Shown one piece after another: positions 1 to 35,077 of a DNA stretch of 35,077 nucleotides. Positions within the stretch are counted from its first letter, which is position 1. Every line of letters starts with the position of its first letter. Source of the stretch: a virus; the IMG/VR virus record IMGVR_UViG_3300018080_000382, positions 1 to 35,077 of that record, one strand, 5' to 3'. Under the pieces are notes generated by a model that was given only the letters and a program-made list of their open reading frames with translations, did not search any database and was not told where the DNA came from. The position numbers and the translations under genes are program-made.

Positions 1-437
1 CGTATTCATTTAAGATAGGAATAGCAGGAGATCTTAAAGAAAACATCGAAGATAGACTAGAAACTGTACTAAAGAAATTTAATATAGTTAGTTTTTCTTC
101 TAGACAAACTACACCGTATCAATCCAAACCATTGGATTTTCCGTTACTTGAAAATATACAAGTTAGTTATTTTGACATTGAAGTAGAATATCCCACGACG
201 CCTGATATACTTCGTGAATATATCATACAAAACTGTGATATAAGTTCTAGTCATATAGTAGTTCGTTATCCCACTGATGAAGTGTTACATTCTGATAATG
301 AGCTAGATACAGAATATCAATCACTGCTAGACACTAAAGAACTGGAATATAATTCAGGTCAGCATCTAGTAGGACAGAATAGAGTTATGGATCTTTTAAA
401 AGAACTTGAGCGATACAAAAAAGAAAACCAAAAATAA
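1..437 (+). CDS. Partial conserved hypothetical phage protein (5' end outside window)
   Basis: The reading frame is open from the left edge (first full codon at base 3) and ends at TAA 435-437, so only about 144 C-terminal residues are visible. A TTG inside the frame at 132 is not a start, because the sequence upstream stays open and protein-like (GIAGDLKENIEDRLETVLKK). The protein is soluble-looking and mixed alpha/beta, with an acidic, lysine-rich C-terminal helix. A short stretch (FDIEVEYPTTPDILREYI) reminds me of conserved proteins next to structural genes of marine T4-like phages, but I cannot name a function. It runs in the same direction as the packaging genes that follow and is probably part of the late structural operon. 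Confidence 0.7.
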   Translation, partial: YSFKIGIAGDLKENIEDRLETVLKKFNIVSFSSRQTTPYQSKPLDFPLLENIQVSYFDIEVEYPTTPDILREYIIQNCDISSSHIVVRYPTDEVLHSDNELDTEYQSLLDTKELEYNSGQHLVGQNRVMDLLKELERYKKENQK

Positions 438-455
438 CATTTACAGGATATGGTT

Positions 456-794
456 ATGAAAAAATCAAAAAACTTAAAACAACAAAAATCACTAAAAGAA
501 ACTTATTCACCTTATAACGGCTACGAGACTAGTAATCCTGTTTCTGTGAGTGTTAATCTCAGTGCATCAGGCAGCGATAATATAGATGACTTGATCAGCA
601 TATTAAAAAATGCCGGAATGACTACTGTGAATACTAGCAGTGACTCTGCACCTATGAGAACTGACATGGAAAAATTCGGGAGTATCGTCAGAGACTTGGA
701 TACTACTCCTTGTGGAGCAACAGTAAAGCAACAAGAATCCGATGATAATACAGATTTTGATGAAGAAGACCCAGAACAAGACAAAAAATATTAG
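456..794 (+). CDS. Conserved hypothetical, probable virion-associated protein (ISASG/LKNAG type)
   Basis: About 112 residues. The ATG at 456 sits 7 bases after AGGA and is preferred to the ATG at 450, which lies only one base after it. The N-terminus is lysine-rich, the centre carries VSVNLSASG followed by DDLISILKNAGM, then PMRTDMEKFGSIVRDLD, and the tail is very acidic. The same SASG...LKNAG pattern recurs in the protein at 2565-2954, so the two are probably paralogues or split halves of one family. I recall such proteins near structural genes of T4-like cyanophages and pelagiphages as unnamed virion proteins; that is recollection, not a search result. No catalytic motif is visible. Confidence 0.75.
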   Translation: MKKSKNLKQQKSLKETYSPYNGYETSNPVSVSVNLSASGSDNIDDLISILKNAGMTTVNTSSDSAPMRTDMEKFGSIVRDLDTTPCGATVKQQESDDNTDFDEEDPEQDKKY

Positions 795-799
795 TAGAC

Positions 800-1144
800 A
801 TGTATAACAATAAATCTGTTGATTTTGTAAAAAATTTTACTTCGAGTAATTTGTCCAAAAGAATAGAAATGTCCGCTAGCACTGTTGATGCTGTAGTGGG
901 TTTTTTTGAAAGTAAAGGATTTGAAATAGATAGTGCCGCGAGCTTGTCTTCTGTTCTCTTGGAACAAGCTAAAGCAGAAAATATAAATGTATTTTCTTTA
1001 ATAGACAGTTTAAAGAAATACAACAAAGTCCAGTTGAGTAAAGTAGTTGCTGTTATATTAAATAGTAAACAAGAAAAATCTAGTTTACTAGGTTTTAAAA
1101 CAGAATCTAAAGATAAACTAGAACAAAGAAATATAATTATATAA
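800..1144 (+). CDS. Conserved hypothetical phage protein
   Basis: 114 residues, starting five bases after the previous stop. No clear Shine-Dalgarno sequence is seen, so translation is probably coupled. The sequence is mostly helical and low in aromatics apart from two Phe in the segment TVDAVVGFFESKGFE. The middle (SVLLEQAKAENINVFSLIDSL) and the segment QLSKVVAVILNSKQEKSSLLGFK look like a family repeatedly found beside head and packaging genes in marine T4-like phages. Its role is unknown. Position between structural-type genes and gp4 argues for a late virion or assembly role. There are no transmembrane segments or metal-binding motifs. Confidence 0.72.
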   Translation: MYNNKSVDFVKNFTSSNLSKRIEMSASTVDAVVGFFESKGFEIDSAASLSSVLLEQAKAENINVFSLIDSLKKYNKVQLSKVVAVILNSKQEKSSLLGFKTESKDKLEQRNIII

Positions 1145-1161
1145 ATTATCTAGGCGGAAAT

Positions 1162-1590
1162 ATGAGACTGAAAGAAATGCTAGAAAAATCAGAATATAAA
1201 CTGAATCATCCTTATCAATATCAAGGTCGTCATATTGCTGATATGAAAAGTTATGATAGACGCTTTAGAACTGGAAGTGGTTTTAATCTAGCATTTGCTA
1301 TAACTAGAAAGCAAGCTGATATGCTGCCAAACGATGTAATTTTTAGAGTTCCTACTAGAGGCCCAGATACTACAGGCTTTCAAGGGTGGTTTATGAAAGC
1401 AGATACATCTAAATATAACGAACATGATAAAATATCTGATTTAATCAAAAAAATATCAAATGAAATGCCAATGGTGAACTTTTCATCTGCAACGGAGATA
1501 AATGAAAAACCTGTAAAATGGTTCAAAGTATTATCTTGGAACAATGAGCAAGAAAAAATGCCAACATACAAAGGACAGCCGCTGTTTTAA
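1162..1590 (+). CDS. Hypothetical protein in late packaging operon
   Basis: 142 residues. The ATG is preceded by AGGCGG at a normal Shine-Dalgarno distance. The protein is basic and aromatic-rich with no motif I recognise. The N-terminus (MRLKEMLEKSEYK) loosely resembles the T4 capsid-targeting peptide but lacks the usual Glu-Ala cleavage junction, so I do not call it one. It ends three bases before gp4 and shares its direction, so it is probably co-transcribed with the head-completion and terminase genes. Tail, neck or head completion is plausible from position only. Confidence 0.7.
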   Translation: MRLKEMLEKSEYKLNHPYQYQGRHIADMKSYDRRFRTGSGFNLAFAITRKQADMLPNDVIFRVPTRGPDTTGFQGWFMKADTSKYNEHDKISDLIKKISNEMPMVNFSSATEINEKPVKWFKVLSWNNEQEKMPTYKGQPLF

Positions 1591-1593
1591 GTA

Positions 1594-2031
1594 ATGATAA
1601 AAAGATTCTCATCAGGAAAATATACTCCTAAAAACGCTGAAAAATATATCGGAAAAAAATTACCCACGTGGAGGTCGTCTTGGGAATTTAGTTTTATGAA
1701 ATTCTGCGATGAACATCCTAGTGTACTTCAATGGGCTTCTGAATCTATAAAGATACCTTATCAACATCCTATAACAGGGAAACAGTCTATGTATGTTCCT
1801 GATTTTTTTATTTCTTATGTAGATAAAAATGGAAAAAAACATGTTGAATTAGTAGAAATAAAACCCATGAATCAGACACTAAAAGAAAAAACAGGAAGAT
1901 CTAGACAGAATCAAATAGCATGGATAGTTAATCAAGCCAAGTGGCAGTCTGCGCGAGCATTTTGTAAACAAAAAGGTATATTTTTTCGTGTAGTGAATGA
2001 AGGAGATATCTTCTTTGGTTCTAAAAAGTAA
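1594..2031 (+). CDS. 4: Head completion protein gp4 (TnsA-like nuclease fold)
   Basis: 145 residues, close to T4 gp4 (about 150). The pattern is characteristic: RSSWEFSFMKFCDEHPSV near residues 27-44, then IPYQHP...YVPDFFISY (54-75) and HVELVEIKP (83-91). PD at 69-70 with EIK at 88-90 is a PD-(D/E)xK nuclease signature, as in the TnsA-like fold assigned to this family. In T4, gp4 acts after packaging to complete the head so that tails can join, and may trim the DNA end. It starts three bases after the previous stop without a clear Shine-Dalgarno, which suggests coupling. The next gene is the small terminase, a packaging context consistent with the call. Confidence 0.9.
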   Translation: MIKRFSSGKYTPKNAEKYIGKKLPTWRSSWEFSFMKFCDEHPSVLQWASESIKIPYQHPITGKQSMYVPDFFISYVDKNGKKHVELVEIKPMNQTLKEKTGRSRQNQIAWIVNQAKWQSARAFCKQKGIFFRVVNEGDIFFGSKK

Positions 2032-2042
2032 AAGAGAATGAT

Positions 2043-2540
2043 ATGAAAAAATTAGAAGAATTATTAAATTTACCTGACTCTAAAGAACTCATCAAAAAAG
2101 AAGAACAGAAGCAAAGAAGAGAAAAACGTATGGATGAAAAAAAACAAAATAAGATAAAAGATGAAATTTCAGAAATAGATAAGATTTCTTCATCAATTCC
2201 TTCTTCTAGAGATATAGGGAAACTAGCAGATTATGAGTTAACAGACGTAGCTGATAAAGCTATGGAAGCTTATGAAACTCTCATGGACCTGGGCATGAAC
2301 GTGGAAGTACGGTATTCTAGTAAAATTCTAGAAGTAGCTAGTACTATGCTGAAAACCGGATTAGACGCTAAAATAGCCAAGCTAGATAAAAAGCTAAAAA
2401 TGGCTGAGTTGCAGTTAAAGAAAGAGAAACTAGACAAGCAAACAAACTCCGACGATGAAGTTATTAACTCCGAAGAATTCGTTGTCACAGATAGAAATAG
2501 TTTGATACAAAAGTTAAAAGGTATAGACGGCGATAAATAA
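2043..2540 (+). CDS. terS: Terminase small subunit gp16
   Basis: 165 residues, essentially the length of T4 gp16 (164). The N-terminal third is highly charged (Lys/Glu-rich, likely coiled coil). The middle contains DKAMEAYETLMDLGMNVE and then ASTMLKTGLDAKIAKLDKKL, the helical oligomerisation core typical of gp16 in T4-like marine phages. In T4, gp16 forms rings that recognise DNA for packaging and stimulate the gp17 ATPase. It lies between gp4 and, two genes on, gp17. The stop codon overlaps a GATAAATA late-promoter-like octamer that serves the next gene. Confidence 0.85.
   Translation: MKKLEELLNLPDSKELIKKEEQKQRREKRMDEKKQNKIKDEISEIDKISSSIPSSRDIGKLADYELTDVADKAMEAYETLMDLGMNVEVRYSSKILEVASTMLKTGLDAKIAKLDKKLKMAELQLKKEKLDKQTNSDDEVINSEEFVVTDRNSLIQKLKGIDGDK
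2532..2539 (+). promoter_or_regulatory. T4-type late promoter-like octamer GATAAATA
   Basis: GATAAATA differs from the T4 late promoter TATAAATA only at the first base. With T4 geometry the start would fall near 2545, giving a 20-base leader with AAGGA before the ATG at 2565. It overlaps the last codons of gp16. ATAAATA is common by chance in AT-rich DNA; support comes from the same octamer recurring at consistent distances before other late genes here. Confidence 0.5.
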
Positions 2541-2564
2541 TTCATAATATCAAAGGAAAAAATC

Positions 2565-2954
2565 ATGACATCTAAAAAGAGAAATAAAGAACAACTTCTA
2601 GAACAATACAACGGCGGAACGTCAATGAATGTAAGTATTTCTGCATGGGGAAAGCAGGAAGTAGAAGAAGTTCTTAGAATGCTTAAAAATGCAGGCGTGT
2701 CTGATACAGAAACTTCCATGGCACTAACTACAGCAGTTCGTAGCACTGAAGAATCTTATGCAAATGAACCTGATGAACAGTATCAAGATACAAATTTCAT
2801 GGTCAATAAAATAAGTGGCGGTATTAACAAAAATAAAAAAATGTATAAACCTGCCAGTGACGGAGATAATCCTATTAGTGTTGATCAAAGAGAATCAGTA
2901 AAAGAACGTATATATAGAAAACTAAAACAAAATTATAGAAAGTATCTTGATTAA
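2565..2954 (+). CDS. Conserved hypothetical virion-type protein, paralogue of 456-794
   Basis: 129 residues with AAGGA 10 bases before the ATG. NVSISAWG...EEVLRMLKNAGVSD near residues 22-46 mirrors VSVNLSASG...DDLISILKNAGMTT in the protein at 456-794. The C-terminal half has YANEPDEQYQDTNFM, KISGGINKNKKMYKPASDGD and a basic helical end. This combination is one I associate with small virion-associated proteins of T4-like marine phages. The gene at 456 keeps the middle of that pattern and this one keeps the end, so the pair may be a duplicated and partly subfunctionalised family. A strong hairpin follows the stop. Confidence 0.75.
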   Translation: MTSKKRNKEQLLEQYNGGTSMNVSISAWGKQEVEEVLRMLKNAGVSDTETSMALTTAVRSTEESYANEPDEQYQDTNFMVNKISGGINKNKKMYKPASDGDNPISVDQRESVKERIYRKLKQNYRKYLD

Positions 2955-2957
2955 ATT

Positions 2958-2991
2958 ACTAATGACCTGTACTAAAGTACAGGTCATTAGT
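2958..2991 (+). terminator. Perfect 16-bp hairpin after gp16 operon
   Basis: Bases 2958-2973 and 2976-2991 are perfect reverse complements (16 bp) separated only by AA, so the practical loop is 4 to 6 bases. It begins three bases after the stop of the preceding gene. The run after the stem (TATTATGAG) is only weakly T-rich, so it may act as a terminator, an RNA 3'-end stabiliser or a processing site rather than a classical Rho-independent terminator. Confidence 0.65.
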
Positions 2992-3029
2992 TATTATGAG
3001 TAATAAATTCATTGTAGAGGTATATTATA

Positions 3030-3350
3030 ATGAATTATGAAAAAATAAAAAAAATCTCAGAAAAACTACAAGATTTATCTTCTCACTTAGAACAAATAAT
3101 ACAGCACAACTTATCAGAACAACAACAAAATGATCTAGCATACCATCTTATATTATCTGAAAAAAAGCCTAGTCACGGTTTATCTAAAAAAACTAAATCT
3201 AATATAGTAAAAAAAGCACGTGCCGGTAAAGACATAGGCAAAAAAGGCAAAGGATTCAAGAAAGTAAGAGATCAGGCTAAGAAATACGGAGCACGTGATC
3301 CTGATGCAGTAGCAGCAGCAGCGATGTGGAAAAATATTCCTAGAAAATGA
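3030..3350 (+). CDS. Small basic conserved phage protein with KxGKGFKK...AAAAMWKN tail
   Basis: 106 residues with GAGG before the ATG; an AATAAATT octamer at about 3002-3009 could be a weak late promoter. Residues 1-50 form a helical, coiled-coil-like segment. The rest is Lys-rich and ends in RDPDAVAAAAMWKNIPRK. That Lys/Gly-rich tail with AAAAMWKN is a recurrent module at the C-terminus of small proteins in marine phages. Its role is unknown; the charge suggests nucleic-acid binding. It sits alone between a hairpin and gp17, so it is probably a single late transcript or the first gene of the gp17 transcript. Confidence 0.72.
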   Translation: MNYEKIKKISEKLQDLSSHLEQIIQHNLSEQQQNDLAYHLILSEKKPSHGLSKKTKSNIVKKARAGKDIGKKGKGFKKVRDQAKKYGARDPDAVAAAAMWKNIPRK

Positions 3351-3367
3351 TTATATAAAAACATATT

Positions 3368-3375
3368 GCTAAATA
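3368..3375 (+). promoter_or_regulatory. Late promoter-like octamer GCTAAATA upstream of gp17
   Basis: GCTAAATA matches six of eight positions of TATAAATA. The predicted start near 3381 gives a 16-base leader containing GGAG before the gp17 ATG at 3397. Confidence 0.4.
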
Positions 3376-3396
3376 TTTTTCACACGGAGTAAAATC

Positions 3397-4986
3397 ATGT
3401 CAGTTTCAAGATCTCTTGATGGGGTGCTTACTAAGAAAGCGCATAAAAAAGAAAGATTTACAGAAAAGCAAATAGAAGAAATTTCAAAATGCATGGATGA
3501 AAATGATGGATATTTGTTTTTTTTAAAAAACTTTTATTACATACAGCATCCTATAAAAGGACGTTTATTATTCGATCCTTTTGAATACCAAGTAAATCTC
3601 CTAAAGAGTTATCATGATTATAGATTCACTATTAACATGTTGCCTCGTCAAAGTGGTAAAACCACTTGTGCAGCGGGTTATCTACTGTGGTATTCTATGT
3701 TTAATTCTGACCAGACTATACTGATAGCGGCACACAAATACACAGGCGCACAAGAGATTATGCAGCGTGTGAGATACGGTTATGAATCATGTCCTGATCA
3801 TATTCGAGCAGGTGTGGTGAATTACAACAAACAATCAATAGAGTTTGAAAACGGATCAAGAATAATAGCTCAAACAACCACAGGTAATACAGGTAGAGGA
3901 ATGAGCACGTCACTGCTTTACTGTGATGAGTTTGCATTTCTCGCTGAAAACATAGCAACTGAATTCTGGACTTCAATATCTCCTACACTAGCTACAGGAG
4001 GTCGTGCAATCATAACATCTACTCCTAACTCTGACGAAGATACGTTTTCTACTATATGGAAACAAGCAAATCAAAGATTTGACGATTATGGAAACGAAAA
4101 TGAACTAGGAATTAATGGGTTTAGAGCATTTAGTGCTAAATGGGATGAACATCCTGACAGAGATGAAAAATGGAAATCTGAAGAACTAGGAAGAATAGGT
4201 GAAGAAAGATTTCGCAGAGAATATGAATGTGAATTTCTTATATTTGATGAAACTCTGATAAATTCTATAAAACTTTCTACAATGGAAGGAGAGAATCCCA
4301 TATACAATATGGGACAAGTCAGATGGTTCAAAGAACCTGATCCTGAATATACATATATTGTAGGACTAGATCCTAGTATGGGAACAGGCAGTGACTATTC
4401 TGCTATACAAGTTTTTGAAGTACCTGGCTACAAACAAGTAGCAGAATGGAGACACAATACTACGTCAATACCAGGGCAAGTAAGAGTTCTAGTTGATATA
4501 TGTAAGTTACTTCTTGAAAAGTTAAAAAATGAAAATCTTATTTATTGGAGTGTTGAGAACAACGGTGTGGGGGAAGCAGCACTGTTGGTTATAAACGATT
4601 TTGGAGAAGAAAACATACCAGGTCTATTGGTTTCAGAACCTATGAGAAAAGGGCATGTACGTAAGTTTAGAAAAGGATTTAACACAACACATTCTTCTAA
4701 AATATCTGCTTGTAGTAGATTAAAAACTATGATAGAAAGTGATAAGATGAAGGTGTTTTCTAAACTATTAGTTTCTGAGCTAAAAGGATTCGTTGCATAC
4801 GGTGCTAGCTTCAAAGCCAAATCTGGGAATACTGATGACTTGATAAGTGCTACTTTGTTGTGTATACGAATAATATCAGTATTAAAAGACTGGGATCCCC
4901 GAGTGTATAATACATTTTCTCAAGCTGATAATGTTAATGAATATGACATGCCTATGCCCATATACATAGAATCTAATAGAAGATAA
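3397..4986 (+). CDS. terL: Terminase large subunit gp17 (packaging ATPase and nuclease)
   Basis: 529 residues, preceded by GGAG. The N-terminal ATPase shows Walker A RQSGKT (84-89), Walker B LLYCDEFA with Asp177-Glu178, and coupling motif ITSTP (206-210). The C-terminal RNase H-like nuclease shows VGLDPSMGTGSDYSA with Asp325, WSVENNGVG with Glu387, and NTDDLISA with Asp480/481, the usual acidic triad. In T4, gp17 docks on the portal, cuts the concatemer and translocates DNA. T4 gp17 is 610 residues; the shorter length here is normal for marine T4-like terminases. The stop codon overlaps the late octamer of the next gene. Confidence 0.97.
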   Translation: MSVSRSLDGVLTKKAHKKERFTEKQIEEISKCMDENDGYLFFLKNFYYIQHPIKGRLLFDPFEYQVNLLKSYHDYRFTINMLPRQSGKTTCAAGYLLWYSMFNSDQTILIAAHKYTGAQEIMQRVRYGYESCPDHIRAGVVNYNKQSIEFENGSRIIAQTTTGNTGRGMSTSLLYCDEFAFLAENIATEFWTSISPTLATGGRAIITSTPNSDEDTFSTIWKQANQRFDDYGNENELGINGFRAFSAKWDEHPDRDEKWKSEELGRIGEERFRREYECEFLIFDETLINSIKLSTMEGENPIYNMGQVRWFKEPDPEYTYIVGLDPSMGTGSDYSAIQVFEVPGYKQVAEWRHNTTSIPGQVRVLVDICKLLLEKLKNENLIYWSVENNGVGEAALLVINDFGEENIPGLLVSEPMRKGHVRKFRKGFNTTHSSKISACSRLKTMIESDKMKVFSKLLVSELKGFVAYGASFKAKSGNTDDLISATLLCIRIISVLKDWDPRVYNTFSQADNVNEYDMPMPIYIESNRR

Positions 4987-4989
4987 ATA
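4982..4989 (+). promoter_or_regulatory. Late promoter-like GATAAATA with predicted leaderless start
   Basis: GATAAATA ends five bases before the ATG at 4995 (CTTTT between). With T4 late-promoter spacing (start six bases after the last A) the +1 falls on the A of the ATG. No Shine-Dalgarno sequence is present, which fits a leaderless message. Transcript mapping would decide. Confidence 0.55.
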
Positions 4990-4994
4990 CTTTT

Positions 4995-6596
4995 ATGAAA
5001 AAATTAGACATATTAGCAACAGATTTATTTAATAAAATAAGATCAAGATATCAATCTGTAGTTATCGGAGATAAAAACGGAAAAGTAACCATAGATCCTG
5101 AAAAAGCTAGGTTCTTTGAATTTGATTATCAAAACGACGGAAAGACTCTTGGAAAAGTAACCATAAGCATGGATAACAATGCTATATCAGTGATATACTC
5201 TGAGGACATAATTGATCATGAGGATTCGTTACTTTTTCAAAAATGGATAGATTTTTTAAAAGAGCTTCGAAGGTTTGCTAGAAAACATGCACTGAATTTC
5301 GATGCGAGGAATATACAAAAATCTAATTTAAAATCCAGAGATTATGAATTCTTGTCAAGAAATTTAAACATAAATGAATCATTGATTCCTTACAATAGTA
5401 AACTAAGTTATCAAAAGATAGGAAATGCTAGACTGGTAATAAAACATTTCAAATCACTGGAATCAGAACAAAAAAGAAATCAAAGCATAAACAGCATTTT
5501 TATTGAAAATACAGAAGGTGAAAGATTTAAGTTTCCCTACAAATACCTTACTGGAGCACGAGCAATGGCTCGTCATGTCAGCGAAGGAGGAAACTTGTAT
5601 GATGAAAAAGGAAGATTTATTGTACGACTAGCTGAGGAAATAAAAAAGTTATACACTGTAAAGCGTTATGTTAAAAGAAATGATGTGATTGCTGAAAATT
5701 TGTCATCTTATATTCCGGACATAGATAACAGAATAAAAGATATAAAATCAACTTTTAAAACTATACAAAACAATAAAGGTTATTCTAGTTTTTTTGAAAA
5801 TTTTGTATGTCAAGAACTCGAAGAAGTTCCTGAAGATGTGTACTCACAGTGGACCGATGAATTGACAATGAAAAAATTCAATGAAGAACTAACAGGGGCA
5901 TATCCCTACATTTATAATATTATAAAAAATAAAGAAGCCAAGGAGCTACTTCCTGAAGATTTCGATGTAGAAGTAACAGAAAATTACAGATCATCTGATC
6001 AACTGTATAATGATATAGCAAAGAGCTTGTTTTCGTTGGTACGATATAATCGAGGCAAGTTCAGGTCAGAAAAACAAGCAAAATTTATATTAAGCAAATC
6101 AGTCGGGAATGTAATATCTGTAACGCTTAATCCGGATCAGTATGATGCTGCTAACTTTCAATTTGTTCTTGATGACGAGGGTGTTGTAGAAGTAACTAAA
6201 CACACTAGAAGAAAAAAACACCACGGTGATAATGTATCTCTGTACTGGGATAGATCAGAAGAATCCAGTAAAAAGTTTCAAAAAGATAACCAAAAAAAGA
6301 TCGCCGCCCATCTTAATTTCATCAAAGATATCGAAGAAAGTCTAGAACACTCTGAACAAAGAATTCAAAAATTAAAAGATGAAATCAAAGAAATTAATGA
6401 TATGTATGACGATACTTTAAAAAGTATTGCACATTTAAATAATGAAGAAGCTAACAACGCTGTTATACGTTCCCGTGACGGTGATGTGAATAAAAAAATA
6501 AAAGAAATAGACAGCGAAGTTGAAATGATAGAAAAGTATAAAGGCATGATATCAGATAAAGAAAAAGCTATAGAAAGATTAAAAAATGCATTATGA
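4995..6596 (+). CDS. Conserved hypothetical, probable virion structural protein
   Basis: 533 residues. The N-terminal 150 residues are mixed alpha/beta. A central block has KIGNARLVIKH, then IFIENTEGERFKFPYKYL and GARAMARHVSEGG, which I recognise from large unnamed virion-associated proteins next to gp17 in T4-like marine phages. The last 100 residues (about 430-533) are a strongly charged Lys/Glu heptad-like region, almost certainly a coiled coil. There is no signal peptide or enzyme motif. It has no Shine-Dalgarno sequence, and the late octamer immediately upstream predicts a leaderless transcript. It overlaps the next gene by four bases (ATGA). A head, neck or tail structural role is inference from position and family recollection. 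Confidence 0.75.
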   Translation: MKKLDILATDLFNKIRSRYQSVVIGDKNGKVTIDPEKARFFEFDYQNDGKTLGKVTISMDNNAISVIYSEDIIDHEDSLLFQKWIDFLKELRRFARKHALNFDARNIQKSNLKSRDYEFLSRNLNINESLIPYNSKLSYQKIGNARLVIKHFKSLESEQKRNQSINSIFIENTEGERFKFPYKYLTGARAMARHVSEGGNLYDEKGRFIVRLAEEIKKLYTVKRYVKRNDVIAENLSSYIPDIDNRIKDIKSTFKTIQNNKGYSSFFENFVCQELEEVPEDVYSQWTDELTMKKFNEELTGAYPYIYNIIKNKEAKELLPEDFDVEVTENYRSSDQLYNDIAKSLFSLVRYNRGKFRSEKQAKFILSKSVGNVISVTLNPDQYDAANFQFVLDDEGVVEVTKHTRRKKHHGDNVSLYWDRSEESSKKFQKDNQKKIAAHLNFIKDIEESLEHSEQRIQKLKDEIKEINDMYDDTLKSIAHLNNEEANNAVIRSRDGDVNKKIKEIDSEVEMIEKYKGMISDKEKAIERLKNAL

Positions 6597-6985
6597 TTAA
6601 AAACGAGCTTGTATTTTATCTAGTACATGAACTAGATATAAAAAGAAAAGTTGAAGTAAACTTTGCACCTGAAGAAGGCAACTTTGCCAAAGGACAAAAC
6701 GGAGCAACTTTTTTTGATACCGAAGACAAAGTGATAAGAGTTTTTATAAACTCAGAATCAGATAGCATGATAAGAGCACTGTGTCATGAAATGGTTCATG
6801 CTAAACAAATAGACGAAGGCAGATTATTTTTAGGCAAAATAAGAGGAGAGACTGTGATGACATGGGAAGGAAAAATGGTACCTCCACGTTATCAACGATC
6901 TGCTCCATGGGAGGTAGAGGCACATATACAAGAAAAAATTTTATTTAACAAACTAAGAAAACATTTTACGAAAAAATACAGTTGA
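6593..6985 (+). CDS. Small zincin-type metallopeptidase (HExxH)
   Basis: 130 residues, coupled to the preceding gene by an ATGA overlap. The motif ALCHEMVHAKQ holds HEMVH at residues 65-69, the two zinc histidines and catalytic glutamate of gluzincin/SprT-like peptidases. A later PWEVEAH (about 105-111) supplies the likely third ligand glutamate. Preceding strands (KVIRVFI) fit the edge strand that binds substrate in this fold. Phages carry such single-domain zincins beside structural genes; the substrate is unknown and could be a virion protein, the cell wall or a host protein. It is the last gene before the sigma70 promoter of gp32, so it likely ends the late operon. Confidence 0.78.
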   Translation: MIKNELVFYLVHELDIKRKVEVNFAPEEGNFAKGQNGATFFDTEDKVIRVFINSESDSMIRALCHEMVHAKQIDEGRLFLGKIRGETVMTWEGKMVPPRYQRSAPWEVEAHIQEKILFNKLRKHFTKKYS

Positions 6986-7010
6986 CAAACTATAGATCAA
7001 TGTGTATTAT
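6982..7010 (+). promoter_or_regulatory. Near-consensus sigma70 promoter for gp32
   Basis: TTGACA at 6982-6987, a 17-base spacer and TATTAT at 7005-7010 give a textbook sigma70 promoter. The predicted start is near 7017, with a 40-base leader containing AGGAG before the gp32 ATG. The -35 lies across the stop codon of the zincin gene. This implies expression by unmodified host RNA polymerase before late genes. Confidence 0.85.
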
Positions 7011-7056
7011 ATAGACTCTTAACTAATTTATTAAGGCAAACTAATAGGAGACAACT

Positions 7057-8022
7057 ATGGCAACATTAGCAGAAATTAGAGCAAAATTAAAAGAACAAGA
7101 AACACGTTCAAGTTCTCCCTCAATGGGAGGCGACAACGCTATTTTTCCTTTTTGGAATGTAAAAGACGGTGAAACATCAGTAATCCGATTCTTGCCCGAT
7201 GGCGATGAATCAAATATGTTCTTCTGGGTTGAACGAGCTATGTTCAAATTTGAATATCCCGGGATCAAAGGACAGTCAGACTCTCGTCCTGTTGTTGTGC
7301 AGGTTCCTTGTATGGAAATGTACGGAGAAACTTGTGATATTTTGAATCAAGTTAGAGCATGGTTTAAAGTTCCTTCTCTTGAAGAACAAGGTCGAAAATA
7401 CTGGAAAAAACGATCTTATTTATTCCAAGGACTAGTAGTGAACTCACCGCTAGAAGAAGAAGTAGTACCTGAGAATCCTGTACGAAGGTTCATTATAGGA
7501 TCACAGATATTCAATCTTGTAAAATCTGCACTCCTCGATCCAGACATGGAAAATCTACCTACTGACTATGTATTCGGTACAGATTTTCGTATAGTAAAAA
7601 CATCCAAAGGCGGTTATGCTGATTATTCTACTTCTAACTGGGCTAGAAAAGAACGTGCGCTTTCTGAACTAGAAAAGAAAATTGTAGACGAACACGGACT
7701 ACATAATCTATCTAGCTTCTTACCGAAAAAGCCAGAACAGAAAGAACTAGAAATCATGAACGAAATGTTTGAAGCAAGCGTAAATGGTGAATTGTATGAC
7801 ATGGAAAAGTGGGGACAGTATTTCCGTCCGCCTAATGTCAATTATACATCTGCTGCTACGACAACTGTTCAAACGCCCTCTGTGGACAAAGATGAAACAG
7901 TCAGTAGTTCACCGAGCACAGAATCAACTGACGATTCTAGTGCTGAATCTAATAGCGGTACAGCTTCTTCTGGCAACGCGCAAGATATCCTTGCTATGAT
8001 TCGAGCGCGTCAGAATCAGTAA
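7057..8022 (+). CDS. 32: Single-stranded DNA-binding protein gp32
   Basis: 321 residues (T4 gp32 is 301), with AGGAG at proper spacing. The core OB-fold region shows PFWNVKDGETSVIRFLPDGD, FFWVERAMFKFEYPG and VVVQVPCMEMYGETCDI, the hallmark of marine gp32. The T4 zinc site uses His plus three Cys; here only Cys85 and Cys93 are obvious, so the zinc site may be reduced. The C-terminus is a Ser/Asp/Glu-rich linker (about 275-308) ending in a conserved-looking helix QDILAMIRARQ, which replaces the acidic T4 tail that contacts replication and recombination proteins. gp32 coats ssDNA during replication, recombination and repair. It is followed by a hairpin and uvsX. Confidence 0.92.
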   Translation: MATLAEIRAKLKEQETRSSSPSMGGDNAIFPFWNVKDGETSVIRFLPDGDESNMFFWVERAMFKFEYPGIKGQSDSRPVVVQVPCMEMYGETCDILNQVRAWFKVPSLEEQGRKYWKKRSYLFQGLVVNSPLEEEVVPENPVRRFIIGSQIFNLVKSALLDPDMENLPTDYVFGTDFRIVKTSKGGYADYSTSNWARKERALSELEKKIVDEHGLHNLSSFLPKKPEQKELEIMNEMFEASVNGELYDMEKWGQYFRPPNVNYTSAATTTVQTPSVDKDETVSSSPSTESTDDSSAESNSGTASSGNAQDILAMIRARQNQ

Positions 8023-8036
8023 ACCATATACCTTAA

Positions 8037-8059
8037 AGCGAGATTTAAATAATCTCGCT
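8037..8059 (+). terminator. 9-bp hairpin between gp32 and uvsX
   Basis: AGCGAGATT and AATCTCGCT are perfect complements around the loop TAAAT. Downstream bases are ATTATTCT, a weak T-run, so it may be a partial terminator or attenuator that makes gp32 more abundant than UvsX. The uvsX Shine-Dalgarno (AGGAG) lies 12 bases after the stem. Confidence 0.5.
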
Positions 8060-8077
8060 ATTATTCTAGGAGATAAC

Positions 8078-9163
8078 ATGACTGTAAAATCTTTTGATCC
8101 TTCACGGTTTAGAAAAAACTTAACTAAAAGTATACCGGGGATGAGTGTGGGCTTCAAAGATCCTAATACTTGGATAAGTACAGGATCTTTGGTACTTAAT
8201 AAACTTATATCCGGTGATTTTTACAAAGGTATACCTTTGGGAAAGGTAACCATGTTTGCAGGTGATAGTGGAGCAGGTAAATCATTTATAGCTTCAGGTA
8301 ATATCGTTAAAAATGCACAAGATCAAGGTATATTCGTTGTTCTTATAGATACTGAAAATGCTCTAGATGAATCATGGTTACGTGCATTGGGAGTAGATAC
8401 TTCTGATGAAAAACTTTTAAAATTAAACATGGCTATGATAGATGATGTAGCCAAAACAATAAATGATTTTGTAAAAGAATATAAAGCAGAATATCTTTCC
8501 GAAGATGCTGCTAACCGACCTAAAATTTTGTTTGTTATAGATAGTATAGGGATGATGCTGACTCCTACAGACGTAGATCAGTTCAACAAAGGTGATTTGA
8601 AAGGAGATATGGGTAGGAAACCCAAAGCACTTAAAGCACTAGTCACTAATTGCGTAAATATGTTCGGGGACTTGAATATCGGTATGGTAATGACTAATCA
8701 TACCTATGCTAGTCAAGACATGTATGACCCTGATGCTAAAATATCAGGAGGCCAGGGCGCTATTTATGCTAGTTCTATCGTAATATCTATGAGTAAGTTA
8801 AAGTTAAAAGTAGATTCAGATGGAAATAAATCTAGTCAGGTATACGGTATACGTTCTAAATGCAAGATAATGAAAACTAGATATTCAAAGCCTTTTGAAG
8901 AAGTCGAACTGGAAATACCATACGAAACAGGACTTAATAAATACTCAGGATTATTCCAGTATGTAGAAAGTAAAGGTGTTATTGAACGAGTCGGTAACAA
9001 GTATATCTATAATGATAAAGATGGCGTTGAGCACAAATACTTTGAAAAGGAATACAAAAAAAATAAAAATGGAATACTAGATATTATTCTGAAAGAATGG
9101 GATTCTTTATACGACAAAAAAGATCAAGTTCTAAATGTAGAAACAGGAGAAGTAAATGACTAA
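8078..9163 (+). CDS. uvsX: UvsX, RecA-like recombinase
   Basis: 361 residues (T4 UvsX is 391), with AGGAG before the ATG. Walker A is GDSGAGKS at residues 62-69. LIDTENALDESWLRALGVD follows, the RecA/UvsX segment around the catalytic glutamate, and KILFVIDSIGMMLTP is Walker B. The stretch ending KISGGQGAIYASSIV corresponds to the DNA-binding loop 2 region. UvsX forms presynaptic filaments on ssDNA, displacing gp32 with the help of UvsY, and primes recombination-dependent replication. The stop overlaps the ATG of the next small gene. Confidence 0.96.
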   Translation: MTVKSFDPSRFRKNLTKSIPGMSVGFKDPNTWISTGSLVLNKLISGDFYKGIPLGKVTMFAGDSGAGKSFIASGNIVKNAQDQGIFVVLIDTENALDESWLRALGVDTSDEKLLKLNMAMIDDVAKTINDFVKEYKAEYLSEDAANRPKILFVIDSIGMMLTPTDVDQFNKGDLKGDMGRKPKALKALVTNCVNMFGDLNIGMVMTNHTYASQDMYDPDAKISGGQGAIYASSIVISMSKLKLKVDSDGNKSSQVYGIRSKCKIMKTRYSKPFEEVELEIPYETGLNKYSGLFQYVESKGVIERVGNKYIYNDKDGVEHKYFEKEYKKNKNGILDIILKEWDSLYDKKDQVLNVETGEVND

Positions 9164-9383
9164 TGAAAATATACACCTTATCATTGACTCATGGAGTTTA
9201 TTTAAAGAGTATGTTGATAAAAAACATATCAATGTAGTTGCTGAAAAGTATGTGGATATATTAGTTGATTATGGAATAGATGAAAAAGATTTAAAAGATA
9301 TTTTATCAGAACATTCTGATAAGAATCTTGATTCTGCTATTTTATACTACTTGACAAATTATGATATTGATGAGGATTATTGA
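9156..9383 (+). CDS. Small acidic conserved protein between uvsX and uvsY
   Basis: 75 residues, very acidic (C-terminus NYDIDEDY), all-helical in appearance. It overlaps the end of uvsX by eight bases and touches the next start in TGATG, so all three are translationally coupled. I recall equivalents in this position in marine T4-like phages but no function. The context argues for a role in recombination or in modulating UvsX/UvsY, though nothing in the sequence proves it. No metal or nucleotide motif is visible. Confidence 0.7.
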   Translation: MTNENIHLIIDSWSLFKEYVDKKHINVVAEKYVDILVDYGIDEKDLKDILSEHSDKNLDSAILYYLTNYDIDEDY

Positions 9384-9838
9384 TGTCATGGTATTCTGAG
9401 GTAGTAAAAGATCTATCTAAGATAACTGATGCTATTTCTTTTTTTCTTGCAGAGCTAGAGTTAGCCAAACAAGAAATAAAACTAGCAGGAAGTATAGAAA
9501 AAGCTGCAGCAGATATACCTGGTATTTTTGAACATAGATTCTCTCAGTTGCAAGAGATAGAAGCTATATTAAATTTCTTAAATATCAGATTTAAAAAACT
9601 CAAAAGCAACTACTTCAAGAAATATCTAGAAAATTACCAAAGATCACTTTCTAGCAGGGATGTAGAAAAATATGTAGATGGCGAAGACGAAGTTGTAGAC
9701 TTTGAAGAAATAATAAACGAGTTTGCTCTACTTAGAAATAAATGGCTAGGGTTGATAAAATCACTCGACCAAAAAAGTTATTCTATAAATAATGTTATTA
9801 AACTTCGTTGCGCAGGCTTAGATGACGCAACACTTTAA
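9383..9838 (+). CDS. uvsY: Probable UvsY-like recombination mediator
   Basis: 151 residues (T4 UvsY is 137). ATG 9383 is chosen over the in-frame TTG three bases upstream; GAGGA lies at normal distance and the start overlaps the previous stop (TGATG). The protein is helical. It has SSRDVEKYVDGEDEV in the middle and a C-terminus KSLDQKSYSINNVIKLRCAG that parallels the T4 UvsY end (ALDAIKSRGFAIKHIQDMR). Position directly after uvsX supports the call. UvsY loads UvsX onto gp32-covered ssDNA as a hexamer. Similarity to T4 is low, so the assignment rests mainly on C-terminal pattern and synteny. Its stop shares TTAA with the convergent gene. Confidence 0.65.
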   Translation: MSWYSEVVKDLSKITDAISFFLAELELAKQEIKLAGSIEKAAADIPGIFEHRFSQLQEIEAILNFLNIRFKKLKSNYFKKYLENYQRSLSSRDVEKYVDGEDEVVDFEEIINEFALLRNKWLGLIKSLDQKSYSINNVIKLRCAGLDDATL

Positions 9839-10533
9839 TTACTATACTTAGCACGATGTATTTTGTGTATGAAGTGCTTTTTAAGAACAGGATGTAAAAA
9901 CGTATCTTCAGGTTTATCTTGTAGACCTGAAGATACAATGCCTTTGTTCAAATCATTTATTTCTATATTTTTATTTTGGATTATTTCACCTATAATGTGT
10001 CCGTCATAAGGACGTTTCATTCCTAGTAATTTATAGTTATAATAATATTCTTTTAGTTCATGTGTGAATGTTTCTCGTTGGTGATGACGTAGATTCCACA
10101 CAATAAAACCACTTTCTATGTGTATTTTGTCTTTTACTAGATGTTCTACTTGACAAGCCATGAGGTCGTTCTTACACAAACCAGTGATCGCATCTACATT
10201 TACGGTTGCTAGCGTTTCAACATCACCATCTAGCCAAATTAAAAAATCTTCTGAACATTTTTCTAGTTGGTCTATCATAACAAATGATTTATAACTAAAT
10301 TTTATAACCTTTTGATTACATTCATCCTTTACGGTATCTATAAAATTTTTATGATGAGGGAATCTTCGATCAAAATCAACTGCTACGATGTTTTTATCTA
10401 TTACTGGCAGATCAAAATCACAGTATATATATGCTTTTACATCAGCAGGCCAGTGTTCAGTGAATGATAGTAGCCATTTTTTTCCGTATAAATCATATCC
10501 TTTTTTTGAAAATGTAGTTATTACTCTAGTCAT
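9835..10533 (-). CDS. GT-A-type glycosyltransferase-like protein (paralogue family A)
   Basis: 232 residues from the ATG at 10533, which overlaps the upstream stop as ATGACTAG; an in-frame GTG at 10545 is less likely. The N-terminus RVITTFSKKGYDLYGKKWLL and the segment FSYKSFVMIDQ...DFLIWLDGDVET match, in order, the proteins at 15561 and 16306. DGD at 102-104 is the DxD metal/nucleotide-sugar site expected of GT-A enzymes. Donor and acceptor are unknown; cytosolic modification of a surface glycan or of a phage component is likely. It is the last of a four-gene minus-strand operon (12424 to 9835). It contains a 12-bp inverted repeat near its 3' end. Confidence 0.72.
   Translation of the reverse strand: MTRVITTFSKKGYDLYGKKWLLSFTEHWPADVKAYIYCDFDLPVIDKNIVAVDFDRRFPHHKNFIDTVKDECNQKVIKFSYKSFVMIDQLEKCSEDFLIWLDGDVETLATVNVDAITGLCKNDLMACQVEHLVKDKIHIESGFIVWNLRHHQRETFTHELKEYYYNYKLLGMKRPYDGHIIGEIIQNKNIEINDLNKGIVSSGLQDKPEDTFLHPVLKKHFIHKIHRAKYSN
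9902..9936. repeat. Perfect 12-bp inverted repeat near convergent gene ends
   Basis: GTATCTTCAGGT (9902-9913) and ACCTGAAGATAC (9925-9936) are perfect reverse complements around an 11-base loop. They lie inside the minus-strand glycosyltransferase coding sequence, about 65 bases beyond the uvsY stop. It could slow or end plus-strand read-through from the uvsX-uvsY operon. There is no T-run. Confidence 0.45.
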
Positions 10534-11188
10534 TGTCAAGTACACTCTTTACTTCTTGGTAGAAATTTTCAAAATTTTGATTTTTCCAATGTTCCCATAT
10601 TTCATGATCTCGTTCTTTTACAGACATGGCTTCTTGATATGTATTATCAATTTTAGATTTATTGAAATCAGGATGCATGTTTTCAACAATAACATCATCA
10701 AGATATCTACCGAATCTTTTATCTCTTTTGGTTAGTTCTTTCCAAATTACTTCTAAACAGTAGTGAGTAGTATGAGGGAAACCAAAAAAACCTGCCTTTC
10801 TTACTAGATCTCCGCCTATGCAAGGGTGACAGTAATTTCTAGGCTTTTTGGTTAAGTCATTGGCCTGTGATATTCTATTGTTGCCGGCAGCTTTTATTAG
10901 TTTTGTATCCCAGTTAAATGTTCTAGGTACTATATCATCAGCTAACAGACCATACCATGGTTCATTGGGATATACTCGAAATATTTCTTGCATTGCAGCA
11001 CCCAATCTTGCTCGATCACTGATGACTTTGATAAATTGTTTTGGGACTTCTATATTATCATATTCATCGATCATTGGGTCACAATTGTCTAGCCTAAGAT
11101 AAACAGGTGTAGATGACTTGGTTTCGATATAGTAAGATATAAATCGTTTTACACTTTGAGGGCGTCCTCTGCTCGCCAATAACCACAT
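10526..11188 (-). CDS. GT2-like glycosyltransferase
   Basis: 220 residues from the ATG at 11188, which has AAGGA seven bases upstream; a longer frame to 11215 would overlap the previous gene. The start MWLLASRGRPQSVKRFI is the classic first strand and P-loop-like turn of GT-A family 2 enzymes. PWYGLLADDIVPRTFNWD carries ADD at 83-85 as the DxD-like site. CIGGDLVRKAGFFGFP and RYLDDVIVENMHPDF follow and are typical of phage and bacterial members. It probably transfers a sugar from an NDP donor; the acceptor is unknown. It is third in the minus-strand operon and overlaps the next gene by eight bases. Confidence 0.75.
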   Translation of the reverse strand: MWLLASRGRPQSVKRFISYYIETKSSTPVYLRLDNCDPMIDEYDNIEVPKQFIKVISDRARLGAAMQEIFRVYPNEPWYGLLADDIVPRTFNWDTKLIKAAGNNRISQANDLTKKPRNYCHPCIGGDLVRKAGFFGFPHTTHYCLEVIWKELTKRDKRFGRYLDDVIVENMHPDFNKSKIDNTYQEAMSVKERDHEIWEHWKNQNFENFYQEVKSVLDND

Positions 11189-11198
11189 AACATTTTCC

Positions 11199-11804
11199 TT
11201 AAAATTTATATTCAAATTCTTGAATCACTTTATCATATCTTATATTTATGATATCTAATGATTCTGCAGTGTATACATTTTTATAGCTTTTTATTTTTCT
11301 TTGTGTTGATTTTAATCTAGTAGTTTCTAATTCGTTGTTATATTCAACATTTATTGTTTCACATATTTTTTTGAAATCCTGATGTAGATTCTCATATTTT
11401 ATTACTTGATCAATGTCTATACGATCTTTTCTAGTGTATAATTTCCAGTCATTGACTATCAATGCTTTATTGTTATTTTTTAAATCTTGATTAAAATCTT
11501 TAAATTTTTTAGGATAAAGTGACTTTACCCAATACCATTGACTTAATGTTTTGTCCCATGGATTTCTTTCTACTGCAAATTTAAAAAAATGTTTAAACCT
11601 GTCTCCGAAATTGCTGCGGATCCATTCGTGTCCACGGTGTTCACAAAATTCACTGATATTTTTTGGAGGCATTTGTTCAGGCTCCATGCCTCCAAAAATG
11701 TAATCAGTGCCCTTGAGTTTGTCTAGCAGTATTTTTTCTATACTGGATCCAGCTGTTTTTCTGGTTTTTATGAATATAAATTTATAATCTAGACTTATTA
11801 TCAT
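11199..11804 (-). CDS. Sulfotransferase-like protein (Sulfotransfer_2 type)
   Basis: 201 residues. FIFIKTRKTAGSSIE (residues 10-23) is the 5'-phosphosulfate-binding loop of the sulfotransferase family, with the TRKTAGSS form seen in carbohydrate sulfotransferases. FAVERNPWDKTLSQWYW (77-92) is the 3'-phosphate-binding motif, with RNPWD and Ser88. These enzymes move sulfate from PAPS to hydroxyls of glycans or small molecules. Neighbours are a second sulfotransferase-like gene (four-base overlap) and glycosyltransferases, so a sulfated glycan is the likely product. An APS-kinase-like protein occurs at 22426. No signal peptide or membrane anchor is seen, unlike many eukaryotic relatives. Confidence 0.8.
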   Translation of the reverse strand: MIISLDYKFIFIKTRKTAGSSIEKILLDKLKGTDYIFGGMEPEQMPPKNISEFCEHRGHEWIRSNFGDRFKHFFKFAVERNPWDKTLSQWYWVKSLYPKKFKDFNQDLKNNNKALIVNDWKLYTRKDRIDIDQVIKYENLHQDFKKICETINVEYNNELETTRLKSTQRKIKSYKNVYTAESLDIINIRYDKVIQEFEYKF

Positions 11805-12424
11805 TTTTTAATGCCAATTCCTGTGTTTTCATTGAAATTAAAATCAATGATATGCTGTCTTTCTATATTTTCTATTTTTTGAAACTTTTCTATTATATCC
11901 ACAGAGTCCTTGTCTCCGTAGAAAAATTCTATAGCTTGCGTGTACAAATAAGGATTATCTATTATTTTATCGTAGTCTAGTTTGAGTATATTAGCCTTAT
12001 CATTGAGTACCCATTTCGATATAAAAGTCATGTAATACGAACCGTTGTTTATAATACTCTTATAGAGTTTTGATTTATTACTTTTATCATATCTAATATT
12101 TTTATTAGATCCTGATATGGTGGAACCGTCAGGGCGAATATCTTTTTTCAATGCAGTATATCTATAATAAGCTTCACATTGTTCTAAAAAGTTACTTCTA
12201 TACAATACAAGATACTTATCTTCATTGTTGATAGGAAAAGTACCGCGGAAATCATGATTTTTTTGATATAAACTATTGTGTTTACAAGGACTAGTTTTGC
12301 AACAAGTGTAAAATTCACAGTATGAAAAATCTATGTTTTTTTCTTGACAGTAAAATTCAATAAGTCTTCGTGTCAGGTGTTGTCCGCTTCTTAGAAAAGA
12401 TATTATATAGTTGTTTTCTTGCAT
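11801..12424 (-). CDS. Second sulfotransferase-like protein
   Basis: 207 residues, first gene of the minus operon; AAGGA lies eight bases before the ATG. YIISFLRSGQHLTRR (6-20) corresponds to the SFPRSGxxxLR 5'-phosphosulfate loop of Sulfotransfer_1 proteins. YLVLYRSNFLEQCEAYYRY (71-89) corresponds to the 3'-phosphate site in which Arg and a downstream Ser are usual; here Cys83 stands where Ser is often found. A Cys cluster (26, 36, 41, 42, 47) is unusual and might bind metal or form disulfides. It is diverged from its neighbour at 11199, so this is not a recent duplication. The substrate is unknown. Confidence 0.72.
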   Translation of the reverse strand: MQENNYIISFLRSGQHLTRRLIEFYCQEKNIDFSYCEFYTCCKTSPCKHNSLYQKNHDFRGTFPINNEDKYLVLYRSNFLEQCEAYYRYTALKKDIRPDGSTISGSNKNIRYDKSNKSKLYKSIINNGSYYMTFISKWVLNDKANILKLDYDKIIDNPYLYTQAIEFFYGDKDSVDIIEKFQKIENIERQHIIDFNFNENTGIGIKK

Positions 12425-12444
12425 TTTTACATCCTTAATACTTT

Positions 12445-12452
12445 TATTTAGT
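12445..12452 (-). promoter_or_regulatory. Late promoter-like ACTAAATA for minus-strand glycan operon
   Basis: On the minus strand ACTAAATA is followed, at T4 spacing, by a predicted start near 12439 and a 15-base leader with AAGGA before the ATG at 12424. It lies in the 66-base divergent gap back to back with the plus-strand octamer at 12478. Confidence 0.4.
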
Positions 12453-12477
12453 TGTGCTATAAAAAATAAAATACGGT

Positions 12478-12485
12478 GATAAATA
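12478..12485 (+). promoter_or_regulatory. Late promoter-like GATAAATA with predicted leaderless start
   Basis: GATAAATA ends five bases before the ATG at 12491 (TCTTA between), so the T4-spaced +1 is the A of the ATG. The arrangement is almost the same as at 4982-4995. No Shine-Dalgarno sequence is present. Confidence 0.55.
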
Positions 12486-12490
12486 TCTTA

Positions 12491-13174
12491 ATGAACAAAA
12501 TACTAGTATTAGGCGATAGTCATAGTGAAGTTTGGAGCTTTATAAAAAAACGAAATCTTTGCAGTGATGTAACGTTCAATATAAAAACTGTAGCAGGAGC
12601 AACAGCTTATGGTTGCGGGAATCCTAACAGTAAAACCGAGTCGTATAAAATATTTAAAGAAACTATTAAACAAAATACAGACTCGGATTATGTAATGATA
12701 ATGTTAGGAGAAGTAGACTGCGGGTTTTTGATATGGTATAAATCACAGACATTGAACATCGATGTTCCTACTATACTCAAGCAAACAATAGACAAGTATC
12801 AAGAATTTATACAAGATGTAGTGCAGGAATATTTTTTACCTGAGCAAATAATACTTTTGGATAGTTCTTTACCGGTTATAAAAGATCAAACAGATAAAAA
12901 ATTTTTAACTGGAGCAAGATCGCAGGTGTCTGCATCTATTTCTGATAGAATTGACTTGACATTGGAGTTTAATCTAGTTTTAAATGATCTAGCTTTAAAA
13001 TTTGGGTATAACAGATTGGGTATTACGGAACATATTTTGGATAAGGATTTAAAACAAGTTCACAGTAAATTTTTAAAAGATGATCCCTATGATCATCATG
13101 TTAGTTCTAAAGCTGTTGCTAAAATATGGAGTTCTGAACTGGAAAAGTTCTTATATAACAAAAAGGAAAATTAA
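12491..13174 (+). CDS. SGNH/GDSL-type hydrolase
   Basis: 227 residues from ATG 12491; an in-frame GTG at 12476 lies inside the promoter octamer and would put five odd residues before the conserved start. NKILVLGDSHSEVW places the catalytic Ser10 in GDSHS (block I). GATAYGCGNPNS (36-47) supplies the block II glycine. MLGEVDCGF (71-79) is block III in the GEIDC form seen in sugar-related SGNH proteins, and DPYDHHVSS near 203-211 provides the Asp/His of block V. Such enzymes are often O-acetyl esterases or acetyltransferases on glycans, which fits the surrounding glycosyltransferases. It overlaps the next gene by one base (TAATG). Confidence 0.8.
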   Translation: MNKILVLGDSHSEVWSFIKKRNLCSDVTFNIKTVAGATAYGCGNPNSKTESYKIFKETIKQNTDSDYVMIMLGEVDCGFLIWYKSQTLNIDVPTILKQTIDKYQEFIQDVVQEYFLPEQIILLDSSLPVIKDQTDKKFLTGARSQVSASISDRIDLTLEFNLVLNDLALKFGYNRLGITEHILDKDLKQVHSKFLKDDPYDHHVSSKAVAKIWSSELEKFLYNKKEN

Positions 13175-13890
13175 TGATACCGATATTCATAGGATATGAT
13201 GCAAGGGAATCCTCGGCATATCACGTATGTACTAACTCAATAATCAGACATTCTTCGTTGCCGCTGAGTTTTACTCCGCTTAGTTTAAATAATTTATCAG
13301 AATACAATGAAGTTCACACAGACGGTAGCAATCAATTTATATATAGTAGATTTTTAGTACCTAGTCTAATGAATTATCAAGGGTGGGCGATATTCATGGA
13401 CGGTGATATGATAGTACGTGATGATATAGTTGACTTGTGGAATTTAAGAGATGATAACAAGGCTGTAATGGTCGCTAAACATGAGTACAAAACATGTATG
13501 AAAGAAAAGTACATGGGGGCTAAGAATGAAGATTATCCTAGGAAAAATTGGTCTAGTGTTATATTATGGAATTGTTCCCATCCTGTTAACAAACAAGTTA
13601 CGACTGATTTTGTAATAAATTCTACTGGTGCAGAGTTACATAGATTTACGTGGATAGAAGATTCTTTGATCGGTGAAATTCCACTAGAATGGAACTGGTT
13701 AGATGGAGAGTATGATTATAATCCTGACGCCAAACTGGTTCACTATACGCTAGGATTACCGGGATTTGGTGATTTTTCAACAGTGGGAAGTTTTTCAAGT
13801 GAGTGGCACAGAGAAAAAATATATACAGAATTTTGTTTACAAAACATAGATAGAATGTTTAATGATGCTAACAACAGTATAAAAAAATGA
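13174..13890 (+). CDS. GT8-like glycosyltransferase
   Basis: 238 residues. IPIFIGYDARESSAYHVC at the N-terminus is the GT8-type nucleotide-binding start. FIYSRFLVPSLM and WAIFMDGDMIVRDD follow, with DGD at 76-78 binding metal and UDP-sugar. NWSSVILWNCSHP and LVHYTLGLPGF complete the family pattern, the last being the C-terminal His-x-x-x-Gly metal-site region. This is the most canonical glycosyltransferase in the cluster. It is coupled to its neighbours by one-base and four-base overlaps, so it is co-translated with the SGNH hydrolase and the first GT-B-like protein. Confidence 0.82.
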   Translation: MIPIFIGYDARESSAYHVCTNSIIRHSSLPLSFTPLSLNNLSEYNEVHTDGSNQFIYSRFLVPSLMNYQGWAIFMDGDMIVRDDIVDLWNLRDDNKAVMVAKHEYKTCMKEKYMGAKNEDYPRKNWSSVILWNCSHPVNKQVTTDFVINSTGAELHRFTWIEDSLIGEIPLEWNWLDGEYDYNPDAKLVHYTLGLPGFGDFSTVGSFSSEWHREKIYTEFCLQNIDRMFNDANNSIKK

Positions 13891-14666
13891 TATGTTTAAG
13901 TAAAAAATTATCTGATACATATATAAATATGTTTGCTCAAGGAGCCGGTCTACCAATTCAAGACTATGATCAGGATATTCCTGATCAAGACATACTTATT
14001 CGAGGACTAGGAAAAAGAAAGCTTATACACTGGTGCTGGGAAAATAAAAAAACATTTTATTATATGGACAGCGGCTATATAGGAAATAATAGTTATGAAA
14101 AGAATCTCAAAGGCATCAAGTTTTGGCACAGAATAGTAAAAAATGATTTGCAACATCAAGGTATTATAGATAGACCTGAAGACAGATGGAAAAAAATAGG
14201 TATTGATATAGAAAAACGAAAATATGGAGAGCACATATTACTAGTCGTGCCTTCAGAAAAACCTTGTAAATTCTACGAAATAGATTATAAAACTTGGATT
14301 TCTAACACTGTAGATATGATAAAAACTTATACAGATAGAAAAATAAAAATAAGAGAGAAACCTACCAGGCATGATAGAATACATAATAAAACTATCTTTG
14401 ACGACTTAAAAGGTTGTCATGCTATGGTTACTTTGCAAAGTATAGCTGCTGTAGAAAGTGTATTATACGGAATACCTGCTTTTACATTAGCGCCTACTGC
14501 AGCAGATCCGGTATCAAATAAAGATCTTTCTGTTATAGAAAATCCCTACTGGCCTGATAAAGACTTGATAAACAAGTGGGCGTTCCATCTAGCATACGGG
14601 CAATATCATATAGATGAATTACAAGACGGTACGGCGTACAGGATGATATATGATGAAAAGTGTTAA
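13887..14666 (+). CDS. GT-B-like capsule/polysaccharide-type transferase (paralogue family B, copy 1)
   Basis: 259 residues. The C-terminal half reads YTDRKIKIREKP, CHAMVTLQSIAAVESVLYGIPAFTL, then DLSVIENPYWPDKD. This matches in order the proteins at 14650 and 17173. The pattern (sugar-binding His or Lys, then a Ser-rich turn before an E-x-x-x-GVP helix) resembles capsule and Kdo-type GT-B enzymes. In this copy the R-x-H-P motif of the others is REKP and the NSSP turn is LQSIAA, so it is the most diverged and perhaps of altered specificity. The start overlaps the preceding stop by four bases (ATGA). Confidence 0.62.
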   Translation: MICLSKKLSDTYINMFAQGAGLPIQDYDQDIPDQDILIRGLGKRKLIHWCWENKKTFYYMDSGYIGNNSYEKNLKGIKFWHRIVKNDLQHQGIIDRPEDRWKKIGIDIEKRKYGEHILLVVPSEKPCKFYEIDYKTWISNTVDMIKTYTDRKIKIREKPTRHDRIHNKTIFDDLKGCHAMVTLQSIAAVESVLYGIPAFTLAPTAADPVSNKDLSVIENPYWPDKDLINKWAFHLAYGQYHIDELQDGTAYRMIYDEKC

Positions 14667-15564
14667 TGTATATTATGCTGGTATAGCTGCAAAGAATAAT
14701 AAACCAGAAAAACGACAGGTGTTGGAATATTTCCATAAAGGCGTTCCTGGAAATCAAAGTACAGAAATATATGATCAATCTTGGCGTCCTTCAGATCTAG
14801 CAGTGATTCAAGGATGGGTACATGATAATAGCAATCTAAAGTCTCCGCACCTTCGTTTTAGAAAACATATTATAGAACAACAAAAAAATATCAACAAACA
14901 CGTGCTAGCCATAGATAGTAATTTATTTTTATATCGAGATGTTAATAATACCAAGAATTACCTACGCTTTAGTCTAGATGATGTGTTTCCTAAAAAAGGT
15001 AACTACTTTATAGATGACATAGATCCGAACAGATGGAAACAAATAAAATCAGATTTGAATATAAATCTTATGGATTGGCGTAAAAAAGGCGATCATATTT
15101 TAATATGTATGCAAAGAAACGGTGGATGGAGTATGAAAGGCATTCATGTCATGGACTGGTGTCATCGTACTATAAATGAAATAAAAAAATACACAGATAG
15201 GCCGATAGTGATAAGAGCACACCCAGGTGACAAAAAAGCAAAAAACTATTTAAGGTTTTCCGATGATGTCAAAGTAAGTAAATCACCGAGTTTACTAGAA
15301 GATTTAGATAATGCATGGGCGACTATCACATATAATAGTAGCCCGGGTGTTGCATCTGCTATAGAAGGTGTGCCAGTTTTTGTTACTGACACTGATCCTT
15401 GCAACAGCCAAGCTTATGATGTAGCGAATTGTGATTTATCTCTTATAGAATCACCGTTGATGCCTGATAGACAAAAATGGATAGAAAAGATATCAATGTC
15501 ACATTTTAATTTTCAAGATCTCAAACAGGGTATTGCTTGGGAAATTATAGAGAAGTATATATGA
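14650..15564 (+). CDS. GT-B-like polysaccharide transferase (family B, copy 2)
   Basis: 304 residues, overlapping copy 1 by 17 bases in another frame. The N-terminal domain has VNVYYAGIAAKNNKPEK and LAVIQGWVHD, and a central segment is DHILICMQRNGGWSMKG. The C-terminal domain has RPIVIRAHPGDKKAK, NAWATITYNSSPGVASAI, EGVPVFVTDTDPC and LIESPLMPDR. RAHP and NSSPG with a following Glu/GVP are typical of GT-B donor-site loops in capsule polymerase-like enzymes. Donor and acceptor cannot be read from sequence. It is coupled to the next gene by an ATGA overlap. Confidence 0.68.
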   Translation: MMKSVNVYYAGIAAKNNKPEKRQVLEYFHKGVPGNQSTEIYDQSWRPSDLAVIQGWVHDNSNLKSPHLRFRKHIIEQQKNINKHVLAIDSNLFLYRDVNNTKNYLRFSLDDVFPKKGNYFIDDIDPNRWKQIKSDLNINLMDWRKKGDHILICMQRNGGWSMKGIHVMDWCHRTINEIKKYTDRPIVIRAHPGDKKAKNYLRFSDDVKVSKSPSLLEDLDNAWATITYNSSPGVASAIEGVPVFVTDTDPCNSQAYDVANCDLSLIESPLMPDRQKWIEKISMSHFNFQDLKQGIAWEIIEKYI

Positions 15565-16316
15565 AAAAATTTGCAGCTATAACCAGTATGGATTATAAGT
15601 ATTACAGAGAGTGCGGTAAGTTTATGCTTATTAGTTATGATAAGTATTGGAAGTCAATCATGCCTCTTTACTTATACAACGAAGATAATTTTATACCTTC
15701 AGTAGATAGCATAATATGTCAAGGATGGGATCTAGGAAATGACTATCAAAATTTTCAACAACGACACACAAATAACAGAGTAAAAACATTTTCAAAAAAA
15801 GCCTTTAGTATTATTCATGCGATGAACAATATAGAATGTGATAGGTTGATATGGATAGATGCGGATGTAGTAATCAATTCAAAAATACATGTTCAATTAT
15901 TAGATCTTATAAGTGATGATAGTGTGTTGAGTACGCATTTCAGCGTGTGGCATGATTGGCCTGATGAACAATACCCTGACAGGGTAGCACATAGTTGTGA
16001 AACAGGATTTTTTATACTTAATAAAAATCACAGATTATTTACAGCATTTAAAAATACATATACCGACATATACGTGAATGATAAGACTCAAGACATGAGG
16101 CGTTTTTATGACGGTGAAGTGTATGGTAAAACTGTGGATATACTAGAAAAACAAGGAGCAAAAATGTTGAATCTTAATCCCGGATTACATAAAACTCCTA
16201 TATCTAGGAGTATACTTTCTCCTTATATGGAACATTTTAAAGCAGGGTTAAAAAACAAGATATTCAACATAGAAAAGGACAAAAAGAAAAAACAAAAAGA
16301 AAAGGCTAAAGCATAG
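15561..16316 (+). CDS. GT-A-type glycosyltransferase-like protein (family A)
   Basis: 251 residues from ATG 15561, which overlaps the previous stop (ATGA); an in-frame ATG at 15537 would overlap further and adds unconserved residues. FAAITSMDYKYYRECGKFML, FSKKAFSIIHAM and DRLIWIDADVVINS (DAD at 100-102) match the GT-A paralogues at 9835 and 16306. HSCETGFFILNKNH resembles the acceptor-side segment of these relatives. The last 17 residues are nearly all Lys, Glu and Gln, possibly a flexible basic tail. It converges with the gene at 16306, overlapping it by 11 bases at the stops. Confidence 0.72.
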   Translation: MKKFAAITSMDYKYYRECGKFMLISYDKYWKSIMPLYLYNEDNFIPSVDSIICQGWDLGNDYQNFQQRHTNNRVKTFSKKAFSIIHAMNNIECDRLIWIDADVVINSKIHVQLLDLISDDSVLSTHFSVWHDWPDEQYPDRVAHSCETGFFILNKNHRLFTAFKNTYTDIYVNDKTQDMRRFYDGEVYGKTVDILEKQGAKMLNLNPGLHKTPISRSILSPYMEHFKAGLKNKIFNIEKDKKKKQKEKAKA

Positions 16317-17154
16317 CTCGCCAGTAACTTTCGGTTCTATTAGGATTAACATCTTTAGCAAATGATTTTCCTTGTTTTTTTCTGTCACCTTTTAGGTGAT
16401 CAAAATATTTCCCTAGATCTGAATTGATAAAAGGATGTCCTCCTCCTCCGGTTTTTGCAGTCTTGTTAAAAATATCTTTTGCGTAATCATGAACGTTCTG
16501 ATTCTCGTGAGTGTATTTTCTTAACAGTGTACCGAATATAAAACTATCATGCCATTCATCGAGTGTAAATATACCGTCTTCGGCTTCTAGATACATGGAT
16601 TCAAATTCGCTGATAAATTCTTGACAAGTTTTTTGATTTAGGTTGAGACCGTAGAATCCACACTCAGGCCATGATTTTTCTTTTTTACCTCGCCCTATAT
16701 AAGTGATCCATGCGTCATTTGGTAATAGGTTTTTAAAATCTTGGTATGTAACCTCGGAATGAACCACAATATCAGCATCCATCCATACACACCAATCACG
16801 GGACTTTTGAACAGCATCAAACACTGCAAATGTTTTATTAGCAAATCTTACTGCATCCCATTTAAATTTTTTATGATTATCTTTGGGTCTTCTTTGCGGG
16901 AAAGGACATTCACCGTTAGCAAAAGGAACTCCTTGCCATTTTGCTTTAAATTTATTTAATTTTGTTAAATGCGTTTTTGCATCTAGTACTATGATTTGTT
17001 CAGGATCGGGATTAACAGGTTCACAGTCTTCGGTGTATACCAGCAGTTTTATTTTTTTGTCTACATTTTTGGCAAATGAATCAATGAACCTTTGTCCATA
17101 AGTCTTTAGACCAATATCATGGAATGTAGTAACAGTAGTTATATTTTCGTTCAT
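16306..17154 (-). CDS. GT-A-type glycosyltransferase-like protein (family A)
   Basis: 282 residues, the longest of the three GT-A paralogues. ITTVTTFHDIGLKTYGQRFI at the N-terminus, FANKTFAVFDAV and WCVWMDADIVVHSE (DAD at 126-128) define the family. WPECGFYGLNLNQKT and DEWHDSFIFGTLLRKY lie on the acceptor side. The end (HPFINSDLGKYFDHLKGDRK) is a conserved-looking C-terminal segment that I recall from phage relatives. It is transcribed opposite to its neighbours, with an 18-base divergent gap to 17173. It was perhaps gained or inverted separately from the rest of the island. Confidence 0.75.
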   Translation of the reverse strand: MNENITTVTTFHDIGLKTYGQRFIDSFAKNVDKKIKLLVYTEDCEPVNPDPEQIIVLDAKTHLTKLNKFKAKWQGVPFANGECPFPQRRPKDNHKKFKWDAVRFANKTFAVFDAVQKSRDWCVWMDADIVVHSEVTYQDFKNLLPNDAWITYIGRGKKEKSWPECGFYGLNLNQKTCQEFISEFESMYLEAEDGIFTLDEWHDSFIFGTLLRKYTHENQNVHDYAKDIFNKTAKTGGGGHPFINSDLGKYFDHLKGDRKKQGKSFAKDVNPNRTESYWRAML

Positions 17155-17161
17155 GTGTTTA

Positions 17162-17169
17162 AATAAATA
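17162..17169 (+). promoter_or_regulatory. Late promoter-like AATAAATA before 17173
   Basis: AATAAATA ends three bases before the ATG at 17173, so the predicted +1 is within two bases of the start codon. The overlapping TTTAAATA allows an alternative register. The gap to the divergent gene is only 18 bases, leaving no room for a Shine-Dalgarno sequence. Confidence 0.4.
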
Positions 17170-17172
17170 TGT

Positions 17173-18024
17173 ATGAAGGTATTTATCATGATTTTTAGTT
17201 TATGGAAAGGATACGGAGCAAAAGGTAGTTTACCAGTGTTTGATTCCTTTGAACAAGGAGCATCACGGCACGGGCATACTTGTGTGTATCATGATGAGTC
17301 TGCAGATGCTCATGTTATATGGAGTGTTCTAGAACGAGGTAAAATGTCTTTGAATTCCAGGTTATGGAATCTAGGAAAACCTGTAATAGTTCTAGAAACT
17401 AGCACGGTTCCTCTGAGTAATACATGGAGAGTAGGTCTAAACGGACTTACTAAAGATCACATAGTAATGTTCCCGGATCAAATCAAACGTGAAAATTTTT
17501 TATTTCCAAAGATGTCAGAGTGGAAATATAATCAACAAGGTTTTATATTGATTTGTACTCAGAACACCAAAAGTAAATTATGGCATGGAATGCCTGAACC
17601 CCGAGAATGGGTAAGGGAATTGATAACCAATATACGCAAGTTTACAGACAGGAAAATAGTTGTGAGATCTCATCCTAGATCTCCTTTTCCTGTATACGAA
17701 CATAATTATGAAAATGTTACAAGGCAAGTGCCTGCAAATAAACAAGATTTCTCTGATTCGTTACTTGATGCAATAGACAATGCGTGGTGTGTTATAAATC
17801 ATAATTCCTCACCTTCAGTAATTTCTGTTATAAACGGTGTTCCTGTATTTTGTGATAAAACTAGTTTGTCTAGTGCAGTTTCTAACTATGATCTGAGATG
17901 TGTAGAAAGTTTGAAATATCCTGATAGATCACAATGGTTTGAATGGTTGATGAGAACTGAATGGACATTGCAAGAAATATCATCAGGGTTGATATTTGAA
18001 AAATTCTATGATATAATGATGTGA
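17173..18024 (+). CDS. GT-B-like polysaccharide transferase (family B, copy 3)
   Basis: 283 residues. FILICTQNTKSKLWHGMPEP, FTDRKIVVRSHPRSPFPVYE, NAWCVINHNSSPSVISVI, NGVPVFCDK and CVESLKYPDRSQW match copy 2 at 14650 segment by segment (RAHP/RSHP, NSSPG/NSSPS, EGVPVF/NGVPVF). The N-terminal domain has MIFSLWKGYGAKGSL and a run ending ADAHVIWSVL. It is likely a cytosolic GT-B transferase of the capsule/LPS type. Separation from copies 1 and 2 by two other genes suggests either rearrangement of a tandem array or separate acquisition. A sigma70 promoter for the next operon lies in its last codons. Confidence 0.68.
   Translation: MKVFIMIFSLWKGYGAKGSLPVFDSFEQGASRHGHTCVYHDESADAHVIWSVLERGKMSLNSRLWNLGKPVIVLETSTVPLSNTWRVGLNGLTKDHIVMFPDQIKRENFLFPKMSEWKYNQQGFILICTQNTKSKLWHGMPEPREWVRELITNIRKFTDRKIVVRSHPRSPFPVYEHNYENVTRQVPANKQDFSDSLLDAIDNAWCVINHNSSPSVISVINGVPVFCDKTSLSSAVSNYDLRCVESLKYPDRSQWFEWLMRTEWTLQEISSGLIFEKFYDIMM
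17989..18017 (+). promoter_or_regulatory. Sigma70 promoter for the uvsW operon
   Basis: TTGATA at 17989-17994, a 17-base spacer and a perfect TATAAT at 18012-18017. The predicted start is near 18024 with a 26-base leader lacking a clear Shine-Dalgarno before the ATG at 18050. It is embedded in the 3' end of the glycosyltransferase gene and separates the glycan island from the uvsW operon. Confidence 0.75.
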
Positions 18025-18049
18025 TCTCTACGCATCGAGTTAAAATAAT

Positions 18050-19285
18050 ATGAAAACATGTGAAGATTGTATGATATATCTGTTGCATCATTACAAGGCA
18101 ACTCAATATGTCCAAAGAAAGATTTCTTTATCTGACATAAATTTTATAACTAGTGTCAGTGATCAAGTGACTTTGAAAAAACTGGCATTGACTAAAAAAC
18201 AACATATTGCAGTAAAGAGTATATTATTAAAATATAAATGGGTATTTAAAAATACACCGAATATAGAGTCTGTACTAGATACAGTGTCTTCACCGTTTCG
18301 TGAGATAGACTCAACAAAAAAAGTTTTCTTTTTGGAAAAAGACAGTACTTCATATATAGGGATAAAGTTTCCGTATGATCAAAATATAATTTTATTAATA
18401 AAAACAATAGCAAAAGAAAACGACGGCTCGTGTTATTTTGATAAACAAATAAAAACATATTTACTAGAATATAGCCCTATGATGTTGTATTCATTAGTGA
18501 ATGAAGTATATCAATCATTTGATATAGAAGATCAAGTGATGAATCAATATGATAAAATCAAGAATTTCATCAATAATAAAAAAGAAAACTGTCCTGGGAT
18601 ATTTGACTTTGAAATTTTAAATGTTAATCCTGATGTAAAACAACAGATGATAAATCACTACGGACATCCTTGTAAGTCTAATCTTATACAGTATTTTGAT
18701 AATAGAAATCAATGGGGCTTATATCACTTTGACGAGAATCATCTACAAGAACTTATTAACGAAACTAGTAGTTTAACACAAGCGTTATTGAGCAGGACAT
18801 CCAATAAAAATTTTGTGAATTCTAATGAATTCATGTACATTGATATAATCAATAGTTTACAGGAATTAAACAGGGATCAACTAGTAATAGTATTACCGGA
18901 TTTAAATAAATTAAAAAAAACCACAGAAGTATCTTTGTTATCTAGTTACCACTATGCTCTCAGTAAGTACTATAAAAATTCAGAAATATCTGTGATGTGC
19001 AGAATGTCTAACAAAGGAAACGGGGCGAATTTTAATCAATATGTAAAAGATAACAATATAAATAAACCTTTGAGTAAAGAAACAAAGGTGGTGATACTAA
19101 CATCAACTAAGTTACCAAAACCCTTGTTAAAGTTTGAACAATTTAAACCTCGAACTATGATCGTATCCGAAGAATATAAAGAGATATTATCTTCTTGGTG
19201 TTACTCTCCTTATATGTCTAGATTTGATATGATATTATTTTATGACCAACCTATAGAGCTTAGAGATAAAATAGAGGCACTGTAA
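18050..19285 (+). CDS. HARP-like domain protein preceding UvsW
   Basis: 411 residues. Residues about 101-155 (SYIGIKFPYDQNIILLIKTI ... CYFDKQIKTYLLEY) resemble the HARP/SMARCAL1 annealing-helicase substrate-recognition domain, in which a strand, YD turn, helix and W/Y-rich strand recur. No Walker A or DExH motif is present in the rest. The C-terminal half has VILTSTKLPKPLLKF and KPRTMIVSEEYKEILS, which might be a decayed helicase-like alpha/beta domain. The N-terminus has CEDC (4-7). It overlaps uvsW by one base (TAATG) and shares its promoter, suggesting a joint function at forks or R-loops. The HARP assignment is by eye and uncertain. Confidence 0.6.
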   Translation: MKTCEDCMIYLLHHYKATQYVQRKISLSDINFITSVSDQVTLKKLALTKKQHIAVKSILLKYKWVFKNTPNIESVLDTVSSPFREIDSTKKVFFLEKDSTSYIGIKFPYDQNIILLIKTIAKENDGSCYFDKQIKTYLLEYSPMMLYSLVNEVYQSFDIEDQVMNQYDKIKNFINNKKENCPGIFDFEILNVNPDVKQQMINHYGHPCKSNLIQYFDNRNQWGLYHFDENHLQELINETSSLTQALLSRTSNKNFVNSNEFMYIDIINSLQELNRDQLVIVLPDLNKLKKTTEVSLLSSYHYALSKYYKNSEISVMCRMSNKGNGANFNQYVKDNNINKPLSKETKVVILTSTKLPKPLLKFEQFKPRTMIVSEEYKEILSSWCYSPYMSRFDMILFYDQPIELRDKIEAL

Positions 19286-20754
19286 TGAATAACAAATGTA
19301 AACTGATCATCAAAGATGAAGTAAATATCAAACTAGAAGGTCTTGATGTAGACATAAGAAGAAAAATCTCAAATTCACTCAAGTTTCCTCTTCCGTATGC
19401 AAGATTTTTACCAAAATTTAAATTAAAACGGTGGGATGGCAAAATTCCTTTTTTTAGTATAGGAGGTACCGGTTATCTAAATCATTTAGATACAATTATA
19501 CAAATACTAGAAAAAAACAGAATAAAAATAACAGAAATTCAAGATCTTCGTGAAAAAATAGAATTAAAATTCTCTAAGATAGATCAGGATTTTTGGGGCG
19601 AAAGAACATGGCCCGAAGGACATCCCTTGCAAGGACAACTTATAAAACTCAGAGAACATCAGGTTAACGCAGTAAATATCTATCTAGAAAATCCCCAGAG
19701 CTTACAGGAAATTTCTACTGCTGCAGGGAAGACTATGATAACTGCTACGTTGTCTAAGATAGCAGAAAAATATGGAAAAAGTTTGGTCATAGTGCCTAAT
19801 AAAAGTTTGGTATTACAGACTGAAATTGATTATATAAACTGCGGATTAGACACAGGAGTGTATTACGGCGACCGAAAAGATTTGTCAAAAACACATACCA
19901 TATGTACTTGGCAAAGCTTGAATGCATTGGATAAAAAAGAAATGCAAGAATCAGAATACAGTGAATTGACTGAATTCCTAGAAAACGTATCATGTGTGAT
20001 AGTAGATGAATGTCATACTGTAAAAGGGGAAGTTCTTAAAAAAATGCTAACAGAAAGAATATCTAATGCTCCTATCAGATGGGGTCTTACAGGAACTATA
20101 CCCAAGGAAGATTTTGAGTTCCAAGCATTAAAATCTAGTATAGGTCCAGTCGTGGGAAAAATTTCAGCCAAAGAATTACAAGAAAAAGGCATATTGTCTA
20201 ATTGCCATATAAACATAATTCAAATAATGGACACCATGGAATTCAAAGATTATCAAAGTGAATTAAAGTACTTGGTTTCAAATGAGAAAAGGTTGTCTTA
20301 TGTTGCTGATACCGTTAAAGATATAAGGCAAACTGGTAATACACTAATTCTAGTAGATAGAATTGCAGCAGGAGAAATTCTCAAGGAAATGATTCCTGAT
20401 AGTAGTTTTGTCAAAGGTGATGTAAAGGCTAAAGACAGAAAAGATACTTTTGATGAAATAAATCAATCTGATGATATGGTTGTTATAGCTACTTATGGCG
20501 TAGCATCCACTGGTATAAACATCGTAAACCTTTATAATGTAGTATTAATAGAACCAGGTAAGAGTTTCATACGAGTTATACAATCTATAGGACGAGGACT
20601 CAGAAAATCTGATAAAAAGGATTTTGTTAATATATGGGATATCACTTCTACTTGTAAATTTTCTAAACGACATCTTACAGAGAGAAAGAAATTTTATAAG
20701 GAGCGCGAGTACCCTTTTAGTATTAAAAAAGTTGACATTTGGAGTAATGAATGA
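19285..20754 (+). CDS. uvsW: UvsW-type RNA-DNA/branch-migration helicase
   Basis: 489 residues (T4 UvsW is about 500). The N-terminal domain includes LPYARFLPKFKLKRWDGKIP, typical of UvsW. Superfamily 2 motifs are motif I STAAGKT (144-150), motif II VDECH (240-244), motif III LTGTIP, motif V YGVASTGINI and motif VI QSIGRGLRKSD. In T4, UvsW unwinds R-loops and branched DNA and switches replication from origin- to recombination-dependent mode. Motif I has Ala-Ala in place of the usual Ser-Ala (TSAGKS). The next gene starts inside its stop (ATGA). Confidence 0.95.
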   Translation: MNNKCKLIIKDEVNIKLEGLDVDIRRKISNSLKFPLPYARFLPKFKLKRWDGKIPFFSIGGTGYLNHLDTIIQILEKNRIKITEIQDLREKIELKFSKIDQDFWGERTWPEGHPLQGQLIKLREHQVNAVNIYLENPQSLQEISTAAGKTMITATLSKIAEKYGKSLVIVPNKSLVLQTEIDYINCGLDTGVYYGDRKDLSKTHTICTWQSLNALDKKEMQESEYSELTEFLENVSCVIVDECHTVKGEVLKKMLTERISNAPIRWGLTGTIPKEDFEFQALKSSIGPVVGKISAKELQEKGILSNCHINIIQIMDTMEFKDYQSELKYLVSNEKRLSYVADTVKDIRQTGNTLILVDRIAAGEILKEMIPDSSFVKGDVKAKDRKDTFDEINQSDDMVVIATYGVASTGINIVNLYNVVLIEPGKSFIRVIQSIGRGLRKSDKKDFVNIWDITSTCKFSKRHLTERKKFYKEREYPFSIKKVDIWSNE

Positions 20755-21257
20755 AAATTCTAACATTAGAAAATAAGTCGTTTTCACTTTCTAGCTTGCC
20801 GGACAAGCTAGAAGAAGACATAAGATTCGCAGTACTAGACAACAGTGATCAAAATAATCCTGATTTCTTTTTTGTTCCCTTGATATTTCTAGAATCATTC
20901 AACTCGCCTGCTGTGGTATTGAATATTGCAGATAAACAGATCGTAATGCCTTTGGACTGGCATATTGCTGTAGGTGATGTTTTTTCATCTAATAATCTAG
21001 AAGTTCTTCCCTTGACTTCTTTAAATGATAGAGGATTTGATGCATTTTTGTTTAACCCTCTAACGGGATTTAAATTCGAGTTTGGCAAGATAGAAATAAC
21101 AAATTTTTATAATGATGTAAAATGGTATTTCCCTAAGGTCAGAAATGCACAACTTCTGGCTATTCCTTTAGATGACGGGGATGAACCTTTGTGTGCGTTC
21201 TTTATAAAAGAAGTTTCTCGGCAATACGAAATGATAGATTATTCCAAATTGCTATAG
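20751..21257 (+). CDS. Conserved hypothetical protein downstream of uvsW
   Basis: 168 residues, mainly beta in appearance, coupled to uvsW by an ATGA overlap. Conserved-looking blocks are PAVVLNIADKQIVMPLDWHI, LEVLPLTSLNDRGFDAFLFN and DVKWYFPKVRNAQLLAIPL, ending CAFFIKEVSRQYEMIDYSK. I recall close relatives in pelagiphages and cyanophages as unnamed proteins; no catalytic site is evident. Linkage to uvsW suggests early or middle expression and a role in DNA metabolism or its regulation, but this is only context. Confidence 0.75.
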   Translation: MKILTLENKSFSLSSLPDKLEEDIRFAVLDNSDQNNPDFFFVPLIFLESFNSPAVVLNIADKQIVMPLDWHIAVGDVFSSNNLEVLPLTSLNDRGFDAFLFNPLTGFKFEFGKIEITNFYNDVKWYFPKVRNAQLLAIPLDDGDEPLCAFFIKEVSRQYEMIDYSKLL

Positions 21258-21283
21258 ACAATTTGAACACAATCATGTATAAT
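21255..21283 (+). promoter_or_regulatory. Sigma70 promoter, possibly leaderless
   Basis: TAGACA (21255-21260), a 17-base spacer and TATAAT (21278-21283), with the -35 overlapping the previous stop TAG. The ATG at 21289 begins five bases after the -10, so the expected start site is at or next to the start codon. No Shine-Dalgarno sequence is present, as expected for a leaderless message. Confidence 0.65.
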
Positions 21284-21288
21284 AAGAT

Positions 21289-21753
21289 ATGTCTAAGAAA
21301 AATTTAACAGAAATACTAGCGTTTTTAGATTACGGCATCAAAGATGCATGGAATCAACTAAGTCCAGAGGAACGCAGTTCAGTGTCGTTTTGGACATTGA
21401 ATCGTTATATGAGTTCTATAAACGGTAATAGGGAAAAGCAAGAACTAGCAGTACTGAAAACCAACGAATATTATAATAGATACTTGTCTAATATTAGTTT
21501 AAAAAAAGATACAGGACATCATGAACTGCTTTGGAAACTGCTTTGTATGTGCGGAGACACTCAAAAACAAGAAAGGCATAATTGGATTAAACTAGAAAAG
21601 AAAACTTCGGTTAGTAACAAAATTATTAACTTTTTAAATAAAATATATCCGAACATGAAACATGATGAGGTAGAGTTACTTGCTAGAATATCTACAAAAA
21701 AAGAACTCCGAGAATTGGCTAAGGAACATGGTATCGAAAAACCAGACTTCTGA
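21289..21753 (+). CDS. Conserved hypothetical, marine T4-like phage family
   Basis: 154 residues, mostly helical. SSVSFWTLNRYMSSI, LLWKLLCMCGDTQKQERHNW and MKHDEVELLARISTKKELRE are segments I recognise as conserved in T4-like marine phage proteins of unknown role. The last motif resembles a small helix-turn-helix-like segment. It directly follows a strong sigma70 promoter and is first in a tightly overlapping gene set including the zinc-finger protein, so it is probably an early or middle gene. The next gene begins inside it, with a 26-base overlap. Confidence 0.75.
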   Translation: MSKKNLTEILAFLDYGIKDAWNQLSPEERSSVSFWTLNRYMSSINGNREKQELAVLKTNEYYNRYLSNISLKKDTGHHELLWKLLCMCGDTQKQERHNWIKLEKKTSVSNKIINFLNKIYPNMKHDEVELLARISTKKELRELAKEHGIEKPDF

Positions 21754-22429
21754 AAAACCTTTTAAGTGTGAGTACTGTAATGCTGGTTTCTCTAGAGAAA
21801 CCACAATAGCTGCTCACATGTGCCAGCCTAAAAAGCGAGCTGTTCAAAAAAATGAAAAACGTGTTCAGATAGGCTTTTATGCATTTAATAGGTTTTACAA
21901 ACTTAGTGCGAATGCAAAAGAAAATAAAACATATGAAGAATTTTCTAAATCTCCTTTTTATAATGCGTTTGTAAAGTTTGGCAGCTTTGTTAATAATGTC
22001 AAACCTTTGTATCCTGAAAGATATATAGATCATGTTGTGACTAGTCAAATAAAAATTGACAAGTGGTGCGATGATTCTATTTACGAAAAATATGTAATTG
22101 ATTTAATACTCAGAGAAAACTCTGAAACTGCGCTAGAAAGAACAGTTATCACCATGAATGAATGGGCACAAGAAAATTCTAGTATATGGAACTTGTATTT
22201 TAAACAAGTTTCTGTAAACAGGGCTGTTTGGCACATAAAAGATGGTAAAGTTTCTCCGTGGCTGATCTTGAATTCCAAGACAGGCAAGGAGATGATTTCT
22301 AGGTTAAATGATGAACAACTAAACATGATATATCCCGTGATGAATCCTGATTACTGGGGCAAGAAGTTCAAGAATTCTTTGAGTGATATGCAACTTGTTA
22401 AACAAATAGTAAAGGAAGGTAACTTATGA
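21728..22429 (+). CDS. C2HC zinc-finger phage protein
   Basis: 233 residues from ATG 21728, chosen because AAGGA precedes it at good distance and because upstream codons of the open frame only shadow the previous gene. Residues 10-32 (KPFKCEYCNAGFSRETTIAA then HMC) form a C2HC finger with Cys14, Cys17, His30 and Cys32. The rest is helical, with conserved-looking FYKLSANAKENKTYEEF, RYIDHVVTSQIKIDKWC and LNMIYPVMNPDYWGKKF. It is likely DNA- or protein-binding; relatives in marine T4-like phages are unnamed as far as I recall. It overlaps the next gene by four bases (ATGA). Confidence 0.75.
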   Translation: MVSKNQTSEKPFKCEYCNAGFSRETTIAAHMCQPKKRAVQKNEKRVQIGFYAFNRFYKLSANAKENKTYEEFSKSPFYNAFVKFGSFVNNVKPLYPERYIDHVVTSQIKIDKWCDDSIYEKYVIDLILRENSETALERTVITMNEWAQENSSIWNLYFKQVSVNRAVWHIKDGKVSPWLILNSKTGKEMISRLNDEQLNMIYPVMNPDYWGKKFKNSLSDMQLVKQIVKEGNL

Positions 22430-22815
22430 AAATACTAATATACGGCGTACACGGTTCAGGAAAAACTTCGATTGCAGAACCATTCGCTAAATTAATTAAT
22501 GGTGTTTACTTAAATGAACATTCAGTTTACTCGGAATTTCCAGATCTAGATCTAACCGATGAGCTTGAAAAAGCCAAAATACTTCATTATTATTCCCGAG
22601 GAATAGAGCACGTGGGATTAATATCTGTAATAGATGCAGTATGCCCTACTCAACAGTTTCGTGATATTATAAATCCTGATTACACTGTTTGGATGGATAC
22701 AGTAAAATCAATAGATAAGTTTGAAAAACCTCAAGAAGTTGATTATCATGTTAGTGAATGGTTTACTGACACTCCTAATCAACTTCTGGAAGTAGTAACG
22801 CACTATATAAAATGA
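22426..22815 (+). CDS. Adenylylsulfate-kinase-like P-loop protein
   Basis: 129 residues, shorter than bacterial CysC (about 200). GVHGSGKT at residues 7-14 is the Walker A loop. DAVCPTQQFRDIINPDYTVWMDTVKS, continuing to FEKPQEVDYHV, is the pattern of the small phage APS-kinase-like family. CysC makes PAPS from APS and ATP. The lid region is largely missing, so it could be a trimmed APS kinase or a different small-molecule kinase. The presence of two sulfotransferase-like genes at 11199-12424 makes a PAPS connection attractive, but the genes are in different operons. Confidence 0.65.
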   Translation: MKILIYGVHGSGKTSIAEPFAKLINGVYLNEHSVYSEFPDLDLTDELEKAKILHYYSRGIEHVGLISVIDAVCPTQQFRDIINPDYTVWMDTVKSIDKFEKPQEVDYHVSEWFTDTPNQLLEVVTHYIK

Positions 22816-22818
22816 ATC

Positions 22819-23382
22819 ATGGATATCGACATTGATTTTGCTGACAGGCAACAAGTACTTGATAAAATAGAACACAGAAAAGCTAGCTTGGTTAATGGAA
22901 AAGTGCATAATACAGGTATATATATCAGTGAAATACCCCACAATCCTTTAAACAACACGGCTACTATAGATTATAAACTAGCAGAAGAACGAGGGTACTT
23001 CAAGATAGATTTTTTAAATGTCAACATCTACAAAATGATTCGTGATGAAGAACACTTGATTGAAATGATGAACAAAGAACCTGAATGGGAATTACTGCAG
23101 TATCCCGAGTTCACTGATCAAGTATTTCAAATATCCGGGCACAGTGAATTATTTAAAAAGTTAAAGCCTGGGAATATAGAACAATTAGCAGCAGTCTTGG
23201 CTATAATAAGACCTTCTAAAAGATATCTAGAAGATCATGACTGGGATACTATATTAAAAGAAGTATGGGTACCGCCGGCAGACGGGGGTTACTATTTCAA
23301 GAAATCTCACTCATTTTCTTATGCATTTGCTGTTGTTGTTCACATGAATCTTATATGTGAAAAATTAAAATCTGATATCTAG
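22819..23382 (+). CDS. Mini DNA polymerase III alpha-like protein
   Basis: 187 residues with blocks collinear with bacterial DnaE. MDIDIDFADRQQVLDKIEH matches the PDIDxDF catalytic pair of DnaE. HNTGIYISEIP matches the HxxGVVIS segment, and AEERGYFKIDFLNV matches the KFDFLGL block with the third catalytic Asp (Asp64 here). VFQISGHSELFKKLKPGNIE then LAAVLAIIRP match the GVFQ...LKP...ALYRPG block, and FKKSHSFSYAF matches NKSHAxAY. The PHP, OB and most finger regions are absent (DnaE exceeds 1100 residues). Activity is therefore unproven; it may bind DNA or the clamp, or act as a decoy subunit. It ends one base before a convergent gene. Confidence 0.7.
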   Translation: MDIDIDFADRQQVLDKIEHRKASLVNGKVHNTGIYISEIPHNPLNNTATIDYKLAEERGYFKIDFLNVNIYKMIRDEEHLIEMMNKEPEWELLQYPEFTDQVFQISGHSELFKKLKPGNIEQLAAVLAIIRPSKRYLEDHDWDTILKEVWVPPADGGYYFKKSHSFSYAFAVVVHMNLICEKLKSDI

Positions 23383-23383
23383 T

Positions 23384-23755
23384 TTATTTTGTTTTTTTAA
23401 CTAGTTGTATGGATTTTCTTTTTATTCGCTTGATTAGCAATTTACTAAGGCTAACACTAGGTCCTGCAACTACTTCAACATCTTTGGTGTTCATGTTTAT
23501 TATCGAGTATTTGAATTTTTCCATTTCTTGTTTTAGAAAAATGTTTATAGGTATTAGTCTATTAGATTCCCACCACCATATATTTCCCATAGACAAAAAT
23601 TCTTTTTTGTCTTCTTCGCAGTTTAGTTCAGTGTAAACATACATAGAAGTTATATAATTATCTTGGTTAATCATTAGTCCTATATATTCATTGTTTCCAT
23701 AGTTTACTAGACTTAGGAAAGGAAATTTGTTTGGTATGTCATCAGTTATTATCAT
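23384..23755 (-). CDS. Conserved hypothetical phage protein (WWWESNR type)
   Basis: 123 residues on the minus strand, isolated between plus-strand genes. NNEYIGLMINQDNYITSMYV, IWWWESNRLIPINIF and DVEVVAGPSVSLSKLLIKRI then KRKSIQLVKK are blocks I recall from conserved unnamed proteins of T4-like marine phages. The Lys/Arg-rich C-terminus suggests nucleic-acid contact. There is no catalytic motif. The start lies 18 bases from the divergent gene at 23774, and no Shine-Dalgarno sequence is evident. Confidence 0.72.
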   Translation of the reverse strand: MIITDDIPNKFPFLSLVNYGNNEYIGLMINQDNYITSMYVYTELNCEEDKKEFLSMGNIWWWESNRLIPINIFLKQEMEKFKYSIINMNTKDVEVVAGPSVSLSKLLIKRIKRKSIQLVKKTK

Positions 23756-23760
23756 TTTTT

Positions 23761-23768
23761 AATAAATA
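23761..23768 (+). promoter_or_regulatory. Late promoter-like AATAAATA with predicted leaderless start
   Basis: AATAAATA ends five bases before ATG 23774 (TAGTT between), so the T4-spaced +1 is the A of the ATG. The geometry is the same as at 4982 and 12478. Confidence 0.55.
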
Positions 23769-23773
23769 TAGTT

Positions 23774-24553
23774 ATGCAAATTATTAGATATTTAGTCTCA
23801 ACACGTAGAGAATTATATACCAATAATTCCGCTCATGTTACGGAGTATAGCCTAGTGTATCAAGAACCTATTAGAGTATATAAAGGCATTGACAATAGAA
23901 TAGAATTTATCCTAAAAAACGGCGATCAAAAACCGATAGATCTCAGTGGTTATAAAATAGTATTTAAGCTATTTGATAAGAGACAGGAATTAATTGCCGA
24001 ATACTCTTCAGATCAACAATATATCATAAAACATCCTCATACTGGATTATTTACCGTACACATAAACAAAAAAGACCTGACTAAAGTAGATATACAATAT
24101 CTTTATTATAATGTAATTTTAGAAGACTCTTCAAATAACCAATTGATAACTTATGCTAATACAGGGTCACAAGTCAGAGGTGAAGTGTTACTAGATGATA
24201 CAGCTTTTCCTTTACCTAGACCTAGTATTATAATAACACGATTTGAAAACACAGCAGATACATGGTACTCGGAAACTATAAATGCTGAACCTGAAGCTAA
24301 CGGAAATGAAGCATTGCATACTGCTGTAATATATGCAAACTCGGATTTTAAGTCCACGGTGTATTTGGAAGCTACACTAGATTCTTCGTTGGATAATACC
24401 TTCAGCACTGATTGGTCAACTATATTTCAACTAGAAATAGAATATCCTGAAAAACCAATTAGCTTTAATTTTAATGGAGTATATAATTATCTAAGGTTTC
24501 GTTTTGATGCTGATCCCAATCTTTATATTGAAAAGATAGCCGTTAGAAATTGA
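23774..24553 (+). CDS. Probable virion structural protein (tail/fibre-associated, beta-rich)
   Basis: 259 residues, beta-rich. The N-terminal domain has YSLVYQEPIRVYKGIDNRIE, DQKPIDLSGYKIVFKLFDKR and GLFTVHINKKDLTKVDIQYL, resembling BppU-like N-terminal domains of baseplate and fibre proteins. The second half has NGNEALHTAVIYANSDFKS, VYLEATLDSSLD and FNFNGVYNYLRFRFD, an Ig/jelly-roll-like pattern that I recall from marine T4-like structural proteins. Its late-type octamer and lack of a Shine-Dalgarno fit late expression. It is inserted next to replication genes, so order is mosaic here. The sigma70 promoter of gp61 overlaps its last codon. Confidence 0.72.
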   Translation: MQIIRYLVSTRRELYTNNSAHVTEYSLVYQEPIRVYKGIDNRIEFILKNGDQKPIDLSGYKIVFKLFDKRQELIAEYSSDQQYIIKHPHTGLFTVHINKKDLTKVDIQYLYYNVILEDSSNNQLITYANTGSQVRGEVLLDDTAFPLPRPSIIITRFENTADTWYSETINAEPEANGNEALHTAVIYANSDFKSTVYLEATLDSSLDNTFSTDWSTIFQLEIEYPEKPISFNFNGVYNYLRFRFDADPNLYIEKIAVRN

Positions 24554-24587
24554 CTCTGAGACAATTATGTGATATTATAAGTATAAT
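24550..24587 (+). promoter_or_regulatory. Sigma70 promoter(s) for primase-helicase operon
   Basis: TTGACT (24550-24555), 17 bases, TATTAT (24573-24578) gives a good promoter with start near 24585. A second, perfect -10 TATAAT at 24582-24587 would place the start at about 24594-24595, the first base of the gp61 ATG. The two overlapping -10 elements may give a short-leader and a leaderless transcript. Confidence 0.65.
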
Positions 24588-24594
24588 TCACATA

Positions 24595-25599
24595 ATGAAT
24601 ATCATGAGTACTCCTATTATATCTGAGATAATACTCTCATACTGGTCTGGTTCTAGAAAGACAAAACTAACACCTAGTGGCTGGGTGTCTGGCAATGCTC
24701 CTTGTTGTGTACACAATGGGACCGGAGCAGACAAGAGAAAACGAGGCGGTTTTATAAACGGGTCTGACGGAAGTGTGAGCTATTCATGCTTTAACTGCGG
24801 ATATAAAACAAGCTGGTCTCCGGGTAGAACTATTCCTTTTAAAATGAAAAAGTTGTTAGAGTGGATGGGAGTATCCGACCAGCAAGTTAGGGAATTATCG
24901 TTTGAAGCATTGAAGCAGATAGATCAAGAAAGTGATAAATCGATAAAAAAACACTTGATCAACTTCAAGGAAGTAAAATTTGATAATTCGGTAAAGTTGT
25001 TAGAAAAAGATTCTTGTAACAACAGTGATTCCGATCATATACTAGATTATCTGTCTAAAAGGTCCTTGAATCTCAATGACTATGATTTTTATTATAGCAC
25101 TGATCCTGCACTCAAAAATCGTATCATTGTGCCTTTCAGGTATAATAATTGTTTAGTGGGCTGGACATCCAGAACACTAGACAACAACGGAGTTAGGTAT
25201 ATTTCTAATCAACAACCTGGGTATGTTTTCAATTTAGATAATCAAGGATATAATAGAAAATATACAATAATATGTGAAGGTGTGTTTGATGCTATCTTGG
25301 TTAAAGGAGTAGCTTTGCTGGGAAGTTCACTAAAAGAAAATCAAGCTGAACTTATAAAGCGTTTACCTACAAAAAAAATACTAGTACCTGATAGGGATAA
25401 AAAAGGTAAGCAACTTATTGAACCTGCTATAGATCAAGGGTGGAGCGTTAGTATGCCCGACTGGAAACAAGGAATCAAAGACATAAATGATGCCGTTCAT
25501 GAATACGGAAGAATATATACAGTTTATTCGATCATATCATGTGCAGAATCTAGTTCACTAAAAATACAATTAAAAGCTAAAAAATGGTTTAATATATAA
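24595..25599 (+). CDS. 61: DNA primase gp61 (DnaG-type)
   Basis: 334 residues from ATG 24595 (T4 gp61 is 342). An in-frame TTG at 24550 is rejected because it lies in the promoter and adds unconserved residues. The N-terminal zinc-binding domain has CCVH at 37-40 and CFNC at 65-68. The TOPRIM core shows IICEGVFDAIL with catalytic Glu, LLGSSL, and ILVPDRDKKGKQL with the DxD pair, followed by KDINDAV. gp61 makes pentaribonucleotide primers in complex with the gp41 helicase, which starts one base after its stop. A second ATG at 24604 is also possible. Confidence 0.92.
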   Translation: MNIMSTPIISEIILSYWSGSRKTKLTPSGWVSGNAPCCVHNGTGADKRKRGGFINGSDGSVSYSCFNCGYKTSWSPGRTIPFKMKKLLEWMGVSDQQVRELSFEALKQIDQESDKSIKKHLINFKEVKFDNSVKLLEKDSCNNSDSDHILDYLSKRSLNLNDYDFYYSTDPALKNRIIVPFRYNNCLVGWTSRTLDNNGVRYISNQQPGYVFNLDNQGYNRKYTIICEGVFDAILVKGVALLGSSLKENQAELIKRLPTKKILVPDRDKKGKQLIEPAIDQGWSVSMPDWKQGIKDINDAVHEYGRIYTVYSIISCAESSSLKIQLKAKKWFNI

Positions 25600-25600
25600 T

Positions 25601-26995
25601 ATGACTGTAAGACAAAACACAGATTATGGATTCGATATACAAAAATTGTATCTAGAGATAATGCTCACTGATGGAGAAACCTTTGTACGTTGCCAATCTA
25701 TATTTGAACCTGAGTACTTTGATAGAAAGCTAAGGCCTTCTGCAGAGTTCATCAAGAATTATGTATTAAATCATAATACTATTCCTACATTTGAAATGGT
25801 GAATGCTGCTGCTCACGGCGACTTGATAAATCCTGGAAAACTTGAAGAAGCACACTATGATTGGTTGCTAGAAGAGTTTGAAACTTTTACAAGGCACAAA
25901 GCACTAGAGTCTGCTATATTAACTAGTGCTGACTTACTAGAAAAAGGAGAATACGGAGCTGTTGAAACTCTAGTAAAAGAAGCAGTGCAAGTAGGACTGC
26001 AAAAAAATCTAGGAACTGATTATTGGAGAGATCCTAAAAATCGCTTGGAACAAATAAAAGCTAGTAATGGACAAGTGTCAACAGGGTGGCCTAGTCTAGA
26101 CAAAAAATTGTTTGGAGGAGTGTCTAGAGGAGAGCTTAATATATTTGCCGGAGGATCAGGTAGCGGTAAAAGTTTGTTTTTGGCTAACTTGGGTGTAAAT
26201 TGGGCACTAGAAGGTTTGAATGTTATATATTTCACATTCGAGCTTAGTGAAAATTTGGTAAGTATGCGCGTAGATTCTATGATAACAGGCGTGCCTTCTA
26301 GAGAAATTTTTAGAAGCATAGATGACGTTGAAATAAAAGTAAAAACCATAGGCAAAAAAAGCGGAGCATTTCAAGTCAAGTATATGCCCACTGGAAAAAA
26401 CACCAATGATCTTCGGAGTTTTATAAAAGAATATGAGATAAAATCAAATAAAAAAGTAGATGTTATACTCATAGATTATCTAGATCTTATGATGCCTGTA
26501 GCTAGAAAAGTATCTGCTGAAAACTTGTTTGTAAAAGATAAGTATGTAAGTGAAGAGATAAGAAATCTAGCAATGGAATTGAAGCTTATATGCGTTACTG
26601 CTAGTCAGTTGAACAGAAGCTCAGTGGAAGAAATAGAGTTTGATCACAGTCACATATCAGGCGGAATATCCAAGATTAATACGGCTGACAATGTGTTTGG
26701 AATATTTACTAGTAGGGCTATGCGTGAACGGGGCAGATACCAGATTCAGTTAATGAAAACCAGATCTAGCTCAGGTGTTAATTCTAAAATAGATCTAGAT
26801 TTTAATATAGATACTCTGCGAATCACTGACACCGATCAAGAAGAAGAAACTACTCAATCTTCGACTCCAGGACAATCTATACTGGACTCAGTTAAACGAA
26901 ACACGGTATCAGAACATACAGACGAACCTAAAATCAGGGCACAAACAGAATCTACGAAACTAAGGCAATTTCTGAATGAGTTACCTGATGAATAA
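25601..26995 (+). CDS. 41: Replicative DNA helicase gp41 (DnaB-like)
   Basis: 464 residues (T4 gp41 is 475). The N-terminal helical domain is followed by the RecA-like motor. Features are TGWPSLDKKLFGGVSRGELN, Walker A GGSGSGKS (184-191), VIYFTFELSENLVSMRVDSM with the catalytic-type Glu, Walker B VDVILIDYLDLM, and TASQLNRSS as the sensor/H3 region. The C-terminus is acidic and Ser/Thr-rich. It forms a hexamer on the lagging strand and recruits gp61. A TATAAT immediately before its ATG is part of the gp61 end and is unlikely to be a promoter. The stop codon overlaps the next late octamer. Confidence 0.95.
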   Translation: MTVRQNTDYGFDIQKLYLEIMLTDGETFVRCQSIFEPEYFDRKLRPSAEFIKNYVLNHNTIPTFEMVNAAAHGDLINPGKLEEAHYDWLLEEFETFTRHKALESAILTSADLLEKGEYGAVETLVKEAVQVGLQKNLGTDYWRDPKNRLEQIKASNGQVSTGWPSLDKKLFGGVSRGELNIFAGGSGSGKSLFLANLGVNWALEGLNVIYFTFELSENLVSMRVDSMITGVPSREIFRSIDDVEIKVKTIGKKSGAFQVKYMPTGKNTNDLRSFIKEYEIKSNKKVDVILIDYLDLMMPVARKVSAENLFVKDKYVSEEIRNLAMELKLICVTASQLNRSSVEEIEFDHSHISGGISKINTADNVFGIFTSRAMRERGRYQIQLMKTRSSSGVNSKIDLDFNIDTLRITDTDQEEETTQSSTPGQSILDSVKRNTVSEHTDEPKIRAQTESTKLRQFLNELPDE

Positions 26996-26998
26996 ATA
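26991..26998 (+). promoter_or_regulatory. Late promoter-like AATAAATA before methyltransferase gene
   Basis: The octamer overlaps the gp41 stop. T4 spacing puts +1 at 27004, which is the A of an ATG opening a 29-codon out-of-frame ORF (27004-27093). For the methyltransferase ATG at 27020 the same transcript would give a 16-base leader containing CCGGGG. Confidence 0.45.
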
Positions 26999-27019
26999 AC
27001 TACATGCCGGGGTTTATAT

Positions 27020-28204
27020 ATGGAAAAACGAGTAAACAAGACTGCACTAACACAACGAAATACCACACGAGGCTCTTATGTAAAGGCAGGTAAAAAATTA
27101 TCTGAACTCATAACGCCTGGTTCAAAGATTATAAATTATGGAGCAGGCGGTCAGCACACAAGAGAAGGCTTATATCAAGGACTAGGCGACGACTACCAAA
27201 TAGACGATATGGAACCAAACCCCGGTTCTAGAGAAATAGATCCTGAATTCACTGATGGATCACAGATAACAGATAATAGCTATGATGCTGCTGTGTGTTT
27301 GAATGTTATAAATGTACTAGAATCTGATATACGAAAGGATGCTATACGACATTTGCTAAGGATAGTAAAAACAGGTGGCTATATAATACTAGGAGTAAGA
27401 GGGTATAAAGGAGATATTGCCAACACTAAATCTTTCGAACCTGCTGATGATCCCAAGGCGATGTGGGTAAAAAAGAAAACAAGAAATCCAGATACGGGAA
27501 AATCTGAAGAAGCGTATTCATACCAAATTGGATACGACGGCAATGAATTAAAAGATTATGTAGAAAGTATAGCACAGGAACTAGGCTATGACGTGTCTAT
27601 AAAACGAATAACAGGTATAACAAAAACAGCAGTGGTTATACAGATCAAAGGATCGTTTACTAATTCTATCATGAAAGGGATATCTTCTGCTAGTAACAAA
27701 AAACGATCTGCAAAAAAACGTCCAATTGGTAAAAATATCGGCGGCGCTATATATGTACAAAAAGAATATGCTAACAATCATCCTTTGATAGATGGAGCAA
27801 TCTTGAAAAAAGCCGAGCAGATAGTCAACACAGATTTTCCAGAGTTTGACTATAACATAGTAAAGTATATGCATAGCACCAAAACAAAAGGTGCTGTTAC
27901 TTTTATAGATTCTCCAGATTTTGATACATCACCCGAACCTGTGATAGGTGATACTGTTCGTGTATCACCTGACGGAACAGTGAAATATCAACGTGCTGGT
28001 AAGCGTCCAAAGATATATCATCACAAGCACGAGTTTGTGGGATCTGATTATAAAGGGTTTGATATAGAAAAATCCAAACAAAGATCTGAAAAATATAATG
28101 CTATTCTAGATAAAATTTCCAAAGACAAGCCTAACATAAGATCTAGAATGGGTAATAAAGATGTTTGGGATACAGAAGTTATTCCTTATTTAGATAAAGA
28201 TTGA
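27020..28204 (+). CDS. SAM-dependent methyltransferase, resembling the DNA phosphorothioation-associated family
   Basis: 394 residues. The N-terminal class I methyltransferase has KIINYGAGG (motif I, 36-44), acidic DDMEPNP (62-68) and YDAAVCLNVINVLES (88-102), then GGYIILGVRG. The C-terminal domain has GGAIYVQKEYANNHPLID, DYNIVKYMHSTKTKGAVTFI, SPDFDTSPEPVI and KIYHHKHEFVGSDYKGFD. The order of these blocks (catalytic N-domain with a LNVINVxE motif, then YVH..., VK, PDFD..P, HxKHxFV) matches what I remember of the DNA phosphorothioation-associated methyltransferase family. The target base or protein is unknown; DNA protection against host restriction is a reasonable inference. It is the first gene of the last operon. 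Confidence 0.72.
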   Translation: MEKRVNKTALTQRNTTRGSYVKAGKKLSELITPGSKIINYGAGGQHTREGLYQGLGDDYQIDDMEPNPGSREIDPEFTDGSQITDNSYDAAVCLNVINVLESDIRKDAIRHLLRIVKTGGYIILGVRGYKGDIANTKSFEPADDPKAMWVKKKTRNPDTGKSEEAYSYQIGYDGNELKDYVESIAQELGYDVSIKRITGITKTAVVIQIKGSFTNSIMKGISSASNKKRSAKKRPIGKNIGGAIYVQKEYANNHPLIDGAILKKAEQIVNTDFPEFDYNIVKYMHSTKTKGAVTFIDSPDFDTSPEPVIGDTVRVSPDGTVKYQRAGKRPKIYHHKHEFVGSDYKGFDIEKSKQRSEKYNAILDKISKDKPNIRSRMGNKDVWDTEVIPYLDKD

Positions 28205-28274
28205 TATGCAGAGCTATATCAAGGTGTACTAGCGTAGCAGCAGGATCATCAAATGTATTTGCAGGATAGCAGTT

Positions 28275-28556
28275 GTGAAATTAACAAAAATAGATGAAAA
28301 TATACGAATAAAAACTGATCGAGAGATAGATCCAAAACAAACAGGTGTTTGGAAATTTAGAGATAACGAAGGTGCAGTATTTGGACCATATCGAGGTACA
28401 TTTTCTAGTGCTTCAAGATTAGCCAAGCGAGATTATTCAAATTTTAAAAATACCAGATTTGGTGAAATCTTCTTGATTGAAGATATCTCTTACAACAAAC
28501 AACCGTCAGAGCATATCAGAAGTATCATAGATATAATACAAAAGTACGGATCATAG
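28275..28556 (+). CDS. Small hypothetical protein
   Basis: 93 residues starting with GTG 28275, with AGGA eight bases upstream. The central part (GVWKFRDNEGAVFGPYRGTF then ASRLAKRDYSNF) looks like a small beta-hairpin/helix fold; the C-terminus is helical (HIRSIIDIIQKYG). No family is recognised. It ends two bases before the amidoligase gene, so coupling to it is likely. The 70 bases upstream contain no other gene and no obvious promoter. Confidence 0.62.
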   Translation: MKLTKIDENIRIKTDREIDPKQTGVWKFRDNEGAVFGPYRGTFSSASRLAKRDYSNFKNTRFGEIFLIEDISYNKQPSEHIRSIIDIIQKYGS

Positions 28557-28558
28557 AT

Positions 28559-30124
28559 ATGAGATATCGAGATATTAACACTATCAAACATGAAAAACTA
28601 AAAGAAGCTGCAAGATTTAGAAAACGAGAACGTGATTTTATCGAATCTCAAGCCGATCTTTTTTCTATAGGAATCGAATACGAGTTTCATGTAGATATTA
28701 ATAAAGTAAAACAATACATAAAAAAACACAACTTGGATATAGATATATCTCATGTATTATTGGACATCTCTGACATAGGTTATCAAGAAAACGATCTGTT
28801 TGCTGATTATACATATGAAGACATTTATGATAGCGATGTTTATAAAAAAGCCATAAAAGAAATCGTTGATCAAGAAATAGACGACATTTTTCAAGAGGTT
28901 TATCAAAGTGATATAAAAAGAAGATGGAATCAGTATTATAATAGTTACCTAGAATCTAGACCAGGAAACATAGAACAAGCACGTGAATATGCTACTCAAA
29001 AAACAAACGAAGACTCGCGTGATATAAAAATGCAATCACAAACAGAAGCAAAAAAAAGTGCAAGAGAATTCGCAGTGACTGTGGTTGATGAAGAATTTAC
29101 AGATTTGATAGAAGAATTTATGTATCAGCGAGCTGAGGTATATAATAAAACTGATGTTATTGCAGTGAGGATTTTTAGAGATGAGTATAGTTATGATCCT
29201 TATGTGCATATGATAAAAGACTCGCAACCATCAGAAATGATAAATGAAGAACAGATACCTGAACTAGTAGAAGACTTAATCAGCATTTCCCAAGAAGTTT
29301 GGAAAATAGATATTGATAAACATATTGAAAGTATAGAATTAGATTCTTCTGTGCGATCAGGTGTAGAAGTGATAACTAACCCCCTCATGATGAAACAAGC
29401 AATAGATTTTTATCATAAGATGTGTGTAGTAATTAATGATATAGGATCGACTTCTAAGGAAACTGGCATGCACGTAAATATGAGTATCGAGAATCGTGAA
29501 TTTAGTGACCTAAATGCCACTAAACTATTAATGATTCTGGATCCTACTTTGTTGCAAGAGACATTCGGTTTACGGGCGAATATCCGTGATGTATTTTCGT
29601 TCATCAATCAAAATTGTGAATTTTTTATATCGCATATGATTAAAAGAAAAAACATAGTAAAATCGTTTGATGCATTCATTGATAAAAATGAAAAATTTCT
29701 ACAAATTAATTTAAATCACATGAATGAAGGATCTAGATCTAGAATAGAATTTAGATACTTTGGCGGAGAAGGCTATCAAGACAGAAAAAATACAGTGATA
29801 CATCACATATATGCTACTGCGCATGCTATGTTTGCTGCATTTAATCAAGAGTATCTAGAAAAAGAATATAAAAAACAGATAATACGATTTGTGGATAAAG
29901 TGTTCAAAGACAATTACCAAAGAATAGCCAATTATTTCTTTGATAATATCTTGAACAATGTCAACAACAGCCCAGCTATAGAATCCAAAGATTTTTTGGA
30001 AACTAAATTATTTAAATTATTAGAAAATATGACAAAACAAAAAATAAGCTTGAGTTTCGTAGAGTTCAGATCATTATACAACAAATACGCTGATGAAATC
30101 AAGCAACGTATGTTAAAAAATTGA
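28559..30124 (+). CDS. Putative amidoligase (GS-like COOH-NH2 ligase) with capsid-targeting-like N-terminus
   Basis: 521 residues. Motifs of the phage/bacterial amidoligase_2 family occur in order: FSIGIEYEFHVD (35-46), SVRSGVEVITNPL (about 264-276), TGMHVNMSI (about 301-309) and SRSRIEFRYFGGEGYQ (about 391-406). The Glu/His/Arg residues in these blocks correspond to the glutamine-synthetase-like active site that joins an amine to a carboxylate using ATP. A long helical Asp/Glu-rich insertion (about 60-200) is unusual. The N-terminus MRYRDINTIKHEKLKE|A parallels two other genes and the T4 capsid-targeting peptide, with a predicted cleavage at Glu16. A substrate such as peptidoglycan peptides or host proteins is speculative. 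Confidence 0.78.
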   Translation: MRYRDINTIKHEKLKEAARFRKRERDFIESQADLFSIGIEYEFHVDINKVKQYIKKHNLDIDISHVLLDISDIGYQENDLFADYTYEDIYDSDVYKKAIKEIVDQEIDDIFQEVYQSDIKRRWNQYYNSYLESRPGNIEQAREYATQKTNEDSRDIKMQSQTEAKKSAREFAVTVVDEEFTDLIEEFMYQRAEVYNKTDVIAVRIFRDEYSYDPYVHMIKDSQPSEMINEEQIPELVEDLISISQEVWKIDIDKHIESIELDSSVRSGVEVITNPLMMKQAIDFYHKMCVVINDIGSTSKETGMHVNMSIENREFSDLNATKLLMILDPTLLQETFGLRANIRDVFSFINQNCEFFISHMIKRKNIVKSFDAFIDKNEKFLQINLNHMNEGSRSRIEFRYFGGEGYQDRKNTVIHHIYATAHAMFAAFNQEYLEKEYKKQIIRFVDKVFKDNYQRIANYFFDNILNNVNNSPAIESKDFLETKLFKLLENMTKQKISLSFVEFRSLYNKYADEIKQRMLKN

Positions 30125-30148
30125 TAAATTTTATTTTAAGAGTAAACA

Positions 30149-32602
30149 ATGAGATATAGAGAAATAAAAGAAGCAGCATATGATGACCAAGTAAAATCAT
30201 TGTATAAAAAATACTCTGACAAGACTGATTTTATAGATGATCAGGTAAACTTTGCCAAGCAAGTATTAAAAAAATCCAAGATAATTGTTTGGTATTTAAG
30301 AATAGTTTCTGCTTTTTTATCAGGAAATAAAAATAAACTTGAAAAATTATTAGGCGGATATCAAAATGACCTAGATAAAATAAAAGAAGTCTTAGGACAT
30401 TATACTAGTATAAATTATGAACCTATTCAAGATTATGCATATGGAAATAAAACTGTTGAGCAAGTATTCAGCGAACTCAGTGAGCTAGAAGAAAAATATA
30501 AAGAAAAAAAAGCCAATAACAGACCAGCTGTGTCTCCCGAAGAAGGAGATTATATCATAAAACGATTCAAAGATGGAACATCTTGGTGGTGGGTAGATAG
30601 AGGATATTGCGAGCAAGAAGGAGCTAGCGGATTGCACTGCGGTAACATAATGGGCCGAGAGATGACTCAGCATCGTATATTGTCTCTTAGAGATTCAGAC
30701 AATCGTGTTATTTTAACATTTGTGTTAGATACTGATGATTCTACACTAGGTGAAATGAAAGCGGTTGCTAATCAAAAACCAGACAAAAAGTATCACAAAC
30801 ACATTGTTTCACTCTTGGTAAACAAAGATCTTGAAATTCAAGGATTTAACATAGCGTCTACCTATATGCCTGAAAATAATTTCAAGTTATCTGATTTATC
30901 ATATGAATATATTGCTTTTATAGAAGAGCATAATCCTAAAATAATTGAAAGCGCTTTGTCACTTGAACCGACATTGATATTAAAATTCAAAGATAAAAAA
31001 GTCATAGAACGCTATTTTAATGATTCCCCTGAGTACGTACAAAAGCTATTGATGCACAACGATGATGAAACTTGGAATGAAGTGATCAGTGACTTTGAAG
31101 ACGAGATGAAACAAATAGAAAATTCACTAGAAGATGATGATTGGGGAGATGACTGGAGTTATAATAATCAAAAACTTGATAATATGCGTACTGAATTAGG
31201 AGAATTATTTGCACTAGCTCCGATGACCATAGAATCTTGGAAGGAAAGAATAGTAGCTCATTTATGTAAAAGACCTTATGATTTCTTAAAGCTAAGAAAG
31301 GACATAAGAAATGATTACAAAACGGTGAAATATATTTTGTTGAATTCGCAGTGGCCTGATATATATAAAACCATACCAGAAAGTACACCTAATTATATGG
31401 AATTAATGTATGATGTGTTTGAAACTAAACCTGTTCTTATAACGCTAATTAGTCCTCGCACGGAAACAGTAAATGGAGATGATAGCAAGGAAAACTATAT
31501 AAAATTTGCATCCAAGTTACTAGGCAAGTCTGATAAAATAGACAAAGCAATAATAAACAATTTAACACTTGAACAAAAATTACAACTAGGCATCGGTGCA
31601 GAAGAATATGATATAAATCGAAGATCATGGTCACAATCAAGTAAGGATCCGGCAGATTACGGAATAGATCTTAAAGGAAAATCTGATAGAGAGAAGATAA
31701 AATATTTATCTAAGATGATTGTGGATTTATATAAATTAAATGATGTAACAAGACTAGGCGGCGGCTACACCAAAGCTAGAATTAATATCTGTATATATGA
31801 ATTGTTACATATAAACTCCCTTGAGGTATATGATGAAGTTGTTAACTTAATCAAAGAATTGTTAAAGTTAAACAATGAATGGGCTATTGAATCTTTTATA
31901 GGTTCATTATCTTATCATACTAGAATATCTCAATTTTCTCTAGAAATAGCAAAGCGTGTCAGCAAAGAAGCAGATATTATAGATGGATTGATACAAATGG
32001 ATTCGATATCATCACAATCAGATTTTTACAAGGAACTATTTATATTGATAGATGCTGATAACAAACTAGAATTTATAAAAAAAGATAGGAATGATGGCAG
32101 TTTTTCCTCACCTTTTTTTGAAATGCTAATTAATAGAAATATGCCCGAAAAGGATTATATTATATACATGTATACACAATATATGGCTGAAATCTCAAGC
32201 AGGGATAAAAAATACTCGCCTCACAGGGGTTCTTTGGCCTTAATAATGGATAACATAGAACTTATGTCTGTAAGATACAAAAATAGGACTGTGGAGAATA
32301 TATTTAGAATATATGAAAAATTAGATAATGTTAGGTATACTATTTCCCGACGTTTTGCAATGGAAACAAAAATAAGAAAGTATTATGTGTATCTGGTATA
32401 TAAATATCCGGATAACGACAGTTTGAGTTTTGCTTCTTATATAACAATTGATAATGATAATGTAAAATATGTTGCTAGTATAATAAAAAGATGGAAAAAC
32501 GGTGAATTTAATGATCTAGGTGCAAAAGCTGTCTATTCACTGGAAAGACTCGAACAAAAATTAAAACGATTCCAAAACGATGAAGATAACAGAAATTTTT
32601 AG
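30149..32602 (+). CDS. 817-residue phage protein with WWW...C...HCGN motif and capsid-targeting-like N-terminus
   Basis: N-terminus MRYREIKE|AAYD matches the T4 internal-protein pattern with predicted cleavage after Glu8. Residues about 144-215 carry TSWWWVDRGYCEQEG, LHCGN, HRILSLRDSDNRVILTF and GEMKAVANQKPDKKYHKHIV. I recall this Trp-Cys-His-Cys block from many large phage proteins, with similarity in style to PcfJ-type domains, but no activity is known to me. The remainder (about 250-817) is helical and repeat-like, possibly a solenoid. AAGAG precedes the ATG, and a GATAAATT octamer at 30123-30130 may be a weak late promoter. It overlaps the GNAT gene by 23 bases. Function unknown; injected effector is inference. 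Confidence 0.72.
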   Translation: MRYREIKEAAYDDQVKSLYKKYSDKTDFIDDQVNFAKQVLKKSKIIVWYLRIVSAFLSGNKNKLEKLLGGYQNDLDKIKEVLGHYTSINYEPIQDYAYGNKTVEQVFSELSELEEKYKEKKANNRPAVSPEEGDYIIKRFKDGTSWWWVDRGYCEQEGASGLHCGNIMGREMTQHRILSLRDSDNRVILTFVLDTDDSTLGEMKAVANQKPDKKYHKHIVSLLVNKDLEIQGFNIASTYMPENNFKLSDLSYEYIAFIEEHNPKIIESALSLEPTLILKFKDKKVIERYFNDSPEYVQKLLMHNDDETWNEVISDFEDEMKQIENSLEDDDWGDDWSYNNQKLDNMRTELGELFALAPMTIESWKERIVAHLCKRPYDFLKLRKDIRNDYKTVKYILLNSQWPDIYKTIPESTPNYMELMYDVFETKPVLITLISPRTETVNGDDSKENYIKFASKLLGKSDKIDKAIINNLTLEQKLQLGIGAEEYDINRRSWSQSSKDPADYGIDLKGKSDREKIKYLSKMIVDLYKLNDVTRLGGGYTKARINICIYELLHINSLEVYDEVVNLIKELLKLNNEWAIESFIGSLSYHTRISQFSLEIAKRVSKEADIIDGLIQMDSISSQSDFYKELFILIDADNKLEFIKKDRNDGSFSSPFFEMLINRNMPEKDYIIYMYTQYMAEISSRDKKYSPHRGSLALIMDNIELMSVRYKNRTVENIFRIYEKLDNVRYTISRRFAMETKIRKYYVYLVYKYPDNDSLSFASYITIDNDNVKYVASIIKRWKNGEFNDLGAKAVYSLERLEQKLKRFQNDEDNRNF

Positions 32603-32948
32603 TATAAGACCCACAGTTCCTAAAAACCTGGAAAGTCTAAAATCTGCATGGACGCGGATGCGGATAGAATTTGAAATATATGAAACTGATGAAATAATAA
32701 CGCTAGAAAGATTTATCATACCTAAAAATAAAAGACAAAAAGGACTGGGATCTAAAGCTATGCGAATTTTAACGGACTATGCAGACAAGACTCAACAAGT
32801 TATACAGTTGACTCCTACTGCAGAATTGGGATCAACGGATATACAACGTCTAAAAAACTTTTATAGAAAATTTAAATTTGTAGATAATTCAGGATCTAAC
32901 GCTGACTATAGATTTGAACATCAAATGTACAGAGAACCGTCTATATGA
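32580..32948 (+). CDS. GNAT-like acetyltransferase
   Basis: 122 residues. LERFIIPKNKRQKGLGSKAM then RILTDYADKT holds the acetyl-CoA loop (R-Q-K-G-L-G, the RxxGxG/A motif) between the beta4-like strand and helix. IQLTPTAELGSTDIQRLKNF then YRKFKFVDN gives the beta5/helix and final Y-x-K-x-G/F-F pattern. Length is a minimal GNAT domain. Substrate is unknown; small phage GNATs may acetylate host proteins or metabolites, or act as amidoligases of the acetyltransferase-like fold. It starts within the end of the 817-residue gene and its stop overlaps the next start (ATGA), so the three are co-translated. Confidence 0.75.
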   Translation: MKITEIFSIRPTVPKNLESLKSAWTRMRIEFEIYETDEIITLERFIIPKNKRQKGLGSKAMRILTDYADKTQQVIQLTPTAELGSTDIQRLKNFYRKFKFVDNSGSNADYRFEHQMYREPSI

Positions 32949-34786
32949 GATATAAAGAATTTGCAGCCTTACTAGAGGCTAGAAAAAATAAACAATCAAA
33001 TCCTAGAATATATCTATATCAACGGATAGAACAGCATTTATCTAATGCATCTGACATGGACGATATATTTGAAAAAAATTCTTTTGTATCTTTTACAAAA
33101 ATAGAAAAGTTGGGTATAAATCCTGGGTCAACATACGATACTCCTCTGGGTATATATTCATATCCATCTGAGTATGTGATGGATGAAATAAAGAATGCTA
33201 AAAATAAAACAAATATGCGTGAAATTATGCCTTTCGCAGGAGAACACCCTTATGCTAGTATATTTTCTGTTCAAGGAACCATATTAAATCTTTCAAGTAT
33301 GAAAGCTAGCCAATTTGATGATTATTGTTATAGTATAGAAAAACTTTTAATGGATTATCTAGACGATGATAGTGAACTTTATTCACAGTATCTAGGAACT
33401 GACATTGATGATAGCAATTCAGTTAACAACCGAGAAAATGCAATACATGCACATTTTAACGATATAGAAAGTGATTCTTACAATGAAGCACTAGTACGCG
33501 ACTTGTTGGGTGGTAGATTTTGGTATATAACTATGAAAGCCGCTCAAGATCTTGCTAAAAGTAAAAGATGGAATACTAAGTCAGTGCCTCTATCATGGAA
33601 TAAATTGTTTAGAAAAATAGGCATAGACGGCTGCATAGATCAAGACGCTGGTATAATACACGAGTATGAACCTTATCAAGCTGTATTTTTTTCAATAAGA
33701 GCGATAAAAGATAGGGAACTTGTTGATAACAGGACCCAGGTAAAAGATCCTGAAGAACAAGCATACGAAGCAAAAATTGCTATAGAACGCGCACATGACA
33801 AGATACAACAACTAATAAAAGATCAAAGCTCTGAAGGATTGGAATCAATATTTTACAAACTACACCGGGAAAAAGACGATGTCCTTTTACGTCGTATTTT
33901 TCTGAACAAATACATCTTTGAACTCAGCATTACACCAGAAGAATTTATAGAGAAATTTGCGGAATATGCTAATAAACTCTCTAGACCAGATGAGATAATA
34001 GCAACGATACTAAAATATTTACCCGAACGAGACAGTCTATATATTCCATTGCTGAAAGTAAGTCCTCGAAGCATTGAGGATATCAAAAATCCATCAGTGG
34101 AACTACAAAAGTATGTATTAGATCTAGATCTGAGAAATATTCAACACATACCGCATCCCGGCAAATATATACAAATTCTGGCGGTAAATCAAGATCCTGA
34201 AGCCATTAGTTATATCTACAATCCTTTGCTCTCAGTCAAGATATATACCATGGATCGTCTATATGATCTGGGAAAAGACGGATACCGAGAATTTTTACTC
34301 AGACATAGTGCTAATAAGCTCAGAACATTGTCTATGATACGAAGACGTGTAGGCAAAGAAATGATTGAAAACGTTGATGTCCCTTTTGTAAAGCATATTG
34401 TTAAGAAAACACCTTGGATTTACCAAAAATTACCGTGGGCTGCACGAGAAACAAAAAGTATACATGATTTGTATCAAGCGATGCTCGATAAAGAAACTAG
34501 TAACCCCTTGTGGAATGAAATTCCTGAGTTATCAGTTGACGGATCACATCTTTTTAAGACGCAGCGTGAGCTTGACGAGTTGATAGATGTGTTTTCACGT
34601 TACCCAAATGAACCCAAGATGACAAAAATTCTCAACTATGTAACTTATCGTATACCATCGGATCATAAAAAAGAATTTTTTGAAAAATTAAAAAATTCTG
34701 TACCTGAAGAATCATTTATCTACCGAGATGCTATGGAAGTATTAAAACGATTGTCATCATCAGAACAAAAAGAAAAAAGTAGTTAG
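32945..34786 (+). CDS. 613-residue putative effector with capsid-targeting-like N-terminus, possibly ADP-ribosyltransferase-like
   Basis: N-terminus MRYKEFAALLE|ARK fits the T4 capsid-targeting pattern with cleavage after Glu11. Residues 47-74 have FVSFTKIEKLGINPGSTYDT then PLGIYSYP, and about 217-253 have WNKLFRKIGIDGCIDQDAG then IIHEYEPYQAVFFSI. The first block looks like the strand-helix-GxxY turn of ADP-ribosyltransferases and the second like their later GxDG...E-P-x-Q strands. I offer this as a fold hypothesis only. From about 290 on there are helical repeats with motifs such as VSPRSIEDIKNPSVELQKYV and VNQDPEAISYIYNP, similar to DUF4116-type repeats of effectors. It is coupled to the GNAT gene. 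About 180 non-coding bases follow. Confidence 0.7.
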   Translation: MRYKEFAALLEARKNKQSNPRIYLYQRIEQHLSNASDMDDIFEKNSFVSFTKIEKLGINPGSTYDTPLGIYSYPSEYVMDEIKNAKNKTNMREIMPFAGEHPYASIFSVQGTILNLSSMKASQFDDYCYSIEKLLMDYLDDDSELYSQYLGTDIDDSNSVNNRENAIHAHFNDIESDSYNEALVRDLLGGRFWYITMKAAQDLAKSKRWNTKSVPLSWNKLFRKIGIDGCIDQDAGIIHEYEPYQAVFFSIRAIKDRELVDNRTQVKDPEEQAYEAKIAIERAHDKIQQLIKDQSSEGLESIFYKLHREKDDVLLRRIFLNKYIFELSITPEEFIEKFAEYANKLSRPDEIIATILKYLPERDSLYIPLLKVSPRSIEDIKNPSVELQKYVLDLDLRNIQHIPHPGKYIQILAVNQDPEAISYIYNPLLSVKIYTMDRLYDLGKDGYREFLLRHSANKLRTLSMIRRRVGKEMIENVDVPFVKHIVKKTPWIYQKLPWAARETKSIHDLYQAMLDKETSNPLWNEIPELSVDGSHLFKTQRELDELIDVFSRYPNEPKMTKILNYVTYRIPSDHKKEFFEKLKNSVPEESFIYRDAMEVLKRLSSSEQKEKSS

Positions 34787-34910
34787 ACTAGTATTCTTGA
34801 TTGTTGATGTACTGTTCTCTAGATTTTTATAGACCGGGTTAGGTGTTATCTCTATTCATGTAGAAATCATGAGATACTTTCTAGACAATGATGCGCAAAA
34901 CTCAAATAAA

Positions 34911-34918
34911 AATAAATA
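34911..34918 (+). promoter_or_regulatory. Late promoter-like AATAAATA before last gene
   Basis: The octamer lies in the 181-base gap after 34786. The predicted start near 34924 gives a 44-base leader that contains the inverted repeat at 34926-34943. The first 120 bases of the gap hold nothing I can identify. Confidence 0.45.
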
Positions 34919-34925
34919 CTAAATC

Positions 34926-34943
34926 TTGATTTTCCAAAATCAA
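34926..34943 (+). repeat. Inverted repeat in predicted leader
   Basis: TTGATTTT and AAAATCAA are perfect complements separated by CC. If transcription starts near 34924 this would form a hairpin at the 5' end of the message, where it could stabilise the mRNA or affect translation of the gene at 34968. It is AT-rich and weak. Confidence 0.35.
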
Positions 34944-34967
34944 CACCGATGATAACAGAGAAATAAA

Positions 34968-35077
34968 ATGGATACAATAAAAATCAACGTCCCTACTTTT
35001 ATAAGACTACTAGAACTTGTACGAGAAGATATCAAAAGCGATCCCGATCTACATGATCTGGCTGAAATAATCACACA
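34968..35077 (+). CDS. Partial conserved hypothetical phage protein (3' end outside window)
   Basis: 36 codons are visible from ATG 34968, then the window ends. CAGAG lies eight bases upstream as a weak Shine-Dalgarno. INVPTFIRLLELVREDI and DPDLHDLAEIIT resemble small helical unnamed proteins that are widespread in T4-like marine phages. Nothing more can be said from the fragment. Confidence 0.65.
   Translation, partial: MDTIKINVPTFIRLLELVREDIKSDPDLHDLAEIIT

Follow-up and report, generated by a model that had tools for sequence, protein, structure and literature searches.

The stretch of viral DNA analysed here (the window, 35,077 nucleotides, positions 1 to 35,077 of the IMG/VR record IMGVR_UViG_3300018080_000382) contained an open reading frame at 22819..23382 on the plus strand. 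It started with an ATG codon and encoded a protein of 187 aa that corresponded to the C-terminal half of a split minimal DNA polymerase III alpha subunit (Pol III alpha, DnaE), namely the D401-D555 part of the palm and abbreviated fingers. The genes met around this C half formed a T4-like replication context with gp32, UvsX, UvsW, primase and a DnaB-type helicase. Immediately downstream, a conserved convergent gene was present on the minus strand (23384..23755; PHROG 11637 in the window, function unannotated); relatives also had a minus-strand gene at this place, and it was considered as context rather than as a part of the enzyme. It was followed on the plus strand by the genes of a gp61-like primase (24550-25599) and a gp41/DnaB-like helicase (25601-26995), which also belonged to the conserved replication context. 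The conserved gene order was UvsX, UvsW, small genes, the C half, the convergent small gene, primase and DnaB-like helicase. Upstream, a short P-loop kinase-like protein (PHROG 10255, 129 aa) was encoded at 22426-22815, and its stop codon lay 3 bases ahead of the start codon of the C half. Additionally, glycosyltransferase (GT8), sulfotransferase and similar genes occupied both strands between UvsX and UvsW (9835-18024), and this cluster was absent from the UvsX-UvsW interval in RaK2.

The PHROG 11778 family, annotated as "DNA polymerase", matched the C half over its full length (E 4e-60), and its members RaK2 ORF124 and Atu_ph07 gp074 had the same gene order. The Pfam DNA_pol3_finger model gave a weak match (E 2e-4, just under the Pfam cut-off), and several NCBIfam DnaE models matched as well. 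In a profile-profile comparison with five full-length DnaE proteins, which the original prediction had proposed as a check, the window protein was matched with E 3.6e-7. The same prediction held that the named motifs were collinear with DnaE, that the protein had about one sixth of the DnaE length and that all three catalytic aspartates were retained; the motifs were indeed found in the same order, the lengths were 187 and 1160 aa, and D2, D4 and D64 were equivalent to E. coli D401, D403 and D555. These results confirmed that the reading frame was a conserved palm/fingers fragment of Pol III alpha.

According to protein searches, homologues of the C half sharing 33-47% identity with the window protein were encoded by 63 sequenced phages, including RaK2, PBECO4, 121Q, GAP32, CBB, Atu_ph07, PA5oct, Phosso and XacN1. 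Among the matches listed, there were also more than 570 environmental viral contigs, the nearest of which were 55-67% identical. Residue conservation was assessed on 164 C loci, which gave 123 distinct sequences, and on 85 loci of the partner described below (73 distinct sequences). The first strand of the C half was equivalent to PD401-x-D403-x-D405 of DnaE; its DIDID codons (22822..22836, plus strand; D2, D4 and D6, equivalent to E. coli D401, D403 and D405) were invariant in 123/123 distinct homologues, and these three aspartates were invariant in the DnaE set too. Alignment of homologues together with the profile-profile comparison placed H30..G33 (22906..22917, plus strand) at H511..G514 and K62-I-D64 (23002..23010, plus strand) at K553-x-D555, which includes the third catalytic aspartate. 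By the same evidence, F103-Q104 ... R131-P132-x-K134 (23125..23220, plus strand) corresponded to F609-Q610 ... R639-P640, and the alignments assigned the YxFKKSH...Y segment (23290..23322, plus strand) to Y754, F756, K758, H760 and Y764. D64 was invariant among the 123 sequences, as D2 and D4 were, and H30, G33, K62, Y71, W90, R131, P132, K134, F160, K161, H164 and Y168 were essentially so. The homologues, about 33-67% identical, kept the catalytic residues and had no internal stops, and closely related copies showed purifying selection (dN/dS of about 0.09). Since the aspartates were invariant in 123 homologues and dN/dS was this low, the signal was far beyond chance.

The AlphaFold2 model of the C half, built with 97 sequences, was confident (pLDDT 93.3, pTM 0.81) and placed D2/D4/D6 and D64 on two predicted strands. 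A Foldseek search against the PDB returned Pol III alpha or PolC at all of ranks 1-15, followed by noise, and a search among viral models retrieved the same family.

In comparison to bacterial DnaE and PolC, the C half kept the palm strands with D401/D403/D555, as well as K553, H511, F609-Q610...R639, K758 and H760. However, it lacked the PHP, thumb, beta-binding, OB and tau domains and had incomplete fingers, and the palm was not complete in one chain because the segment with GRGS and R390 was encoded by a separate phage gene. The thumb region (DnaE 406-507) was shrunk to about 23 residues, and nothing was present beyond DnaE residue ~770. DnaE 645-745 was likewise reduced, to about 25 residues, so that K655, R709, K714 and K715, which were invariant in the DnaE set, were gone. 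Moreover, the position of R390 was a glutamate in every aligned copy of the separate segment. In ternary structures of DnaE, R390 and R709 touch the incoming triphosphate. Thus, with R390 replaced by glutamate and the R709/K714/K715 block absent, triphosphate binding could not be standard, and the missing thumb made processive synthesis unlikely.

The separate segment, referred to here as the N half, was found by a DnaE palm family search of six relatives, five of which had this second fragment; the remaining one was a 164-kb partial contig. It encoded about 170-190 aa with GRGS invariant in the 73 distinct sequences. Its profile aligned with DnaE ungapped over residues 320-393, and over 285-392 in PDB chains. 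Its predicted structure was weak (pLDDT 69), yet the six best Foldseek matches in the PDB were Pol III alpha. The N half was also under purifying selection (dN/dS of about 0.19). A truncated N half was noticed earlier in CBB and Atu_ph07 (PMC5259590, PMC6102473).

The boundaries of the two halves were complementary. All 85 N loci ended at "...DWREFLR" followed by a stop or at the equivalent, within a residue of EFLR/EFL, which was 8 residues before D401. All 164 C loci opened with "(M)PD-x-D-x-D" or "MD-x-D-x-D", that is, 1-2 residues before D401, with no upstream domain fused and without the preceding strand-GRGS-helix element. Since this held for 85/85 N ends and 164/164 C starts, the break position was uniform: it came after DnaE ~393 but ahead of D401, so that the helix next to GRGS was left on one side and the first strand with aspartates on the other. 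No natural fusion of N and C was found among these 164 C and 85 N loci, and neither half showed an intein sequence at its ends. The 35-kb window was a fragment with the C half only, and no N half ORF was found inside it; judging from the relatives, the source phage genome presumably carried one elsewhere.

In sequenced phages, the two halves co-occurred almost one-to-one. The best 60 N-carrying phage records were all among the 63 C-carrying records, and the three further C-carrying records were Slickus01, which also had an N half, W12-3, a 109-kb record that was probably partial, and Slicko01. Among six environmental contigs of 181-424 kb, five (357, 364, 424, 223 and 181 kb) had both halves. 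The C profile found nothing on N-only contigs of 72-165 kb, which were fragments, and the members of a pair can be more than 200 kb apart. The distance between N and C ranged from 11 kb in Slickus01 to about 208 kb. Slickus01 was a complete, mid-size, non-jumbo Alishewanella phage of 141.6 kb with the N half at 13731-14243 and the C half at 25082-25693.

The original prediction regarded the window protein as a free-standing mini DnaE. This reading had to be rejected because the GRGS strand and helix were missing from the C half and were supplied by another phage gene located far away, whose product stopped 8 residues short of D401. We consider it likely that the window reading frame encoded the C subunit of a minimal Pol III alpha made from two genes, and that the complex was probably an accessory enzyme of low processivity. 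According to the proposed mechanism, the N subunit, which carries the strand and helix of the nucleotide-binding GRGS element (DnaE ~320-393), would be made from a gene elsewhere in the phage genome and would dock on the C subunit (DnaE 401-405, then ~508-641 and 752-770). Together they would rebuild the nucleotidyltransferase palm of the Pol-beta type, a fold that neither half would make alone. The N subunit would supply GRGS, and the C subunit the three aspartates, the K553 and H760 equivalents and a portion of the fingers; D2, D4 and D64 would hold two metals. We infer that such a complex might fill gaps, extend primers or carry out synthesis coupled to recombination beside a gp43-like family B replicase. 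A short-patch accessory polymerase appeared likelier than a replicase since there was no thumb or clamp-binding domain.

Other interpretations of the two genes were also considered. Instead of a polymerase, the halves could form a scaffold, either inactive or repurposed in its catalysis, for binding primer-template or the clamp. The change of R390 to glutamate, the missing R709/K714/K715 block, the missing thumb and the apparently intact family B polymerase that these phages already own were in line with such a role. However, the metal-binding aspartates, GRGS and the K553 and H760 equivalents did not vary among the distinct sequences (73 of N, 123 of C), as expected for an active site, and a scaffold was judged unlikely. 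That the C half was DnaE-like and phage-encoded would also fit a decoy acting alone and competing with host Pol III alpha for the clamp, tau or template, but the beta-clamp, tau and OB domains through which DnaE binds its partners were absent, and a matching phage-encoded N half was present in nearly every sequenced relative, which made a decoy very improbable.

Finally, the absence of most of DnaE could suggest that the gene is what remains of a decaying dnaE acquired from a host. This was already contradicted by the selection data, namely the dN/dS of about 0.09, together with the lack of internal stops, the invariant catalytic residues and the conserved synteny, and we gave it almost no credence. 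A decoy and a remnant had both been put forward in the original prediction; neither would predict an N partner, its near one-to-one co-occurrence with the C half or the invariance of catalytic residues in N and C alike. The preferred reading was a heterodimer that forms a minimal nucleotidyltransferase.

The statement that T4-type phages use the gp43 family B polymerase agreed with our data, since a gp43-like family B polymerase was present in 6/6 relatives checked. Motifs A, B and C were intact in most of the sequences read, among them those from RaK2, Paride and Phosso as well as environmental ones. The enzyme of RaK2 has been described as gp43-like (PMC3622015). The Atu_ph07 family B polymerase likewise seemed to be divided over two reading frames (gp276/gp277; NC_042013, 212-214 kb).

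A C-family fragment in a T4-like operon had been called unexpected, but a split minimal Pol III alpha was already described in group 2.2 jumbo phages by Iyer et al. 2021 (Viruses 13:63, PMC7824862), who also considered the split enzyme as a model for ancestral Pol III. The window reading frame was orthologous to the C half of that system and differed from it in nothing essential; compared with it, the family was found here also in the 141.6-kb Alishewanella phage Slickus01, and the window represented a new environmental member. We found no experimental follow-up of the split Pol III in the open-licence literature. The present analysis added that the boundaries were exact and uniform, that invariance extended to environmental relatives, that N and C co-occurred nearly one-to-one, that a phage of 141.6 kb had the pair and that R390 and the R709/K714/K715 block were lost; the interruption in the phage LC76P1 described below was new as well. 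Should the halves assemble and be active, they would represent the bacterial replicase family in an exceptionally small working form, and enzymes of families B and C would be combined in one phage replisome. Moreover, small halves, exact boundaries and an identified partner make the ancestral Pol III idea of Iyer et al. directly testable at the bench.

Polymerases encoded in two pieces are known elsewhere, as in cyanobacterial DnaE with its split intein and in split phage gp43. In contrast to these, the jumbo-phage halves were minimal, were broken inside the active-site palm and showed no intein sequence. A further, tentative extension of our reading, possible but not favoured, is a thumbless two-gene C-family nucleotidyltransferase with an altered triphosphate site (R390 to glutamate, fingers arginine block lost) and a catalytic task of its own beside the family B replicase, which would amount to a mixed B/C-family replisome; the split of the enzyme may go back to a mobile element that inserted at the D401 codon. 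A lead on such an origin came from Lysinibacillus phage LC76P1, where the interruption of a full-length dnaE (2298-6844) could point to the way in which the jumbo-phage split arose. The insert of about 1.2 kb had no match among Rfam self-splicing intron families at E 0.1 or better, and it could be called an intron only because the reading frame was restored and an endonuclease-like ORF (3793-4638) was present. The LC76P1 DnaE was an unrelated phage DnaE, and its gene was broken right after the D401 codon (SLAD^IDIDF), at a site coinciding with that of the jumbo-phage split.
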